A DNA stretch of 64,000 bases from an uncultured Rhodopila sp. (GTDB lineage: Bacteria; Pseudomonadota; Alphaproteobacteria; Acetobacterales; Acetobacteraceae), in assembly GCF_903915725.1 (NCBI RefSeq), contig NZ_CAIWTY010000064.1:1-64000 (forward strand), written 5' to 3'. Positions within the stretch are counted from its first letter, which is position 1. Each line of letters starts with the position of its first letter. The position numbers were made by a program, and so were the translations under genes. A model generated the notes under the pieces. That model was not told the origin of the DNA. It saw only the letters and a program-made list of their open reading frames with translations, and did not search any database. Shown in pieces: positions 1-64,000 of this stretch.

Positions 1-1
1 C

Positions 2-871
2 ATCGAGTTCACCGATATCCTCAAAGCCCTGTGGAACAGTTGGCAGGATGACGCGCTGGCCGGGGACAAGGCGACCGGCGTCTTCATCGACCGCGCCCGG
101 GTCAACCCGGCCCATCACCACGGGCGCTATTTCCAGGTGCAGGGAGCGCTGAACGTGCCACGCTCCCGCCAGGGGCATCCCGTCATCCTCCAGGCCGGCG
201 GATCGGAAGACGGGCTGGAGCTGGCGGCACGCCATGCCGAAGCGGTGTTCACCGCCGCGCATACGCCCGAGGATTCGCTGACCTATGCGCACCGGCTGCG
301 GGCGCGCGCCGAGGCGCTGGGACGCCCGCCGGGTTCCGTGCTGGTGCTGCCCGGACTTGTCACCATCATCGGCGAAACCGAGACCGAGGCCCAGCGGCGG
401 GAGGAGGCGCTGAACGCGCTCACATCGACCGAACAAGGCGTCACCTGGATCAGCGGCCTGCTGCAAATCGACGCCTCGCGCTACGATCTGGATTCCCCGC
501 TGCCGGACGATCTGGCCGTGCCGGCGGACGGCATGACGACGTTTGCCAGCGGCGCACTGACCAAGGCCCGGCGTCAGAAACTCACCTTGCGCCAGCTCAT
601 CCGGTCGCAGGCTGGCGGCGGCAGCAACCACCGCGCCATCGTCGGCACGCCCGAGCAGATCGCCGCATCGATCGAGACCTGGTTCCGCAGCGGTGCAGCC
701 GACGGTTTCAACGTTATGCCCGATGTGCTGCCGTCCGGGCTGGAAGCCTTTGTCGACCAGGTTGTTCCGCTGCTGCGGCGGCGCGGGATTTTCCGCGAAA
801 CCTACGAGGGCGAAACGTTACGTGACCACCTTGGGCTCGCCCGCCCCGGCTGGGCGTCCCGCGACGGATGA
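2..871 (+). CDS. LLM-class flavin-dependent monooxygenase (NtaA/SnaA/DszA family), 5'-truncated by window edge
   Basis: Only the C-terminal about 289 residues are present; the frame is open from base 2 and the start lies outside the window. The family uses reduced FMN and O2 to hydroxylate or cleave organosulfur or aminopolycarboxylate substrates. Visible family marks are the ALWNSWQDDAL stretch, PVILQAGGSEDG, and the C-terminal GTPEQIAASIETWF followed by GAADGFNVMPDVLPSGLEAF. It ends HLGLARPGW, as in the relative at 41354-42697, which it resembles closely (roughly 60% identity by eye). The exact substrate cannot be told. It converges with the methyltransferase gene on the other strand. Confidence 0.9.
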   Translation: MEFTDILKALWNSWQDDALAGDKATGVFIDRARVNPAHHHGRYFQVQGALNVPRSRQGHPVILQAGGSEDGLELAARHAEAVFTAAHTPEDSLTYAHRLRARAEALGRPPGSVLVLPGLVTIIGETETEAQRREEALNALTSTEQGVTWISGLLQIDASRYDLDSPLPDDLAVPADGMTTFASGALTKARRQKLTLRQLIRSQAGGGSNHRAIVGTPEQIAASIETWFRSGAADGFNVMPDVLPSGLEAFVDQVVPLLRRRGIFRETYEGETLRDHLGLARPGWASRDG

Positions 872-935
872 AGGCGTGAACGCCGACCGTCGCCGGCATG
901 ACGACGCGGCCCGGAACCCGCCACCCGGCGCGGCA

Positions 936-2018
936 TCAGGCGGCGAAGCGCGCCGGGTCCAGCGGGTAACGGCCATAGATGCGCGCGGCGTTCACCAGCG
1001 CATGCACATTGTTCGGCGGGCTGTTGACAGGCAGTCCGCAGCCGGTCGACAGCATGAAACCCTTCGGCGTGTCCCAGGCCTTGCGCAGGCACTCCTTGAC
1101 GTTCTCCTCAACCGTCTGCGGCGTGCCGAGATACATGCTGGCGGTGGGCCGCACATTGCCCGACAGGACAATGCGATCGCCGACGGCCGCCTTCGCCTCC
1201 TCCAGGTCGATGACGTCGTCGAGCGACAGCATGCCGGCGCCGGTCGCGGCCATTTCCGGCCAGATGCGGCGCGTGTTGCCGCAGATATGCAGCACCGGCG
1301 GCCGCCCGGTCAGGGCGATGATCTCGCTGATCAGGCGCTGCTGGTAGGGCAGGGCGAGCTCCCGGTACACCTTCGAACTGACCATCGTGCCGGAGGACAC
1401 CGGATCGGCGAGGTTGAAGCCGATCGGCAGCTCCGCTGCCACCCGCACGAAGTCCAACATGATGCCGAGCGAATAGTCGAGCAGGCGGCGTGCGAAATCG
1501 GGATCGCGGGTGATGTCGCGCAGGAAATGCTCGGTGCCGCGCAGGTTGGCCGCAGTGGTAAACGGGCCGCCCAGCCCCGCCGACACCGGGACCTCTGCGC
1601 CGACATCGTGCACCAGTTGCGCGAGCGCCTCGAGGAACAGCGGAAATCGGCCTGAGCGGCGAGGGTCCACCTGCGGCAGCCGCTCGATATCGGCCGGCTG
1701 TTTAATCGCCGGCTCGGCAACGTAAGGGTTGCTGGCCTCGGGAAAGGCCAGCTTGCTGCCGGCCGCCTCGGCGAAGCCGGGCAGTGTCGGGCCGACCGCC
1801 ACGCCGTCATGGCCGTAGAGGCGCCAGGCCGCGATCTGGCCGCGCGCCATCAGCGAGGCGGAATGGCTGTATTCGGTCGCGGTTACCCCAAGCACCAGCG
1901 CCGCATGCTCGCTGAGCATGGCGCTGCAGGGGATGCGGTCATAGGGCTGCCCTGCACGAAAGGCCCGCATGCGTTCAAGCGATGTCATGCTGTCGGCGGA
2001 CTGGGCAAATTGGCTCAT
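936..2018 (-). CDS. Uroporphyrinogen-decarboxylase-family protein, MtaA/CmuA-like corrinoid methyltransferase
   Basis: A 360-aa protein. The start at 2018 (MSQFAQSADS) has AAGGA about 6 nt upstream; the frame stays open further upstream but that part is not protein-like. The key motif is HIC at residues 244-246 with a second cysteine in STGCG at 327, the His-x-Cys...Cys zinc site of MtaA/MtbA/CmuA-type methylcobamide:thiol methyltransferases rather than of true HemE, which lacks it. It probably transfers a methyl group to or from a thiol or corrinoid. No corrinoid protein gene lies beside it. Physiological substrate unknown; a role in methylated sulfur compounds would fit the neighbours but is inference. 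Confidence 0.8.
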   Translation of the reverse strand: MSQFAQSADSMTSLERMRAFRAGQPYDRIPCSAMLSEHAALVLGVTATEYSHSASLMARGQIAAWRLYGHDGVAVGPTLPGFAEAAGSKLAFPEASNPYVAEPAIKQPADIERLPQVDPRRSGRFPLFLEALAQLVHDVGAEVPVSAGLGGPFTTAANLRGTEHFLRDITRDPDFARRLLDYSLGIMLDFVRVAAELPIGFNLADPVSSGTMVSSKVYRELALPYQQRLISEIIALTGRPPVLHICGNTRRIWPEMAATGAGMLSLDDVIDLEEAKAAVGDRIVLSGNVRPTASMYLGTPQTVEENVKECLRKAWDTPKGFMLSTGCGLPVNSPPNNVHALVNAARIYGRYPLDPARFAA

Positions 2019-2393
2019 CTTGGGTCCTTGCGTGATCGCGGGAAATTGGAATGGCGCGAGGGGCCGGCCATGCTGACGTCTCTGCATGTCGGGGCGACCG
2101 CCTTTGGCGGCGGGACGTGCAGGCGAATGCCAACGAGAGTGCGTGCCGCCATGATCCAGCTTCTCGGGTCGCGCGGCCCGCGGCTGTTTTGAACCTTGCG
2201 GAGCCGGCACTCGGCGATAATTGCTATCGTGTGACGTGTCAATACATTCGCCACGCGCGGCGGACCGATGTGAGTTAAATGGCCGCTGTCGCGCTCCGGC
2301 TTCGATGTTACCACCTCGACGCCAAGCGGTTTTCGATATTATACTCAGGGCTGGCCGGTTTCCGCCGCGCTTGCCCGGGGCGGAGGTTCGAGC
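2019..2393. other. Divergent intergenic region between methyltransferase and DHA2 exporter genes
   Basis: This 375-bp stretch holds no convincing gene. It contains a minus-strand promoter candidate near 2214-2242 and an AT-rich patch at about 2329-2345 (TTTTCGATATTATACTC) in front of the exporter. A small CCGCC-TTT-GGCGG hairpin lies near 2099-2115. Short frames here have no recognisable product. Confidence 0.5.
2214..2242 (-). promoter_or_regulatory. Candidate sigma70-type promoter for the MtaA-like gene
   Basis: On the minus strand a TTGACA box (2242-2237) is followed after 17 nt by TATCGC (2219-2214). The -35 is perfect and the -10 weak. It points toward the start at 2018. Sequence match only. 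Confidence 0.35.
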
Positions 2394-4121
2394 ATGACCG
2401 AGGTGGTGACCTACCGAGACGACGGCTACAAATGGGTGGTGCTGAGCAATACCACGCTTGGCATGCTGGCTGCGGCAATCAACAGTTCCATCCTGCTGAT
2501 CAGCCTGCCGGCCGTCTTCCGCGGCATCGGCCTCAAGGCTCTCGATCCGGGGAATGTCAACTATCTGCTGTGGGCCATCATCGGGTATATGATCGCCACC
2601 GCGGTGCTGGTGGTCGCCTTCGGGCGGCTCGGCGACCAGTTCGGCCGGGCCCGGATGTACAATCTCGGTTTCGCGGTTTTCACCGTCGCATCGATCGCAC
2701 TCAGCCTGTTGCCCGGCTCGGGCGATTTCGCCGCCGGCTACCTGGTCGCAGTGCGCATCGTGCAAGGCGTCGGCGGGGCGCTGATCATGGCCAATTCCAC
2801 CGCTCTGCTGACCGATGCGTTCCCGTTGCATGAACGCGGTTTCGCGCTCGGCATCAACGTGGTGGCGGCTATCGGCGGGCAGTTTCTGGGCCTGCTCATC
2901 GGCGGGCTGCTGGCGGACGCCAATTGGCGCCTGGTGTTCTGGATCAATGTCCCGTTCGGGTTGATCGGAACGATTTGGGCCTGTTGGAAGCTGAGGGATG
3001 CGCCGGCGCGGGTCAGCCACCGGATCGATTGGGGCGGCAACATTACGTTCGGGCTTGGACTGGTGTTGATACTGACTGCCATCACCTACGGAGTGCAACC
3101 CTACGCCAATCACGTGATGGCCTGGACCAGCCCGCTGGTGCTGACGCTGTTTGCATCGGGGTTCGCCTCTCTCGTGCTATTCGTGCTGGTGGAGCAGCGG
3201 GTCGCGCATCCCATGGTGGACATACACCTGTTTCGCGTGGCTCCCTTCGCCTACGGCAACCTCGCCAACCTGTCCTCAGCCGTGGCGCGCGGCGGGTTGC
3301 AGTTCATGCTGATCATCTGGCTGCAGGGCATCTGGCTGCCGCTGCACGGCTACGCGTTCGATGAAACGCCGCTCTGGTCTGCCATCTTCATGCTGCCGCT
3401 GACCGTGGGCTTCCTGCTGGCCGGGCCGGCCGCCGGGTACTTTTCCGACCGCATCGGTGGCATGCCCTTTGCGGTGGGCGGCATGGCAATGGGAGCGATC
3501 AGCTTCGTGCTGCTGATCCTGTTGCCGGCGAATTTCTCCTACACGGCGTTTGCCGCCTTGCTGTTCGCCAACGGGCTTGGCTCGGGCCTGTTCGTGGCGC
3601 CGAACAGCACGCAGATTATGAATTCGGTGCCGGTGCAGAAGCGCGGTCTGGCGTCCGGCATGCGGGCGACTACGACCAACGCCGGCCAGGTGCTGTCCAT
3701 CGGGTTGTTCTTCAGCCTGATGCTCGCCGGGCTGGCTGCGACCTTGCCGCACTCCATGGAAGCCGGGCTGCTGGCGCAGCATGTCCCACCGGCGGTCGCA
3801 CACCAGGTCGCCGGCACGCCGCCCGTCGCCAGTCTGTTCGCGGCCTTCCTGGGCTACAATCCAATGGGCGAACTGATCCCGCCCGAGGTGCTGCGGACCT
3901 TGCCGCCCGACGCCGCGGCGACGCTGACCGGGAAAGCTTTCTTCCCGGGTCTGATGTCCGGCCCGTTCAAGCACGGTCTGGTCTTTGCGTTTACCTTCTC
4001 GGCCTTTCTCTACCTGCTGGCCGCGATTGCGTCGTGGTTGGGCGGGTCCAGGGTCATGCCCGGGACGGAGATCGTTTCGGAAGAAGCTGTCGCGGCCCTG
4101 TCGGACCAGGAGGCGGACTAG
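2394..4121 (+). CDS. MFS transporter, DHA2 (EmrB/QacA, 14-TM) family
   Basis: A 575-aa integral membrane protein of DHA2 length. The N-terminal half shows the loop motif FGRLGDQFGRARMY (about residues 76-89), the D-x-x-G-R-x-x motif A of major facilitator antiporters. Motif C-like stretches such as GGALIMANSTAL and about 14 hydrophobic segments follow. Such proteins export drugs or metabolites by proton antiport; the substrate is unknown. There is no adjacent membrane-fusion protein, so an EmrAB-type tripartite pump is not supported here. The stop codon overlaps that of the convergent permease gene by 3 nt (4119-4120 shared with TAG on both strands). Confidence 0.9.
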   Translation: MTEVVTYRDDGYKWVVLSNTTLGMLAAAINSSILLISLPAVFRGIGLKALDPGNVNYLLWAIIGYMIATAVLVVAFGRLGDQFGRARMYNLGFAVFTVASIALSLLPGSGDFAAGYLVAVRIVQGVGGALIMANSTALLTDAFPLHERGFALGINVVAAIGGQFLGLLIGGLLADANWRLVFWINVPFGLIGTIWACWKLRDAPARVSHRIDWGGNITFGLGLVLILTAITYGVQPYANHVMAWTSPLVLTLFASGFASLVLFVLVEQRVAHPMVDIHLFRVAPFAYGNLANLSSAVARGGLQFMLIIWLQGIWLPLHGYAFDETPLWSAIFMLPLTVGFLLAGPAAGYFSDRIGGMPFAVGGMAMGAISFVLLILLPANFSYTAFAALLFANGLGSGLFVAPNSTQIMNSVPVQKRGLASGMRATTTNAGQVLSIGLFFSLMLAGLAATLPHSMEAGLLAQHVPPAVAHQVAGTPPVASLFAAFLGYNPMGELIPPEVLRTLPPDAAATLTGKAFFPGLMSGPFKHGLVFAFTFSAFLYLLAAIASWLGGSRVMPGTEIVSEEAVAALSDQEAD

Positions 4122-5161
4122 CGCGCCCCGGGGCGTCCGAGATATCGTTCCAGCCAAAGACTGTAGCGCGATAGTGCGAAGCAGCAAACGAAATAGACCG
4201 CTGCCACGAACGCGAACGATTCATCGTAGTAGCCGAGCCATTGCGGATCGGTTGCAGCCGCCCGCGCGGTGTTGAGGAAGTCGAACATGCCGATAACCAG
4301 CACCAGCGTTGTGTCCTGGAAAACCCCGATGGCGAGATTGACCAGGGACGGGATCACTGCACGCAAGGCCTGCGGCATGACGATCAGCTGCATCGTGTTG
4401 AAATAGCTCAGACCCAGTGCTTCGCCCGCCTCGGTCTGACCGCGGGGAACAGATGACAGCCCGGCCCGGACGATTTCCGCCATGTAGGCCGAAACGAACA
4501 GGATCAGCGCCACCTGGGCGCGGAGAAATTTGTCGATGCTGGCGCCGTGCGGCAGCATCAGCGGAAACAGCAGCGTCGCCATATAGAGGATCGAGATGAA
4601 CGGCACGCCGCGGACCACTTCGATGAAGACGACGGACAGCATCCGAATGCCGCCGCGCCGGGACTGTCGCGCCAGCGCCAGCATCACCGCCAACGGAAAC
4701 GCCCCGGCAAGACCAACCACCGACAGCAGCAGCGTTACCGGCAAGCCGCCCCATTGTTCTGTCGTTACGATCTGCCCCGGCGGAACGCCAAGCAGCAACA
4801 GCACGGCAATCACCAATCCGCCGAGGCCGAATGCCGCCAGCCACCGGCTCCAGAACCGCGGCACGCAGATGGCGACTGCGACGGCCAGCAGCAGCACGCA
4901 GGCCACGGCGGCGCGCCATCGGACATCGGCCGGATAGAAGCCGAACGTAATGAAGTTTGCCTTGGCAACGATAAACGCCCAGCAGGCGCCCCCGTCCCGG
5001 CTGCAGGTTTCCGACGTTCCGTGCAGCGTCGCGTCGACGACGGCCCATTGGAGGAACGGCACGACCAGCCACCAGACGAAGGCCGCATATCCGGCGGTGA
5101 TGGCGATATTCGTCTTGTTGCCGAAAAGGCCCTTGCGCCAGTCCAGAGCGGTTGCCGTCAC
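4118..5161 (-). CDS. Polar amino-acid ABC transporter permease, AapM-like
   Basis: A 347-aa HisM/GlnP-type permease with several membrane spans. The cytoplasmic EAA loop is visible as EAGEALGLSYFNTMQLIVMPQALR. The start is GTG at 5161, chosen because GTGA overlaps the stop of the upstream aapQ-like gene by 4 nt. The long periplasmic N-terminal part with TCSRDGGACW is characteristic of the large AapM subunit. With the next two genes it forms the membrane and binding parts of a general L-amino-acid importer. No AapP ATPase follows: the gene ends against the convergent exporter. Confidence 0.9.
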   Translation of the reverse strand: MTATALDWRKGLFGNKTNIAITAGYAAFVWWLVVPFLQWAVVDATLHGTSETCSRDGGACWAFIVAKANFITFGFYPADVRWRAAVACVLLLAVAVAICVPRFWSRWLAAFGLGGLVIAVLLLLGVPPGQIVTTEQWGGLPVTLLLSVVGLAGAFPLAVMLALARQSRRGGIRMLSVVFIEVVRGVPFISILYMATLLFPLMLPHGASIDKFLRAQVALILFVSAYMAEIVRAGLSSVPRGQTEAGEALGLSYFNTMQLIVMPQALRAVIPSLVNLAIGVFQDTTLVLVIGMFDFLNTARAAATDPQWLGYYDESFAFVAAVYFVCCFALSRYSLWLERYLGRPGAR

Positions 5162-6327
5162 CGGGCGTTCTCCCGCAGTTTCCAGCGCCGGTTGTAAGCG
5201 TTCATAAACACGGAAACGGTCAGGCTGAGGGTCAGGTAGACCACCATCATGATGAAGATCGTTTCCAGCGCCTGGCCCGTGGTGTTTGCCGTCGTATTGA
5301 GCACGCTGACCAGTTCCGGATAGCCGATGGCGACCGCCAGGCTGGAGTTCTTGGTGAGGGTAAGGAAGCTCGATGTCATCACCGGTATGATCACCCGCAG
5401 CGCCTGCGGCAGGACGATCAGGCGCAGGATCTGCAGCCGTTTCAGCCCGAGCGCCGCGCCGGCCTCCCACTGGCCGGCCGAGACCGAGACGATGCCGCCG
5501 CGTACCGTTTCCGCTATGCTGGCCGAGGTGTTCACCACCAGGCCGATGAGCAGCGCGGCAAACTCCGGAGATAGCGTCAGGCCGCCGGCAATGTTGAAGC
5601 CCCGTAGCCGGGGCAATTCCAGGGCGACGGTGGCGCCATGCGCCAGCCCCCAAGCGCCCGCGCCCAGCAGGCCGGCGACGGAAGCGGCCAATCCAATGTG
5701 GCGCCCTTGGGCCAGGAAAACCACGGCGGCCAGCGCGAAGACCAGCACGACCCCGGCGATTACCGGGGAATCCGTTTCAATACCCGGCACGAACACGCCG
5801 CGGTTGGACAGCAGCACGCCCGCGACCGGAGACAGCGCCTGGCGTGGACCGGGCAGGCCATGCAGGACGGCATTCCAGAAAAACAGTTGCAACAGCAACG
5901 GGGTGTTGCGGACCACTTCCACAAAGGCTTGCACCTGCCAGGCCAGCAGCGGATTGGTGGACAGCCTGGCGACGCCGAGCGCAACGCCCACGATCGTCGC
6001 CAAAATGCAGCCGGCGACGGCAACCTTCACGGTATTCAGCAATCCAACGAGGATCGCTCGGCCGTAGCTGTCGCCGGCCTGATAGGGGATGACGGATTCG
6101 CCGATCTGAAAGTTGGCGGCGTGGTTGAGGAAGCCGAAGCCGGGGGTAATGCCGACAAGCTTCATGTTGGCGGCGAGGTTGGAACCGAGGTACTGAACGG
6201 CCAGGACAATCACAACCAGCAGTGCGCATTGCATGACGGCGCCGTCGCCCAGCCATCCCCTGATCCGATGCAACCGGGCGGCTCTGCGCGGACCCGCCCG
6301 GTCAAGGATGAGAGTTGCGTCCGACAC
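5158..6327 (-). CDS. Polar amino-acid ABC transporter permease, AapQ-like
   Basis: A 389-aa HisM-family permease, long as AapQ is. It has an N-terminal cytoplasmic segment, a first membrane span (about residues 33-50) and a periplasmic insertion. The C-terminal permease core carries the EAA loop EAGAALGLKRLQILRLIVLPQALR. The sequence VVRNTPLLLQLFF is the conserved region after the second core helix. The gene starts 3 nt after the aapJ-like stop and overlaps the aapM-like start, so the three are co-transcribed in the order J-Q-M. It forms the translocation channel with AapM. Confidence 0.92.
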   Translation of the reverse strand: MSDATLILDRAGPRRAARLHRIRGWLGDGAVMQCALLVVIVLAVQYLGSNLAANMKLVGITPGFGFLNHAANFQIGESVIPYQAGDSYGRAILVGLLNTVKVAVAGCILATIVGVALGVARLSTNPLLAWQVQAFVEVVRNTPLLLQLFFWNAVLHGLPGPRQALSPVAGVLLSNRGVFVPGIETDSPVIAGVVLVFALAAVVFLAQGRHIGLAASVAGLLGAGAWGLAHGATVALELPRLRGFNIAGGLTLSPEFAALLIGLVVNTSASIAETVRGGIVSVSAGQWEAGAALGLKRLQILRLIVLPQALRVIIPVMTSSFLTLTKNSSLAVAIGYPELVSVLNTTANTTGQALETIFIMMVVYLTLSLTVSVFMNAYNRRWKLRENAR

Positions 6328-6330
6328 GTG

Positions 6331-7371
6331 TCAGCGGAAAGGCGGCGAGTACAGCAGGCCACCGCTGCTCCAGGGTTGGTTCAAGCCGCGGTCAAAGCCG
6401 ATCTTGGTATTTTTGCCGACGTTGCGTTCGAAGATCTCGCCGTAGTTGCCGACGGCCTTGATGATGTTATAGGCGAATTTGGGGTCCAGGCCGATGGCCT
6501 CGCCCAGCGACTTGTCGATACCAAGGAAGCGCTTCACCACCGGATCGCTGGTGTCCAGGAAGCTGTCGATGTTGGCCCGGGTAATGCCCAGTTCCTCAGC
6601 CTCGATGGTGGCGTAGACCGTCCAGTTGACGATTTCCAGCCACCGGTCGTCACCCCAACGAATCGCCGGCGCCAAGGGCTCCTTCGACAGCCGCTCCGGC
6701 AGCAAAACATAGTCGTCCGGCCTGGCAAGCTGGGTGCGTTGGATGGCAAGGTCGGACGAATCCTGCGTCAGGGCATCGACGCGTCCGGAATCGAGAGCGT
6801 TCCGGAATTCACGGGAATCCTCGATAACCACGGATTTGAAGGTTTTGCCGCTCTTGCGGAAGAAGTCCGCTATATTCAATTCCCCCGTCGTCCCCGCCTG
6901 AATCGCGATCGTTGCCCCGTCGAGATCGGCTCCCTTCGTAACGCCAAGCGATTTCTTCACCAGCAGGCCCTGTCCGTCGAAGAAAATCACCGGACCGAAA
7001 TGGAAGCCCAGCTTGAAGGCGCGGGTGATGGTTTCGGTCACGCCGGACAGCAGGATGTCGAACTCGCCGGCCTGAAGCGCGGGCAATCGTTGCTGCGGAG
7101 AGGAGGATGTGAAGTCCACCTTTGCCGGGTCGTTGAATACCGTCACCGCCAGTGCACGGCCGAAATCGACGAAGAAGCCCTGCCACTTGCCGTTGCTGTC
7201 GGGCGCAAAGAACCCCGGGGAGGTGCCGACGCCGACCTTGATCTTGCCGCGCTGGTTGATGGCGTCGAGCACGGAGCCGGCTTGGGCGGGCAGCGCCGTC
7301 GCGATGGCGGCCACGAGAATCGCTGATGCGCCCAACCAGTGGCGCATCCGTGCGGAGGAGAGAGGTTTCAT
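6331..7371 (-). CDS. Amino-acid ABC transporter substrate-binding protein, AapJ-like
   Basis: A 346-aa periplasmic binding protein of family 3. The start at 7371 (MKPLSSARMRHWL) gives a typical Sec signal ending near ALPAQA-GS. The mature part opens DAINQRGKIKVGVGTSPGFFAPDSNG, and the YGEIFERNVG block lies near the C-terminus as in AapJ/BztA proteins. A longer frame to 7446 exists but would put 25 unlikely residues before the signal. It captures L-amino acids for the AapQM-like channel. It is the first gene of the minus-strand operon and is divergent from the Tat binding protein at 7502. Confidence 0.9.
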   Translation of the reverse strand: MKPLSSARMRHWLGASAILVAAIATALPAQAGSVLDAINQRGKIKVGVGTSPGFFAPDSNGKWQGFFVDFGRALAVTVFNDPAKVDFTSSSPQQRLPALQAGEFDILLSGVTETITRAFKLGFHFGPVIFFDGQGLLVKKSLGVTKGADLDGATIAIQAGTTGELNIADFFRKSGKTFKSVVIEDSREFRNALDSGRVDALTQDSSDLAIQRTQLARPDDYVLLPERLSKEPLAPAIRWGDDRWLEIVNWTVYATIEAEELGITRANIDSFLDTSDPVVKRFLGIDKSLGEAIGLDPKFAYNIIKAVGNYGEIFERNVGKNTKIGFDRGLNQPWSSGGLLYSPPFR

Positions 7372-7501
7372 GCGATGATCCCATCGGTTTCGGGCCGCGC
7401 CCATAAATCTACTGTTCATCGTCGTTGTTATAAACGGTATTGTCAACTGTGGACGTAGATATTATGTAACCACCGGAATTCGATAAGCGGGAGCCGCACA
7501 G
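7372..7501. promoter_or_regulatory. Divergent promoter region, aapJ-like / orphan SBP
   Basis: 130 bp with an AT-rich core at about 7425-7470. A TTGACA box on the minus strand (7446-7441) is followed after 8-9 nt by TATAAC, a spacing too short for a normal -10. On the plus strand TATTAT lies at about 7460. No single promoter can be assigned, but both genes must be driven from here. Confidence 0.35.
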
Positions 7502-9097
7502 ATGACCCTCCACCGGCGTGACCTCAATCGCCTTCTGCTCGCCGGCGGAGCCGCCGCGGCGCTGCCCGGCGTGGCGCGGGCCGCCGGCGAAACGCCCGTC
7601 GCGGGGGGCACGCTGAACTGGGCCTATTACCCCGACCCCAGCGCTATCATCGCCATCAACACCTCATCCGGGACCGGCCAGGCGATCGGCCCCAAAGTGA
7701 ACGAGGGGCTGTTGTGGTACGACTACGACCTGAACCCGCAGCCGTTGCTGGCAACCGCCTGGACCATCAGCGCGGACGGGTTGCGCTACACGTTCCACCT
7801 GCGCGCCGGCGTGAAATGGCACGACGGGCGGGATTTCACATCCGAGGACGTGGCGTTCACCATCTTCCGCCTCCAGCAGGCGCACCCGCGCGGACGGATC
7901 ACCTATCAGAACGTCATCGCGGTCAACACGCCCGATCCGCTGACCGCAGTCATCGTGCTGTCGAAGCCCGCGCCATACCTGATCACCGCGCTCGGCAGCT
8001 CGGAATCGCCAATCGTTCCGAAGCATGTATACGAAACGTTCAAGCCGGAGGAGCAGCCGAAGTTGGAGCAGACCATCGGCACCGGTCCGTTCATCCTCAA
8101 AGAATGGGTGCCCGGCAGCCATTTGCTGTTCGTCAGGAACCCCAACTACTGGGATGCGCCGAAGCCTTATCTGGACCGCATCATCCTGCGCGTCATTCTC
8201 GACCCCGCCGCGCGGGCCGCTGCGCTGGAAACCGGGGAGATCGATATCGGCGCCAACCCGGTGCCGCTGGCGGATGTGGCCCGCCTGAAGGCAAACCCGA
8301 AACTGATCGTCGATACGACGACCTATGCTTATTCCGGACCGCAACAGCAGTTGTTCTTCAACCTGGAGAACGAAGTCCTGCAGAACCGCAACGTGCGCCT
8401 GGCGGTTGCCCACGCGCTCGATCTGCAGAAACTGGTAAATGTCGCTTTGTTCGGATACGGCGACGTCTCGCCAAGCCCGGTCAGCGTGGCGTTGCCGAAA
8501 TGGTACGATCCGTCGATCAAGGCCTATCCGTTCGATCCGAAGCTTGCACAGAGTCTGTTGGACGAGGCCGGCTATCGCCGTGGGGCCGACGGCGTGCGTT
8601 TCAGGGTGCGCCTCGCGCGCAATCCTTTCCTGCCGTCATCCTATTCGGATTTCGTCCGCCAGTCGCTGGCCGCCGTCGGGATCGGCGCGCAGATCATCAA
8701 CGTGGAACTGTCGACCTACCTGAAGATCGTCTACACTGATCGCGCCTGGGACCTGACGATCGAGTCATTGTCGAACACGTTCGACCCCTCGCTCGGCGTC
8801 CAGCGCGCCTACTGGTCGAAGAACTTCAAGGTTGGCCTGGTGTTTTCCAACGCCAGCAAATACAGCAACCCCGAAGTGGACGCGTTGCTGGAGGCCGCGG
8901 CGATCGAACCCGATGAGGCTAAACGGCGGGCACTTTGGTACCGGTTCCAGGCGATCATCCATCACGACCTGCCGGGCGTCGATCTTGTCGCCGCCGGTGC
9001 ACAGATCGTTGCCAGCAAGCGGGTCCACAACTTTGCGCCCGGGGCGGAGGGGATCAACTACAGTTTCCGCGATATCTGGCTGTCCCCCGCCGTCTGA
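7502..9097 (+). CDS. Family-5 ABC transporter substrate-binding protein with Tat signal, orphan
   Basis: A 531-aa DppA/OppA-type binding protein. The N-terminus HRRDLNRLLLAGG...VARA is a twin-arginine signal, implying export in a folded state. Family-5 marks include the ATAWTISADGLRYTFHLRAG region, VKWHDGRDFTSEDV and GTGPFILKEW. It is closely related to the proteins at 27019-28602 and 52623-54194 (shared VKWHDG, HPRGR and DP-LGVQR blocks). No permease or ATPase gene is attached: the next gene, 212 nt on, is an LLM oxygenase. It probably feeds a permease encoded elsewhere, perhaps the one at 56-58 kb. Confidence 0.92.
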   Translation: MTLHRRDLNRLLLAGGAAAALPGVARAAGETPVAGGTLNWAYYPDPSAIIAINTSSGTGQAIGPKVNEGLLWYDYDLNPQPLLATAWTISADGLRYTFHLRAGVKWHDGRDFTSEDVAFTIFRLQQAHPRGRITYQNVIAVNTPDPLTAVIVLSKPAPYLITALGSSESPIVPKHVYETFKPEEQPKLEQTIGTGPFILKEWVPGSHLLFVRNPNYWDAPKPYLDRIILRVILDPAARAAALETGEIDIGANPVPLADVARLKANPKLIVDTTTYAYSGPQQQLFFNLENEVLQNRNVRLAVAHALDLQKLVNVALFGYGDVSPSPVSVALPKWYDPSIKAYPFDPKLAQSLLDEAGYRRGADGVRFRVRLARNPFLPSSYSDFVRQSLAAVGIGAQIINVELSTYLKIVYTDRAWDLTIESLSNTFDPSLGVQRAYWSKNFKVGLVFSNASKYSNPEVDALLEAAAIEPDEAKRRALWYRFQAIIHHDLPGVDLVAAGAQIVASKRVHNFAPGAEGINYSFRDIWLSPAV

Positions 9098-9309
9098 CGC
9101 AACGCCGCGCTGCATCAGCCTTGGCATGGGCGCGCGGCGCGGGCTTTCCAGAGCCGGAAATGTCAGGCTCACATCATTAAAGAGGAAATGCGTTATAGTC
9201 CTAGTTGACGAAGTGGATTTCCCGGGCCACCGTCCGCTCGCCCTGCCGCGCGGGTCACCCCGTCAGGCGGGATGGTGTGCGCCGGGAATCGTTGCCAGAG
9301 GAAAGCCAG

Positions 9310-10656
9310 ATGACCGACACGCCCCGCCAACTGACCCTGAACCTGTTCATCTACCCGGGCGGACACCACGAAGCGGCTTGGCGGCACTCGCTGTCCGCGC
9401 CGGAGCGCGGGCTGGATGTCACCTTCTATCAGGACCTCGCCCGCAAGGCCGAGGCCGCAAAATTCGATGCGGTCTTCTTTGCCGATGGTCCCTCCCTGCC
9501 GGACAATATCCGCCACGCCCAGGCGATCCGGCCGGAGCCGATCACCCTGCTCACAGCGATCGCCGTGGCAACCAGCCGGATCGGCCTGATCGGCACCGCC
9601 TCGACCAGCTATTATGATCCTTACAATTTCGCCCGGCTTTTCGCCGGCCTCGACCACCTCTCCGGCGGCCGCGCCGGTTGGAACATCGTCACCACATCGG
9701 CCGAGAACGCCGCGTTCAATTTCGGCCTGCAGCAGCAGCCATCGCATGCCGACCGCTACCAGCGTGCGGCGGAATTCGTCGATGTAGCCACGAAACTGTG
9801 GGATTCCTGGGAAGACGGCGCGCTGGCGCTCGACCAGCAGTCGGGCGTCTACGCCGACGACGCCCGTATTCATAACATCGAGCATGTCGGGCGGCATTTC
9901 CGGGTCAAGGGCGCGCTGCCGGTGCCGCGCTCGCCGCAGGGCCGTCCGGTCTATGTCCAGGCCGGATCCTCGCCCGATGGCCGCTCCTTCGCCGCTCGCT
10001 ATGCCGAGGCGATCTTTACCGCGCACCAGACCATCGACACTGCGCAGGCGTTCTACGCCGACGTCAAAGCGCAGGTCGCCGCCCTCGGCCGCAATCCCGC
10101 GCATCTGAGGATACTGCCGGGGATCAGCCCGTTCATCGGCTCGACCGAGGCCGAGGCGGCGGCGTTGCAGGAGGAATTCGACGCGCTGATCCAGCCGGAA
10201 TACTCGCTCGCGCAAATCCGTCATTTCACCGGGATCGACTTCTCCGGCCACGACCTCGACGGTCCTTTCCCGCTCCGGCTGATCGAGAACCACCAACCAC
10301 GCGGCCACACCAGCCGCACGAAGCTGATCTTCGACCTTGTCCGCAACGAAGGGCTGACGATCCGCCAGCTTATCCGCCGCCTCGCCGGCGCGCGCGGGCA
10401 CAACGTGGTGGCCGGAACGCCGGAGCGGATCGCCGGCATCATCGAGACATGGTTCACCACGGGCGCCGCCGACGGTTTCAACGTGATGCCGCCCTGGCTG
10501 CCCGGCGGCTTCGACCGTTTCGCCGAGCATGTGGTGCCGATCCTGCGCAAGCGGGGCCTGTTCCGGGAGGAGTACACCGGCACGACGCTGCGCGAGCATC
10601 TCGGCCTGCCGCGCCCGGCGAGCCAGTTCGCCGAAAGCCTGCGTCAGAGCGCCTGA
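9310..10656 (+). CDS. LLM-class flavin-dependent monooxygenase (NtaA/SnaA/DszA family)
   Basis: A 448-aa protein, full family length. The start ATG at 9310 (MTDTPRQLTLNLF) has AGAGGAAA 6-12 nt upstream; the frame is open earlier but not protein-like. Conserved features: FDAVFFADGPS, DHLSGGRAGWNIVTTS, KLWDSWEDGALALDQQSGVY, and the C-terminal GTPERIAGIIETWFTTGAADGFNVMPPWLPGGF. The family oxidises organosulfur compounds or aminopolycarboxylates with FMNH2 supplied by a separate reductase. It heads the nine-gene operon running to 19632, so its substrate is probably what the downstream ABC importer brings in. Confidence 0.92.
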   Translation: MTDTPRQLTLNLFIYPGGHHEAAWRHSLSAPERGLDVTFYQDLARKAEAAKFDAVFFADGPSLPDNIRHAQAIRPEPITLLTAIAVATSRIGLIGTASTSYYDPYNFARLFAGLDHLSGGRAGWNIVTTSAENAAFNFGLQQQPSHADRYQRAAEFVDVATKLWDSWEDGALALDQQSGVYADDARIHNIEHVGRHFRVKGALPVPRSPQGRPVYVQAGSSPDGRSFAARYAEAIFTAHQTIDTAQAFYADVKAQVAALGRNPAHLRILPGISPFIGSTEAEAAALQEEFDALIQPEYSLAQIRHFTGIDFSGHDLDGPFPLRLIENHQPRGHTSRTKLIFDLVRNEGLTIRQLIRRLAGARGHNVVAGTPERIAGIIETWFTTGAADGFNVMPPWLPGGFDRFAEHVVPILRKRGLFREEYTGTTLREHLGLPRPASQFAESLRQSA

Positions 10657-10659
10657 CCG

Positions 10660-12219
10660 GTGATGCCCGGGGAGAGTCCGCTCGATCGTGCCAGCCTGCG
10701 CCGCAGGCCGCTGCTCGGCGGCTTGCTGGCTGGCCTTGCCGCGCCGTGGCCGGGCTTCGCCGCTGCCACCCCGGCCCCGGCGGTGGATCGCGAAACACTG
10801 GTCGTCGGCGTCGAAAAGGATTTCCAGAGTCTCGACGGCCTGGTGGTCGCCAGCGGCGATTCCCAGCGTTACGCCTGGTCGGTCTTCGATACGCTGAGCA
10901 GCTTCGACAGCGCCGGGCATCTGGTGCTGCGCCTGGCAACCGATGTGGCAATCGCGCCCGACAGGCTGAGCTACACGTACCGGCTGCGCAGCGGTGTGAA
11001 GTTCCACAACGGCGCGACGATGACCTCGCGCGACGTGAAGGCAAGCCTGGAATACATCCTCCGCCCGGAGAACCGCAGCTCGCGCCGTCCGTTCTTCGCG
11101 CCGTTCGTGGCCGGGATCGACACCCCGGACGACCTCACCGTGGTGTTTCGGCTGACGCAGGAGGACGGCGTCTTCGTCAACAAGATCGCCGGCTACCTGC
11201 TCATTGCGCCAGCCGATCATTTGGCCTCCGCGTCCGCCTTTGCGCAGGCGCCGGTGTCGCTCGGCGCCTGGCGGGTCAAATCGCTGAAGCCCGGCCGCGC
11301 GTTGGAGCTGGAGCGGTTCGAGGACTACTGGGGGCCGAAACCCGCCATCCGCAACCTGGTTTTCCGCGTGATCCCGGAGCCCGGCAGCCGCGTGGCGGCG
11401 CTGCGCACCGGGGAGATCGATATCGCCGTGGTGGTGCCGCTGCCCGACACCAAGGCGCTCCGGGCGGAGCCGGGGTTGCACGTGCTGGCGGCGCCGATGG
11501 CCTCGCCGCTGCACGTGCATCTCTACACGGAACAGCCGGACAGCCCATTGTCCAGGCGCGAAGTGCGGCAGGCGCTCAATTACGCGATCGACGAGCGGGC
11601 GATCATCGACAGCGTGCTGGACGGTGTGGGTGAGCCGCTGGCCACGTTCATCTCGCGTTACTATCCGTATAGCACGGACCCGGCGCTCGCGCCGTATCCC
11701 TACGACCCTGAGAAGGCGCAGGCGCTGCTGAAGCAGGCGGGCTACCCCGGCGGCTTTGCGACGAAACTCTACAGCCCCAACGACCAGCCGGTGGAACTGG
11801 CCGAGGCGATCGCTGCCTATTGGGAACAGGTGGGCGTGAAGGCGGCCATTCAGCGGATGGACTACGAAAGCTGGCTGAAGCTGATGAACGCGCACAAAGC
11901 CGAACCGATGGCGATCACCCAGTCCACCAACACGATCTACGACGCGGTGCATCCGGTGTCCGGCCATTTCTACCCGGGCGGCCCTTATGCCGACTACTTC
12001 AACCCCGAGGTCAAAGCGCTGGTCGATGACGTGAACCACACCTATGGCGCGGAGGCGCGCGGGCAGGTGTTCCAGAAAATCGGCCGCATCCTGCACGACG
12101 ATGCGTCCAGCGTGTTCATCTCGGAACTCTACTACGTCTATGCCTGGAAGCAGGGGCTGAACTGGTCGCCGCAGATCGGCTCCGGGTTCCTCGACTTCCG
12201 CGCGGCGCGTTGGGCCTGA
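10660..12219 (+). CDS. Family-5 ABC transporter substrate-binding protein (Tat), first of two in the operon
   Basis: A 519-aa Dpp/Opp-type binding protein. Translation can begin at GTG 10660 or ATG 10663, 3-6 nt after the oxygenase stop. The signal region SLRRRPLLGGLLAGLAAPWPGFAAA fits a Tat peptide. Core features are VKFHNGATMTSRDVKASLEYIL and the C-terminal DDASSVFISELYYVYAW. Its closest relative in the window is the protein at 16715-18265 (shared VDRET, RLSYTYRLR and FVNKIAGYL blocks), a different subgroup from the orphan at 7502. The permease gene follows 1 nt after its stop, so it is the dedicated receptor. Confidence 0.93.
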   Translation: MMPGESPLDRASLRRRPLLGGLLAGLAAPWPGFAAATPAPAVDRETLVVGVEKDFQSLDGLVVASGDSQRYAWSVFDTLSSFDSAGHLVLRLATDVAIAPDRLSYTYRLRSGVKFHNGATMTSRDVKASLEYILRPENRSSRRPFFAPFVAGIDTPDDLTVVFRLTQEDGVFVNKIAGYLLIAPADHLASASAFAQAPVSLGAWRVKSLKPGRALELERFEDYWGPKPAIRNLVFRVIPEPGSRVAALRTGEIDIAVVVPLPDTKALRAEPGLHVLAAPMASPLHVHLYTEQPDSPLSRREVRQALNYAIDERAIIDSVLDGVGEPLATFISRYYPYSTDPALAPYPYDPEKAQALLKQAGYPGGFATKLYSPNDQPVELAEAIAAYWEQVGVKAAIQRMDYESWLKLMNAHKAEPMAITQSTNTIYDAVHPVSGHFYPGGPYADYFNPEVKALVDDVNHTYGAEARGQVFQKIGRILHDDASSVFISELYYVYAWKQGLNWSPQIGSGFLDFRAARWA

Positions 12220-12220
12220 G

Positions 12221-13141
12221 ATGGGAGGTTTCCTGTTGCGCCGCCTCGCCGGTAGCGTGGCCACCATCCTGCTCGCCAGCCTGGTGATCTTCGTCCTGAT
12301 CCGGCTGGTTGGCGACCCGACCCACCTGATGCTGCCGCCGGAGGCCACCGACGACGATCGCGCCTTGCTGCGCCAGGAACTCGGCCTCGACCGGCCGATG
12401 GTGGTGCAATACGCAACCTTCCTGTTCGATCTTCTGCGCGGCGACATGGGCGAGAGCTTCTCCTATCGGCAGCCGGCGCTGCCTTTGGTGATCTCGATGC
12501 TGCCGCCGAGCCTGATGCTCGCCGGCGCCGCCATGCTGATGGCCGTCGCGCTGGGGGTGCCATGGGGGTTGCTCGCCGCATACCGGCCCGACGGCTGGGC
12601 GGACCGAACGGGGCGGGTCTTCGCGGTGCTTGGCCAATCCGGACCGCCGTTCTTTGTCGGGCTGCTGCTGATCCGCCTGCTTTCGGTGAACTGGCGCCTG
12701 CTGCCGACGAGCGGCTATGGCGACGTGACGCATCTGGTCATGCCGGCCTTCGCGCTGAGCTGGTACTCGGCCGCCGGCCTGCTGCGCCTGACGCGCGCCA
12801 GCGTGACCGAGGCTTTGCGGTCGGACTACATTCTGACGGCACGCATCAAGGGGGTATCCGACAGGGCGGTGCTGCTGCGCCATGCGCTGCGCAACGCGGC
12901 GCTGCCGATCATTACGTTTACCAGTTCGCAGTTCGGGATTCTGCTTGGCAGCGCGGTCTCCATCGAGGCGGTGTTTGCCTGGCCGGGTTTCGGCAAGCTG
13001 ATCGTCGATGCGATCTCGCAGCTTGATTACACGGTGGTGCAGGCCGGGGTGGTGGTGGCAGCGGTGCTGTTCATCGCCATCAACCTGTGCACGGACATTC
13101 TGTGCGCGGCACTCGATCCGAGAATCCGCCTTGGCTCCTGA
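12221..13141 (+). CDS. Dipeptide/oligopeptide-type ABC permease, DppB-like
   Basis: A 306-aa membrane permease of the DppB/OppB family. It starts with a hydrophobic anchor (LAGSVATILLASLVIFVLIRLVGDPT). It carries the family motif ASVTEALRSDYILTARIKGVSDRAV, the EAA-like coupling loop, and ends LCTDILCAALDPRIRLGS, the usual DppB tail. Six membrane spans are expected. It lies 1 nt after the SBP and directly before the DppC-like gene and forms half of the translocation channel. Confidence 0.93.
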   Translation: MGGFLLRRLAGSVATILLASLVIFVLIRLVGDPTHLMLPPEATDDDRALLRQELGLDRPMVVQYATFLFDLLRGDMGESFSYRQPALPLVISMLPPSLMLAGAAMLMAVALGVPWGLLAAYRPDGWADRTGRVFAVLGQSGPPFFVGLLLIRLLSVNWRLLPTSGYGDVTHLVMPAFALSWYSAAGLLRLTRASVTEALRSDYILTARIKGVSDRAVLLRHALRNAALPIITFTSSQFGILLGSAVSIEAVFAWPGFGKLIVDAISQLDYTVVQAGVVVAAVLFIAINLCTDILCAALDPRIRLGS

Positions 13142-13151
13142 CGGCCTCACG

Positions 13152-14021
13152 GTGGCGACGCCTGTTGTCAGGAACCAATCTCCGCCCCGGCGCAGGCGGG
13201 TTCGCCTGCCGTCGCGGCGCGGTCTGGCGCTGTGGTCGGGCGTGACGTTGCTCGCGATCATCGTGCTGGCCAGCGTGCTGGCGCCGCTGACCTCGCCCTA
13301 CGCCCCCAATACGATCGCTCTGAAGGCAACGCTGCAGCCGCCATCCATGCTGCACTGGTTCGGCACCGACCAGCTTGGCCGCGACGTGCTTACCCGAACG
13401 CTGTATGGCGGCCGCGTTTCTCTGACGATCGCCGCTTCGACCGTCGTGCTGGCCGGGCTTGGAGGCATGTTCATAGGCATCGCGGCGGCCTATCTCGGAG
13501 GCATCTTCGACATGGCCGTCATGCGCCTGGCCGAGGTGCAGTATGCGCTGCCGGCGGTGATCCTTGCGATCCTGCTGGTGGGCGTGTTCGGGTCCGGAAC
13601 CGCCAACGTCGTGCTGGTCCTGACGCTGACCAACTGGCCCCGCTTCGCCCGGGTGATCCGTGCCGAGGCGCAAAGCCTGAGCCAGCGCGACTTCGTCCTG
13701 CTCGCCCGCATGGCCGGCGCCTCGCGGCTGCGGATCATCCTGCGCCACATCGCGCCCAACCTGCGCAGCACGTTCTTCGTTCTGCTCACCCTCGATATCG
13801 GCCTGATCGTCACGCTGGAAGCCACGCTGTCGTTTCTCGGCCTTGGCGTGCAGCCGCCGACGCCATCCTGGGGCGGGATGATCGCCGACGGGCGCGGCTA
13901 TCTGGATCGCGCCTGGTGGACCGCGATCCTGCCCGGGTCGGTTTTGATGCTGACCGTGCTCGCCTCCAACCTGATCGGCGATGCGCTGGCGACAACGGCC
14001 GGCACGGAGCGCGCGGAATGA
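13152..14021 (+). CDS. Dipeptide/oligopeptide-type ABC permease, DppC-like
   Basis: About 289 aa if started at GTG 13152; TTG at 13131, overlapping the dppB stop, is an alternative, and neither has a strong ribosome-binding site. The frame extends further upstream inside dppB but that part is shadow. Family marks: LTSPYAPNTI, HWFGTDQLGRDVLTRTLYGGRVSLTI (DppC signature), the EAA loop around LSQRDFVLLARMAGASRLRIILRHIAPN, and FLGLGVQPPTPSWGGMI. It pairs with the DppB-like protein; its stop overlaps the next ATG. Confidence 0.9.
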   Translation: MATPVVRNQSPPRRRRVRLPSRRGLALWSGVTLLAIIVLASVLAPLTSPYAPNTIALKATLQPPSMLHWFGTDQLGRDVLTRTLYGGRVSLTIAASTVVLAGLGGMFIGIAAAYLGGIFDMAVMRLAEVQYALPAVILAILLVGVFGSGTANVVLVLTLTNWPRFARVIRAEAQSLSQRDFVLLARMAGASRLRIILRHIAPNLRSTFFVLLTLDIGLIVTLEATLSFLGLGVQPPTPSWGGMIADGRGYLDRAWWTAILPGSVLMLTVLASNLIGDALATTAGTERAE

Positions 14022-15001
14022 GCCCGCTGCTGCACGTCGAGACTCTGCGCATCGCCGCCGGGCCGCATGCGCCCGCTCTGGTGGATGGCATCAGCCTGGA
14101 ACTCGATCGCGGCAAGGCGCTCGGACTCGTCGGCGAATCCGGCGCGGGCAAGACGCTCGCCTGCCTCGCGCTGCTGCGCCTGCTGCCGGAGGGGCTGCAC
14201 ATCCAGGATGGCCGCATCCGGCTCGACGGGCAGGAACTCACCGCGCTGACGGATACCGAAATGCGCAGATTGCGCGGCGGACGCATCGGCATGGTCCTGC
14301 AGAACCCGCTCTCCTCCCTCAATCCCCTGATGCGCATCGGTGACCAGATCGGCGAGGCGTTTGCGGTGCATCGCGGTGTCCGTTGGCGGACGGCTTTGTG
14401 GAAGCTGGCGGTGGAGGCCCTGCGCGCGGTGCGCATCCCGACCCCGGAGCAGCGTGTATCAGCCTATGCGCACCAGTTCAGTGGCGGGATGCGCCAGCGC
14501 GTGGCGATCACGATGAACATCGCCTGCGCGCCCGACCTGCTGATCGCCGATGAGCCGACAACGGCGCTGGATGCGACGATCCGCTTGCAGGTCCTCCGCC
14601 TGCTCGGCGACATCCGCCGCGAGCGCCGCATGGCGCTGATCCTGGTCACCCATGACCTGCCGATGGTCGCCCGGTTCTGCGACGACGTCGCGGTGATGTA
14701 TGCCGGGCGGATCGTCGAACGCGGCCCGGTGGAGGCGATTTTCGCAAACCCGGCGCATCCCTACACGCGCGGCCTGATCGGTGCGACGCCGCGCCTGGAT
14801 GGCCGCCGCCGGCTCGCGACGATCGCGGGCCAGCCGCCGTCGCCGGGCAGCATCGCTTCCGGCTGCGCTTTCGCGTCACGCTGCGACGTGGCCGACGCGG
14901 GGTGCCGCCAGGGCCGCATCGATCTGCTGGACCTCGGCGAGCAGCGCGCCGCCGCCTGCCGCAAACCCTTCGCGCGTCCCCCGGCGGAAGCAGCGGCATG
15001 A
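14018..15001 (+). CDS. ABC transporter ATPase, DppD/OppD-like
   Basis: A 327-aa ATPase beginning at ATG 14018 in an ATGA overlap with the permease stop. Walker A is GESGAGKT (about residues 39-46), with the usual GSGKS replaced by GAGKT. The signature motif is FSGGMRQR, Walker B LLIADEP, and the switch histidine lies in LVTHD. The C-terminal oligopeptide-transporter domain has the cysteine-bearing SGCAFASRCDVADAGC pattern. It energises peptide-type import together with the next gene. Confidence 0.93.
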   Translation: MSPLLHVETLRIAAGPHAPALVDGISLELDRGKALGLVGESGAGKTLACLALLRLLPEGLHIQDGRIRLDGQELTALTDTEMRRLRGGRIGMVLQNPLSSLNPLMRIGDQIGEAFAVHRGVRWRTALWKLAVEALRAVRIPTPEQRVSAYAHQFSGGMRQRVAITMNIACAPDLLIADEPTTALDATIRLQVLRLLGDIRRERRMALILVTHDLPMVARFCDDVAVMYAGRIVERGPVEAIFANPAHPYTRGLIGATPRLDGRRRLATIAGQPPSPGSIASGCAFASRCDVADAGCRQGRIDLLDLGEQRAAACRKPFARPPAEAAA

Positions 15002-15969
15002 GCGCCCGGATACACATCGAGGCGGTGTCCAAGACCTATCCGGTCCGCACCTCCTTGTTCTCGCGCCGCCGCGAACTCGCGGCGCTGCGCGGCGTCTCGT
15101 TGCGGATCGAGGCCGGGACCACGCTCGGACTGGTGGGCGAATCCGGCTCCGGCAAGTCCACCCTCGCGCGGCTGGTCATGGGCGCCGAAAATGCCGATGC
15201 CGGCAAAATCAGCATCGACGGCCGGGATGTGCGTGCCGGCCTGCCACGGGCCGCGGACGCCTGGCTGCGGCGAACCCTGCAACCGGTGCTGCAAGATCCC
15301 TACGGCGCGCTGAACCCGCGGATGACCGTGGCCGAGACTGTCGGCGAGCCGCTGCACATCCAGCGCCAGGGCAGCCGGGCGGAGATCGCCGCGCGGGTGA
15401 GGGAGCTGCTCGAACTCGTAGGCTTGTCGGCCGCCCTGGCCACGAGCCTGCCCGTCGCGTTGAGCGGTGGCCAGCGCCAGCGTGTGGCCATCGCCCGAGC
15501 GCTTTCGATCTCGCCGCGCGTGCTGATCCTCGACGAACCGGTTTCGGCGCTCGACATGTCGGTTCAGGCGCAGGTGATCAACCTGTTGCAGGATCTGCAG
15601 GATCGGCTGGGCCTGACCTACCTGCTGATCTCGCACGACCTGGCGGTGGTGGCGCACCTCAGCACGCATATCGCCGTGCTGTATCTCGGCCAGGTGGTCG
15701 AAGCCGGCGACCGCAACGCGGTCATCCGGACGCCGCGGCATCCCTACACACGGTCACTGATCGCAGCCGCCGAACCGGGCGGCGAGGTGGAGGCGATCCA
15801 GGGTGAAATGCCCTCGCCGCTGGCACCGCCTTCCGGCTGTCCGTTCCATCCGCGCTGCCCGCAGGCCGTCAGCGAGTGCCGCAGCACGCCGCCCGCGCTG
15901 CGGCGCATCTCCGGCACCCACCTCGCCGCCTGCCATCTGGCGGACTCTGCACAGGAAACCGCCGCATGA
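14998..15969 (+). CDS. ABC transporter ATPase, DppF/OppF-like
   Basis: A 323-aa ATPase starting at ATG 14998, again in an ATGA overlap. Walker A GESGSGKS, Q-loop LQDPYGALNPRM, signature LSGGQRQR, Walker B LILDEP and LISHD are all intact. The C-terminal domain ends with GCPFHPRCPQAVSEC, the cysteine motif of the DppF/OppF subfamily. It forms a heterodimer with the DppD-like subunit. The stop overlaps the SDR start. Confidence 0.94.
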   Translation: MSARIHIEAVSKTYPVRTSLFSRRRELAALRGVSLRIEAGTTLGLVGESGSGKSTLARLVMGAENADAGKISIDGRDVRAGLPRAADAWLRRTLQPVLQDPYGALNPRMTVAETVGEPLHIQRQGSRAEIAARVRELLELVGLSAALATSLPVALSGGQRQRVAIARALSISPRVLILDEPVSALDMSVQAQVINLLQDLQDRLGLTYLLISHDLAVVAHLSTHIAVLYLGQVVEAGDRNAVIRTPRHPYTRSLIAAAEPGGEVEAIQGEMPSPLAPPSGCPFHPRCPQAVSECRSTPPALRRISGTHLAACHLADSAQETAA

Positions 15970-16718
15970 GGGATGCCCGCACCTTCGCCGGAAAGGCCGG
16001 CTGGATCATTGGCGCCTCTGGTGCGCTTGGTCAGTCGGCAGCAAAGGTGCTCGCGGCGGCTGGCGCGGAGCTGGCGCTTTCGTCGCGCCATCCGGAAGCC
16101 ATCGCAGCCGAAATCGGCCCGGAGGCGCTCGCGGTGCCGCTCGACATCACCTCAACCGCCTCGGTCAACGCGGCGGCAGCAGTGGTGATCGGCCGGTTCG
16201 GGCGGATCGACTTCCTCGTGGTCTCCACAACCCTGCCGCTGTTCGGCGATATCCTGGAGTTGGATGACGAGGCCTGGCGAGACGTGTTCGAAACCAAGCA
16301 GTTGGGGGCGGTGCGCGCAATACGGGCCGTGCTGCCGGACATGCTGAAGCGCGGCAACGGCAGCATCGTGCTGCTCTCCGGCCGCGGCGGGCGGCATCCG
16401 AACCCCGTGCATCTGCCGGGCGGCACCGCGAATGCGGCGCTCGACCTGCTCGCCCTCGGCCTCGCCCGCGCCTATACGCCGCGCGGTATCCGCATCAACA
16501 CCGTCGCGCCCGGGCCGATCGTCTCGCCGCGCTGGGAGGCGCTGCGTGCCGCCTCCGCGGGGCAGGTGTCAGATACCGGGCCGGGGCGGCCGGAGGACGT
16601 GGCACAAACCATCGCCTTCCTGCTGTCTCCCGCCGCGGCGCATATCTCGGGCACCACGATCACGGTGGACGGCGCAGCGCCGCCGGCGGCTGAACCGGTC
16701 AGGCGGGGCCAGCCATGA
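15966..16718 (+). CDS. Short-chain dehydrogenase/reductase fold protein with altered active site
   Basis: A 250-aa SDR of classical length. The nucleotide-binding turn GASGALG is at residues 16-22. The NNAG structural motif is replaced by STTLP, and the catalytic Y-x3-K site aligns with G152 and N156 in LPGGTANAAL, so both the Tyr and Lys appear lost. C-terminal landmarks RGIRINTVAPGPIVSPRW and ISGTTITVDG are normal. The fold is clear but ordinary carbonyl reductase chemistry is doubtful. It sits between the DppF-like gene and the second SBP, each junction an ATGA overlap, so it is part of the operon. Confidence 0.85.
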   Translation: MRDARTFAGKAGWIIGASGALGQSAAKVLAAAGAELALSSRHPEAIAAEIGPEALAVPLDITSTASVNAAAAVVIGRFGRIDFLVVSTTLPLFGDILELDDEAWRDVFETKQLGAVRAIRAVLPDMLKRGNGSIVLLSGRGGRHPNPVHLPGGTANAALDLLALGLARAYTPRGIRINTVAPGPIVSPRWEALRAASAGQVSDTGPGRPEDVAQTIAFLLSPAAAHISGTTITVDGAAPPAAEPVRRGQP

Positions 16719-18265
16719 TCCGGCAGAGTCTCACCCGCCGCGCAGCCCTGACCGGTCTGGCCGGCACCGGATTGCTGACCCGCCGGCCTGCGGCAGCGGC
16801 CGCAAGCCCCGGGCCCGCCGTCGATCGCGACACCGTGGTCATCGCCTTGGAACGCGACTTCTCCAACCTGGACGCGCTGGTGGCGATCACCAGCGATTCG
16901 AACCGCTATGTGCTGCAGATCTACGACACGCTTTACGGCTTCGACGCGCACGGCCAGCTCGCGCCGCGGCTTGCGACCGCGGTTGCTGTCTCCGAAGACG
17001 GGCTGAGCTACACGTATACGCTTCGCCCCGGCGTGCGCTTCCACACCGGTGGCGTGCTGACCTCCGACGACGTGCGATTTTCGCTCGACCACATCCTCGA
17101 CCCGGCCAGCAAGAGCACGCGCCGCCCGCAACTCGCCCCGGTGGTGGCGGCGATCGAGACCCCCGATCCGGCCACGGTCATTTTCCGGCTCAGGCAGCGT
17201 GACGGCGCGTTTCCCAACAAGATCGCGGGCTACCTGCCGGTGGTCCCGCGCGACTACGGATCGAGCCAGCCGGCAGCTTCGTTCTTTGCCCGCTCGCCGG
17301 TCTCGCTCGGCCCGTACCGGGTGCGCAGCTTCCGCACGGATTATCTCGAACTCGAACGCTTCGACGAGTACTGGGGCGAGAAGCCGAAGGTGAAGCGACT
17401 GGTCTTCAAGGTGATTCCGGAAGCCGGCAGTCGCACCGCCGCTTTGCTGACCGGTGAGGTGGACGTGGTGGCCGGCGTGCCGTTCCAGGATTTTGCCACC
17501 CTGCGCGATACGCCCGGGGTGTTCGCCGTGGCAAATCCACTCGGCTCGCCGCTGCTGATCCATATTGACGCCGACAAACCCGGACTGCCGACCTTCCGGC
17601 GCGAGGTGCGGCAGGCGCTGAGCTACGGCATCGATACGCAGGCGGTCATCGATACCGTGCTGCACGGCGCGGGAGAGAAGCTGGCCGGCATGATTTCGCG
17701 CTACTATCCCTATGGCAGCGATCCCGCGCTGCAACCCTATCCGTACGACCCCGCCAGGGCCCGGGAATTGCTGCAAAGCGCCGGCTATCCGGACGGGTTC
17801 GAGGCACGGCTGGTCATCGGCAGCGACCATCCGATCGAGATCGCCGAAGCCGCCGCCGGCTACTGGGCCCAGATCGGCGTTCGCATCCGCATCCAGCGCT
17901 ACGACTATGCCACCTGGGCGCAGCTCAACAACATGCACAAGGCCGGCCCGCTCGGTGTGATGGAGATGGCGAACGCCATCTTCGATCCGATCCACCCCGT
18001 CGGCGGCGTGTTCGCCCGCGCCGGCACCTGGTGCGACTACGACAATCCCGAGGTCGAGGCGCTGATCCAAAAGGTGATCCCGGTCTCCGATCCGGGCGAA
18101 CGCGGCGCGCTGTTCCGCGAGATCAACCGCCGCCTGCATGACGACGCGGCGGCGATCTTCATCAGCGAACTGTACGACATCTTCGCCGCCCGGCAGGGCC
18201 TGATGTGGGCGCCACAGCCGGGCACCGGCTACCTCAACTTCCGTCAAATAGGCTGGACAGCATGA
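16715..18265 (+). CDS. Family-5 ABC transporter substrate-binding protein (Tat), second in the operon
   Basis: A 516-aa binding protein with Tat-type N-terminus LTRRAALTGLAGTG...AAAAA. It is a clear paralogue of the protein at 10660-12219 (AVDRDTVV, LSYTYTLRPGVRFH, FPNKIAGYLPVV, DDAAAIFISELYDIFA). It starts at ATG 16715 overlapping the SDR stop, and its stop overlaps the MmgE/PrpD start. Two receptors for a single DppBCDF set suggest the importer takes two related ligands. Identity of the ligand is unknown. Confidence 0.93.
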   Translation: MIRQSLTRRAALTGLAGTGLLTRRPAAAAASPGPAVDRDTVVIALERDFSNLDALVAITSDSNRYVLQIYDTLYGFDAHGQLAPRLATAVAVSEDGLSYTYTLRPGVRFHTGGVLTSDDVRFSLDHILDPASKSTRRPQLAPVVAAIETPDPATVIFRLRQRDGAFPNKIAGYLPVVPRDYGSSQPAASFFARSPVSLGPYRVRSFRTDYLELERFDEYWGEKPKVKRLVFKVIPEAGSRTAALLTGEVDVVAGVPFQDFATLRDTPGVFAVANPLGSPLLIHIDADKPGLPTFRREVRQALSYGIDTQAVIDTVLHGAGEKLAGMISRYYPYGSDPALQPYPYDPARARELLQSAGYPDGFEARLVIGSDHPIEIAEAAAGYWAQIGVRIRIQRYDYATWAQLNNMHKAGPLGVMEMANAIFDPIHPVGGVFARAGTWCDYDNPEVEALIQKVIPVSDPGERGALFREINRRLHDDAAAIFISELYDIFAARQGLMWAPQPGTGYLNFRQIGWTA

Positions 18266-19632
18266 ACGTGACCCTCAAGCCTGCCGCTTTGAGCCGGATC
18301 ATCGCCGACTACGCCGTCGACACCCGCGCCGCGGATATTCCGGCCAGATCCCTGGCCGCCGCCGCCGCCATATTCGCCGATACGCTCGGCGTTGCCTGGG
18401 GCGGGACGGATGCGCCCGGCGTCGGGCCGCTGCGGGGCCGGGCGCTTGCCACCGGCGGGCGCGGCGAGGCGCAGCTTTGGGGCGGGCCAGTGTTCGTGCC
18501 AGCGCAAACCGCCGCCCTTGTCAACGGGGTTGCGGCGGCGGCGCTGGACTACGACACGGTGCACGAGGCCGCGGGCGTGCACGCCGATGCGGTCGTCTCG
18601 CCGGCGGTCTTCGCCGTGGCGCAGCAGCAACATGCGAGCGGGCGGGACTTTCTCGCTGCCCTGACATTGGGCAACGACATCACCTGCCGCCTGGCGCTCG
18701 CGACGACGGCGCATTCCGGCTGGTTCTACAGCTCCATCCATGGCGTCTTCGGCACGGCGGCGGCCTGCGCCCGGCTGCTTGGACTCGACGCGGGCCAGAC
18801 GGCGCATGCGCTGGGCATCGCGCTCAGCCTCGTCGGCGGCACGCAGCAGCCGATGGTGGAACGCAGCCTGACCAAGCGCCTGCAATCGGCGTTTGCAGCC
18901 CAGGCCGGGGTGCAGGCCGCGCAGTTGGCCGCTGACGGCATCACCGGGCCGGAAGCCGCTTTCGAGGGCCGTTACGGATTTTATGCGATGTATGAGGACG
19001 GCGACCCGGCGATCGCCCTGCAAGGCCTCGGGCAGCGGTTCGAACATGGCGAGGTGATCTTCAAGAAATTCCCGACCTGCGCCTGCGGCCACGCCGCGAG
19101 CCAGGCGGCGCTGGAGCTGATTGCGCGCACGCCCGTGCGACCGGAGCAGATCGCCGGGATTGTCATCACCATCACGCCCTACATGAACCGCCTTGTCGGC
19201 TCGCCGTTTTCACCGGATCCCAACCCTCAGGTCGCGGCGCAGTTCAGCGTGCAATACCATGTTGCCTCCATCCTGCTGCGCGGGCGGCTTGGGCTGGCGG
19301 AACTGGACGCAGCCTCGGTGCGCGATCCGGCGATTGCGGCGCTGGTCGCGCGCAGCCGGGTGGAACTGTCCGGCGGGCCGGATGACCGGCTGAGTCCGGC
19401 CGCCGTGGCGCTGCACCTGACCGACGGCAGCATATTGCGCCAGGCCTGCCGGCGCCTGCCCGGCACGCGGGAAACCCCGCTGTCGGCGGATGAAAACGCT
19501 GCCAAATTCGCCGATGTCACCTCCCGCGGGGTCTTCCCGCTGTCCGGCGAGCAGGGCCGCCTGTTGCGGGCGCGGGTCGATGGCGTGGCCGCGCTGGCCG
19601 ATATGGCGGCGTTCTTCGACGGGATCGTGTAG
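18262..19632 (+). CDS. MmgE/PrpD family protein
   Basis: A 456-aa protein of the 2-methylcitrate dehydratase/cis-aconitate decarboxylase fold. The start is ATG 18262 in an ATGA overlap. Recognisable segments: FADTLGVAWGG near residue 35, LVNGVAAAALDYDTVHEAAGVHADAVVSPAVFA (the conserved H-rich region near 85-120), SSIHGVFGTAAACARLLGLD and FKKFPTCACGH near 270. Family members dehydrate or isomerise tricarboxylic or related acids, but many have unknown substrates. As last gene of the nine-gene operon it may process the carbon skeleton left after oxygenation. Function beyond family is not certain. Confidence 0.88.
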   Translation: MNVTLKPAALSRIIADYAVDTRAADIPARSLAAAAAIFADTLGVAWGGTDAPGVGPLRGRALATGGRGEAQLWGGPVFVPAQTAALVNGVAAAALDYDTVHEAAGVHADAVVSPAVFAVAQQQHASGRDFLAALTLGNDITCRLALATTAHSGWFYSSIHGVFGTAAACARLLGLDAGQTAHALGIALSLVGGTQQPMVERSLTKRLQSAFAAQAGVQAAQLAADGITGPEAAFEGRYGFYAMYEDGDPAIALQGLGQRFEHGEVIFKKFPTCACGHAASQAALELIARTPVRPEQIAGIVITITPYMNRLVGSPFSPDPNPQVAAQFSVQYHVASILLRGRLGLAELDAASVRDPAIAALVARSRVELSGGPDDRLSPAAVALHLTDGSILRQACRRLPGTRETPLSADENAAKFADVTSRGVFPLSGEQGRLLRARVDGVAALADMAAFFDGIV

Positions 19633-19643
19633 GCCGCCACGCG

Positions 19644-20816
19644 CTATAGCCGCGCCGTGGTGTCGTAGCTCTGGCCGAGATGGGCGCGGCCGATAGTGGC
19701 GGCGGTCTTGTCGAGGTTCTCGTGCAGGGTCTGCACCCGCAGGTCCCGCACCAGCCGCGACAGCACGGAGTCCGCGTGCAGCGCGCTCGAACCGGCGATT
19801 TGGACCGCTTTGTCCATCACCTCTACCGCGGCGTCGATGGCGCGATACTTGGCGAGCATCGAGTTGAGTTCCGCCTCTGTCTCCTGCTTCTGTTGCCATA
19901 GCCACGCGGCGCGGTAGACCAGCCAACGCGCGGAATCGATCGCCACGCGTATTTCTCCCAGCCGCAACTGGGTGAAGGCGTCGCCGGCGGTGCCGCGCCG
20001 GGGCAGGTAGTCCGTCAGGAAGTCGAAAATCCCCTCGCTCGCGCCGACGTACTGTGCAGCGAAGCTGAGATGGAAGCGGGACTGCCAGCGCTGGCGCGGC
20101 ATGATGCCGGGCTCGCCGAGCAGGTTCTCGTCCGGCACGAAAACGTCCTTCAGCAGGATGTTCGGGCTGTAGGCGGCCCGCATGCCGAGCGGGTTCCATG
20201 ATCCCTCGACGATGCTCAGCCCCGGCGAGTCCTGCGGGATGATCAGCGCCAAATGACCCTCCGGCGCGGGCGTGCCTTCCAGCGCGGCGTTGACGATGTG
20301 GAAAGAGACGACATCGGCCAGGGTGGCATAGTTCTTTTCGCCGTTGACGATGTAGCCGCCATTGACCTTGCGCGCCGTGGTGAGCAGGCCGTAAAGCCCG
20401 CGCGCCGTCCGCCCCGGCTCGCTGCCGGTGGCGTTGAGCAGAGCGCCGCGCTCCACCGCCGGGCGGAGGAATTTCTCGCGTTGCGCCTCCGTGGCCAGGC
20501 GGTCGAGCAAATGCGTGGCGTGGTAGTGGATATGCACACTCTGCGCGGTACCCGGGCAATGCCGCGCCGTCTCCTCCACGGCCAGCAGATACAGCAGCGG
20601 ATCGGAGCCGAGGGCCCCGCTGTCCTGGCCGCCATGTTCGACGCGGATCGTCAGGTTGAGCAGCCCGGCACGCTGGAAATCGAGGATGTTCTCGATCGGG
20701 CTCTGCGTGCCGGCATCGTATTGCGCCGCACGGTGGCGGAAATTCTCTCGGCCAAGTCGCCCGACCACCGCGAGAATCTCCTGGTGTCTATCTGTGAAAC
20801 CGAAATCCACAACCAT
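19644..20816 (-). CDS. Acyl-CoA dehydrogenase family flavoprotein
   Basis: About 390 aa with the N-terminal helical, middle beta and C-terminal helical domains of the superfamily. Visible motifs are NATGSEPGR, GGYIVNGEKNYATLADVVSFHIV (FAD contact region), and near the C-terminus DKAVQIAGSSALHADSVLSRLVRDLRVQTLHENLDK. ATG 20816 lies only 1 nt after AAGGAGG, whereas GTG 20810 has 7 nt spacing, so translation probably starts at the GTG (388 aa). It converges with the MmgE/PrpD gene 11 nt away. It could be a true dehydrogenase or a DszC/SfnB-like oxygenase; the C-terminus lacks the HWRN motif of the protein at 28613. Confidence 0.88.
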   Translation of the reverse strand: MVVDFGFTDRHQEILAVVGRLGRENFRHRAAQYDAGTQSPIENILDFQRAGLLNLTIRVEHGGQDSGALGSDPLLYLLAVEETARHCPGTAQSVHIHYHATHLLDRLATEAQREKFLRPAVERGALLNATGSEPGRTARGLYGLLTTARKVNGGYIVNGEKNYATLADVVSFHIVNAALEGTPAPEGHLALIIPQDSPGLSIVEGSWNPLGMRAAYSPNILLKDVFVPDENLLGEPGIMPRQRWQSRFHLSFAAQYVGASEGIFDFLTDYLPRRGTAGDAFTQLRLGEIRVAIDSARWLVYRAAWLWQQKQETEAELNSMLAKYRAIDAAVEVMDKAVQIAGSSALHADSVLSRLVRDLRVQTLHENLDKTAATIGRAHLGQSYDTTARL

Positions 20817-20949
20817 GCCTCCTTGTCAAACACTGCAAATGTTCCTGGTCTGATCGATGAACCGAGGCGCCGTTTCCTTCGCGGGTGCAAATGCACCTGA
20901 TTGTTGCCAGCGAGTCCCAATAGGGCATGCACGCCGTCTGTCGGATCGT

Positions 20950-20988
20950 TCAGGCGACCCCGGCCAGCAACAGATCTCGACGGTTCAT
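20950..20988 (-). pseudogene. Orphan Tat signal-peptide stub (12 codons)
   Basis: The minus strand encodes MNRRDLLLAGVA followed by TGA. RRDLLLAG is a textbook twin-arginine core and closely matches the start of the binding protein at 7502 (RRDLNRLLLAG). A GAGAG ribosome-binding-like sequence lies about 8-10 nt upstream. No binding-protein sequence follows in any frame. It is either the remnant of a lost SBP gene or, less likely, a leader peptide for the dehydrogenase gene. Confidence 0.45.
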
Positions 20989-21062
20989 GCTGCGGCTCTC
21001 TCGCTCCGGAACAGGACGGCCCGGCCCGCAACCGCACAGCGCGGTTGCATCATTATATATAC

Positions 21063-21092
21063 GCGATAGGTTAGTATAACTTCCGTTGTCAA
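21063..21092 (-). promoter_or_regulatory. Candidate promoter upstream of the acyl-CoA dehydrogenase gene
   Basis: Minus-strand TTGACA (21092-21087) with TATCGC 18 nt further on, the same two hexamers seen before the MtaA-like gene. TATACT also lies inside the spacer. Transcription would pass through the Tat stub into the gene at 20816. Confidence 0.35.
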
Positions 21093-21150
21093 TCGGGTCG
21101 CATCCGCCTGCCGCGCGACAGGGCCGGACATTGCCCGCCACGGGTGCTGG

Positions 21151-21678
21151 TCACCTTTGGCGGCGGCGCAGCGGGTGCATCCGGTAGAGCAAACCGTCGC
21201 GCCAAAGGCAGTGATGCGCCAGCGCCGCGACGAGATGAACGGCCGCCAGGATCAGGACCAGGTTCGCGCCAAGCCCGTGCAGGCCGATCAGCGCTCGCGA
21301 CAGGGCCGGATTGGCCGGGGTGGCCGGCACGTGCGAGAGAGTGACCCCCTGCGCCCACAGGCTGACGAGGCCGAGGGCGATGGTGGCCGCCAGCACCAGA
21401 TAGAGTGCCGCATGCATGGCCTCCGCCGGCAGGTCCGAGCGCCGGCCGCGCCGCCCGATCAGGTCGCGGCCCCGCACCGCCACGCGGACTATCAGCACGC
21501 AACCGAGCAGACCGCCCAGCAGGATATGCAGCGCGTGCAGCTCGCCTCGAAGCCATGGCGGGGCCAAGCCGGCACCGGCTTCCGGACCGAGCCACAGTGC
21601 TGCGACCAGCACGACGCTGATCCAATGAAGCGCAATCGTCGGGCGCCCGTAATGGGGGGCATCCGAAGCGGTATTCAT
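21151..21678 (-). CDS. Cytochrome b561 family protein
   Basis: A 175-aa, four-span membrane cytochrome. The start at 21678 (MNTASDAPHYGRP) has GGAAGGG just upstream; a longer start at 21741 is possible. The N-terminal YGRPTIALHWISVVLVAALW contains the first haem-ligand histidine; ELHALHILLGG, EAMHAALYLVLAA and IGLHGLGANLVLILAAVHLVAALAHH supply further histidines. Such proteins pass electrons between quinol and periplasmic carriers. It is divergent from torC/torA and may deliver quinol electrons to the multihaem cytochrome. Confidence 0.88.
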   Translation of the reverse strand: MNTASDAPHYGRPTIALHWISVVLVAALWLGPEAGAGLAPPWLRGELHALHILLGGLLGCVLIVRVAVRGRDLIGRRGRRSDLPAEAMHAALYLVLAATIALGLVSLWAQGVTLSHVPATPANPALSRALIGLHGLGANLVLILAAVHLVAALAHHCLWRDGLLYRMHPLRRRQR

Positions 21679-21743
21679 CGCCCTTCCGTCGCGCACCGGC
21701 GGCGAAAGCGCGCCACTCGGGGTTTCCTGCCATGGCGGCATGC

Positions 21744-21788
21744 ACGTATATCCTCAAATCCGGAGGGCCATCCTAATTTATACGTATA
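21744..21788. promoter_or_regulatory. Repeated ACGTATA sites in the b561/torC divergent promoter
   Basis: ACGTATA occurs at 21744-21750 and again at 21782-21788, the second inside a perfect palindrome TATACGTATA (21779-21788). The copies are 38 bp apart and lie in the only AT-rich patch between the divergent genes. Binding-site function is inferred from position. Confidence 0.4.
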
Positions 21789-21839
21789 CATCGCGTTGAT
21801 AATTGACTCCATCTGTTTTCTTGCGTAGTTGGGCAACCG

Positions 21840-23000
21840 ATGCAGGACCGCACGCAACCGCCGCTTCAGCCGGCAAAGGCGCCAACGGCAGCGGCGGCCG
21901 TGCTGTTCGGGCTGTGCCTCGGGCTTGCCGCCTGGGGCGGCTGGACCGCGCTGGGCGCGCGCATCGATCGCGACACCGCCTGCCTGTCCTGCCACATCGA
22001 CAACGTCGCCACCGGCGAGCCGGCGCACATCGCGCATCTCAGCAACAAAATCGGCCTGCGCGCCCGCTGCGCGGACTGCCACGCGGGCGAGTCCTGGCCG
22101 GCCCGGCTGCAGTTCCTGACCCGACATGCTGCGGACGTCGCCGGCTTCCTCGGCCACATCACCGACACGCCCGAGCAGCAGGACGCCCACCAACTGGCGC
22201 TCGCCAGCCGGGTCTGGGCCAACATGGAGGCCGATTCGTCCGCGGCCTGCCGTAGCTGCCATGCCGTGGCGATGATGGACCTGGCGAAGCTCAGCACCGA
22301 TGCCGCCAACGGGATGCGGGCCTCGATGAAGCCCGGCGCGTCCTGCGTCAGTTGCCACAAGGGCGTTATGCACAAGCTGCCCACGGTGACGACGGCGTGG
22401 CTCACCCGGTCGCTCGCGGACCTGGCGGCCGCCAGCCGCCCGGCCGCCGGCGCCCGCGGCATGACCGTGGGGACCCGCAAGCTGTTCCTGCAACCCGACG
22501 GCATCGCAAGCGGCCAGGGAGAGGCGACCGTGCTGCCGGGCGTCGATATGGAGGTGCTGGAGGCCGCCGGCGGGAACCTTCAGGTCCGCCTGTCGGGCTG
22601 GCAGACGGACAACGCGCCCCGCGCGGTCTACGCGGCAAAGGGGCAGCACATCCTGACCGCCTCGCTGACGCCGGCGGCGGTCGCGGCGGCGGTGCGGTCC
22701 GAGGACAGCGCAACCGATCCGGACACGCAACTCGTCTGGCGGCGGGTGACGCTGACCGGCTGGATCGATTCCGGCGGCCTCGCCACCGCGCCGGATGCGG
22801 TGTGGTCGGTCGTGCAGACCGTTTACGGGGCGTTGTGTGCGTCCTGCCATGCCGCCCCATCGCCATCAGTGCACAACCCGAACCAATGGATCGGCGTGAT
22901 GAGCGCCAAGCGCAAGCTGCTGCCGCTCGATGACGACGGCAACCGGCTGCTGCTGCGCTTCCTGCAGTTGCGCGCGCAGGAGTCCGCACATGCCGGCTAA
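21840..23000 (+). CDS. torC: Pentahaem c-type cytochrome, TorC-like (NapC/NirT family plus C-terminal haem)
   Basis: A 386-aa membrane-anchored cytochrome. After an N-terminal anchor helix (about residues 18-37) it has four haem motifs, CLSCH (48-52), CADCH (77-81), CRSCH (137-141) and CVSCH (169-173), forming the NirT-type tetrahaem domain. A fifth, CASCH (333-337), lies in a C-terminal domain. This 4+1 arrangement is that of TorC, the quinol oxidase partner of TMAO reductase. The molybdoenzyme gene follows 28 nt downstream. No torD chaperone or torSTR regulators are visible. Confidence 0.9.
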   Translation: MQDRTQPPLQPAKAPTAAAAVLFGLCLGLAAWGGWTALGARIDRDTACLSCHIDNVATGEPAHIAHLSNKIGLRARCADCHAGESWPARLQFLTRHAADVAGFLGHITDTPEQQDAHQLALASRVWANMEADSSAACRSCHAVAMMDLAKLSTDAANGMRASMKPGASCVSCHKGVMHKLPTVTTAWLTRSLADLAAASRPAAGARGMTVGTRKLFLQPDGIASGQGEATVLPGVDMEVLEAAGGNLQVRLSGWQTDNAPRAVYAAKGQHILTASLTPAAVAAAVRSEDSATDPDTQLVWRRVTLTGWIDSGGLATAPDAVWSVVQTVYGALCASCHAAPSPSVHNPNQWIGVMSAKRKLLPLDDDGNRLLLRFLQLRAQESAHAG

Positions 23001-23028
23001 GCCAGCTCGATACAGGAGAGCATTGACC

Positions 23029-25467
23029 ATGAATGATCCGGATCCGGCCGGCCTGACGCGGCGGCACGTGTTGGCTGCGACGGCGGCGTTTGAGACGATG
23101 GCGTGGCTCGGCGTCCCGGCGCAGGCGGCGGTGCCGGATGGCGAAGTCTTCACCGGTTCCCACTGGGGCGCCTATTACGGCAAAGTAGCGAACGGCCGTT
23201 TCGCCGGGGTGCGCCCGTGGGAGAAGGATCCGGCGCCGACGCGCATGCTCGCCGGGGTGCAGGACGTGGTCTACTCGCCGAGCCGCATCCGCTATCCCAT
23301 GGTCCGCCGTGCCTATCTCGAGAAGGGCCCCGGCACCGCTCCCGAAACCCGCGGCCAGGGCGACTTCGTCCGCGTAAGCTGGGACCGGGCCCTGGATCTG
23401 GCGGCCAACGAGATCAAGCGCGTGCAGACCGAGTATGGCCCCTGGGCTGTCTATGGCGGCACCTATGGCTGGAAAAGCAGCGGCCGCATGCATGACTGCG
23501 TGGCTTGGCTGCAACGCCTGCTGAACCTCACCGGCGGTTTCGTCGGCCGTTCCGGATCATATTCGACCGGCGCGCTGACGGTGATCATGCCGCATGTCGT
23601 CGGCTCGCAGGAGTATACCGAGCCGCAGACGCCGTATCCGGTCGTCCAGGAGCACACCGATCTGCTGGTGTTCTGGGGCGCCGATCCGCTGAATAACGAC
23701 CAGATTGGCGGCGGCGTCGCGGGCCATTCGACTGCGCCGTTCATCGCCGGCTTGAAGCAGTCCGGCAAGCCGGTGATCTTCATCGATCCGGTTCGCAACG
23801 AAACCGCCCGCGTGCTGGGCGGCGAGTGGATCCCGATACGGCCGCAAACCGACGTCGCGCTGATCCTGGGCCTGGCCCACACGCTTTATTCCGAGAATCT
23901 CTACGACAAAGCCTTCCTCGGCGACTACACCGTCGGCTTTGACAAATTCATGCCCTACCTGACCGGGCAGTCCGACGGCGTGCCCAAGACCGCGGCGTGG
24001 GCGGCCGGAATCACCGGCGTGCCGGAGGCGACGATCAAGGACCTGGCGCGGCGTTTCGCCCGGCAGCGGACCTTCCTGGTCGCCGGTTGGGCGGTGCAGC
24101 GCCAGCATCATGGCGAGCAGCCGCTTTGGGCGCTGATTGTCCTGGCCGCCATGCTGGGACAGATCGGACTGCCCGGCGGCGGCTTCAGCCTGGGGTATCA
24201 TCTCGGCGGCGGCGGCGCGCCGATACCGAAGAGTGTGACCCTGAGCGGAATCCCCATCGGCACAAGGCCGGCCGACGGCAAGCCGTGGCCAGCCTCCCGC
24301 GGGGTGACCACCATCCCGTGCGCGCGAATCGTGGACATGTTGCTGCACCCGAACGAGCCGTTCGAGTTCAACGGCAAGAAGGTGATCTATCCCGATGTCC
24401 GGCTCGCCTGGTGGGCCGGCGGCAATCCGTTCGGCCATCATCAGGACCGCAACCGGCAGGTGCGGGCGTGGCGCAAGCTCGACACCTTCATCGTGCAGGA
24501 CTTCCAGTGGACTGCCAGCGCCCGGATGGCGGACATCGTGTTGCCGGCGACGACGACGGCGGAGCGCAACGATATCGAGGCCATCGGCGGCAGCCCCGCC
24601 AGCGCGATCATCGCGCAAAAGCAGCTCATTGAACCGCTGTATGAATCGCGCAGCGATTTCGACATCCTGCGCGGCGTGGCGGCCCGGCTTGGCCTGGAGG
24701 CGGCGTTCACCGACGGCAAGGGCGAAACCGAATGGATACGTTCCATTTACGGCACGGCGCAGACCCGCGGCCAGGCCATCGGCGTCAGGCTGCCTGACTT
24801 CGAGACCTTCTGGCGCAATGGCCTGGTCGAGTTCGAGGTGCCGGAAGCGTCGAAGCAGTTCGTGCGCTATGCGGATTTCCGTGCCGATCCGGTGCTGAAC
24901 CCGCTGGGCACGCCATCGGGGCTGATCGAGATCACCTCGGAAACGATCGCCCGGATGCAGTACGACGATTGCCCGCCGCATCCGGCCTGGTTGGAGCCGT
25001 TTGAGCGCGCCGGGGCAGCCGGGACGAAATACCCTTTGCACGTCAACACCAAGCATTCGCCGTTTCGCCTGCACTCGCAGTTGAACGGCACCGTGGTGCG
25101 CGACCTCTATGCCGTGAAGGGACGCGAGCCGATGCTGATCAACCCGAGGGACGCTCTGGCGCGCGGGATCGCGGACGGCGATGTCGTGCGGGTCTTCAAT
25201 GACAGGGGGCAGATCCTCGCCGGTGCGAGGGTGACGCCGGATGTGGCGCCGGGCTCGGTGGTGGTGGCCGAAGGCGGCTGGTACGATCCGCTGACCCCCG
25301 GGGAGGCGGGCACGCTGTGCCGTTATGGGGATGTCAATGTGCTGACCGCCGATATCGGCACGTCCCGTCTGGCGCAGGCGACCTCCGGTCACAGCATCGT
25401 TGCGGAAGTGGAGAAATTCAGAGGGCGGATTCCGGAGGTGACCGTGTTCACCGCGCCGGTGGCATAG
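23029..25467 (+). CDS. torA: Molybdopterin-dependent N-/S-oxide reductase, TorA/DorA/BisC-like
   Basis: An 812-aa periplasmic molybdoenzyme. The start at 23029 follows ACAGGAGAG. The signal LTRRHVLAATAAF is a Tat signal, needed for folded cofactor-loaded export. The mature start GSHWGAYY matches TorA/DMSO reductases, and GSYSTGALTV places the molybdenum-ligand serine at residue 179. There is no N-terminal FeS cysteine cluster, as expected for this subgroup. The C-terminal dinucleotide-binding domain has VNTKHSPFRLHSQLNGT. Substrate could be TMAO, DMSO or another sulfoxide. Electrons should come from the TorC-like protein. Confidence 0.92.
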   Translation: MNDPDPAGLTRRHVLAATAAFETMAWLGVPAQAAVPDGEVFTGSHWGAYYGKVANGRFAGVRPWEKDPAPTRMLAGVQDVVYSPSRIRYPMVRRAYLEKGPGTAPETRGQGDFVRVSWDRALDLAANEIKRVQTEYGPWAVYGGTYGWKSSGRMHDCVAWLQRLLNLTGGFVGRSGSYSTGALTVIMPHVVGSQEYTEPQTPYPVVQEHTDLLVFWGADPLNNDQIGGGVAGHSTAPFIAGLKQSGKPVIFIDPVRNETARVLGGEWIPIRPQTDVALILGLAHTLYSENLYDKAFLGDYTVGFDKFMPYLTGQSDGVPKTAAWAAGITGVPEATIKDLARRFARQRTFLVAGWAVQRQHHGEQPLWALIVLAAMLGQIGLPGGGFSLGYHLGGGGAPIPKSVTLSGIPIGTRPADGKPWPASRGVTTIPCARIVDMLLHPNEPFEFNGKKVIYPDVRLAWWAGGNPFGHHQDRNRQVRAWRKLDTFIVQDFQWTASARMADIVLPATTTAERNDIEAIGGSPASAIIAQKQLIEPLYESRSDFDILRGVAARLGLEAAFTDGKGETEWIRSIYGTAQTRGQAIGVRLPDFETFWRNGLVEFEVPEASKQFVRYADFRADPVLNPLGTPSGLIEITSETIARMQYDDCPPHPAWLEPFERAGAAGTKYPLHVNTKHSPFRLHSQLNGTVVRDLYAVKGREPMLINPRDALARGIADGDVVRVFNDRGQILAGARVTPDVAPGSVVVAEGGWYDPLTPGEAGTLCRYGDVNVLTADIGTSRLAQATSGHSIVAEVEKFRGRIPEVTVFTAPVA

Positions 25468-25501
25468 ATCGAATTTGGTTCAGCCGCCCGTGCGGCGCCG
25501 G

Positions 25502-25523
25502 CGCGCACCGCGGGAGGACGGTG
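25502..25523. terminator. GC hairpin between convergent torA and LLM genes
   Basis: CGCACCG (25502-25508) pairs perfectly with CGGTGCG (25517-25523) across an 8-nt loop. It lies in the 75-bp gap between two convergent stops, so it could end transcription in both directions. There is no U-tract, so efficiency is uncertain. Confidence 0.4.
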
Positions 25524-25542
25524 CGGCGGGGCAGGATGATCT

Positions 25543-26850
25543 TCATTCCGGATACGGCAGACGGTAGCGGTCGCGCACCGTCCCGGATTCGTATTCTCGG
25601 CGGAACACGCCGCGGTCCTGCAGGACCGGGATAACCCTGTCGACGAATTCGATGATGTCATCAGGCGCGCGCGGCGGCTGGATGGTGTAGCCGTCGACTG
25701 CCCCGTCGGCCCAGAACTCGATCAGCGCGTCGGCGATATCCTCCGGCGTGCCGACGACCAGGCGGTGATGCCCCTCCGTCCGGCGGACGACCTGACGCGC
25801 GGTCAGCTTTTCGTGCCGCAGCAGATCGACCAGGCCGAGCGTCATGCCGAGCGCGAGCAGCCGGTTCGGATCGGGCACGAACTGCTCGGGATCGAGGATC
25901 GCGTCCGGGTCGAAACGGTGCGGGTCAAAACCGTGTTCGGCGATGAAGCGCGCGATCAGCCCGTCCTCGGAGCCGGCGCCGCTGAGCAGTTCGTGCTTGC
26001 GCAGCGCCTCGGCGCGGGTGTCGGCGATGATCGGCACCAAACCCGGAATGATCCGGATGCCGGACGGGTCGCGGCCGATGGCCAGCGCGCGGTCCCGGAC
26101 GCGGCGGCCGAACTCATGCCCGGCTTCGTGCGACAGGATGTTGGCGTAGATGATCTCGCCATGGCGGGCGGCGAGGTCGATGCCCCACTCCGACGCGCCG
26201 GCCTGAGCCAGCACCGGATGGCCCTGCGGCCCGCGCGGCACGTTCAGCGGCCCCTGGACGTCGAAATGCGCGCCGTGGTGGTCGATGCGGCGCGCGCTGG
26301 AGGCGTCCCAGAACCGGTTCGGCGGGATCTCGCGCTCGCGGCGCGGATCCCAGCTTGCCCATAGCTGCTTGGCCACATCGAGGAATTCGGACGCCCTGGC
26401 GTAGCGCTCGGGGCGGGGCGGCAAATGCGCGGCGCCGAAATTGGCCGCGACGGCCTCGGTGAACGAGGCCACCGCGTTGATGATCAGCCGTCCGCCGGAG
26501 ATCAGGTCCACGGTCTGGGCGCGGCGGGCCAGGTCGTAGGGCGAGTTGTAGGTCGTGCTGAAAGTGGCAACGAAGCCGATATCCGGCACCTGCGCGGTGA
26601 TCGCCGCCGCCAGGGTCAGCGGATCGAGGGTGTGGAACGGGCGCCCGTCCGGATCGGTTACCAGCGCCGGGTGATCCGAAAAGAATACGGCGTCGAACCG
26701 GCCGCGATGGGCGATTTCCGCCAGCCCGCGGTAATAGGCGGGATCGGTGATCTCCTGCCGGTTGCCCGTGCGGTACGGCCAGGCCTTGGCGACGTAGCCG
26801 GTGGTGTTGAGGCCGACATTGAGGTTGAGTTGGCGTTGGGACTGGCTCAT
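25543..26850 (-). CDS. LLM-class flavin-dependent monooxygenase (NtaA/SnaA/DszA family)
   Basis: A 435-aa protein starting at ATG 26850 (MSQSQRQLNLNVGLN) with GAGGG about 7 nt upstream; upstream residues in the open frame are not family-like. Conserved blocks: FDAVFFSDHPAL, VDLISGGRLIINAVAS (the usual W-N-x-V-T-S is altered to I-N-A-V-A-S), PVLAQAGASEWG, GTPEDIADALIEFWADGAVDGYTIQPP. It is the most divergent NtaA-type member in the window, which suggests a different substrate. Divergent from the orphan SBP at 27019, which probably belongs to the same pathway. Confidence 0.9.
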   Translation of the reverse strand: MSQSQRQLNLNVGLNTTGYVAKAWPYRTGNRQEITDPAYYRGLAEIAHRGRFDAVFFSDHPALVTDPDGRPFHTLDPLTLAAAITAQVPDIGFVATFSTTYNSPYDLARRAQTVDLISGGRLIINAVASFTEAVAANFGAAHLPPRPERYARASEFLDVAKQLWASWDPRREREIPPNRFWDASSARRIDHHGAHFDVQGPLNVPRGPQGHPVLAQAGASEWGIDLAARHGEIIYANILSHEAGHEFGRRVRDRALAIGRDPSGIRIIPGLVPIIADTRAEALRKHELLSGAGSEDGLIARFIAEHGFDPHRFDPDAILDPEQFVPDPNRLLALGMTLGLVDLLRHEKLTARQVVRRTEGHHRLVVGTPEDIADALIEFWADGAVDGYTIQPPRAPDDIIEFVDRVIPVLQDRGVFRREYESGTVRDRYRLPYPE

Positions 26851-27018
26851 GCGGCCCTCGGGTTGGCTGGGTTGTCGGCCGCGCGATACAACGCGCCGAT
26901 TGCGGCAAAGTTGCCTATTCAACGTGGCTTGTCGATGGGTAAATCCACGTGCCACTAGCGTATGGAACGAAATCCACGCTATAGGCTGTCAGATCGCTTC
27001 GCAACCCGGGAAACAAAG

Positions 27019-28602
27019 ATGCCGCATGCTCCGTCCCGCCGAACCCTGCTGCTGTCGGGGGCGGCCGCCAGCCTGTTTCCCCCCGGCGCGAAGGCACAGC
27101 CAGCGCGGGGCGGCTCCGTCGCGATCAATATCGGCACCGAACCGCCGCTGCTGCTGCAGGTCGCGCAATCGGCAGGTGCCACCTACTATATCGGCGGCAA
27201 GATCAACGAGGGGCTGCTGACCTACGACAAGAACCTCAACCCGCTGCCGCTGCTGGCGACGGAATGGACGGTGGCGCCGGACGGGTTGCGCTACCGGTTC
27301 AGGCTGCGCGAGGGCGTGACGTGGCATGACGGCCAGAATTTCACCGCTGACGATGTTGCTTTTTCGATCCTGACGCTGAAGCAATACCACCCGCGTGGCC
27401 GGGCGACGTTTGCGAATGTGGAGCAGGCGAACGTGCTCGGCCCGCATGAGGTGGAACTGGTGCTGTCGAAGCCGGCGCCGTATCTGCTCGCCGCTTTCGC
27501 CGGCTTTGAATCGCCGATTGTGCCGAAGCATCTGTATGACGGGACCAACGTCGCGGACAATCCCCATAACGCCGCGCCCATCGGCACCGGTCCTTTCCGG
27601 TTCGTTGAATGGGCGCGCGGCAGCCATGTGCGGTTGGTGCGCAACGAAAACTACTGGGGTGCGCCGAAGCCGTATCTCGACCAGATCATCTTCCGTTTCA
27701 TCGTCGATCCCGCAGCGGCGGCGGTGGCCATAGAGAGCGGCGATGTGCAGGTTTCGGTGGCGAACCTGCCGCTGGCTGATATCGCCCGGCTGAAGGCTCA
27801 GCCGAACCTTGTCGTCTCCACCGCTCCGGTTCCGTATTCACCGACGATCGCACGGGCCGAGTTCAATCTGGAGAACCCGTATCTGGCTGATATCCGGGTC
27901 CGGCATGCGATTGCTTACGCGATCAACAAGGACTTCATCGTCAACACCGTCTATCTCGGCTATGCGACGCGGCTTGACGGGCCGATCAGCCCGGACCTTG
28001 CGGCGTTTTATGCGGCGGATGTGCCGAAATATGCGTTCAGCCCGGCCAAGGCCGAGGCGCTGCTGGACGAGGCTGGTTATGAACGCGGCCCCGACGGGTA
28101 TCGTTTCAGGCTGTTCATCGACCCGACCCAGCCCTCCGGCCCGCCGAAGCAGACGGCGGAATATTTCGCTCAGGCGCTCGGCAAGGTGGGCATCAAGGTG
28201 GAGCTACGGACGCAGGATTTCGCCGCGTTCGTGAAACGCATTTTCACGGATCGCAGCTTTGACATTGCGATCGAGGGGATGAGCAATTTCTATGACCCGA
28301 CTGTCGGCGTGCAGCGGCTGTATTGGTCGAAGACCTTCAAGCCCGGCGTTCCGTTCACCAACGGATCGAAATATCTGAGCCCCGAGGTGGATCGGCTTTT
28401 GGAGTCCGCGGCGGTGGAAATCGATCCGGCGCGTCGCCGCAAGCTGTTCGAAGCGTTCCAGACGCGGGTGGTGGAAGACCTGCCGACGCTCGACCTCGTT
28501 ACGCCATCCGTCATTACGATCTACGACAAGCGCGTCAAGAACCTGCAGGTGGGCGCCGAGCACCTGTGGAGCAATGGCGCCGATATCTACCTGGAAGAGT
28601 GA
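27019..28602 (+). CDS. Family-5 ABC transporter substrate-binding protein with Tat signal, orphan
   Basis: A 527-aa Dpp/Opp-type receptor. The start is ATG 27019 (MPHAPSRRTLLLSGAAAS), giving a clear Tat signal; the open frame from 26962 adds 19 residues before it. Family blocks: TWHDGQNFTADDVAFSIL, HPRGRATFANV, GTGPFRFVEWARGSH, DPTVGVQRLYWSKTFKPG. It is a paralogue of the proteins at 7502 and 52623. No permease is adjacent; the next gene, 10 nt away, encodes a DszC/SfnB-like oxygenase, so uptake and first oxidation of one substrate seem coupled. Confidence 0.92.
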   Translation: MPHAPSRRTLLLSGAAASLFPPGAKAQPARGGSVAINIGTEPPLLLQVAQSAGATYYIGGKINEGLLTYDKNLNPLPLLATEWTVAPDGLRYRFRLREGVTWHDGQNFTADDVAFSILTLKQYHPRGRATFANVEQANVLGPHEVELVLSKPAPYLLAAFAGFESPIVPKHLYDGTNVADNPHNAAPIGTGPFRFVEWARGSHVRLVRNENYWGAPKPYLDQIIFRFIVDPAAAAVAIESGDVQVSVANLPLADIARLKAQPNLVVSTAPVPYSPTIARAEFNLENPYLADIRVRHAIAYAINKDFIVNTVYLGYATRLDGPISPDLAAFYAADVPKYAFSPAKAEALLDEAGYERGPDGYRFRLFIDPTQPSGPPKQTAEYFAQALGKVGIKVELRTQDFAAFVKRIFTDRSFDIAIEGMSNFYDPTVGVQRLYWSKTFKPGVPFTNGSKYLSPEVDRLLESAAVEIDPARRRKLFEAFQTRVVEDLPTLDLVTPSVITIYDKRVKNLQVGAEHLWSNGADIYLEE

Positions 28603-28612
28603 GTTCTTTGAC

Positions 28613-29821
28613 ATGACCGTTGCAGCACCCGTCACGCGCGACGCCTTGCTGGCCCGCGTGCCCGGCTTCGTTGCCGAAATCGCCGATGGCGCGGCGCGGC
28701 GCGAGCAGGAGCGGGAATTGCCGTTCGCCGCCTTCGCCCGCCTTCGGGAGCTGGGCCTCGGCACGATCCGCGTCCCCGCTTCGCTTGGCGGCCCCGGCGG
28801 TTCGGCCTCCGACGCTATCGGCTTGATCGCCGATATCGCGGTGGGCGATCCGAATGTGGCGCACGCGCTGCGGCCGCATTTCAACTATGTCGAGGCGGCC
28901 GTCCTGACGCCCGAGGCGCACCGCGACGCCGCCGCGATCCCGCGCATCCTGTCGGGCAAGCTGTTCGGCGGCGCGCATACCGAACAGGGCACCGCCCGCC
29001 CCGGGCAGGTGACTTTGCGGCTGAGCCGGCAGGGCGGCGGGTTCCGGTTGAATGGCCGCAAATGGTATGCGACCGGCACGGCGTTCGCCGATTATGCCTC
29101 GTTCAGCGCGGTGGACGATGACGGGCAGCCGACGGGCGTGCTGATCCCGACGGATCGGGCGGGGCTGAGCATCCTCGACGACTGGGACGGCATGGGGCAG
29201 CGCCTGACCGCGAGCGGCGGCGTGCTGTTCGAAAATGTGGAGGTGCTGCCGGAGGAGATCGTGCGGCGGCGGCTGGAGACGCCGGTGGGGCGGCATTGCT
29301 CGACCTTGCGGCAGTTGCATCTGGCGGCCTGCGCGGCCGGGGTGCTGCGCAATGTGCTCGGCGACGGGCTGGATTATGTGCGCCGGGAGGCGCGTGCGGC
29401 GGCGCACAGCACCGCGGAGACGGCGGGCGGCGATCCGTTCGTGCAGCAGACGATTGGCGAGATTGCGGCGGTGTCGTTCGCGGTGGATGCGGCTGTTGCG
29501 GCGGCGGCGCGGCGGCTGGATGACTCGGCGGCGGCGTTCGCGGGCGGCGATGCGGCGGCGATCGAGGCGGCGCTGATCGAGAGTTCGCTAGCCACGGCGC
29601 GGGTGCAGTTGCTGCTCGGGCAGCTTGGCACGCGCACGACGGAGCGGCTGTTCGACCTCGGCGGCGGGTCCACGACCGCCCGCGCGCTGAATTTCGATCG
29701 GCATTGGCGGAATGTGCGCACGGTGCTGAGCCATAATCCGCTGGCGCATAAGGCGCGGGTTGTGGGGGATTATTTGATCAATGGGACGACGACGCATTTG
29801 CGGGAGGGGAAGGTGTTTTGA
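28613..29821 (+). CDS. Acyl-CoA-dehydrogenase-fold flavin monooxygenase, DszC/SfnB-like
   Basis: A 402-aa protein; the start at 28613 is 10 nt after the SBP stop. The superfamily fold is shown by the N-terminal ELPFAAFARLRELGLGTIRVPASLGG and FRLNGRKWYATGTAFADYASF. The C-terminal HWRNVRTVLSHNPLAHKAR with VGDYLINGT is characteristic of DszC/SfnB-type oxygenases rather than fatty-acyl dehydrogenases. These use FMNH2 and O2 to oxidise sulfides to sulfoxides/sulfones, or act in dimethylsulfone use. It is transcribed with the orphan SBP. Substrate unknown. Confidence 0.85.
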   Translation: MTVAAPVTRDALLARVPGFVAEIADGAARREQERELPFAAFARLRELGLGTIRVPASLGGPGGSASDAIGLIADIAVGDPNVAHALRPHFNYVEAAVLTPEAHRDAAAIPRILSGKLFGGAHTEQGTARPGQVTLRLSRQGGGFRLNGRKWYATGTAFADYASFSAVDDDGQPTGVLIPTDRAGLSILDDWDGMGQRLTASGGVLFENVEVLPEEIVRRRLETPVGRHCSTLRQLHLAACAAGVLRNVLGDGLDYVRREARAAAHSTAETAGGDPFVQQTIGEIAAVSFAVDAAVAAAARRLDDSAAAFAGGDAAAIEAALIESSLATARVQLLLGQLGTRTTERLFDLGGGSTTARALNFDRHWRNVRTVLSHNPLAHKARVVGDYLINGTTTHLREGKVF

Positions 29822-29855
29822 GCGGGTGTATCGGCCGTGCGGGGGCAGCTAGCTA

Positions 29856-29898
29856 TTGCTATTTTGCGCCGTAATCGGTATAATTTCGAACTTACACC
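29856..29898 (+). promoter_or_regulatory. Promoter and overlapping operator-like palindrome of the STAND gene
   Basis: TTGCTA (29856-29861), a 17-nt spacer and a perfect TATAAT (29879-29884) form a good sigma70-type promoter. A 22-bp imperfect palindrome (29877-29898, 9 of 11 pairs matching, arms GGTATAAT and CTTACACC around TTCGAA) overlaps the -10 and the expected start. A further GGTGTTACC half-site lies near 29922. A repressor bound here would block transcription. Confidence 0.55.
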
Positions 29899-29981
29899 CC
29901 GAGTTGAGATCCCACTGAGCTGGTGTTACCGCCGATGCCAAACCCCGACGTGATCCAGGAATCGCAGCCGCTGGCCAATTC

Positions 29982-32900
29982 ATGCCGAGTATGACACCAC
30001 AAATTCCCAACTTGCGACTCGACACGACAGGATTGCGTGGAGCGTTCGAGGAGTTTTGCTGCCAGCTCTTCCGGCGCGCGCCGGAAATTCCCAACAACAG
30101 CCAGTATCGGCGCGTTCGCGGCGATGGCGGCGATGGCGGCGTCGAGGCGCTTTGGACATTGCCTGCGGCAGAGGTCTGGGGGCTTCAGGCTAAGTTCTTC
30201 GATACCCTGGGCGCCAGCCAGAAGACCAACCTAACCGAGTCCGTTCGCCAAGCGGCGGCGAATTATCCCAGCCTCGCCCACTATACGATTTGTCTGCCGT
30301 TTAATCTCACAGCTAAGACGGGTGCGAAGGCAGGGAGACCGAAGCGCGGCCAGCACGAGAAGATTTCAGAATGGATTGCTGAATGGAGTTCGGAGCTCGC
30401 CGCTCAGGGACGCTCGGTTCAGTTCGAAATATGGGATGAAAGCGAGCTCCTTGGCCGATTGGCCGCGGTCGATACGACCGGCGGTCTTGCACGGTACTGG
30501 TTCGACCAGGAAGCGTTGACCGCTGCTTGGTTCGCCGAACGGCTCGCTGAAGCGAAGGCACAAGCAGGATCGCGTTATAGCCCTGAGTTGACCGTTGCGA
30601 CACCCTTAGGTGAAGCCCTACAAGCGTTTGGCCGCTCCGGTCTGTGGGCCAAGAGGATCGAGCAGCTTACCAGCAAGTACGCCGAGAAGCTCGACTGGTG
30701 GCGCAAGACCACGGAAGCTATGACTAAGCCCCTCAGCTTGCCGGAGGAACTGATCGGCGAAGCGAGGGCGGTCGCTGAGGCGGCTGAACCGTTGAATCAG
30801 CACCTGAGTGGTGCAATCGAAGATCCCAGGCTGTTGATACTTCCGGCATTCCAGGATGCTGTTCGACTATCTCTTTCGCGCGGAGTTGGGCTCGAACCGA
30901 AGATCAAACAAGCCCTCATCACGGCACATGGAGAAAATGCGGACAGTCCTGGGTTCCGCCAATGGCGTGCGGAATACATGGCTGATTTTCCGATGGCACC
31001 CCTCGACCACTTACGGGAACTTCTGGCGATCCTTGGTGAGATTGAAGTTCTCGCCTTTCAACCCGAAGGACGGCTCCCTGCTGCAACTGGCATGTTGGTA
31101 CGAGGCGAAGCGGGGATTGGGAAAACGCACGGCATTCTCGACGCATCGCTTAAGCGACAAGCTTCCGGGATCCCGTCGCTCGTGCTGTTCGGCGACGACG
31201 TCAGTGACGATGACCCATGGCAATCATTGATCAAAAAAACCGGCCTCGAAACAAGACTTGGCCGTGACGCCTTTCTCGATGCGCTGAATGCGGCCGCTGA
31301 AGCTACAGGGTTCCCCTTGGTCATCTTTATAGATGCGTTGAACGAAACCCAGCCAGACCGGCGGAGGTGGCAAAGCTGGCTGCCTCCTATGCTCGAACAG
31401 GTCAAGCGCCGGCCGTTTCTCAAGCTTTGTGTGACTTGCCGCGAGATCTATGTGCGCGAGGTGATTCCACCAACGCTCGACATTCCTGTCATCGAGCACA
31501 ATGGGTTTCTCGGCCGAGAATATGAGGCGCTATTCACCTTCTTCCGCCATTATGCCCTTGGCGTCCCTGGGGAACCACTTCTGCATGACGAATTCGCCAA
31601 TCCGCTATTCTTGCGCCTGGTGTGCGAAGCGCTCCGCGAGACGCGGGCGCAAGCGATTCCGGTCGGTCGCGAGGGTATCCGTGCGATCATCAATCTGCTG
31701 CTTCGGGCCAAGAACGACCGCGCCGCAATCGCCTTCGACTATGACCGACGTGAGAATCGCGTAAGCGAGGCCATGCTTCGTCTTGCCGGAGCAATGGCCT
31801 CAGCCGGAAGCCGCACGCTTCCGCTAGCGGATGCACGTTCTTTGGTTGATGGACCGGCCGACACCCGGTCTCAGTCGCTTTTTGCAGTGCTGGAATCGGA
31901 GTCGCTTGTTTCCATAGTCGAGAAGCTGCCCCTGGGTCTTGGAGCCGAGCCATCGTATTCCGTGCGGTTTACATTTGAGCGTATCAGCGACCATCTTATT
32001 GCGGAACATTTATTGGCCGGCGTCATAGACTTGCCAACTGCGTTTTCTTTCGGTGGCGCATTTCACTTTCTTGCCGCCAGCGATGAGGCAGCGAAAACGA
32101 ATGCCGGGTTGCTCGAAGCGCTTTCAATCCAGTTGCCTGAAAAATATGGAACCGAACTTATCGACGTCGTGCAGAATATCGACCAAGCCCTATTGTGGAA
32201 GACCTTCATTGCAAGCATACAGTGGAGGAATCCGCTCTTTGTCACGGACCGCACGGTTCAACTTGTTTACACTGGCCTGAGTTCCAAAGAGACCTTTGTT
32301 GCCATGTCTGAAGCCGTGCTTGGTTGCGCCGTGCGGCCCGACCACCCGTTAAATGCGCGGTTTCTGGCTTCGATCCTGAATGGCATGCCCTTGCTGGCGC
32401 GCGACCCGTTGTGGGCCCACTGTTTGGAAGAATCGTACTCCGCCTGGAGCGATACTATACGACCCAAAAGTGGGGTGCATCGGCTGATCGAAGCCGCACG
32501 TCGCGGCAATCTCGATAATCTTCCATATGAAGTCGGGACACTATGGGCGACCATTCTTGCTTGGTTTTGTGCCTCACCAGACCGTCGTATCCGCGATCGA
32601 GCTACCATGGCGATGGTGAGTGTCTTTCGCGCCCGGCCGGGCTGCATCACGCCGATGCTGCAGTTTTTGCACAGCGACGACGAATACATCTCGGAGCGCG
32701 TTCTTGTCGCCGCCTATGGTGCACTCCTTCTTCTTAATGCGGCCACCCCGGAGTTAGGAGATGCCGCGACCTTTGTTTATCAAATGTACTTCGCAGAGGG
32801 CGTTCCGCCACTTAATGCGAGCTTGCGCGATCACGGGCGACTAATCATTGAGTTATCCGTCGAGATGGACGTAGCACCCGATGGAGTCGATGCAGGTTTG

Positions 32901-34229
32901 TTCCGTCCGCCGTATAATAGTGTCTGGCCTATCGCGCTTCCCTCCGAGGATGACATAGGAAGCTACGCCGCGGATCGAAAGCGGTTTCCACAGCTGGACC
33001 TCGTGCAGATGATCGGCCTCGCCACGGGGACGGATTTTGCGCGCTATGTTGTCGAGCCGTGCGTGGCAAACGCCTTCGATCTTAAAAAGTGCAGCCTCGA
33101 CAAGCTCGGCATCTTTCGTTGGTTCCAAAAAAAGGCGGTCGAGTTCGGCTATCCAGGTCCCCGGGATCAATGCGCCTCTTTCGATCGCATTTTACTAAGT
33201 ACATTCGGTGGAGGCCGCGGGAGGCCAGGTTGGGCCGAGCGTCTGGGAAAGAAATACTACTGGATATTTTTGCGCCAACTCGTTGGCCAACTGGCGGACC
33301 ACGCCGACCGCAAGAGTTGGTCCAAGACCCTCCCGCCTTCTGCTGACCTACAGGGTCTCGATCTACGCGACCTTGATCCGACAGATGTCCGTCAGTTTCT
33401 ACCTGCGCCCGAGGGCGATCATGCCTGGCTCACGCCTGCGCCCTATGTTTTTCGAGGAAGGGATATCCCGGTAGGGGATGCCGGTTGGGTTAGCGAGAAC
33501 GACCTAACGGATATCTCGCATGTGCTTATGTTGACCGATTCGGACAGCAGGGTGTGGCAAGTTCTCGACCTAAGTCATTCATGGGACGGGAAACGAAAGG
33601 AAATCAGTCGGAACAGGTCATATCGGCATGTCAGCCGGAGTGTTCGTGCCGCCACATGCGACGCGGCGGATATTCAAAGAGTTACGCAGGCATTCGCAGA
33701 AGCCCCCCTCGACCATTTCAATCACGGACCGCACGATTATCGCGGTTACCTTGGTGAATATCCGCGCCGGTGGCCCTATGCGCACCGTTCGGAGGAGTCG
33801 ATCACCTTCAGGGGTAAAGACAGCGGCGTTGCATTTCACTATCTTGCGCTGAGTCAGCTCCGTGGCAGAGAATGGGAACGTGACTACAGCCACGTCAGCG
33901 GGACAAAGACGCTTTTGATGCCGTCAACTGCGCTGGTGCAGGCTGGTAACCTTCAGTGGGATTGCTGCGGCAGTTGGCGCGACTCTAGCCATCAAGTGCA
34001 AATTCAGGACCCCTGGTGGTGGTCGGACAAGCCTGCCGCCCTCATATGCCGAGCCGATTACATGGATCGCTTTCTCAAAGAAAATGACTTAGCACTTATC
34101 ATCCTCGGCTTTCAGATGAAGTTTATCGCTGGCGGCATGAATGACGGAGGGCGCCTAACTGAGCGCTCGCTCTTCATCCGTAATCATGCCAAAACAAAGC
34201 TGGTCAAACGCTACCTCGTGCCCGAATAA
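29982..34229 (+). CDS. Nuclease-STAND NTPase, Avs-like presumed anti-phage defence protein
   Basis: A 1415-aa protein. The N-terminus (residues 20-130) looks like a PD-(D/E)xK/Mrr-type nuclease: D51-GGVE55 followed by Q69-A-K71 in WGLQAKFF. Walker A GEAGIGKT is at 375-382 and Walker B IFIDALNE with Asp451 follows; the R-rich segment CREIY near 490 fits a STAND sensor region. The long C-terminal part (about 600-1415) has no recognised motif and probably holds the sensor. Nuclease + STAND + large sensor is the layout of Avs proteins, which detect phage proteins and then cut DNA. Base composition is visibly less GC-rich than the flanks, indicating transfer. ATG 29982 or 29991; no strong ribosome-binding site. 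Confidence 0.75.
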   Translation: MPSMTPQIPNLRLDTTGLRGAFEEFCCQLFRRAPEIPNNSQYRRVRGDGGDGGVEALWTLPAAEVWGLQAKFFDTLGASQKTNLTESVRQAAANYPSLAHYTICLPFNLTAKTGAKAGRPKRGQHEKISEWIAEWSSELAAQGRSVQFEIWDESELLGRLAAVDTTGGLARYWFDQEALTAAWFAERLAEAKAQAGSRYSPELTVATPLGEALQAFGRSGLWAKRIEQLTSKYAEKLDWWRKTTEAMTKPLSLPEELIGEARAVAEAAEPLNQHLSGAIEDPRLLILPAFQDAVRLSLSRGVGLEPKIKQALITAHGENADSPGFRQWRAEYMADFPMAPLDHLRELLAILGEIEVLAFQPEGRLPAATGMLVRGEAGIGKTHGILDASLKRQASGIPSLVLFGDDVSDDDPWQSLIKKTGLETRLGRDAFLDALNAAAEATGFPLVIFIDALNETQPDRRRWQSWLPPMLEQVKRRPFLKLCVTCREIYVREVIPPTLDIPVIEHNGFLGREYEALFTFFRHYALGVPGEPLLHDEFANPLFLRLVCEALRETRAQAIPVGREGIRAIINLLLRAKNDRAAIAFDYDRRENRVSEAMLRLAGAMASAGSRTLPLADARSLVDGPADTRSQSLFAVLESESLVSIVEKLPLGLGAEPSYSVRFTFERISDHLIAEHLLAGVIDLPTAFSFGGAFHFLAASDEAAKTNAGLLEALSIQLPEKYGTELIDVVQNIDQALLWKTFIASIQWRNPLFVTDRTVQLVYTGLSSKETFVAMSEAVLGCAVRPDHPLNARFLASILNGMPLLARDPLWAHCLEESYSAWSDTIRPKSGVHRLIEAARRGNLDNLPYEVGTLWATILAWFCASPDRRIRDRATMAMVSVFRARPGCITPMLQFLHSDDEYISERVLVAAYGALLLLNAATPELGDAATFVYQMYFAEGVPPLNASLRDHGRLIIELSVEMDVAPDGVDAGLFRPPYNSVWPIALPSEDDIGSYAADRKRFPQLDLVQMIGLATGTDFARYVVEPCVANAFDLKKCSLDKLGIFRWFQKKAVEFGYPGPRDQCASFDRILLSTFGGGRGRPGWAERLGKKYYWIFLRQLVGQLADHADRKSWSKTLPPSADLQGLDLRDLDPTDVRQFLPAPEGDHAWLTPAPYVFRGRDIPVGDAGWVSENDLTDISHVLMLTDSDSRVWQVLDLSHSWDGKRKEISRNRSYRHVSRSVRAATCDAADIQRVTQAFAEAPLDHFNHGPHDYRGYLGEYPRRWPYAHRSEESITFRGKDSGVAFHYLALSQLRGREWERDYSHVSGTKTLLMPSTALVQAGNLQWDCCGSWRDSSHQVQIQDPWWWSDKPAALICRADYMDRFLKENDLALIILGFQMKFIAGGMNDGGRLTERSLFIRNHAKTKLVKRYLVPE

Positions 34230-34585
34230 TCGCGCACATATCGGGTCGGACTTTCGAGCGCCTTGATCAGCCTTCTTCGCAGGGTCCGGCCTTGCGCCGC
34301 CGTGTCCTCATCGGCGTGATACCGGGAAACCTGGTCGATAGCGATCCGCCGTTGCGCGGCTGCAACCTGCTTCTGCACCGTCAGGAAAGTATCGATGATC
34401 AGGTCCGTGACCCGGTGGGCTTCGGGGGTATTCAGGAAGCTCGGAACGCGGGCGATGCCTCGCTCGGTGAAGACTCGGGGCGGATGCCGCCGGCCGCCCC
34501 ACTCCTGTCTTGAGGTCGCAATCTGCGACCTCAAAGCAGCGAACTCCTCCACCGTCAGCACGAAGCAGTGCCCGTCGTCTACCAA
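34211..34585 (-). pseudogene. ORF6N/antirepressor-like protein, 5'-truncated
   Basis: About 124 aa counted from a TTG; the frame is open further upstream but that part is not family-like. The segment VLTVEEFAALRSQIATS, then GGRR...FTERGIARVPSFLNT, resembles the second half of ORF6N domains of phage antirepressor-type proteins (LT-EE--NLRSQ ... GGRR--P-AFTEQG). The expected N-terminal DNA-binding half is missing, so this is probably a remnant. The end overlaps the 3' end of the STAND gene by 19 bp on the opposite strand. Such genes are common on prophages and integrative elements. Confidence 0.55.
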
Positions 34586-34611
34586 ATGGGCCCGCCTCCG
34601 GGCGCAGCCTG

Positions 34612-35046
34612 TCAGGCGGCAGGCCCTATTGGTGGCCCTTCGAATCCGACTGAAAAACCTTGGCGACGCGCAAACTCTGCTGCTTCAGCCATTCTATCCT
34701 TGATGCCGGCAACGGATTCAACACGACATAAGTATCCGGCCTCGATGTCTGTGAGGCATTCGGCGCCGTGACCGAATTCGAAGCGCCAGAATTGTTTGAG
34801 CTCATCTCCATGCTTCTTATCTGGCACCTCCAGCACCTCATTGCGAACCGCAATTTGCCGGGCTTCCCGGGTTTCCGTCAGGGTTGTCATGCCGATCACG
34901 TGGCCGCCGAGGTGTTCGACAAAGCCGCGGAGATTCGCAAGCGTCCCGCCAAACCCGTCATGGTCGTCAACGAGAAGATAGTCGGCGCCGGCGTCCACCT
35001 CGCCGGTAAATGACAGTATCGCGGTGTCCGTCGCATTCCCGGTTAG
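34612..35046 (-). pseudogene. Type-I phosphoribosyltransferase-like fragment
   Basis: A frame open from a stop near 35047-35049 to 34612, with a possible GTG at 34998 (128 aa). It contains DYLLVDDHDGFGGTLANLRG, matching the PRPP-binding loop (V-D-D-x-x-x-x-G-x-T) of type-I phosphoribosyltransferases, followed by FVEHLGGHVIGMTTLT. The N-terminal part of the enzyme is absent, and the frame breaks at the junction with the desulfinase gene at 35050. This is probably where the foreign segment ends. Confidence 0.5.
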
Positions 35047-35049
35047 CCA

Positions 35050-36069
35050 TCACTCCGCCACCGCCTCCTGCCGACTATCAATCGGCCGCCGATCCACCCA
35101 GGCATCGACATCGAAATCGTTCTCCAAGAACCCCCAAGCCAGCAGAAAATCCTTGAAATGCGCAATCGCCGCGACCTGCCCCGGGTCCAGCGACAACCCC
35201 AGCTTCAGATGCACATCGGCACCGTAGGCGGCCCCGGCAGCCTCCTCGCTCACCCCCACCTCGCGCGCGACAATCCGCCGCGTCTCCTCCGGATTGGCCC
35301 GCGCCCAGGCCGCCGCCCGGTCCACCTGAGCCACAAGCACGGCGGCCAGATCGGGACGTTCCTCGATGAACGAGGCATCCACCGTCAGCGTCCGAGGCGT
35401 GCCGTTGTTGATGCGGATGTTCGGGTCCGGATGGTGCCCGGTCTCCACCAGCACCCGCGCGCCCAGCAGGTTCGCGATCGCCACACCCTCGCCGCCCTTG
35501 ACGAACACCGCGTCCACCCGTCCGGCGGCCAGCGCCGCGATCTCCGCCCAATACGGCTGCCGCCGGCTCAGCCCGTGCAAACCAGCATCTCCCCGCTCCG
35601 TAATGATCGGCTTCGCAACAACAACGTCCACCAACGTAACGTCCTCCGCCGTGCCACCGATGACAGTCAGTGCCGAAACGATCCCCTTCAGCGCCGTGGC
35701 GCGGTGGAAATCGACAATCGGCCCCGCCCGCCGCGGCACGCCGATACGCGCACCCTTCAGGTCCCGCAGCGGCGAGTCCGGCAGCGTAATCACCGCCTGG
35801 AACTCGTCCACCCGGGTCAAGCCAATAAGCCGGGTCTCGCGTCCGTCGGAGCGGGCCCGGATCGCCGGGATATTGCCGCCCTGGCGAAACGACCACGGCA
35901 GCGTGTGGGTGAAATGGCTCTCCCGCACGGAGGCATCGCGCGACTCCCCGATCGACTTCACCGCAATGCCATGCGCCTCGAACGCGGCATCGATCCAGCC
36001 GAAGCGCGCGGCGATGCCAAGCGGGGAGGGGACAGGGCAGCGCGTGTACCAAACGGTGTCATACGGCAT
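35050..36069 (-). CDS. DszB-like sulfinate desulfinase (SBP-fold)
   Basis: A 339-aa protein that by fold could pass for an SsuA/NrtA binding protein, but it has no signal peptide and carries the DszB active site. The YTRCPVP segment (Cys11) matches YSNCPVP of DszB (Cys27). HFTH (His52) and FRQGGNIPA (Arg62, Gly65) reproduce the DszB His60-Arg70-Gly73 set with identical spacing (10 and 3). DszB hydrolyses an aryl sulfinate to a phenol plus sulfite. The start at 36069 follows AGGAGG with good spacing and overlaps the upstream DszC-like gene by 11 nt, so the two are translationally coupled. Confidence 0.82.
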   Translation of the reverse strand: MPYDTVWYTRCPVPSPLGIAARFGWIDAAFEAHGIAVKSIGESRDASVRESHFTHTLPWSFRQGGNIPAIRARSDGRETRLIGLTRVDEFQAVITLPDSPLRDLKGARIGVPRRAGPIVDFHRATALKGIVSALTVIGGTAEDVTLVDVVVAKPIITERGDAGLHGLSRRQPYWAEIAALAAGRVDAVFVKGGEGVAIANLLGARVLVETGHHPDPNIRINNGTPRTLTVDASFIEERPDLAAVLVAQVDRAAAWARANPEETRRIVAREVGVSEEAAGAAYGADVHLKLGLSLDPGQVAAIAHFKDFLLAWGFLENDFDVDAWVDRRPIDSRQEAVAE

Positions 36070-37249
36070 CGGAACCTCCTGTCTGCGCAAGAACTGCCCT
36101 GGCCGAGGCGGCCCGGACCAAAAACCCGTTCGGAGCATGGGTGCGCCCGCAGAGCACGTTGCGATGGTGGCGCTCCAGCGGATGGTCGCGGGAAATGCCG
36201 GTATTGCCGGCGATCCGCAGCGCGATGTCCACCACGCGGATGGCGTTTTCCAGCACCACATGGCGGATCTGCGCAGGTGCGTTGCCGCCGTCCCGCCCGT
36301 CATCCGCATCGCGCGCCACGGACTCCAGCAGCCGATCCCCGGCCTCCAGCAGGATTTCGATTTCGCCGAGCTGGTCCTGAATCAGCGGCAGCGAAGCCAG
36401 CGGCGCCCGCAGCGATCCCGGCGTAAACCGCGCAGCGAAAGCCAGCACCTCGTCGCGCGCCGCCCGGGCGATGCCGTGGTAGACCGAGCCAATTAGCACC
36501 ATGAACCAAGCCCATTGCTGCGGATCGAAGCGGCGGCCCGCGCTGGCGGGTGCCAGGTCGAGCACCCAGCCCTCCGGCACCAAGACATCCTCGAAGACGA
36601 TGTCGTGGCTGTTGGTGGCGCGCATGCCGGTGGTGTTCCACCCTGCCTCGATGCGCGTCCCCGGCGACTTGTCGCCGATGACGAACGACCCGAGGCGCGG
36701 TTCGGCTTCGTCGGTGACCGCCAGGACCAGGTACCAGTGCAGCAACGCGCCCCCGGTCGCGTAGCGCTTGTGCCCGGTGACCCGCCAGCCCTCGGGCGTT
36801 TTCCGCGCCAGCGTGCGCGGCAGGGTGCCGTAGGAGGGCGATCCCGCTTCCGGTTCGACCTGCAACGCGTTGATCAGGGCCGGCCCCTGCCGCCCCGACG
36901 CAAGAACCGCCCGGGCGAGGTCCACCGGCCAGCGCCTCCCCAGCCTGATCGAGGCCAGATTAACGTAGTGCATCGACAGGATCAGTGCGGTGGAAGGCTC
37001 GCCACGGGCGATCTCCGCGATGATCTTTTGCGCCACGACCAAAGCAGCGCCAGCCACGCCATCGGCCGCAGCGGAAACGAGGTTCACCAGACCTTCGGCA
37101 TGCAGTGCGGCGAAATTGGCCGCCGGATACGCGCCGGTGGCGTCCAACTCGCCCGCGGTCGCCGCGAACCCGTCGGCGAGGCGCCGGGCGCGGGCGAGCC
37201 AATCGCCGGGTTCCCCCGCGGGGATTGCAAGCCGGGCCGAGGCGCTCAT
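36059..37249 (-). CDS. Acyl-CoA-dehydrogenase-fold flavoprotein, DszC-like
   Basis: A 396-aa protein starting at ATG 37249 (MSASARLAIPAG); a longer frame reaches 37342 but lacks family similarity. Family blocks: EIARGEPSTALILSMHYVNLASI, GWRVTGHKRYATGGALLHWYLVLAV, GWNTTGMRATNSHDIVFEDV and the C-terminal LERHHRNVLCGRTHAPNGFLV. The HHRNV motif corresponds to the HWRNV region of the DszC/SfnB-like protein at 28613. Its pairing with a DszB-like gene strongly suggests flavin-dependent S-oxygenation upstream of desulfination. Confidence 0.85.
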   Translation of the reverse strand: MSASARLAIPAGEPGDWLARARRLADGFAATAGELDATGAYPAANFAALHAEGLVNLVSAAADGVAGAALVVAQKIIAEIARGEPSTALILSMHYVNLASIRLGRRWPVDLARAVLASGRQGPALINALQVEPEAGSPSYGTLPRTLARKTPEGWRVTGHKRYATGGALLHWYLVLAVTDEAEPRLGSFVIGDKSPGTRIEAGWNTTGMRATNSHDIVFEDVLVPEGWVLDLAPASAGRRFDPQQWAWFMVLIGSVYHGIARAARDEVLAFAARFTPGSLRAPLASLPLIQDQLGEIEILLEAGDRLLESVARDADDGRDGGNAPAQIRHVVLENAIRVVDIALRIAGNTGISRDHPLERHHRNVLCGRTHAPNGFLVRAASARAVLAQTGGSDAV

Positions 37250-37510
37250 GCGGCGGCGGGCCAGTCGCGACGGGAAAGGCGGGCGGGGGAAACCAGCATC
37301 GCTCTGACTCCGGAACCTGACAGCGCAACCAACCTGACGCACGCGTTGAATATGTCAATATACATTCATCCGTCAGGATTGGCGCCGATGCGGCGTGGCG
37401 TCCAACTCTTTCCACGGCCGTGCTACGTATGTAAGGTGATGGACGACCGACCGCGGTACCGCGTTTGCATGGACAATCGTCGGGACATCAACGCCCTGTA
37501 GGAGAAGCGG
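37250..37510. promoter_or_regulatory. Divergent promoter region, dszC-like / LLM-ssu operon
   Basis: 261 bp with an AT-rich centre at about 37345-37372 (TTGAATATGTCAATATACATTC). It contains a TTGACA box on the minus strand (37358-37353) pointing at the DszC/DszB-like pair. Downstream AT patches could serve the LLM gene. GGAGAAGCGG before 37511 provides a ribosome-binding site. Confidence 0.35.
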
Positions 37511-38527
37511 ATGAAACTCGGCCTGTTTCTGTTCCCCGAATCGCGCGATCCGGCGGCGGACGACCGCGTCATCGACGAGTCGGTCCAGGAAGCCAGGCTC
37601 GCCGAGGCGGAAGGCATGGATGCGGTGTTCCTCGTCGAGCACCATTTCGACGGCAATTGCGCCTATGTCGACCCGGTGACGTTCGCCGCCGCCCTCGCCA
37701 TCGCCACCAGCCGCATCTCCATCGGCTTTGCCGTGCTGAAGACATCGCTCTATCACCCGATCCGCATGGCCGAGCAGATCTCGCTGGTCGATAACCTGAG
37801 TAAAGGTCGTCTGATCGTCGGCCTCGGCCGCGGCAGCCTGGTGAATTTGCACGAATACAGCGGATACCAGATCGACCCCGACAGCGCGCAGGAACGCTTC
37901 GAGGAGATCGAGGCAATCCTGCTGAAGTGCTGGAACAATGAACAGGTCCGCCACACCGGGAAATACTGGAACTTCGAAATCCCGATGCTGCGGCCGCGGC
38001 CCTATACCAAGCCGTATCCGCCAATCCTGCGCAGCGTGGCGTCCGAGGCGTCGCTCGCCGCCCAGGCCCGCCAGGGGCGCCCCGTGCTGATGGCAGCGGC
38101 GACCGCGGCCGGAGCTGCGCGGAACGTCGAGATCTATCGCAACGCCGCGCGCGAAGCGGGTTTCTCCGACACCGCGATCGAGCACGCCCTCTCGCAGTGC
38201 TGGGTCGCCCGCACCGTCATCCTGGCCCCAACGGACCTCGAAGCGATCGAGATCGGCTTGCCGTATTTCCGTCAGATGCAGACGTATCGCGCCGCCCAGA
38301 GCACCGCTTTCGAGGCGATGGTCGCCAAGGCGAACAACCAGCCGGGCCTGCCGGTGCTCTGCGGATCGCCCGAAACCGTGCTGGAGGATTTCACCAGCCT
38401 GGCGAAGACCGGCGTCGGCGGCGTCATCATCCGCTTCCGCTCCGGCCCGATGCCGGCCGCGTTCTCCTCCCGCGCGCTGAAACTGTTCATGCAGGAGATC
38501 GCACCGCAGGTCCGCGCGGCGTCCTGA
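37511..38527 (+). CDS. LLM-class flavin-dependent oxidoreductase, luciferase-alpha-like (short type)
   Basis: A 338-aa TIM-barrel flavoprotein, shorter than the NtaA types in this window. The start is ATG 37511 with AGGAGAAG upstream. It opens MKLGLFLFPESRD, typical of bacterial-luciferase-like enzymes. It has VFLVEHHFDG (the E-H-H of the family), SLVDNLSKGRLIVGLGRGSLVNLHEYSGY and the late GSPETVLEDFTSLAKTGVGG. It probably oxidises the substrate delivered by the SsuCBA-like importer that follows, or acts with the divergent DszC/DszB-like pair. Confidence 0.9.
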   Translation: MKLGLFLFPESRDPAADDRVIDESVQEARLAEAEGMDAVFLVEHHFDGNCAYVDPVTFAAALAIATSRISIGFAVLKTSLYHPIRMAEQISLVDNLSKGRLIVGLGRGSLVNLHEYSGYQIDPDSAQERFEEIEAILLKCWNNEQVRHTGKYWNFEIPMLRPRPYTKPYPPILRSVASEASLAAQARQGRPVLMAAATAAGAARNVEIYRNAAREAGFSDTAIEHALSQCWVARTVILAPTDLEAIEIGLPYFRQMQTYRAAQSTAFEAMVAKANNQPGLPVLCGSPETVLEDFTSLAKTGVGGVIIRFRSGPMPAAFSSRALKLFMQEIAPQVRAAS

Positions 38528-38567
38528 CATGCGGATCGTGGTTCCCTCCGAATAACGCCTTGTCCGC

Positions 38568-39473
38568 GTGATGTCCCCAATATACGGTCCAACCTGCTAT
38601 TCCAGCCATGAGGTCGCATTGGGCAGCGCTCTGACATCAACCTTGCCGGCAAGCGCGGCATCCGAACCGGAGGCGGTGGTTCCGCCGCAACACGCCGCCA
38701 ATCCCCGGATGGTCGCGCTGCTCTCCTGGCTCGCCCCGGTCCTGCTGCTGCTGGTCTGGGAGGCCGCGGCGCAACTCGGCCGCATCCCGCCGCATCTGCT
38801 GCCCGCCCCGAGCAAGGTCGCGCGCACCGCGTTCCACCTGGCGGTGCATGGCAGCCTGCTGCACGACCTCGGGATCAGCCTGCTGCGCGCGGCGGCCGGT
38901 TTCGCCATCGGCGGCTCCATCGGCTTCGCGCTCGGCACTGCCGTCGGCTTCTCCCGCATTGCCGAGGCGCTGATCGACCGCTCGGTGCAGATGATCCGCG
39001 CCATCCCGTTTCTCGCACTGCTGCCGCTGGTGATCGTCTGGCTCGGCGTCGGCGAGGCGGAAAAGATCTTCCTCGTGGCGCTCGGCGTCACCTTCCCGAT
39101 CTACATCAACACCACGCTGGGGATCAGGCAGGTCGATCCCAAGCTGCTGGAGCTGGGCCGCGTGCAGGGGTTGGGCACCGCGGCGATGATCCGCCGCATC
39201 GTCCTGCCCGGCGCGCTGCCCTCGGTGCTGACCGGGGTCCGTTACGCCCTCGCCACGGCCTGGCTGGCCCTTGTCGTTGCTGAAACGATTGGCGCGGACG
39301 CGGGCATCGGATTCCTGGCCATGGATGCGCGGGAGTTTCTCCGCACCGACGTGATCTTCCTGACGATCCTGATCTACGCCCTGATTGGCGTTTCCGCCGA
39401 CTGGGTCGCCCGCCGGCTGGAGCGCCGTCTGTTGGCGTGGCACCCGAATTTCGCCAGCCCGGGCGGCCGATGA
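38568..39473 (+). CDS. ABC transporter permease, SsuC/TauC-like
   Basis: About 301 aa from GTG 38568, but the start is unsure: ATG 38571 or TTG 38619 (after ATGAGGT) are alternatives, and the first 30 residues look non-conserved. The core begins LSWLAPVLLLLVWEAAAQLGRIPPHLLPAPSKV, the usual first span of sulfonate permeases. It continues with MIRAIPFLALLPLVIVWLGVGEAEKI and ARVQG-type coupling loop LLELGRVQGLGTAAMIRRIVLPGALPS. It forms the channel for an aliphatic sulfonate- or taurine-type substrate with the next two genes. Confidence 0.88.
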   Translation: MMSPIYGPTCYSSHEVALGSALTSTLPASAASEPEAVVPPQHAANPRMVALLSWLAPVLLLLVWEAAAQLGRIPPHLLPAPSKVARTAFHLAVHGSLLHDLGISLLRAAAGFAIGGSIGFALGTAVGFSRIAEALIDRSVQMIRAIPFLALLPLVIVWLGVGEAEKIFLVALGVTFPIYINTTLGIRQVDPKLLELGRVQGLGTAAMIRRIVLPGALPSVLTGVRYALATAWLALVVAETIGADAGIGFLAMDAREFLRTDVIFLTILIYALIGVSADWVARRLERRLLAWHPNFASPGGR

Positions 39474-40159
39474 GCGCCCTTCCTCCCGCTGTCAGAGTGG
39501 TCAACCTGGTCCGCCGCTACGGCGGGCGCACCGTGCTGAACGATTTGAACCTGCGCATCGAGCGCGGCGAGTTCGTCGTTCTGCTGGGCGAAAGCGGCTG
39601 CGGCAAGACCACGCTGCTGCGCGCTTTGGCCGGGCTGGATCATGTCCAGGGCGGCCGGATCGAAGCGCCCCGCCGCCCGGCGATGGTGTTCCAGGAGCAT
39701 CGCCTGCTGCCATGGGATCCACTGTGGCGCAACGTGGCACTCGGGCTTCAGGCGGCCGACGCTCGCGCCAGGGCCGAGGCTGCGTTGGCCGAAGTCGGCC
39801 TCGGCGGCCGGCTCGACGACTGGCCGCGCAACCTGTCGGGCGGCCAGGCGCAACGCGTCGCCCTGGCCCGCGCCCTGGTGCAGAAGCCCGAACTGCTGCT
39901 GCTGGACGAGCCATTCGCCGCGCTCGACGCGCTGACCCGCATCCGCATGCACGCGCTGGTGAAACAGCTTGTCGCCCGCCATCGCCCCGCCGTGCTGCTG
40001 GTCACGCATGACGTGGACGAGGCGATCGCCCTGGCGGACCGCATCCTGGTGATGCGAGAGGGCGCCATCGCGGCGGGGTATTTTGTTTCGGATGCGCGCG
40101 ACCCGCTCGCGCTGCGCCAGTCGCTGCTGGCCGAACTTGGCGTCACCACCTTTGCCTGA
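39470..40159 (+). CDS. ABC transporter ATPase, SsuB-like
   Basis: A 229-aa nitrate/sulfonate-type ATPase in an ATGA overlap with the permease. Walker A GESGCGKT (about residues 40-47), VFQEHRLLPWDPLWRNV, LSGGQAQRVALARAL, Walker B LLLLDEPFAALD and LVTHDVDEA are intact. The short length and the RLLPW sequence are typical of SsuB. It energises SsuC. Confidence 0.93.
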   Translation: MSALPPAVRVVNLVRRYGGRTVLNDLNLRIERGEFVVLLGESGCGKTTLLRALAGLDHVQGGRIEAPRRPAMVFQEHRLLPWDPLWRNVALGLQAADARARAEAALAEVGLGGRLDDWPRNLSGGQAQRVALARALVQKPELLLLDEPFAALDALTRIRMHALVKQLVARHRPAVLLVTHDVDEAIALADRILVMREGAIAAGYFVSDARDPLALRQSLLAELGVTTFA

Positions 40160-40172
40160 CGAGGACATTACG

Positions 40173-41135
40173 ATGGCTCCCATTCCGCGCCGCCGTTTGC
40201 TGCAATATTCGTTCCCCGCGCTGGCCGCGTCCGGGCGCGCCCGGGGCCGGACGACCGACACGGTGCGCCTGACCTGGGGCTACGGCGGCCTGACGCTGAT
40301 CGCCAAGGAGCGCGGCGTGTTTGAGCAGCACCTGGCGCAGCAGGGCATCAAGGTGGAGTGGCTCGGACCGTTCCCCAACCACGCGCCCACGCTTCAGGCG
40401 GTGGCCGGCGGGAGCGCGGATTTCAGTTTCGGTGGCAGCACAACCCCGGCGCTGGCCGCGCTGATCGCCGGTGCGCCGTTGGTGTTTGCTGAATTTGTCA
40501 ACTATGAGCCGCGGACGACAGCGATCATCGCGCTGGATGGATCCGGCATCAATACGGTCGAGGACCTGGCCGGGAAATCGGTGGCGGTCAACCGCTCCGG
40601 CCTGGGCGAATTCCTGCTGGTGGCGGCGCTGGAGAAACACAAGGTCGACCGGTCGAAAGTCCGCTTCGTCTATCTCAATCCGCCGGACGCGGCGCCCGCT
40701 TTGGGTTCGGGCAAGGTGGATGCCTGGGCGATGTGGAGCCCGGGTGTCGACATCGCCCGCCGGCAATACAACGCGCACGACATTTTCGTCGAGCAACGCG
40801 ACCTGGATTTTCAGATCGACTTCACATCCTATCTGGTGCCGCGCAGCTTTGCCCGGGACAATCCCGATCTTGTCCGGGCGGTGATTGCCGCGCTCCGGCA
40901 GGAAGCCGCGTGGTCCGACGAACACCCGCTGGACTCCGAGATCATAGCCCAGCGCAAGGCCAACTACAGCGACGAAATCCGCGACTACTTCGTGACCCTG
41001 CACCGGCGGTACACGTTCTATGAACCGAACGACAAGGCGTTCGTCGCCCGGCTGCAATCGGCGGCCGACTGGCTGACGGAGCGGAAGGTGCTTCCGGAGC
41101 AGGTGACGGTCGCCGAGTATCTCGCACCGGCTTGA
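40173..41135 (+). CDS. ABC transporter substrate-binding protein, SsuA-like (aliphatic sulfonate type)
   Basis: A 320-aa binding protein. The start ATG 40173 follows GACGAGGA. The N-terminus PRRRLLQYSFPALAAS looks like a short Tat-type signal. The mature part has WGYGGLTLIAKERGVFE, DFSFGGSTTPALAALIAGAPLV, DLAGKSVAVNRSGLGEFLLVAAL and ALGSGKVDAWAMWSPGVDIA, all typical of SsuA. It lies 13 nt after the ATPase gene, completing a C-B-A ordered importer. Unlike the protein at 35050 it lacks the DszB cysteine motif. Confidence 0.92.
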   Translation: MAPIPRRRLLQYSFPALAASGRARGRTTDTVRLTWGYGGLTLIAKERGVFEQHLAQQGIKVEWLGPFPNHAPTLQAVAGGSADFSFGGSTTPALAALIAGAPLVFAEFVNYEPRTTAIIALDGSGINTVEDLAGKSVAVNRSGLGEFLLVAALEKHKVDRSKVRFVYLNPPDAAPALGSGKVDAWAMWSPGVDIARRQYNAHDIFVEQRDLDFQIDFTSYLVPRSFARDNPDLVRAVIAALRQEAAWSDEHPLDSEIIAQRKANYSDEIRDYFVTLHRRYTFYEPNDKAFVARLQSAADWLTERKVLPEQVTVAEYLAPA

Positions 41136-41224
41136 CGCCGATCGGGTGCGCGGCACCGGTTCGGGATCTTTGCCCCGCCGCCCGCGGACCCTAATTCCAC
41201 GTCCTTTCATGTCACTTTCCTTAT

Positions 41225-41252
41225 TTGACGTACCACGCGGGTATGATATTGT
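41225..41252 (+). promoter_or_regulatory. Candidate promoter for the LLM-SBP-permease operon
   Basis: TTGACG (41225-41230), 16-nt spacer, TATTGT (41247-41252), in the AT-rich part of the 218-bp gap before the LLM start at 41354. Good -35, moderate -10. Confidence 0.4.
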
Positions 41253-41353
41253 CTCGCCAGATGCGGATGTAAATCGAGTGCGCCAGGCCGACCCGCCGGC
41301 GCCGCCGGGCAGGTCATGTCTTTTGACGTCAACAGTTGCAGGGGTGACCTTTC

Positions 41354-42697
41354 ATGAGCACGCCGGGAAAGCTTCACCTCAACATCAACATTCTCAGTTC
41401 GGGCTTTCACGGCGCCTCGTGGCGATCAGCCACCGGCGTTCCCGACGCGTTCATTTCCGTCGATCACTACGTCAGGACCGCGAAAATCGCCGAGCGGGGC
41501 GCGTTCGACGCCGTGTTTCTCGCCGACACGCCGTCGGTGACGGATCAGCCCGGTTACCGGCCGTTCCTGGCGCTGGAACCCACCATCGTGCTCGCCACCA
41601 TCGCCGCTCACACCACGCATATCGGCCTGATCGGCACCGCATCCTCGACTTTCAACGACCCGTATAATCTTGCCCGGCGCTTCGCCTCGCTCGACCTGGC
41701 CAGCCATGGCCGCGTCGGCTGGAACGTGGTGACCACCGCCGATGGCGGTGCCGCAAAGAATTTCGGCCTCGATACTGTCGTCGGCCACGCCGATCGGCAT
41801 GAGCGGGCGAGCGAATTTACCCGGGTGGTGAAGGCGCTGTGGGACAGTTGGGAAGACGGCGCCCTGATCGCCGACAAATCGACCGGCCGTTTTCTCGATC
41901 TCCATCGGCTGCACGCCATCGACCATGCCGGCAAGCATTACCGGGTGCGCGGCCCGCTCAACGTGCCGGCATCACCGCGCCAGGGGCGGCCGGTGTTGAT
42001 CCAGGCCGGCGGTTCGGGTGATGGCAGAAATCTCGCGGCCGAGCACGCGGAGGCGATTTTCTCCGTCGCCCACACCAAGGAGGACGGCATCGCCTTCGCC
42101 GCCGACGTGCGCGCCCGTGCCGCCCGCTTCGGCCGCGGGCCGGATGACATCGTCTTCCTGCCTGGCCTCGCCACGATCCTCGGGGCCACCGAGGCGGACG
42201 CGAAGCGGCGCGAGGAAGAGTTGTGGGATTTGCTGCCGATCGACTACGCGCTCTCGCGCCTGGCCGGCACGCTGCAGATCGATCGGGAGCGGCTGGAACT
42301 GGATCAGCCCTTGCCGGACGACATCGCGATTCCGGTTGACGGCATGCAGACTTTCTCGAAAGCGAGCCTGGATACGGCGCGCCGCGAACGGCTGACCGTG
42401 CGCCAGTTGCTGCGCAAACTCGGCGGCAGCACCGGCCATCGGCTGATCGTCGGCACGCCGGAACAGATCGCCGATGACATTGCGGAATGGTTCGCCGCCG
42501 GCGCCGCCGACGGGTTCAACCTGATGCCGGACGTGCTGCCCGACGGCCTCGAAACGTTCGTCGACCACGTGGTGCCGCTGCTGCGCCGCAAGGGGATTTT
42601 CCGCGAAGCCTACGAGGCGGCGACGTTGCGGGAGCATTTCGGCCTGGCCCGCCCGGTCAACCAGTTCTCGGCCGCGCGCGCCGCCGCCGCTGAATAG
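41354..42697 (+). CDS. LLM-class flavin-dependent monooxygenase (NtaA/SnaA/DszA family)
   Basis: A 447-aa enzyme starting MSTPGKLHLNINILSSG. It has FDAVFLADTPSV, GRVGWNVVTTADGGAAKNFG, KALWDSWEDGALIADKSTG, PVLIQAGGSGDG and GTPEQIADDIAEWFAAGAADGFNLMPDVLPDGLETF. It is the nearest paralogue of the truncated gene at the left edge, so the two may share a substrate. It is the first gene of a six-gene operon with an SBP, two permeases, a fused ATPase and another LLM. FMNH2 must be supplied by a reductase encoded elsewhere. Confidence 0.93.
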   Translation: MSTPGKLHLNINILSSGFHGASWRSATGVPDAFISVDHYVRTAKIAERGAFDAVFLADTPSVTDQPGYRPFLALEPTIVLATIAAHTTHIGLIGTASSTFNDPYNLARRFASLDLASHGRVGWNVVTTADGGAAKNFGLDTVVGHADRHERASEFTRVVKALWDSWEDGALIADKSTGRFLDLHRLHAIDHAGKHYRVRGPLNVPASPRQGRPVLIQAGGSGDGRNLAAEHAEAIFSVAHTKEDGIAFAADVRARAARFGRGPDDIVFLPGLATILGATEADAKRREEELWDLLPIDYALSRLAGTLQIDRERLELDQPLPDDIAIPVDGMQTFSKASLDTARRERLTVRQLLRKLGGSTGHRLIVGTPEQIADDIAEWFAAGAADGFNLMPDVLPDGLETFVDHVVPLLRRKGIFREAYEAATLREHFGLARPVNQFSAARAAAAE

Positions 42698-42707
42698 GAG
42701 TTTGCGC

Positions 42708-44321
42708 ATGACCGGAATTGGCTCAAAAACGATACTGGGTCTCGCGGCGGCCGCGGCGCTCAGCCTGGGCACCGCCCGGGCGGAACCACCGCATGGCGGC
42801 ATCATTCGCTACGGCCACGAGCAGGAGCCGCCCTGCCTGTATGCCGGCTGGGTGCAGGCCGGCTACATTCAGCGCCAATACGCCGACAATCTGGTCGCCC
42901 GCGACCACGACGGCCGGATCGTCCCGTGGCTCGCGACCGAATGGACCGTTTCGCCTGACAACAAGACCTACATCTTCAAGATCAAGCCGGACGTGAAGTT
43001 CACCGACGGCACCGTGCTCGATGCCGATGCCATCGTCTACAACTTCAATCACTGGTTTTCCGACGATCCCGACAAGATCAACCGCAATGCCAAGCTGTAT
43101 GTGTATGAATATATCAGCTCGGTCACCGCATCCGATAAGCTGACCCTGAAGATCGAACTCAGCCGCCCGTATCAGCCGCTGCTGACCGTTCTGAGCACGT
43201 ATTTCTTCGGCATCCTCTCGCCCACCGCGCTGGACAAGGGCCCGCAGGCGGTGTGCGAAAAGCCGGTGGGGTCCGGCCCGTTCTACGTCGAGCAATGGAA
43301 CCGCGGTCAAAATGTTATCCTGAAGCGCAACCCGAACTACAATTCGGCACCGGCCACCGCGCATCACCAGGGTCCGGCTTATGTGGACGGCATCGTCTGG
43401 AAGTTCCTGAAGGACGATACGGTGCGCTACGGCTCCCTGGTTTCCGGCGGATCGGACGCGATCTACGACATTCCCGCTGTGGACTGGGACGAGGCCAGGT
43501 CGCGCTACAGTGTTATCCAGGACATCACCGGCGGCACGCCGACGCGCCTGCAGCTCAACACCGCCTTCGCTCCGTTCGACGACGTCAGGGTGCGCCAGGC
43601 TTTTGCGTATGTTTCCGACAGGCGCAAGGCGGTGGACGTCTCGTTCCACGGCTCAACCCCCTATAACGGCAACGGGGCGCTCAGCCTCTCGACGCCGGAG
43701 GCGCTGAAGGACCTGGCTGCGAGCTATCCGTATGATCCGGCTGCCGCGAACGGCCTGCTGGATCAGGCGGGCTGGACCGGACGCACCGGCGACGGCATCC
43801 GCACCAAGGGCGGCCAGCCGCTCATGGTGCGCATACTCTATGCGGCCGGCGCGCTGATCAATTCGGACGGAATCCAGGTGCTGCAAATCCTGCAGGACCA
43901 GGCGCGGGACGCCGGCTTCGACGTGGTGCTGAAACCCATCCCGCAGGCCGACTGGTTCGCCGGCAAGGGCCGCGGCCCCACCGATTACGACGCCCAGCCG
44001 GCCTACTGGGTCGCCTCATCAGCCGAAATCCTGAAGATTTCCTGGCGGCCGGATCAGCGCGGCGTGGTCAACCCGAACAATGCCTCGCGCTTCCAGCCGC
44101 CGGAACTGTGGGCGAAGATCGAGGAGGCCGATCGGACGTTCGACGATGCAAGGCGGCTGGCGCTGTACCAGGGCGCCCAGCGCATCATCGTCGATAATGC
44201 CGCGGTTGTCGGCCTGTTCCCGCTGACCGTCTCGATCGCCAGCCAGCCGAAGCTGAAGGACATCTGGATTTCCAGCCCGGTCAGTGAGCCGGTGTTCCAC
44301 GACGCGTATTTCGATCGATGA
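42708..44321 (+). CDS. Family-5 ABC transporter substrate-binding protein (Sec signal)
   Basis: A 537-aa peptide-type receptor. The start ATG 42708 follows AATAGGAG. The signal MTGIGSKTILGLAAAAALSLGTARA has no twin arginine, unlike most binding proteins here, so it uses Sec. The mature part has GGIIRYGHEQEPPCLYAG, ATEWTVSPDNKTYIFKIKPDVKFTDG and GSGPFYVEQWNRGQNVILKRNPNYN. It belongs to a third SBP subgroup in the window. Its stop overlaps the permease start (ATGA). Confidence 0.93.
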   Translation: MTGIGSKTILGLAAAAALSLGTARAEPPHGGIIRYGHEQEPPCLYAGWVQAGYIQRQYADNLVARDHDGRIVPWLATEWTVSPDNKTYIFKIKPDVKFTDGTVLDADAIVYNFNHWFSDDPDKINRNAKLYVYEYISSVTASDKLTLKIELSRPYQPLLTVLSTYFFGILSPTALDKGPQAVCEKPVGSGPFYVEQWNRGQNVILKRNPNYNSAPATAHHQGPAYVDGIVWKFLKDDTVRYGSLVSGGSDAIYDIPAVDWDEARSRYSVIQDITGGTPTRLQLNTAFAPFDDVRVRQAFAYVSDRRKAVDVSFHGSTPYNGNGALSLSTPEALKDLAASYPYDPAAANGLLDQAGWTGRTGDGIRTKGGQPLMVRILYAAGALINSDGIQVLQILQDQARDAGFDVVLKPIPQADWFAGKGRGPTDYDAQPAYWVASSAEILKISWRPDQRGVVNPNNASRFQPPELWAKIEEADRTFDDARRLALYQGAQRIIVDNAAVVGLFPLTVSIASQPKLKDIWISSPVSEPVFHDAYFDR

Positions 44322-45301
44322 GCGAGCCCGCCATTACAGCCAGGCAAGCACCGCCATGGCGCCGCCGAACAGCCGCCGTGCTGCGGCGCCTGCTCGGCGC
44401 GGTGGCCGTGTTCTGGGCGGTGGCGACGTTCACTTTCTGCGTCCAGTCGCTGCTGCCCGGCGACCGGGCCGAGATGATGCTGAACGTGGCGTCCGGTACA
44501 TTGGTGCAGGCGTCGAAGGCGGAGCTGGCGGCGGTCAACGCCCGGTACGGCTTCGACCAGCCGCTTTCCGTGCAATATTTGCGCTACATCGAAGCGTTGC
44601 CACGCGGCGACTTCGGCGTTTCGTACCAGACGCACCGTCCGGTGCGGGACATGATCGCCGAACAGATCCGGCCGACAATCCTGCTCACGGCGTCCGCCCT
44701 CGTGCTGGCCTGGGTGATCGCGATTGTGGTGACAGTAACGACCGCCGGCCGCCCCGGACGCCTGTCGCGCTTCATCGGCGGCGTCCAGGTCGCCACCGCC
44801 GTCGCCCCGCCCTACTGGATCGGCACCATCCTGCTCGTGGTTTTCGCGGTCCGGCTGCGCCTGTTCCCGGTCGAGGGCGACAACGGGCTGCCGGGGCTGG
44901 TCCTGCCGGCGGCGGCGCTGGCGATTCCGCTCTCCGGCTTCCTCGGCCAGGTGATTCGCGAGGAATTCTCCCGTGTCCTCGAACAGCCCTTCGTCACCAC
45001 GGCCCGCATGCGCGGCATGGGCGACACCGGCGTGCGGCTGCGGCACGTGCTGCGCCACGCGGCGCTGCCGGGCGTGACCCTGTCCGGCTGGGCCGTCGGC
45101 GCGCTGTTCTCGGGCGCCGCGGTGATCGAGACCGTGTTCGCCCGGCCGGGTATCGGCGGCCTGCTGGTGGCGGCAACGTCGTCCCGCGACATTCCCCTCG
45201 TCACCGGGATCATCGTGGCTTCGGCGGGGATTTACATCCTGGCCAACCTGCTCGTCGATCTCGCCTATCCCATCATTGATCCAAGGTTGAGGGCGCGATG
45301 A
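44318..45301 (+). CDS. Dipeptide/oligopeptide-type ABC permease, DppB-like
   Basis: A 327-aa permease in an ATGA overlap with the SBP. After a basic N-terminus it has the anchor FWAVATFTFCVQSLLPGDRAEMM. It carries LNARYGFDQPLSVQYLRY-type DppB features, REEFSRVLEQPFVTTARMRGMGDTGVRLRHVLRHAALPG as coupling loop, and ends DLAYPIIDPRLRAR. It forms the channel with the next gene, whose ATG overlaps its stop. Confidence 0.93.
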   Translation: MSEPAITARQAPPWRRRTAAVLRRLLGAVAVFWAVATFTFCVQSLLPGDRAEMMLNVASGTLVQASKAELAAVNARYGFDQPLSVQYLRYIEALPRGDFGVSYQTHRPVRDMIAEQIRPTILLTASALVLAWVIAIVVTVTTAGRPGRLSRFIGGVQVATAVAPPYWIGTILLVVFAVRLRLFPVEGDNGLPGLVLPAAALAIPLSGFLGQVIREEFSRVLEQPFVTTARMRGMGDTGVRLRHVLRHAALPGVTLSGWAVGALFSGAAVIETVFARPGIGGLLVAATSSRDIPLVTGIIVASAGIYILANLLVDLAYPIIDPRLRAR

Positions 45302-46182
45302 GCAGTACAGACCAGGCCCTGGTTTTTCGCGCCGTGGAGCGGCGGCGCAGCGCCGTCGCGGCGTTTGTCCGCACGCTGCCGCCGGGAGTGGCCGTCGCGG
45401 CGCTGGTGATCGTCTTGTTCGTCGCGGCGGCGGCAGCACCCGGCCATCTGCAAACCCACAACCCGTTTCGCACCGATCTGTATGCGACGCTCCAGCCGCC
45501 GTCATTGGCGCATCTGTTCGGAACCGACCAGTCGGGCCGCGACCTGTTCTCGCGGGTCGTCGAGGGCACGCGTCAGTCGCTGACCATCGGCATCGGCGCC
45601 ACCGGCCTCAGCCTGTCCATTGCCCTGCTGCTCGGGGTAACCGCCGGTCTCGCGGGCGGCGCGGTGGACGCCGCGATCAGCCGGTTTCTGGAGGTGCTGT
45701 TCGCCTTTCCGAACCTGTTCCTGGCGCTGCTGTTCGTCACCGTGTTCGCGGCGACCCCCGCCACGCTGGTGATCGCCGTGGGGATCGGCACCGCGCCCGG
45801 CTACGCGCGCATGATTCGCGGCCAGTTTCTCTCGGTCAAGCGTGCCGGATACGTGGAGGCGGCCCGCACGCTCGGGCATTCCTATGGCCGCGTCGTGCGC
45901 CAGCACATTTTTCCCAATGCGATGCGCCCGCTGGTGGTGATGATCACGCTCGGTCTCGGGCAGTCGATCGTCTGGGCGTCCGGCCTGGCCTTTCTCGGCC
46001 TCGGCGTCGCGCCGCCCTCGCCCGAATGGGGTGCGCTGCTCGATGCGGGCCGCCACTACGTGACCCGCGCCTGGTGGCTGGAAGTGATGCCCGGGCTGGC
46101 CATTATCGCCTTTGCGCTATCCGCCACCGTCGTCAGCCGCCACCTGCAGGATCGCCTGGAAGGCCGCGTCCATGCCGGCTGA
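45298..46182 (+). CDS. Dipeptide/oligopeptide-type ABC permease, DppC-like
   Basis: A 294-aa permease. Signature blocks are LAHLFGTDQSGRDLFSRVVEGTRQSLTIGI, the coupling loop SVKRAGYVEAARTLGHSYGRVVRQHIFPNAMRP and FLGLGVAPPSPEWGALLDAGR. Six spans are expected. The start overlaps the DppB-like stop and the end overlaps the ATPase start by 11 nt, showing tight translational coupling. Confidence 0.93.
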   Translation: MSSTDQALVFRAVERRRSAVAAFVRTLPPGVAVAALVIVLFVAAAAAPGHLQTHNPFRTDLYATLQPPSLAHLFGTDQSGRDLFSRVVEGTRQSLTIGIGATGLSLSIALLLGVTAGLAGGAVDAAISRFLEVLFAFPNLFLALLFVTVFAATPATLVIAVGIGTAPGYARMIRGQFLSVKRAGYVEAARTLGHSYGRVVRQHIFPNAMRPLVVMITLGLGQSIVWASGLAFLGLGVAPPSPEWGALLDAGRHYVTRAWWLEVMPGLAIIAFALSATVVSRHLQDRLEGRVHAG

Positions 46183-47821
46183 CGGCGTTCCGCTGCTGAA
46201 GGTCGAGGACCTGCGCGTTTCGTTCGGCCGGGACGAACCGAGGGGAACGGTGGTGAAGGGCGTGTCCTTCACGCTGCACCCGGGACGCTGCCTGGGGATC
46301 GTCGGCGAATCCGGCTCCGGCAAAAGCGTCACCGCCCGCAGCATTGTCGGCCTGGCCGGCCTCGGCGGCTTCGTCCACGCGAAAACCATCGCCTTCAACG
46401 GACACAGTCTCATCGGCCAGGCCGATCGGCAGTGGCGGCGGATTCGCGGGCGGCATATCGGGTATATTCTGCAGGATGCGCTCACCTCGCTCGACCAGTT
46501 GCGCAGCGTCGGCCGCGAGGTGGGTGAGGGGCTTGAATTGCACGGCGTGACCCGCTCCGCCGCCGAGCGGGATGCGCGCGTGGTGGAGCTGCTGACCAGT
46601 GTCGGCCTGCCGGACCCGGCCATCAAGGCGCGCCAATTGCCGAGCGAGCTGTCCGGGGGCCAGCGGCAGCGGGCGCTGATCGCTTCGGCCCTGGCGCTCG
46701 ATCCCGAACTGCTGATCGCCGACGAGCCGACGACCGCGCTGGACGTGACCGTTCAGGCGCAGGTGCTCGACCTGCTGGAGCAAACCAAGGCGCGCGGCAA
46801 GGCGCTGATCCTGATCAGCCACGACCTTGCCGTGGTCTCGCGTATGGCCGACGAGGTCATCGTCATGTGCAACGGAGACGTGGTCGAGCAAGGCCCCGCG
46901 GCCGAGATCTTCGCCCGTCCGCGGCACGGCTACACGCGCCGGCTGATCGATGCGATTCCCTCCGCGCATCGCCGGGGCAGCCGGCTGGCGCCCGCCAGCG
47001 CGCCGCGCCTGCGGGTCGCTGAGGAGGTTCGGCCGGAAGCGGTTGCGTCCGGGCCGCTGCTGGAGGCGAGCGGTCTGGTCAAGCGGTTCCGGGGACCCGA
47101 CAAGATCCTCCGCACCGCCGTCGCCGGCGTGTCTTTCGCTTTGGCCCAAGGCGAGACGCTGGGCATCGTCGGCGAATCCGGGTCCGGCAAATCGACGGTC
47201 GCGCGCATCGTCATGGCGCTGGAGGAGCCCGACGAAGGCTATGTCAGGCTGAACGGCCTGCCCTGGACCGGCATTGCCGAGCGCGAGCGCCGGGCGCGCC
47301 GCCGCTTCATCGCCATGGTCTACCAGGACCCGCTGTCGTCCTTCGATCCGCGCTGGACCATCGAGCGGATCATCGCCGACGCGATCCCCGACACCGAGGC
47401 CCATCGGCCCGGCCGGGTGAGCGAACTGCTCAATCTGGTCAGCCTTCCGGCTTCGCACCGAGGGCGCCGCGCGCTCGATCTGTCGGGCGGGCAACGCCAG
47501 CGTGTGGCGGTGGCGCGGGCCGTCGCCTCGCGGCCGAACGTCATTGTCTGCGACGAGCCGGTCTCCGCACTGGATGTCTCGGTGCAGGCGCAGATCCTCG
47601 ACCTGCTGGGCGATCTCAAGCGCGAACTGGGCGTCAGTTACCTGTTCATTTCGCACGATCTGGGGGTGGTTCACCACGTCAGCGACCGCGTGCTGGTCAT
47701 GAGCGGCGGCGAGGTGGTGGAAAGCAGCGAGGCCGACGACGTTTTCCTGGCCCCGCGCCATCCCTATTCGCGCACGCTGCTCGCGGCCGTGCCGCGCCTG
47801 CCGATCGCCCCCGCCGCCTGA
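46172..47821 (+). CDS. Fused double ABC ATPase (DppD-DppF type, YejF/GsiA-like)
   Basis: A 549-aa protein with two complete ATPase domains in one chain. Domain 1: Walker A GESGSGKS at residues 45-52, LSGGQRQ at 160-166, Walker B LLIADEP about 180-186. Domain 2: Walker A GESGSGKS at 334-341, then VYQDPLSSFDPRW, LSGGQRQR and VIVCDEP. The other two peptide-type systems in the window use separate D and F genes, so this transporter has a different origin. The start ATG 46172 is chosen by overlap with the permease; the frame is open upstream inside it. Confidence 0.94.
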   Translation: MPADGVPLLKVEDLRVSFGRDEPRGTVVKGVSFTLHPGRCLGIVGESGSGKSVTARSIVGLAGLGGFVHAKTIAFNGHSLIGQADRQWRRIRGRHIGYILQDALTSLDQLRSVGREVGEGLELHGVTRSAAERDARVVELLTSVGLPDPAIKARQLPSELSGGQRQRALIASALALDPELLIADEPTTALDVTVQAQVLDLLEQTKARGKALILISHDLAVVSRMADEVIVMCNGDVVEQGPAAEIFARPRHGYTRRLIDAIPSAHRRGSRLAPASAPRLRVAEEVRPEAVASGPLLEASGLVKRFRGPDKILRTAVAGVSFALAQGETLGIVGESGSGKSTVARIVMALEEPDEGYVRLNGLPWTGIAERERRARRRFIAMVYQDPLSSFDPRWTIERIIADAIPDTEAHRPGRVSELLNLVSLPASHRGRRALDLSGGQRQRVAVARAVASRPNVIVCDEPVSALDVSVQAQILDLLGDLKRELGVSYLFISHDLGVVHHVSDRVLVMSGGEVVESSEADDVFLAPRHPYSRTLLAAVPRLPIAPAA

Positions 47822-47840
47822 TGCTTTGAAGGATCGTAAC

Positions 47841-49223
47841 ATGCCGGAATTGATCTTCAACGCCTTCGTCATGAACACCGTGTCCCACATCCAGCACGGA
47901 TTGTGGCGGCACCCGGCGGCGCGGCAGCACGATTTCAACGACGTGCGGGTCTGGATCGACCTGGCGAAAACGCTGGAAGCCGGGTTGTTCGACGCGATCT
48001 TCTTCGCCGACGTGGTCGGGCTTTACGGGCCGCTGCACGGCGACTACGCGGTGAATGCGCGCGAGGGGTTGCAGATTCCGAACAATGACCCGTCGATCCT
48101 GCTCGCGGCGCTGGCCACCCATACGGAGCATCTGGGCCTGGCGCTGACCAGTTCGGTGTTGCAGGCGCATCCGTTCGAGTTCGCCCGCCGCGCCTCCACG
48201 CTCGATCACATTTCCAACGGGCGGCTCGCCTGGAACATCGTTACTTCGACGCAGGAGAATGCGGCGCGGAACTTCGGCTTCGAGCGGCTGGTGGAACATG
48301 ATACGCGCTACGACTGGGCGGGCGAGTATGTCGATGTCGTCTACAAGCTGTGGGAAGGCTCCTGGGATGACGGCGCGCTGCTGCGGGACAAAACGAGCGG
48401 CGTGTTCTCCGACGCGTCGCGCATTCACAAGATCAACCATGCGGGCAAGCGCTACCGGGTGGAGGGTCCGCATTTGCCCTCGCCTTCGCCGCAGCGCACG
48501 CCGTTTTTGTTCCAGGCGGGGTCCTCGCCCGCCGGGCGGCGATTCGCCGCGGCCAACGCCGAGGGCCAGTTCATTTCCACGCCGAATCCGCGTGTCGCGG
48601 CCGAACTGATCGCCGAGACCCGGGCGCTGGCGCGCGGCTTCGGGCGGCGCGATGAGGATATCAAGTTCCTGCAAGGCTTTGCCTTCGTCATCGGCTCCAC
48701 CGAAGAAGAGGCGAAGCGCCGGGAAGCCGAATACGATGCGTTCGTCAGCATCGACGGCTTCCTGGCCCATTCCAACCTTGGCGTCTCGCAGGATACGGGC
48801 GAGCCCTATCCGGCCGATACGAAGCTGGCCGATATTCAGACCAACGGCGGGCGCAGCCATATCGAATGGCTGCGCAAGGCCCGGCCCGACCGCGAGCCGA
48901 CGGTGGGCGACCTGGCGCGCCTCGTCGCGCGCCGCCATCCCCGGCTGGTTGGCACGCCGGAGAGCATCGCCGATGAGCTGGAAACCTGGCAGCAGGCCGG
49001 GATTGACGGGGTCAACCTGATCAACTGGTTCATTCCCGGCTCCTACGAGGAGTTCAACCTGTATCTGCTGCCGGAATTGCAGAAGCGCGGCCTTGCCAAG
49101 CGCGCGTATCGCCCCGGCACGCTGCGGGAGAAGATTTTCGGGTCGCCTCGCCTGCCTGATCGCCACCCCGCGAGCCGCTATCGCGGTGCGTTCGCGGCGC
49201 CATCGGTGGCGGCGGCTGAGTGA
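47841..49223 (+). CDS. LLM-class flavin-dependent monooxygenase, DszA-like subgroup
   Basis: A 460-aa enzyme with start ATG 47841 after GAAGGA. It opens MPELIFNAFVMNTVSHIQHGLWRHP, with HGLWRHP at the place where DszA has HGAWRH. Further blocks are FDAIFFADVVG, DHISNGRLAWNIVTSTQENAARNFG, PFLFQAGSSPAGRRFAAANAEG and GTPESIADELETWQQAGIDGVNLINWFIPGSYEEF. DszA cleaves a sulfone to a sulfinate, so this is a candidate producer of the substrate for a DszB-like enzyme; that link is inference. It closes the operon started by the LLM at 41354. Confidence 0.9.
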   Translation: MPELIFNAFVMNTVSHIQHGLWRHPAARQHDFNDVRVWIDLAKTLEAGLFDAIFFADVVGLYGPLHGDYAVNAREGLQIPNNDPSILLAALATHTEHLGLALTSSVLQAHPFEFARRASTLDHISNGRLAWNIVTSTQENAARNFGFERLVEHDTRYDWAGEYVDVVYKLWEGSWDDGALLRDKTSGVFSDASRIHKINHAGKRYRVEGPHLPSPSPQRTPFLFQAGSSPAGRRFAAANAEGQFISTPNPRVAAELIAETRALARGFGRRDEDIKFLQGFAFVIGSTEEEAKRREAEYDAFVSIDGFLAHSNLGVSQDTGEPYPADTKLADIQTNGGRSHIEWLRKARPDREPTVGDLARLVARRHPRLVGTPESIADELETWQQAGIDGVNLINWFIPGSYEEFNLYLLPELQKRGLAKRAYRPGTLREKIFGSPRLPDRHPASRYRGAFAAPSVAAAE

Positions 49224-49432
49224 GGCGGGCGGGCGCTGGCACGAAGGCGCATGCATGTCCGGTTGCAGAACGTTATCCATGCGACCGGTTTTGTCGCAAG
49301 GTCCGGCGTCAATACACGCCCAAGCCGACTCCGTATGGTCATGCGAGGCCGTAAGACGGCATATTCCCCATTGTCCGGAAGTTTAATTCCCACTATCGGT
49401 CCGGCAATCCGCGTTCGGATAGGAGGAATGCC

Positions 49433-50455
49433 GTGATCAGTCTCAACCGCCGCAAGGCAATCGCCCTGGCTGCCGGCGCTGCCGCGTTCTCCGCCAACCG
49501 CGCCCGCGCGCTGGAGACCCCGGCCGTCGTCCGCATCGGCTACCTAACCGCACCACGGGCATGGACCATCGGGAAAACCGATGGCAGTTACGATAAGGCG
49601 CTCGGCACCAAAGTCGAATGGGTTCCCTTCCCGTCGGGCGGTCCCGGATTGACGCTTCTGGCTGCGAAACAGATCGACTTCGCCATCTTCGGCAACACCC
49701 CGATCGCCGCGGGATTGTCCCGCAAGCTGCCGATCGAGATCATCGGCTCGCCCGAGATCGTCGCGACAAGCGAACGGCTGATTGCGAAGCCGGGCATCGC
49801 CAGCATCAAGGACCTGGAAGGAAAGCGCGTCGCCGTCGCGCCGTCCTCCACCATGGCGTTCGCGCTGGAGGCGGCGATCCGAATCAACAAGCTCGACGGC
49901 AACTCGATCAAGCGCCTGCCGCTGAGCCAGCCTGACACGATCGCGGCGTGGCGGCGGGGCGACATCGACGCGACCTACATCAACGGCCCGTTCTGGGGCG
50001 AACTGCTGGCCGCGGGAGGCAGGCAACTGTTGGTCTCGGCGGATCTGCGGCCGTCCGGTGTCTTCGTCTGGAACAGCGCCGTCGTGCACAAGGATTTCGC
50101 CGACAGCTACCCGGAATCGGTGGTGGCATGGCTGCGCACCGTGCAGGCGCAGATCGATCGTTACAAAGCCGATCGGGATGGGGTCGCGCAGGAACTGGCG
50201 AAGGCGTACGCTGCGCCGTTCGAAGCGGTGCGCGATACGCTTGCCGGGCTGGATTATCCCACGTTCCAGGAGCAGCTCGGGCCGGGCTACTGGAGCAACT
50301 CGGTGGCGTCGGGCCGGACCGCGCCGCTGGTAAAGGCGCTCGACGGCGTCGCCCGGTATCTTGCCGAAACGGGCGAGATCAAGCGTGACGGGATACCCGA
50401 GTCCTTCGCGACGACGGTGAATTACGATCTTCTGAACAGGGCGTTCCCGGGCTGA
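49433..50455 (+). CDS. ABC transporter substrate-binding protein, TauA/SsuA-like (Tat signal)
   Basis: A 340-aa receptor starting at GTG 49433 with GGATAGGAGG upstream. The signal LNRRKAIALAAGAAAF is twin-arginine. Mature features: VVRIGYLTAPRAWTIGKTDG, WVPFPSGGPGLTLLAAKQIDFAIFGNTPIAAGLSRKLPIEII and SIKDLEGKRVAVAPSSTM, which fit taurine/sulfonate receptors. It is the first gene of an A-C-B importer operon. The 209-bp region before it has an AT-rich patch near 49365-49400 suitable for a promoter. Confidence 0.92.
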   Translation: MISLNRRKAIALAAGAAAFSANRARALETPAVVRIGYLTAPRAWTIGKTDGSYDKALGTKVEWVPFPSGGPGLTLLAAKQIDFAIFGNTPIAAGLSRKLPIEIIGSPEIVATSERLIAKPGIASIKDLEGKRVAVAPSSTMAFALEAAIRINKLDGNSIKRLPLSQPDTIAAWRRGDIDATYINGPFWGELLAAGGRQLLVSADLRPSGVFVWNSAVVHKDFADSYPESVVAWLRTVQAQIDRYKADRDGVAQELAKAYAAPFEAVRDTLAGLDYPTFQEQLGPGYWSNSVASGRTAPLVKALDGVARYLAETGEIKRDGIPESFATTVNYDLLNRAFPG

Positions 50456-51231
50456 CCGAGGCTGCGACCCTGCGCCGCATAGCACTGGGCGTCGCTTCGG
50501 TTTCGGGCCTGCTGCTGGCGTGGGAACTGGCGGGACGGTTCGGTCTGGTGGATCCGCTGTTCCTGCCGGCGCCGAGCGAGATACTGGATACCGCTGTTGA
50601 TCTCGTCCGAAACGGATACCGCGGATCGCCGTTATGGATGCATGTCGGAATCAGCGTCGGCCGGGCGATGCTTGCGTTCGTCCTCGCCGTCATTGCCGGC
50701 ATTCCCCTTGGCGTAATGATCGGCCTGTCGCCAATCGTTGCCGGACTGATTGATCCGTTCGTGCAATTCCTGCGGCCGTTGCCGAAACTCGCGCTAATTC
50801 CCCTGGTCATCCTGTGGTTCGGCATCGGCGAATTTTCCAAAGTGTTCCTGATTTTCCTGTCCGCGTCGCTCAGCATCGTCGTGGGTTCGGCCGCCGCGGT
50901 TGCCAATGTGCGGCGCCAGCAGCTTCGGGCGGGCAGGGCGCTCGGGGCACATGGTTTCGCCCTGTTCCGTCACGTGATGCTGCCGCTGATGGCGCCGGAG
51001 CTGTTCGTGACCGTGCGCCTGTCGCTGGGCATAGGCTGGACCACGTTGATTGCCGCCGAAATGATCGCCGCGGACTCCGGATTGGGCTGGATGTCGGTGA
51101 ACGCCGCGGCCTATCTGCGCACCGATATCGTCATGCTGGGCATCGTATTGCTCGGACTGACCGGCTACGCGCTCGACCTCGCGATCGTCGGGTTGCAGCG
51201 CTGGATCACGCCCTGGGCCGGACGGGGCTGA
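50452..51231 (+). CDS. ABC transporter permease, TauC/SsuC-like, apparent CTG start
   Basis: About 259 aa. The first conventional start is GTG 50548, but the conserved first membrane span (LGVASVSGLLLAWELAGRFG) is encoded upstream of it. The frame is closed by TGA at 50386-50388 and holds no ATG, GTG or TTG before 50548. CTG at 50452 forms a CTGA overlap with the stop of the receptor gene and is the likely start. The rest is typical: FLRPLPKLALIPLVILWFGIGEFSKV and RAGRALGAHGFALFRHVMLPLMAPELF coupling loop. It forms the channel of the importer. Confidence 0.85.
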   Translation: MTEAATLRRIALGVASVSGLLLAWELAGRFGLVDPLFLPAPSEILDTAVDLVRNGYRGSPLWMHVGISVGRAMLAFVLAVIAGIPLGVMIGLSPIVAGLIDPFVQFLRPLPKLALIPLVILWFGIGEFSKVFLIFLSASLSIVVGSAAAVANVRRQQLRAGRALGAHGFALFRHVMLPLMAPELFVTVRLSLGIGWTTLIAAEMIAADSGLGWMSVNAAAYLRTDIVMLGIVLLGLTGYALDLAIVGLQRWITPWAGRG

Positions 51232-51234
51232 CCC

Positions 51235-52077
51235 GTGCCGCTGATCCAGATCCAGGGTGTCGGCAAGACCTTTCGCGACGCCCGCGGTCGGCGGGAAACC
51301 GTGGCGCTGGAGGATGTTTCGCTGACCGTTGAAGAAGGCGAATTCGTCTGCCTGCTCGGTCCGAGCGGTTGCGGCAAGTCCACGGTCCTGGACCTGCTGG
51401 CGGGCTTCGAAACGCCGACCGAGGGCCGGGTTCTTATTGCTGGAAAGCCGCCGGGGCGTCCGGGACCGGACCGCGGCGTGGTGTTCCAGGATGCTTCGCT
51501 GTTTCCCTGGCTGTCGGTGACCGACAACATCACGTTCGCCCCTCGGTTGGCCGGCGTGGCGCCGTCCATCTACCGCGCCCGCGCGGCGGAGCTGATCGCG
51601 AAGATGGGGCTGGGGGGATTCGAACGCCACGCGACCTGGGAACTTTCCGGCGGAATGCGGCAGCGTGTGGCGATCGCCCGGGCCTGGATTTCCAACCCCG
51701 GCCTGCTGCTGATGGATGAGCCGTTCGGTGCGCTGGATGCGCAGACGCGGCTGGAGATGCAGGAGACCCTGCTGGCAGCCCGCGAACTGACGCAATCCAC
51801 CGTCCTGTTCGTCACCCACGACATCGAGGAATCCCTGTTCCTGGCCGATCGGCTGGCGATCATGAGCAGGCGGCCGGGCCGCATCACGGCAAACGTTCCG
51901 ATCGCGTTTCCCCGCCCGCGCCGCTACGAGGCATTGATCGCGGACCCCGGATTCGGCCGGCTCAAGCGCGACATCGTCAGACTGCTGCGCCAGGAGATCG
52001 ACGCCGATCGGCCGGGCGACAGCCGAGGCGGCGGCGCCGGAGAGTGGGCGCGTCGGGCGACCGCGTCACGGCGCTAA
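51235..52077 (+). CDS. ABC transporter ATPase, TauB/SsuB-like
   Basis: A 280-aa ATPase starting at GTG 51235, 3 nt after the permease stop. It has Walker A GPSGCGKS (about residues 42-49), VVFQDASLFPWLSVTDNI, the signature [16 protein letters not shown], Walker B LLLMDEPFGALD and LFVTHDIEES. The RRPGRI segment and extended C-terminus are typical of nitrate/taurine/sulfonate ATPases. It completes the TauACB set. Confidence 0.92.
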   Translation: MPLIQIQGVGKTFRDARGRRETVALEDVSLTVEEGEFVCLLGPSGCGKSTVLDLLAGFETPTEGRVLIAGKPPGRPGPDRGVVFQDASLFPWLSVTDNITFAPRLAGVAPSIYRARAAELIAKMGLGGFERHATWELSGGMRQRVAIARAWISNPGLLLMDEPFGALDAQTRLEMQETLLAARELTQSTVLFVTHDIEESLFLADRLAIMSRRPGRITANVPIAFPRPRRYEALIADPGFGRLKRDIVRLLRQEIDADRPGDSRGGGAGEWARRATASRR

Positions 52078-52187
52078 CGGCGTTCGAACTGCCGAAACAG
52101 CTTGTCCTGCGCCATATACCGAAGATAAAACGTGGAATGGCTCGCGCGGACGGCGCGGGCCTTGTCGCCGCCGGGAGGATTGGAGGG

Positions 52188-52547
52188 ATGGCCGTGAGAG
52201 TTGCAGTCGCCAGTGGAACCGGCGTCGCGGTGGACGAACATTTCGGACACGCCACCCGTTTCGAGATCTGGGAACTGGCTGAAGGCGCGCCGCGCCTCGT
52301 TGAAGTGCGCCGCAACACGCCCGCCTGCGGTGCGGGCTGGCAGCCCGGTGCGGTCGATCCGATGGAGGCCTCCGCGCGGCTCGTCGCCGACTGCCGCGCC
52401 GTGCTGATCACGCAGATCGGCGATTGCGGCGTCGCCCGCCTGGAAGAGCAGAAAATCCTGCCGTTCGAAACGGACGACACCGTGGCCGACGCCCTGCGCC
52501 AACTGGCCGAACGCCCCGAACTGTTCGCGGACGGACAAGTCGCATGA
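52188..52547 (+). CDS. NifX/NifB-C-terminal-like iron-molybdenum cofactor family protein, orphan
   Basis: A 119-aa single-domain protein of the dinitrogenase FeMo-cofactor family. The start ATG 52188 has GGAGG 9 nt upstream; starts further up (52137, 52044) lack support. The signature is VDEHFGHATRFEIWEL near residues 15-30 and LITQIGDCGVARLEE in the middle. Members bind or carry FeS/FeMo clusters, but many orphan copies have no assigned role. There is no nitrogenase or nif gene in the window. It follows the TauB-like gene by 110 nt on the same strand. Confidence 0.82.
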   Translation: MAVRVAVASGTGVAVDEHFGHATRFEIWELAEGAPRLVEVRRNTPACGAGWQPGAVDPMEASARLVADCRAVLITQIGDCGVARLEEQKILPFETDDTVADALRQLAERPELFADGQVA

Positions 52548-52595
52548 GCGGCGCACCAACGCCGACCCCAGCGTGACCGGAGACATGGCGCCGCA

Positions 52596-52610
52596 GCGCG
52601 TGATGCGCGC
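52596..52610. terminator. Small GC hairpin between convergent operons
   Basis: GCGCG (52596-52600) and CGCGC (52606-52610) form a short perfect stem with a TGATG loop in the 75-bp gap between two convergent stops. A second, longer-range pairing GCGGCGC (52548-52554) with GCGCCGC (52588-52594) precedes it. No U-tract. Confidence 0.25.
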
Positions 52611-52622
52611 CGGGGCAACCAG

Positions 52623-54194
52623 TCAACTGGTGAGGTAGACTCCGGCCAGGTTGCCGCTGATCCCGGTCGCGCCGGTGGTGAAATCAACCACCCGCCGGTT
52701 GTAGACTGTGGATTGACGCACCGAAACGAGATTGACCCCCGGCAGATCACGCGAAACAATCTGCTGGAATGCGTCCAACTGGTCGTGCCGCCGTTGCGGA
52801 TCCGCCTCCACGGCAGCGGCCTCCAGCAGACGATCCACCTCCGGATTGGAGTAGTGCGCGGCGTTGGTGAACGGCACGCTTTTGCGATAGCCCGCCGAGT
52901 GGAAGTATCGCTGCAGGCCGACCGTCGGATCGAACACGTTGGTCATGACGTGGTTGGTGAACTCAAAATCCCTGTCGGTATAAATTCGCTTCAGCCATGC
53001 GGCGAAATCCTGCGAGCGGATCGTTACGGCAATCCCGATCTTGGCAAGCGCCGGCTTGAGGTAGTCCGCGACACGCCGGTAACCGTCGCCATACGGGAAG
53101 TAATCGTGTGTCAGCCGCAGGCGGACGCCGTCCGGGCCGCGCTTGTATCCGGCCTCGTCCAACAGACGTTCCGCCTTCGCCAGATCGAACGGGTAACTTT
53201 CCACACTGGCATCGTAGAATTTCGGCAGCAGCGGGCTGACCGGACTCGGCGCCTCCAGGCCATAGCCGTACCATGCCGTCTGAAGGACGACCTTGCGGTT
53301 GATCGCGTAGGCAATCGCCTGCCGCACCCGCAGATCGCGCAGCGCCGGATGATCCAGGTTGAATTCGATCCGGGTGGTTCCCGGAGTATATTCAAAGCCG
53401 CGATATTCGATCCCCAGCGTCGGCAGAGAGCCCAGCCGGGCGAGCTCGCTCAGCGGAATTTCCGCGGCCAGGTCGACATCGCCGGTTTCCAGCGCTGCGA
53501 CACGCGCTGACGCGTCCGGAATGAACCGGACAACCAGCGTGTCGATGTAGGGACGCGGCTTGTCCCAGTAATCCGGATTGCGGACATAGACGGCATGACT
53601 ACCCCGCACCCACTCCCTGAAACGGTACGGACCCGTGCCGATTGGCGCGTTGTTGTTCGGGTTGGCGTCGGCCTGCGTGCCTTCGTAGATGTGGCGGGGG
53701 ACGATCGGCGTCTCACCGCCGGCCAGGGCATATAACAGATACGGCGCCGGGTGCGACAACACCAGCACCGCGGTCAGCTTGTCGGGCGTCGAAATCTCGG
53801 TGACGTTGCTGAACGTGTTGCGGCCCCGCGGATGCGACTGCTTCGCCAGCGCGATCGAAAACGCAACGTCAGCCGAGGTAAATTCCCCGCCGTCGTGCCA
53901 CTTCACACCGGGCCGTAGGCGGAACGTATAGCGCAGGTTGTCCTCGCTGATCTGCCACTCCGTCGCAAGTTCCGGCCGTGGCGTCAGGTCGAAGTCGTAG
54001 GTGAGCAAGCCCTCGGTCACCTTTGAACTGACCGCAATGATCGGGCCGCCGGTCGTGTTGAAGCAGACAAGGCTCGTCGGTTCCGGCTCGATCATCAAGG
54101 TCAGCGTGCCACCCTGGCGCGGCGTCGCCGCACGCGCACCGGCGGCGGACACCATCCCAAGGCCAACGACAGTCTGGCGGCGAGTCAGAGTCAT
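52623..54194 (-). CDS. Family-5 ABC transporter substrate-binding protein with Tat signal
   Basis: A 523-aa receptor with signal LTRRQTVVGLGMVSAAGARA. It shares KWHDGGEFTSADVAFSIALAKQSHPRGRNTF, GTGPYRFREWVRGSH and DPTVGLQRYFHSAGY with the orphan receptors at 7502 and 27019, making a three-member paralogue set. It is the last gene of the minus-strand operon, 15 nt after the DppF-like gene. Being the only member next to permeases, it probably defines the shared transporter. Confidence 0.93.
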   Translation of the reverse strand: MTLTRRQTVVGLGMVSAAGARAATPRQGGTLTLMIEPEPTSLVCFNTTGGPIIAVSSKVTEGLLTYDFDLTPRPELATEWQISEDNLRYTFRLRPGVKWHDGGEFTSADVAFSIALAKQSHPRGRNTFSNVTEISTPDKLTAVLVLSHPAPYLLYALAGGETPIVPRHIYEGTQADANPNNNAPIGTGPYRFREWVRGSHAVYVRNPDYWDKPRPYIDTLVVRFIPDASARVAALETGDVDLAAEIPLSELARLGSLPTLGIEYRGFEYTPGTTRIEFNLDHPALRDLRVRQAIAYAINRKVVLQTAWYGYGLEAPSPVSPLLPKFYDASVESYPFDLAKAERLLDEAGYKRGPDGVRLRLTHDYFPYGDGYRRVADYLKPALAKIGIAVTIRSQDFAAWLKRIYTDRDFEFTNHVMTNVFDPTVGLQRYFHSAGYRKSVPFTNAAHYSNPEVDRLLEAAAVEADPQRRHDQLDAFQQIVSRDLPGVNLVSVRQSTVYNRRVVDFTTGATGISGNLAGVYLTS

Positions 54195-54209
54195 GCGAAA
54201 TGAAACCTT

Positions 54210-55145
54210 TCAGGCAGAGGCGAAATGACAAGCCACATCATGGCCGGGAAGCACCGCCCGCAGCGGCGGGTCGTTGACGCGGCAGATATCGGCGGCGAGG
54301 GCACAGCGCGGATGAAAACGGCAACCATCAGGCGGATCGAGCGGATTGGGCATATCGCCCGCGATCGGCGCCACCCGGTTGGGCCGGCCCGGACTCCCCT
54401 GGCCCGGGACCGCCCGGATCAATCCTTGCGTGTAAGGATGCAGCGGCCGGGACCACAGGCTGTGATGCGGCGCGTTCTCGACGATGCGGCCGAGATACAT
54501 CACCGCGATGCGGTCCGCGATATACCGCACAACCCCCAGGTCGTGCGAAATGAACAGGTAGGAAAGATTGTAATCGGACTTCAGATCAACCAGCAGGTTG
54601 AGAATTTGCGCCTGGATCGAAACATCCAGCGCCGAGACCGGCTCATCGCACACCACCAGTTCCGGCCTCAGGATCAGCGCGCGGGCAATGCCGATGCGCT
54701 GCCTCTGGCCGCCGGAAAACTCATGCGGATAGCGCACCAGTCCACCCACCGGCAGCCCAACCCGATCGGCCATCGCCTCCACCTGGCGCCGGCGCTCGAT
54801 GCGGCCGTGAACGCCATGCACGCGCAGCGGCGCCGACAATATCGTGCCCACGGTCTGCCGGGGGTTCAGGGATGCCGATGGGTCCTGGAACACCATCTGC
54901 ATCCGGCGGCGGAACGGCTTCAGCGTCCGGCCACGCAGCCGGGCAACGTCCACGCCGCCGAACCGGACCGTTCCGCCGCTGTGCGGAACGAGGCGCAGGA
55001 TCGTCTTGCCCAGCGTCGATTTGCCGCAACCCGACTCCCCGACCAGCGCCAGGGTTTCGCCGGCCTCAATCCGCAACGACACGCCGTCGACGGCCCGCAA
55101 CGGTCCGTAGCGGGTTTCCAGTGACTCAACAGCAAGCAATGGCAT
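54210..55145 (-). CDS. ABC transporter ATPase, DppF/OppF-like
   Basis: A 311-aa ATPase starting at ATG 55145 inside the end of the DppD-like gene (20-nt overlap); the open frame upstream to 55442 is shadow. Walker [50 protein letters not shown] and LFISHD are all present. The C-terminal oligopeptide domain contains DGCRFHPRCALAADIC. It pairs with the DppD-like subunit. Confidence 0.93.
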   Translation of the reverse strand: MPLLAVESLETRYGPLRAVDGVSLRIEAGETLALVGESGCGKSTLGKTILRLVPHSGGTVRFGGVDVARLRGRTLKPFRRRMQMVFQDPSASLNPRQTVGTILSAPLRVHGVHGRIERRRQVEAMADRVGLPVGGLVRYPHEFSGGQRQRIGIARALILRPELVVCDEPVSALDVSIQAQILNLLVDLKSDYNLSYLFISHDLGVVRYIADRIAVMYLGRIVENAPHHSLWSRPLHPYTQGLIRAVPGQGSPGRPNRVAPIAGDMPNPLDPPDGCRFHPRCALAADICRVNDPPLRAVLPGHDVACHFASA

Positions 55146-56139
55146 AGTCGGCCGGTGCGTGAACGGGACAGGCGAGCAGATGATCGCGCGAACCCGCGGG
55201 CTTCGCGTCGGGCCGAACCGCGTGGCACGCATCGCGCGCCGAGGCGCAGCGCGGCGCAAACAGGCAGCCCGCCACATCAGCGGCGGAGGCGACGGAACCG
55301 CCGATCTCGGGCAGGCGGCCTTGCCGGAAGTGCAGGCCGGAGGCCAATTTCGGGGAACACGCCATAAGTCCGCTTGTGTAAGGGTGCAACGGCGCGCGAA
55401 GCAGGGTTTCCACCGGCGCCTCCTCGCATTTTCGTCCGGCATACATCACCACGACCCGATCGGCCCAATCCGCGACCAGCCCCAGGTCATGCGTGATCAG
55501 CAACAATCCCATCGACAGGTCTTGCCGCAGCCTGTCCAGCAACTCCAGAACCTGCGCCTGGATCGTTACGTCCAGCGCGGTCGTCGGCTCGTCGGCGATC
55601 AGCAGCCGCGGCCGGCATGCGACGGCCATTGCGATCATCACCCGCTGGCGCATGCCACCGGACAGGGTGTGGGGATAGTCGTCTATACGCCGATGCGCCT
55701 CGGGGATGCGCACGAGGTTCAGAAGCTCGATGGCTCGTGCACGGGCAGCCCGGGCCGATACCCGCTCATGCGAGCGGATCGCCTCCGTAATCTGCCGGCC
55801 GATGGGCAGGACCGGGTTCAGCGATGTCATCGGCTCCTGGAAGACCATGGAGATGGCGCCGCCGCGCAGCCGGCGCATCTCGTTCTCCGGCAGCCGCAGG
55901 ATGTCGCGGTCCTCGAACCGGATCGACCCGCCGGCGACACGGCCGGCCGGGGGCAGCAGGCGCAGCAGCGACAGCGCGGTGGCGGATTTGCCGCAGCCGG
56001 ATTCGCCGACGAGCGCCAGGGTTTCGCCGCGGCGGATGGTGAAATCGAGGCCCCGGACGGCGGCGTTGTCGCCGAAACTGATGAACAGGTCCCGCACGTC
56101 CAGCAGCGGGTCTTCCCGGCCCGGAAATTCCAGCGGCAT
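55126..56139 (-). CDS. ABC transporter ATPase, DppD/OppD-like
   Basis: A 337-aa ATPase. The start is ATG 56139, sharing one base with the permease stop (TGATG); GAGGGGG lies just upstream. Walker [54 protein letters not shown] and LITHDLG are intact. The C-terminal domain has [15 protein letters not shown]. With DppF it drives the third peptide-type importer of the window. Confidence 0.93.
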
Positions 56140-56969
56140 CAACGCCCCCTCGCGCGTGGGTTGAGCGCGTCGTTCAGCCCGTCACCGAACAGGTTAAGCG
56201 ACAGGACCGTAATAACCAGCGCGGCGCCCGGCAGGGCCACGAGATACCAGGCGGTGCGCAACTGGTCACGCCCGGCGCCGATCATGCTGCCCCAGCTCAC
56301 CAGGTTGGGGTCGCCCAGGCCGAGAAAGGAAAGCGCGGATTCATTGAGAATAGCGGTAGCCACCATAACTGATGTCGTAACGATAATCGGCGCCGCAGCA
56401 TTGGGCAGGATTTCAAGAAACACGATACGCGCCGCGCCGTAGCCAAGGCCCCGCGCCGCCAGCACGAAGTCGCGTTCCCGCAGCGACCGGAATTCCGCCC
56501 GCACCAGCCGCGCAACGGTGGGCCACGAAACGATTCCGATGGCGGCCGTAATGGTGGCGACGGAAGGCTCGGCGATCGAGACCAGGACGATGATCAGCAG
56601 GAACGGCGGAAAGGTCTGGAACACCTCCATCAACCGCACCAGAAGGTCGTCCAGCCGTCCGCCGAAATATCCCGCGCAAGCGCCAACCAGCGTCCCGATA
56701 ACGACTCCGACGAAAGTCGATGCAAAGCCGATCAGAACGGACACGCGGGCGCCGTGGACGATTCCGGCAAGCACGTCGCGCCCCAGCGAATCGGAGCCCA
56801 ACGGAAATGCCGGGTCCTGAAGCGGCCAGATGAACGGTGTGGTCGCCATATCGAGCGGATCGCCGGGGAACAGCACCGGCGCCAACAGCGCCGCAACGAT
56901 CACCAGCAGCAGCAACGACGATCCCGCCAGCCCGGTCGGGTTGCGCAGGAATAAGCCAAGGGACTTCAT
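56139..56969 (-). CDS. Dipeptide/oligopeptide-type ABC permease, DppC-like
   Basis: A 276-aa permease starting at 56969 (MKSLGLFLRNPTGLAG), overlapping the DppB-like stop by 4 nt. It has FPLGSDSLGRDVLAGIVHGARVSVLIGF, the coupling loop SLRERDFVLAARGLGYGAARIVFLEILPNAAAPIIV and FLGLGDPNLVSWGSMIGAGR. The upstream open frame to 57215 is antisense-type shadow within dppB. Confidence 0.93.
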   Translation of the reverse strand: MKSLGLFLRNPTGLAGSSLLLLVIVAALLAPVLFPGDPLDMATTPFIWPLQDPAFPLGSDSLGRDVLAGIVHGARVSVLIGFASTFVGVVIGTLVGACAGYFGGRLDDLLVRLMEVFQTFPPFLLIIVLVSIAEPSVATITAAIGIVSWPTVARLVRAEFRSLRERDFVLAARGLGYGAARIVFLEILPNAAAPIIVTTSVMVATAILNESALSFLGLGDPNLVSWGSMIGAGRDQLRTAWYLVALPGAALVITVLSLNLFGDGLNDALNPRARGR

Positions 56970-57943
56970 CGCAGCGCAATCCTCGGGTCGAGCCAGGCCT
57001 GCAACAGATCGACCAGGACATTGACGGCGATGACCAGCAGGGACGACAGCAGCAGAATGCCGAGCAGAACCGAAAAATCCCGTTTCAGCACGGCCTCGAA
57101 CGCGAGGCGCCCGAGTCCGGGCCAACTGAACACTGTCTCCACCACGACCGCCCCGCCCAGGATCGCACCGACATGCATGCCGGCGACCGTGGTGACGGGC
57201 AGCAGGGCGTTCCACAGCATGTGCCGCAAGGTGACGGCCGTGCGGCTCAGGCCTTTTGCCGTTGCGGTGCGGACGTAGTCCTGGTCTCGCACTTCAAGCA
57301 TCGACGCGCGCACCAGACGGGCATAGATGGCGATAAAGAACAGCGCCAGCGAGACGGCCGGCAGGATCAGATGCCGCGCCCGGTCCAGCAGCCACGGCCA
57401 GCCGGTCAATCCGGCGCCGATCGTTTCGGCGCCTCCGCTCGGAAGCCAGCCCAGCCGGACGGAGAACAGCACGATCAGCATCAGGCCGATCCAAAAGCCG
57501 GGAACGGAATAAAACAGCAAGGCAATGACGGACAGGACGCGGTCGGTCAGTCGTCCGGCGAACATCGACATGACCACTCCGGCGGTAATGCCGATCAGCA
57601 GGGCCAGTGAAAGCGCGGTCGCCATCAGCAACAGCGTTCCGGGCAGGCGCTCGCCGATGAGCCGGGAGACAGGCATGTTGTAGAGCGGCGAAAATCCCAG
57701 GCTGAAATGCAGCAGGTTACCGATATACGAAAGGAACTGCACAAACGCCGGCTGATCCAGGCCGAAATGCGCACGCAGTGCGGCCATGGTCTCTTCCGTG
57801 GCCGAGCCTGACTCCGCCGCCAGCGCATCCGCCGCGTCGCCGGGTGCCAACCGGAGCAGGAAGAAATCGATCACCACCACGGCGATTACCGTGGGGATCG
57901 CCTGCCAGGCGGTGCGTCGCAGTGTTCGCAGAACCCGTGCCAT
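56966..57943 (-). CDS. Dipeptide/oligopeptide-type ABC permease, DppB-like
   Basis: A 325-aa permease starting at 57943, 3 nt after the LLM stop. It has the anchor AIPTVIAVVVIDFFLLRLAPGDAADAL, LRAHFGLDQPAFVQFLSYIGNLL, coupling loop SMLEVRDQDYVRTATAKGLSRTAVTLRHMLWNALLP, and ends DLLQAWLDPRIALR. It forms the channel with the DppC-like protein. Confidence 0.93.
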   Translation of the reverse strand: MARVLRTLRRTAWQAIPTVIAVVVIDFFLLRLAPGDAADALAAESGSATEETMAALRAHFGLDQPAFVQFLSYIGNLLHFSLGFSPLYNMPVSRLIGERLPGTLLLMATALSLALLIGITAGVVMSMFAGRLTDRVLSVIALLFYSVPGFWIGLMLIVLFSVRLGWLPSGGAETIGAGLTGWPWLLDRARHLILPAVSLALFFIAIYARLVRASMLEVRDQDYVRTATAKGLSRTAVTLRHMLWNALLPVTTVAGMHVGAILGGAVVVETVFSWPGLGRLAFEAVLKRDFSVLLGILLLSSLLVIAVNVLVDLLQAWLDPRIALR

Positions 57944-57946
57944 GCC

Positions 57947-59113
57947 TTACAGGCGCAACCCGGCCTGCTTCAGCAGGGGAAGCACGCGTTCCCCGAACTG
58001 CGTCAGGTCGGGCTTGAAGTCGTAGAAGCTGAGTTGAATGCCGTCGATCCCGGCTTGCTTCAGCCGCAAAATGTGTCCGGCCACTTGTTCCGGCGTGCCT
58101 ATGATCTGGATGTTGCCGCCCAGGGCGCGTGCATCCGGTGCGTCATGGATTGCTCGCCCGCGCCAGGCGTGCGCGTCGCTGTCGAAACGGCCCATGCCCC
58201 GCGGGCTGGTTGATGTGTCGATATGATCGAGAATCGCCTGATGGTAGGCACGGGTATCCGCCTCGGTGTCGCGGCAGACCACCATCGGATTGATCAAGGT
58301 GCGGATTTCCCGGCCTTTCCCGCGTGCCTCGGCCTTGATCCGGGCGACATGGGCGGGCAGGGAGGCCAGCGCGCTTTCGATCTCCGATCCCGTCGGGCTG
58401 GTCATGAAGACGATATCCGAATACTTCGCCGCGAAATCGATGCCCGCATCCGAACCGGTGGCATTGACGATCACCGGCCGCCCGAACGCCGGCTTCGGCG
58501 TGACGAAAGCGTCCTGAAGCCGCCAGCGTTCGCCTTCGTAGGAATAGTTCTCCGTCTCCGACCAAAGGCGCTGCACCACCTCAAGGAATTCTGTTGCGAG
58601 TTCATAACGCCGATCATGCTCGATGCGCGACCAGCCGAACATTTCATGTTCGACGGCGCGGTGGCCGGTGACGATGTTGACGCCCCAGCGGCCCTTGGCG
58701 ATGTGGTCCAGGGTCGCGCCGAACTTGGCGAAATGCAGCGGATGCCACGGGCCGTACAGCACATGCACGGTGGAAATCAGGATGATGCGCCGGGTGATCG
58801 CCGCCATCGCCGCTAGCGAAATGAAACTGTCCAGCGCCTGGCCGTTCAGCACGCCGCCATAGCCGCCCTTCGGCAGCCACTGCGACAACCCGAACGCCAG
58901 GTCGAATCCAAGGTCTTCGGCCTGCCGCACCAGCGCGGCGTTGTAATCGAACGTCCAGTCCGTCGTGCGCGGCAGCGTCGACGCGCTCCATCCCCCCGCC
59001 TGGATCGGCAGGAACAAGCCGAGCAACAACGGTTGCCGCAACGCCCGGGACAGCGGGCTGTCGGGAAAATCGGCCGGTGACCTGGTGGCTAGGGGCACGT
59101 CCGGAACCGTCAT
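57947..59113 (-). CDS. LLM-class flavin-dependent monooxygenase, SfnG-like (dimethylsulfone monooxygenase type)
   Basis: About 388 aa. ATG 59113 is preferred because GGAG lies 9 nt upstream; ATG 59128 or 59149 would add a few residues. The core starts LLLGLFLPIQAGGWSASTLPRTTDWTFDYN, where TDW-x-x-DYN is typical of SfnG-type enzymes. It continues with DHIAKGRWGVNIVTGH, RIEHDRRYELATEFLEVVQRLW and IIGTPEQVAGHILRLKQAGIDGIQLSFYDF. SfnG oxidises dimethylsulfone to methanesulfinate; the exact substrate here is unproven. It heads the operon with DppBCDF and the SBP. Confidence 0.88.
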   Translation of the reverse strand: MTVPDVPLATRSPADFPDSPLSRALRQPLLLGLFLPIQAGGWSASTLPRTTDWTFDYNAALVRQAEDLGFDLAFGLSQWLPKGGYGGVLNGQALDSFISLAAMAAITRRIILISTVHVLYGPWHPLHFAKFGATLDHIAKGRWGVNIVTGHRAVEHEMFGWSRIEHDRRYELATEFLEVVQRLWSETENYSYEGERWRLQDAFVTPKPAFGRPVIVNATGSDAGIDFAAKYSDIVFMTSPTGSEIESALASLPAHVARIKAEARGKGREIRTLINPMVVCRDTEADTRAYHQAILDHIDTSTSPRGMGRFDSDAHAWRGRAIHDAPDARALGGNIQIIGTPEQVAGHILRLKQAGIDGIQLSFYDFKPDLTQFGERVLPLLKQAGLRL

Positions 59114-59425
59114 GTAGCCAAGCTCCATAATGGCGTTAGCGTCGACCATCCGACAGATCATACCCGGTTGCAAGGGTCATTTAAGATAACAACTACCGCA
59201 GGGCGTGCCTGCTGGCTTCCATCCATCCGCCGCCGCGGTGAAAAGCAGCCACGGTCAACCGCTGCCGAGGGCTGCCCCCTGACCTCGTCCGGCGCCGGGC
59301 ACAACGATAATCACGTACATATCGAGTATTATATATTGACACAACTTCCCGCGCGCGTGAGTTTCCATCCCGGGTCGAGACAGCTCGGCCGCCCGGGCCG
59401 ACACACCCACCCAAGAGAGACGCCG
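59114..59425. other. Divergent intergenic region between two LLM operons
   Basis: 312 bp without a gene. An AT-rich island at 59304-59345 contains CGTACATATCG, TATTATATA and a plus-strand TTGACA box (59336-59341). No good -10 lies at normal distance from that box, so the promoters on each side cannot be fixed. AAGAGAGA at about 59413 is the ribosome-binding site for the LLM at 59426. Confidence 0.45.
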
Positions 59426-60781
59426 ATGACCGCCCAGCGCCAGCTTCACCTCAACGTCAACGTGCTCGCCACCGGCCGCCACAACGCCGCCTGGCGGCAT
59501 CCGTCGGTCTCGAAGTCCGTCTCCGACATCGGCCATTTCATAGAGATCGCGCAAACCGCCGAGCGCGGCACCTTCGATGCCATTTTCTTCGCGGACCATC
59601 AGGCGCTGGACGAAAGCGCCGCCTATCGGCCCTGGCACTCGCTCGACCCCGCGATCCTGATCGCCGCCATCTCGCAGGCGACGACGCATATCGGCCTGGT
59701 CGCCACGTCCTCCACCACCGTGGACCAGCCGTACCATGTCGCCCGCAAGGTCGCCACCTTGGACCATGTGAGCCACGGCCGGGTGGCGTGGAATTTCGTC
59801 ACCTCGCAGCAGGACTCGATCGCGCAGAATTTCGGCTATGAGCGCCTGCCCGGGCATACCGATCGGTATCGGCGTGCCAATGAATTCGTCGATGTCGTCG
59901 TGAAGCTGTGGGACAGTTGGGACGACGATGCCGTGGTCGCCGACACGCAAACCGGCCAATATGTCGACTTCGCCCGGTTGCGGCCGATTGAGCATCGCGG
60001 CGAATTCTTCTCCGTCCGCGGCGCGCTGAACCTGCCGCGCCCGCCGCAAGGCCGTCCGGTCCTGATTCACGCCGGCGATTCCGGCGACAGCCGCGCCATC
60101 GGCGCCCGCTTCGCCGATGGCATCTTCACCGTTCAGCGCACCTATGAGGAGGCGCGGGTCTTCTACGAAGACCTCAAATCCCGCGCCCGCGGATTCGGCC
60201 GCCGCGACGGCGGGCCGCTGATCCTGCCCGGGTTGTACCCGGTGGTCGCCGCCACGGAGGCCGAGGCGCTCGCCCGCAAGGCCGAATTCGATGCCTTGCT
60301 CGACACGGCCGACGAGCTCGCCAAGCTCGCCGCGCGCTACGGCTATCCGGCGGCAAAGCTGGATCTGGACAAGCCTTTCCCCGACGACATTCTGGGCAAT
60401 GTCGGCACGGCTGCCACCAACCGCGGCTTCCTGGAAAACCTGGTGCGCGAATCGCGCCGCGAAAACCTGACGGTCCGCCAGGTGCTCGGCCGCAACCCGC
60501 TGGGCGGGCACCGCCTGATTGTCGGGGGCCCGGAACAGATCGCCGACGAGATCCAGCACTGGTTCGAAAATCATGCCGCCGACGGGTTCAACCTGAACTT
60601 CGATGCGTATCCGTCCGGCCTGGCGCTGTTCGTCGATCACGTCGTGCCGGTGCTGCGCCGGCGCGGCCTGTTCCGCACCAGCTACACCGGCACGACCTTG
60701 CGCGACCATCTCGGGCTGGAACGTCCCGCCAACCATATCCGGGCGGGGGGCGCGGACGGCCTGCTCGCAGCGGCGAACTGA
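59426..60781 (+). CDS. LLM-class flavin-dependent monooxygenase (NtaA/SnaA/DszA family)
   Basis: A 451-aa enzyme starting MTAQRQLHLNVNVLATGRHNAAWRHP at ATG 59426 (AAGAGAGA upstream). Family marks: FDAIFFADHQAL, DHVSHGRVAWNFVTSQQDSIAQNFG, KLWDSWDDDAVVADTQTG, PVLIHAGDSGDS, GGPEQIADEIQHWFENHAADGFNLNFDAYPSGLALF. Upstream open frame is not family-like. It leads an operon with a multi-rhodanese and a Tau/Ssu-type importer, which favours an organosulfur substrate. Confidence 0.92.
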   Translation: MTAQRQLHLNVNVLATGRHNAAWRHPSVSKSVSDIGHFIEIAQTAERGTFDAIFFADHQALDESAAYRPWHSLDPAILIAAISQATTHIGLVATSSTTVDQPYHVARKVATLDHVSHGRVAWNFVTSQQDSIAQNFGYERLPGHTDRYRRANEFVDVVVKLWDSWDDDAVVADTQTGQYVDFARLRPIEHRGEFFSVRGALNLPRPPQGRPVLIHAGDSGDSRAIGARFADGIFTVQRTYEEARVFYEDLKSRARGFGRRDGGPLILPGLYPVVAATEAEALARKAEFDALLDTADELAKLAARYGYPAAKLDLDKPFPDDILGNVGTAATNRGFLENLVRESRRENLTVRQVLGRNPLGGHRLIVGGPEQIADEIQHWFENHAADGFNLNFDAYPSGLALFVDHVVPVLRRRGLFRTSYTGTTLRDHLGLERPANHIRAGGADGLLAAAN

Positions 60782-60793
60782 CGGAGACGGCGC

Positions 60794-62401
60794 ATGACCC
60801 TGATTGCCACCATCACCGCGTATGATCTGCGCGCCGCCGCCCTCAGCGGCGAGGAACTCGCCGTGATCGATGTGCGGGAGGGCGACGCGTACGTCGTCAA
60901 CGGCCACATCTCGATCGCCGTCGAACTGCCGCTGAGCGAACTGGAACTGAAGGCCTATGCCCTGCTGCCCCGCCTCGGGGTCAGGCTGGTGGTGACCGAC
61001 GATGGCGGCGGCAGCCTGGCAGTGCTGGCGGCAACCCGGCTGACGGCCCTCGGCTACACCGGCGTGGCGGTGCTGGAAGGCGGGGTGGCGGGCTGGCAGG
61101 CTGCCGGTTTCATCCTGATCACGGGCCAGCACGCGCTCAGCAAGGCGCTGGGCGAGGTGGTGGAACGCCGCGACCACACCCCGCGCATCACGGCCTCCCA
61201 ACTGCGGGACCGTTTCGCCACGGGCGAGGACCTGGTGGTGCTCGACACCCGCCCGCTGGAAGAATTCAACCACATCGCCCTGCCCGAGGGCATCGCCGCG
61301 CCCGGCGCCGAGTTGCTGTTCCGCGTATTCGACGCCGTACCCGACCCCGCCACCCCGATCGTGGTCAATTGCGCCGGCCGCACCCGGGCGATCATCGGTG
61401 CGCAGGCGCTGATCAACGCCGGTGTGCCCAATCCGGTGGTGTCGCTGGAAAACGGCACGGCGGCCTGGCTGCTCGCCGAACTGACCCCGGCGCGCGGCGC
61501 GACGCGGGAGGCGGCGGCGCCCTCCCCCGAGGGACTGGCGCGGGCCCGGCAGGCGCAGCAGCGTCTGGCGCGCCGCTTCGGCATCGCCCCGCTCTCCGCC
61601 GGCGCGTTAGAGGCGTTCCGGGCGGACGCTACCCGGCGCACGCTTTACCTGTTCGACATCCGCACGGGACAGGAGTTTGACGCCGGCCATCTGCCCGGCA
61701 GCCGGCATGTGCCGGGCGGACAGTTGGTGCAGAACACCGACCGCTTCATCGGCACCCGGCAGGGCCGCATCGTGCTGGCCGACAGGCCGGATCTGGTGCG
61801 GTCGACGATCACCGCCTCGTGGCTGCTGCAACTCGGGCTGCACGATGTTCATGTTTACCCGGCCGAACCGGGCGAACTCAGCGCAATCGGCCCGGTCGCG
61901 CCGCCTCTGCCGCCTTTGCCGGAGCCACGCGCGGTCATTGCCCCGCTGGAGCTGTCGCGTCTGCTCGCGGGCGGCAAGGCGACGGTGCTCGATCTCGATC
62001 CGGCGGAACCGTATTTCCGCGTGCGCCGCTTCATCCCGGGTTCGTTCGTCGCGCGCCGTTCGACGTTGGCGGCGCGGCTGGCTTCGGTGCCGGGCGAGGG
62101 GCCGATCGTGCTGACATCAGGGGATGGGGTGCTGGCGGCATTCGCGGCATCCGATCCGCTCGGTCCCGGGACGCGGCCGGTGCTGGTGCTGCAAGGCGGC
62201 ACTGAGGCCTGGATCGCCGCCGGCCTCGGGTTCCAGACCGGCACCGGCCAGCCGGCGCTGCACCCCTCCGAGGCGCTGCCGAAGCCGCTCAGCCTGCCGG
62301 AACGGCGTGCCTATCTGGACGCGTATGTTGCCTGGGGCCACAGCATCGGTGCGGAACTGGAGCGCGACGGCCTGGTCCGCTTTCCCGTCTTTCCGGCCTG
62401 A
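60794..62401 (+). CDS. Four-domain rhodanese-like protein with a single active site
   Basis: A 535-aa cytoplasmic protein made of four rhodanese repeats, about residues 5-110, 130-235, 265-370 and 380-490. Only repeat 2 keeps the catalytic cysteine (Cys193 in VVNCAGRTRAIIGAQAL). Repeat 1 has VVTDDGG, repeat 3 VLADRPD and repeat 4 VLTSGDG at the same place. Each repeat keeps the VIDVRE/VLDTRP/LFDIRT/VLDLDP strand. Rhodaneses transfer sulfane sulfur; here it may handle sulfur released by the adjacent oxygenase. It lies 12 nt after the LLM gene. No signal peptide. Confidence 0.88.
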   Translation: MTLIATITAYDLRAAALSGEELAVIDVREGDAYVVNGHISIAVELPLSELELKAYALLPRLGVRLVVTDDGGGSLAVLAATRLTALGYTGVAVLEGGVAGWQAAGFILITGQHALSKALGEVVERRDHTPRITASQLRDRFATGEDLVVLDTRPLEEFNHIALPEGIAAPGAELLFRVFDAVPDPATPIVVNCAGRTRAIIGAQALINAGVPNPVVSLENGTAAWLLAELTPARGATREAAAPSPEGLARARQAQQRLARRFGIAPLSAGALEAFRADATRRTLYLFDIRTGQEFDAGHLPGSRHVPGGQLVQNTDRFIGTRQGRIVLADRPDLVRSTITASWLLQLGLHDVHVYPAEPGELSAIGPVAPPLPPLPEPRAVIAPLELSRLLAGGKATVLDLDPAEPYFRVRRFIPGSFVARRSTLAARLASVPGEGPIVLTSGDGVLAAFAASDPLGPGTRPVLVLQGGTEAWIAAGLGFQTGTGQPALHPSEALPKPLSLPERRAYLDAYVAWGHSIGAELERDGLVRFPVFPA

Positions 62402-62410
62402 GCCACCGCG

Positions 62411-63265
62411 GTGTCCGGCAATACCCGCATCCGAGGCTGGCACTTCGCGCCCCCGGCGTGGCCACGCCTGACGAGCGTGCTGCCACGCCGGGCCGGGACG
62501 CTGCCCGGCGGCGGCGTGCTCCGGCGCATCGCCGGGCCGGCGTTGCTGCTGGCGCTGTGGGAAGCCGCGACCGCGCTGTCCGGGGTCGATCCCGAGTTGC
62601 TGCCCGGCCCTTATGACGTCGCCCTGGCGGCGCGGGAACTCATCGGCTCAGGGGAATTGTTCGCCAATCTTTGGGTGTCGCTGCTGCGGGTGGCGCAGGG
62701 GCTGGCCATCGGCGTTACCGCCGGTACGGTCGTCGCCCTGGCCGCCGGGCTGCAACGCGGGGCAGGCGAGGTGCTCGATTCCACCGTGCAGGTGCTGAAG
62801 GCCATTCCGGTCTTCGCGCTGCTGCCGCTGTTCATCGTCTGGACCGGTATCGGCGAGGCGCCGAAAATCGCCCTGATAGCCGTCACCGCGGCTCTGCCCG
62901 TCTATATCAATGTCTTCAGCGCCATCCGCGACGTGGACGCCGAGCTGATGGACGTGGCGCGCTGCCTGCGGCTGTCTCGCCTGTCGATCGTCTTCGACAT
63001 CCTGCTGCCGGCCAGCGCGTCGGGATTCCTCAGCGGCCTGCGGATCGCGCTGACTTCGGCCTGGCTGGCGCTGATCTTCGCCGAGACGATCAACGCCAAG
63101 GCGGGTCTCGGCCATCTCATGAGCGACGCCCAGATGGCGTTCCGCATGGACATCATCATGCTCGTCGTCGCGATTTACGCGGTGCTCGGCCTGGCGGGCT
63201 ACGGCGTGGTGCTGACGCTGGAAACCGTGCTGCTGCCGTGGCGGCGCGGCTTTGGAGGTCTATAG
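62411..63265 (+). CDS. ABC transporter permease, SsuC/TauC-like
   Basis: A 284-aa permease from GTG 62411, 9 nt after the rhodanese stop. After about 40 variable residues it has LLLALWEAATALSGVDPELLPGPYDV, LKAIPVFALLPLFIVWTGIGEAPKI, coupling loop LMDVARCLRLSRLSIVFDILLPASASGFL and GLGHLMSDAQMAFRMD. It resembles the permease at 38568 in layout. It serves the receptor encoded next. Confidence 0.9.
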   Translation: MSGNTRIRGWHFAPPAWPRLTSVLPRRAGTLPGGGVLRRIAGPALLLALWEAATALSGVDPELLPGPYDVALAARELIGSGELFANLWVSLLRVAQGLAIGVTAGTVVALAAGLQRGAGEVLDSTVQVLKAIPVFALLPLFIVWTGIGEAPKIALIAVTAALPVYINVFSAIRDVDAELMDVARCLRLSRLSIVFDILLPASASGFLSGLRIALTSAWLALIFAETINAKAGLGHLMSDAQMAFRMDIIMLVVAIYAVLGLAGYGVVLTLETVLLPWRRGFGGL

Positions 63266-63267
63266 AC

Positions 63268-64000
63268 ATGCGCATTCTGTCCGGCCTGCTGCTCGCCGTC
63301 GCGCTGCCGATCGGCGCCGCTCATGCCGCGGAACCGCCGGTGCTGCGCGTGTCCACGCAGATGAAGGACTATATCGAGACCTTCGCCCTGTCCGGCGCGC
63401 TGAATGATGCGCCGTATCGCGTCGAGTGGTCGCTGCTCGGCACCGCGACCGACGAGACCGCGTCGCTGCTGGCCAATACGACCGACCTCGCACTGGCCGA
63501 GGGCACCGTGTCGGTCACCCTGCAGCAGGGCGGCAGCCAGAAATCCTGGGCGGACGGACAGGCGCCGGTCACCATCATCGCCGCGTATGTGCCGCGGGAT
63601 TCCGTGCACTACAAAAGCATGGTCACCCTGGTCCGCGCGGACGGGCCGATCCACACGCCGTCCGATCTGAAGGGGCATTCGATCACCTTCAAGAAGGGCG
63701 GCAACATGAACACCCAGGCGCTGCTGAGCGTGAAGAAGGGCGGCCTGACGCCGCAGGACGTGACGTTCGTGGAACTCAATCCGGCCGAGGGGCTGGTCGC
63801 GTTCCGGTCCGGCCAGGTGGACGCGCTGACCAACGGTCCCGCTCTGGTGCAGAACCTGGTGGACAGCGGCAAGGCGCGGGTGCTGCTGACCAACACCGAC
63901 GTCGATTTTCCCGCCGGTCTCGCCACCGTCGTGCGCACGGCGGACCTGAAGGACGCGTCGCGTGAGGCGACCATCCGCGATTTCTTCCACCGCGTCCGCC
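63268..64000 (+). CDS. ABC transporter substrate-binding protein, SsuA-like, 3'-truncated by window edge
   Basis: The first 244 codons are present; the frame is open at the window end. The start ATG 63268 lies 2 nt after the permease stop, with TTGGAGG inside the permease end. The signal MRILSGLLLAVALPIGAAHAA is Sec-type, not Tat. The mature part has VLRVSTQMKDYIETFALSG, AEGTVSVTLQQGG, HTPSDLKGHSITFKKGGNMN and AFRSGQVDALTNGPALV, all normal for sulfonate/nitrate-type receptors. The ATPase gene probably lies beyond the window. Confidence 0.88.
   Translation, partial: MRILSGLLLAVALPIGAAHAAEPPVLRVSTQMKDYIETFALSGALNDAPYRVEWSLLGTATDETASLLANTTDLALAEGTVSVTLQQGGSQKSWADGQAPVTIIAAYVPRDSVHYKSMVTLVRADGPIHTPSDLKGHSITFKKGGNMNTQALLSVKKGGLTPQDVTFVELNPAEGLVAFRSGQVDALTNGPALVQNLVDSGKARVLLTNTDVDFPAGLATVVRTADLKDASREATIRDFFHRVR

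Follow-up and report, generated by a model that had tools for sequence, protein, structure and literature searches.

A proteobacterial subfamily of DszB-like proteins annotated as transporter receptors and a predicted sulfinate desulfinase in an uncultured Rhodopila sp.

To our knowledge, few relatives of the desulfinase DszB have been characterized. The slow step of microbial fuel desulfurization is attributed to DszB (PMC4839641; PMC12168087), catalytic roles are assigned to its Cys27, His60, Arg70 and RXGG motif (PMC6100217, PMC12168087), and a mechanism computed for it involves protonation of the aromatic carbon (PMC6100217). In Gordonia terrae C-6, according to PMC3868597, an operon that acts on benzothiophene comprises a desulfinase gene, an FMNH2 monooxygenase gene and an SsuD-like gene; Ssu-type transporter genes occupy the next locus numbers after it. 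Desulfurization is also reported for Gram-negative bacteria, namely Chelatococcus (PMC4839641) and, according to a citation in PMC3868597, Sinorhizobium sp. KT55. The present locus had originally been suggested to represent an unassigned desulfurization route in a Gram-negative bacterium; given these reports, desulfurization in such bacteria is not in itself new.

Gene arrangement in the window

The window is a stretch of 64,000 nucleotides from an uncultured Rhodopila sp. Its relevant features are listed below; Pfam and NCBIfam scans covered chosen genes of the window.

25543–26955, minus strand: NtaA/DmoA-family luciferase-like (LLM) monooxygenase (383 bits)
26962–28602, plus strand: family-5 (peptide-type) solute-binding protein, whose homologues adjoin dszB-like genes in other genomes
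28574–29821, plus strand: SfnB/MsuC/DszC-like monooxygenase (MsuC 6u76, E 1.9e-33; DszC 3x0x, E 9.4e-30)
35050–36069, minus strand: predicted DszB-type sulfinate desulfinase-like gene, 339 aa, ATG start, with putative catalytic Cys11, His52, Arg62 and Gly64-Gly65
36075–36079, minus strand: GGAGG ribosome-binding site, read from the sequence, located 5 nt ahead of the DszB-like gene's ATG
36059–37249, minus strand: acyl-CoA-dehydrogenase (ACAD)-fold flavoprotein, 396 aa, overlapping the DszB-like gene by 11 nt
37511–38527, plus strand: LLM flavin monooxygenase, divergent from the DszB-like/flavoprotein pair
38568–39473, plus strand: SsuC-type permease
39437–40159, plus strand: SsuB-type ATPase
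40173–41135, plus strand: SsuA-type binding protein, the importer's own receptor (SsuA_fam 169.3 bits against a cut-off of 163.5, scored on the longer frame 40083–41135)
41354–42697, plus strand: NtaA/DmoA/DszA-family LLM monooxygenase (TIGR03860, 504 bits against a cut-off of 280)
42702–47821, plus strand: second family-5 binding protein, two permease-like genes (assigned solely from their resemblance to annotated permeases of L012) and a fused peptide-type ATPase
47826–49223, plus strand: NtaA/DmoA-family LLM monooxygenase (490 bits)
49433–52077, plus strand: second taurine/sulfonate-type ABC importer (binding protein, permease and ATPase)

The 11-nt overlap of the DszB-like gene with the 3' end of the flavoprotein frame agrees with the proposed translational coupling of the two genes, and the LLM oxygenase and SsuCBA importer genes (38568–41135) are present in the divergent orientation described by the original prediction. 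A scan of positions 37200–37560 for promoters and terminators found none. The product of 41354–42697 also matched DszA (PDB 5tlc) with an E value of 1.9e-85, at rank 6 of 12.

The GGAGG sequence supports the short start of the DszB-like gene and speaks against a signal peptide further upstream. An N-terminal extension bearing such a peptide was considered and rejected, because a start at 36309 gives a longer frame that overlaps with the flavoprotein gene and reveals no signal on reading. Hydropathy analysis detected no hydrophobic signal segment in the 339-aa protein, as had been claimed, and the export signal expected of an SsuA-type receptor is absent from its sequence. Moreover, an N-terminal hydrophobic segment above 1.8 was found in 0 of 111 scored members (those of the 116 member frames with a pickable start and the motif, including the best 80 of 567 relatives) versus 9 of 13 binding-protein controls. 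From the ribosome-binding site at the short start and the hydropathy of these members, we infer that the 339-aa protein is cytosolic.

Relationship to DszB

Among solved structures, sequence comparison gave DszB as the sole credible and significant relative of the 339-aa protein, with an E value of 5.2e-18 across residues 4–325. Since the match extends over the whole protein, a chance occurrence of the motif was ruled out. A Foldseek search of the PDB with the AlphaFold2 model also placed DszB first (E 3e-19; chains at ranks 1–3, TM 0.71–0.75) and SsuA behind it (5e-14), with a low identity to DszB of 26–27% in the fold alignment. Cys11 lies in a CPVP context, as does Cys27 of DszB chain 2de2, and the arrangement His52-x9-Arg62-x2-Gly65 is spaced like His60-x9-Arg70-x2-Gly73 of the same chain, both as originally described. 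In the alignment, Cys11, His52, Arg62 and Gly65 are in register with Cys27, His60, Arg70 and Gly73 of DszB, and in the C27S mutant chain 2de3 the counterpart of Cys11 is Ser.

The 116 member frames yielded 114 unique rows after removal of two duplicates, of which 113 cover the site (the L097 fragment misses it). Across these 113 rows, which contain the window protein and one annotated DszB and include the best 80 of 567 relatives, Cys11 is kept in 112, His52 in 111, and Arg62 and Gly64-Gly65 in all; this conservation is partly built in, because 80 of the 114 rows were picked by pattern matching across the Cys or the Arg-x-Gly-Gly stretch. Among the 25 rows that cover the site and were selected independently of the motif (window protein and annotated DszB included), Cys is present in 24, His in 23 and Arg-x-Gly-Gly in 25, whereas Cys, His and Arg are all absent from the site in the 13 binding-protein controls. 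In L108 the Cys is replaced by Ser and the His by Ile, and in L103:5345 the His is replaced by Asp, indicating that some subfamily members may not be catalytic.

Scores on the member-defining HMM, which was built with DszB included, left a gap between the 116 member frames (above 130 bits; including the best 80 of 567 relatives) and the 13 controls (at most 65 bits). In a tree of 49 rows below 80% identity, the controls sit on one side of a single branch (support 94/99), with long control branches flagged by the program and four controls filling under half of the columns. The two DszB sequences pair with each other on a long branch, and the window protein falls in a separate 19-row clade (100/99). 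These data indicate that the 339-aa protein is, by sequence and fold, a member of a proteobacterial DszB subfamily. Orthology to DszB, with action on 2'-hydroxybiphenyl-2-sulfinate, is not supported by the tree, in which the window protein does not group with true DszB.

Two copies of the subfamily are located on plasmid pSymA of S. meliloti 1021, a model symbiont. The listed plasmid records that bear a label call its members "ABC transporter substrate-binding protein", in line with the expectation that such a protein would normally be annotated as an SsuA-type receptor. Neither a description of the subfamily nor a measurement of enzyme activity for any member was found in the open-access literature; the absence of a description is weak evidence, because the search covered open-access literature only.

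Gene neighbourhoods and alternative readings

Neighbours in other genomes were labelled by tblastn matches (E 1e-8) to chosen proteins, and unlabelled genes may therefore lie between them. An ACAD-type flavoprotein gene is found within 1.5 kb at 51 of 85 loci, as against 0 of 14 binding-protein loci; 80 of the 85 loci, the best 80 of 567 relatives, came from the Cys/Arg-x-Gly-Gly pattern scan, and the set is weighted to Rhizobiaceae. The order LLM, dszB-like, ACAD-type flavoprotein, as in dszA-B-C, occurs in 20 of 95 copies, and 37 of the 95 have no gene of either the ACAD or the SfnB type within 300 bp, both counts including the best 80 of 567 relatives. At six DszB-like loci from genome searches, no ACAD gene lies within 1.5 kb (0/6), and at further plasmid loci one does in 3 of 7 cases, one of which is true dszABC. 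Neighbours at other loci include amidases, M20 peptidases and AKRs.

Taken together, sequence, fold, site conservation, the lack of a signal peptide and operon context suggest that the 339-aa protein is probably not a transport receptor but a cytosolic sulfinate desulfinase of the DszB type, catalysis being predicted. The central proposal of the original prediction, a DszB-type desulfinase annotated as an SsuA-type receptor, is thus upheld as a predicted activity.

Alternatively, a DszB-fold enzyme might catalyze another reaction, for instance by cleaving the C–S bond in a sulfonate or in a carboxylated sulfur compound, or might resemble Thi5-type enzymes more closely in its chemistry. This would be consistent with Lys191, Arg219, Asn221, Pro225 and Arg226, which are conserved in the subfamily and absent from DszB, with the occurrence of Thi5 among the fold matches, and with the amidase, M20 peptidase and AKR neighbours. 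However, the residues implicated in DszB catalysis are kept at exact spacing, Thi5 gave no sequence match among solved structures, and the partners belong to sulfone/sulfur monooxygenase families (SfnG-like, SfnB-like and DszA-like), and we regard a different reaction as improbable.

It is also unlikely that the protein is an SsuA/NMT1-type ligand-binding protein minus its signal peptide, acting as a cytosolic sensor or scavenger without catalysis. Like SsuA and TauA, it has a periplasmic-binding-protein fold and matches Pfam NMT1 (27 bits, cut-off 20.5), the labelled plasmid records name it as a binding protein, and an SsuCBA importer adjoins it in the window. Its score on SsuA_fam (TIGR01728), however, is only 75.9 bits, far under the curated cut-off of 163.5, as is that of the annotated DszB of pMyong1 (65.4 bits); the importer possesses its own SsuA; SsuA and TauA carry a signal peptide; and the Cys/His/Arg set kept in the family is absent from all 13 controls. 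In addition, an Ssu-type permease was found within the fetched flanks of only 5 of the 85 loci (including the best 80 of 567 relatives), which means that most loci have no matching permease near, but this argument fails for the window's own branch, as the five include both closest relatives, L014 and L015. An ordinary SsuA receptor was rejected on the basis of the SsuA_fam score, the HMM gap, the Cys/His/Arg set absent in controls and the rarity of permeases.

The coupled flavoprotein (36059–37249) is likely a flavin monooxygenase. It carries a His371-Ala-Pro motif at what we take to be the position where MCAD-type dehydrogenases have the catalytic Glu loop, and its nearest solved relatives by both sequence and fold are 5z8t and 5gj7. 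The 5z8t entry is described as a flavin-containing monooxygenase. The original prediction of a coupled DszC-like flavoprotein stands as to coupling but not as to a specific likeness to DszC, since the matches to thermophilic DszC 5xb8 (E 3.1e-12) and DszC 3x0x (E 9.2e-9) are weak beside that to 5z8t (E 6.5e-55), and the score on the DszC model NF043015 (48.5 bits) does not pass the cut-off of 850. The product of 28574–29821 is closer to DszC (122.8 bits on the same model, also below the cut-off). That the flavoprotein itself frees sulfite, like 3-sulfinopropionyl-CoA desulfinase, with a minor part for the DszB-like protein, is highly improbable. The 3-sulfinopropanoyl-CoA desulfinase model is its top NCBIfam match and the solved enzyme (5af7/5ahs) is among its sequence and fold matches, but the 108 bits obtained fall short of one fifth of the cut-off of 600 and differ little from the SfnB score (102). 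For three homologues at other loci, the best-scoring model is SfnB or acryloyl-CoA reductase, and the nearest solved structures of the flavoprotein are those named above.

Predicted function and comparison with known systems

As a sulfinate desulfinase, the 339-aa protein would, by homology with DszB, hold the sulfinate with Arg62 and the Gly64-Gly65 turn; the two lobes would close and His52 swing in, and Cys11 would give a proton or act as a nucleophile, whereupon sulfite would be released. In the proposed pathway, the ABC importers would take up an organosulfur compound. Its oxidation to a sulfone, and the opening of this to a sulfinate, would fall to the ACAD-type flavoprotein, the SfnB/DszC-like enzyme and the LLM enzymes, and the desulfinase would liberate sulfite for use as a sulfur source. 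Because the subfamily keeps five residues that DszB lacks, the substrate is probably not that of DszB, and four of them (the near-invariant Lys191, Arg219, Asn221 and Arg226) suggest a different, probably anionic, compound. The computed DszB mechanism (PMC6100217) points to a sulfinate group on an aryl or other sp2 carbon, and nothing supports the non-aromatic substrate raised earlier as a possibility. Our likeliest guess is thus an aryl or other sp2 sulfinate with an extra anionic group.

Gene sets with a desulfinase-like protein, its activity being predicted, seem common to many soil and root bacteria. We tentatively propose that this large set of proteobacterial "ABC-transporter substrate-binding proteins" may be a second, so far unrecognized sulfinate desulfinase branch for anionic aryl or heteroaryl sulfinates, serving a route of organosulfur salvage that is widespread among soil and plant-associated bacteria. 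The desulfinase still missing for Gram-negative benzothiophene desulfurizers, such as Sinorhizobium sp. KT55, may also belong to it. If so, a recurrent annotation error would be corrected, the way in which soil bacteria free sulfur from organic matter would be partly explained, and a wide and diverse natural set of DszB relatives, including the two pSymA copies, would provide new enzymes to test. Whether the reported Gram-negative benzothiophene desulfurizers use these genes becomes a testable question.

Compared with DszB, the window protein has the same fold, a similar length, the Cys-His-Arg-x-Gly-Gly set and an identical His-Arg-Gly spacing, and its gene likewise overlaps a flavin monooxygenase gene, here a likely one. 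In contrast, it is proteobacterial, lacks the insertions that DszB shows in the alignment, keeps the five subfamily residues and has different monooxygenase partners. The dszABC order of pMyong1, a Mycobacterium plasmid, recurs in the 20 subfamily copies noted above, whereas the window has the DszB-like gene behind the coupled ACAD-type gene, whose product scores far below the DszC cut-off, and a divergent LLM gene. The bdsABC system of Gordonia terrae C-6, compared by its description in PMC3868597, resembles the window in combining a desulfinase (predicted in the window), an FMNH2 monooxygenase, an SsuD-like gene and an Ssu-type transporter, but is actinobacterial.

A DszB-like protein with a receptor label

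The protein encoded at 35050-36069 is translationally coupled to a flavoprotein:

35050-36069, minus strand, dszB-like gene (339 aa; ATG start, GGAGG 5 nt before the ATG)
36059-37249, minus strand, coupled flavoprotein gene (396 aa), its end overlapped 11 nt by the dszB-like gene

In phmmer searches of the PDB, DszB sequences were the only significant matches of the DszB-like protein (E 5.2e-18 and 1.7e-16), and no binding protein appeared among its matches up to E 1. Its sole NCBIfam match, SsuA_fam, scored 75.9 bits, below the cut-off of 163.5, and the annotated DszB of plasmid pMyong1 scored 65.4 bits on the same model. When an AlphaFold2 model (46 rows, pLDDT 87.8, pTM 0.88) was used in a fold search, 2de2/2de3 (DszB) ranked 1-3 (E 2.7e-19 to 6.7e-19, TM 0.71-0.75), followed later by SsuA (E 5.0e-14). 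The Cys/His/Arg/Gly motif proposed in the original prediction proved exact: Cys11, His52, Arg62 and Gly65 align in the PDB alignment with DszB Cys27, His60, Arg70 and Gly73, and Ser stands opposite Cys11 in the C27S mutant chain. The accessible portions of two reports assign catalytic or sulfinate-binding roles to these DszB residues and note an RXGG motif among DszB homologues (PMC6100217, PMC12168087). The protein is thus likely a DszB-type desulfinase, and the point of interest is the whole family rather than one gene.

Conservation and distribution of the family

The alignment comprised 114 unique member rows, including the best 80 of at least 567 relatives from a motif-based scan, and in the 113 rows covering the active site Cys was kept in 112, His in 111, and Arg and both Gly in all; none of 13 binding-protein controls had Cys, His or Arg at any of those three positions. 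A subset of 26 rows, among them the window protein and a known DszB, was selected without use of the motif; in the 25 of these that span the site, Cys is present in 24, His in 23 and Arg-x-Gly-Gly in all 25. All eight second copies retain every site residue. A Burkholderia cenocepacia copy (L108, 5230-7962) has Ser for Cys and Ile for His, and a Sphingobium copy (L103, 5345-6520) has Asp for His, the rest being conserved; both are possibly non-catalytic.

By ribosome-binding site, a start could be selected for 111 of 116 member frames, with a median of 13 residues preceding Cys. No Kyte-Doolittle hydrophobic stretch above 1.8 occurred within the first 35 residues of any of the 111 scored members (maximum 1.57), and 9 of the 13 controls exceeded 1.8 near the N-terminus; two of the other four (<=1.8) appear mis-started or fused. 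HMM scores left a gap between the 116 member frames (>130 bits) and the 13 binding-protein frames (<=65). In the tree, all 13 controls lay to one side of a single branch (94/99 support), with long control branches flagged by the program. The window protein belonged to a 19-row clade supported at 100/99 and separate from true DszB, which had a long branch. A rhizobial DszB relative on a Rhizobium sp. ACO-34A plasmid (L106, 7980-9062), amid genes annotated hypothetical, lacks Lys191, Pro225 and Arg226 and branches, with uncertain placement, apart from both the window protein's clade and true DszB.

Of the 114 rows (best 80 of at least 567 relatives included), 111 keep Lys191, 112 Arg219, 111 Asn221, 112 Pro225 and 112 Arg226; at these places DszB has Trp, a gap, Arg, Ala and Ser, respectively. 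Because these residues are kept in the subfamily and absent from DszB, its pocket, as read from the alignment, is probably altered and more cationic, and its substrate would differ.

A tblastn search of 72,556 plasmid records found matches in 86, most of them rhizobial, with 54-58% identity among the 60 matches listed. As the original prediction expected of an SsuA-type receptor annotation, the labelled plasmid matches listed read "ABC transporter substrate-binding protein", and remoter plasmid members are labelled otherwise, e.g. "hypothetical protein" or "monooxygenase". The genome-contig scan gave at least 567 relatives, of which the best 80, by record title, belong to alpha- and betaproteobacterial genera. 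The family is patchy, since members at E 1e-20 or better occur in 4 of 385 genomes drawn evenly from the window's own class (own genome counted; sometimes three copies in one genome), and any match at 1e-3 in 6 of the 98 genomes nearest in kinship (own genome counted), only one other of which, the sister genome G024, has a close match, a fragment.

Gene neighbourhoods and loss in a sister genome

We compared 95 dszB-like genes in 85 loci, of which 80 are the best of at least 567 relatives and are weighted to Rhizobiaceae. An ACAD-type (acyl-CoA-dehydrogenase-fold) flavoprotein gene stood in the same orientation no more than 300 bp away from 56 of the 95 (47 downstream, 9 upstream); 2 had an SfnB-like gene so placed, and 37 had neither. 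Directly upstream was a luciferase-like flavin monooxygenase (LLM) gene in 21/95 and, upstream, a peptide-type binding-protein gene in 33/95; the labelled-neighbour order LLM, dszB-like, ACAD occurred in 20/95 copies. As a control comparison, 51 of 85 dszB-like loci but 0 of 14 binding-protein loci had an ACAD-type gene no farther than 1.5 kb away; by the same test such a gene was found in none of six DszB-like loci from a separate genome search and in three of seven further plasmid loci, one being true dszABC. For two cassette LLM genes the top-scoring model was that of the dimethylsulfone monooxygenase SfnG, at 203 and 186 bits against a cut-off of 383. An Ssu-type permease occurred in 5 of 85 loci, including those of the closest relatives among the matches listed, Bradyrhizobium SSUT77 (73%) and BTAi1 (71%), where the dszB-like gene is followed by an SfnB/DszC-like gene scoring 260 and 264 bits, respectively, with the SfnB model (cut-off 431). 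On S. meliloti 1021 pSymA (L009, 12691-16020), one ACAD-type gene lies between two dszB-like genes, a triple found also in Devosia, Neorhizobium, Chelatococcus and Ensifer, which suggests two paralogues with different substrates.

In G024, the stretch 35360-38284 is absent at the matching place; what remains beside SsuCBA (97.5% identical) is the LLM gene end and the portion of the dszB-like gene that encodes the C-terminus. The stretch 41163-49318, including the DszA-like LLM, is likewise absent, and the SfnB-like region is retained (97% identity). Joint loss of the DszB-like, ACAD and LLM genes fits one shared function; several separate losses would explain the absences equally well. Two other stretches are absent at matching places in G024: 29982-34229 (plus strand), within the sulfur island, encoding a protein of 1415 aa with a PADLOC match (883 bits) to models of the antiviral STAND NTPase Avs2, and 21840-25467 (plus strand), adjoining the sulfur genes, encoding a TorC-like pentahaem cytochrome together with an S/N-oxide reductase of the TorA/BisC family (1079 bits on bisC_fam, above cut-off). 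A short frame that reads as phosphoribosyltransferase-like (34612-34998, minus strand) adjoins the dszB-like gene, and G024 has a longer copy.

Partner enzymes, proposed route and known systems

The coupled flavoprotein had been predicted to be DszC-like; the coupling stands in the 11-nt overlap, but the protein is not specifically DszC-like. 5z8t/5gj7 led by sequence (E 6.5e-55, 6.9e-55) and by fold, with weaker sequence matches to MsuC (5.7e-13), thermophilic DszC (3.1e-12) and DszC (9.2e-9), and DszC was not among the 50 best folds listed. It carries its group's His-Ala-Pro motif at the position occupied in MCAD-type dehydrogenases by the catalytic Glu loop, which favours a monooxygenase. 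The 28574-29821 product is closer to DszC/MsuC/SfnB, and a further candidate partner is present:

41354-42697, plus strand, DszA/NtaA-family LLM

No PF01613 or PF03358 flavin reductase was found on the window's contig; elsewhere in the genome there are three PF01613 and four PF03358 loci, one with an in-frame stop.

Since DszC/MsuC/SfnB-like and DszA-like LLM genes are present in the window, a possible route is that its monooxygenases would oxidise a sulfide to a sulfone, the sulfone would be opened to a sulfinate, and the DszB-like protein would release sulfite. As the DszB mechanism was computed, in the portions available of PMC6100217, to protonate an aromatic carbon, the more likely substrate is by analogy an aryl sulfinate or another with an sp2 carbon, and the earlier guess of a non-aromatic one loses ground, an alkyl sulfinate being less likely.

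Term searches of the open-access literature found no description of this DszB-like subfamily. The dszABC system is best known from actinobacteria (excerpt of PMC11852219). The desulfurisation route originally predicted for a Gram-negative bacterium is possible with these genes; desulfurisation by Gram-negative bacteria as such has been reported before, in Sinorhizobium sp. KT55 (cited in the accessible part of PMC3868597) and in Chelatococcus, where the DszB evidence consists of peptides matching DszB (excerpt of PMC4839641). According to the available text of PMC3868597, Gordonia terrae C-6 bdsABC converts benzothiophene, has low similarity to dsz and has Ssu-type transporter genes at the locus numbers that follow, a gene set of the kind seen in the window.
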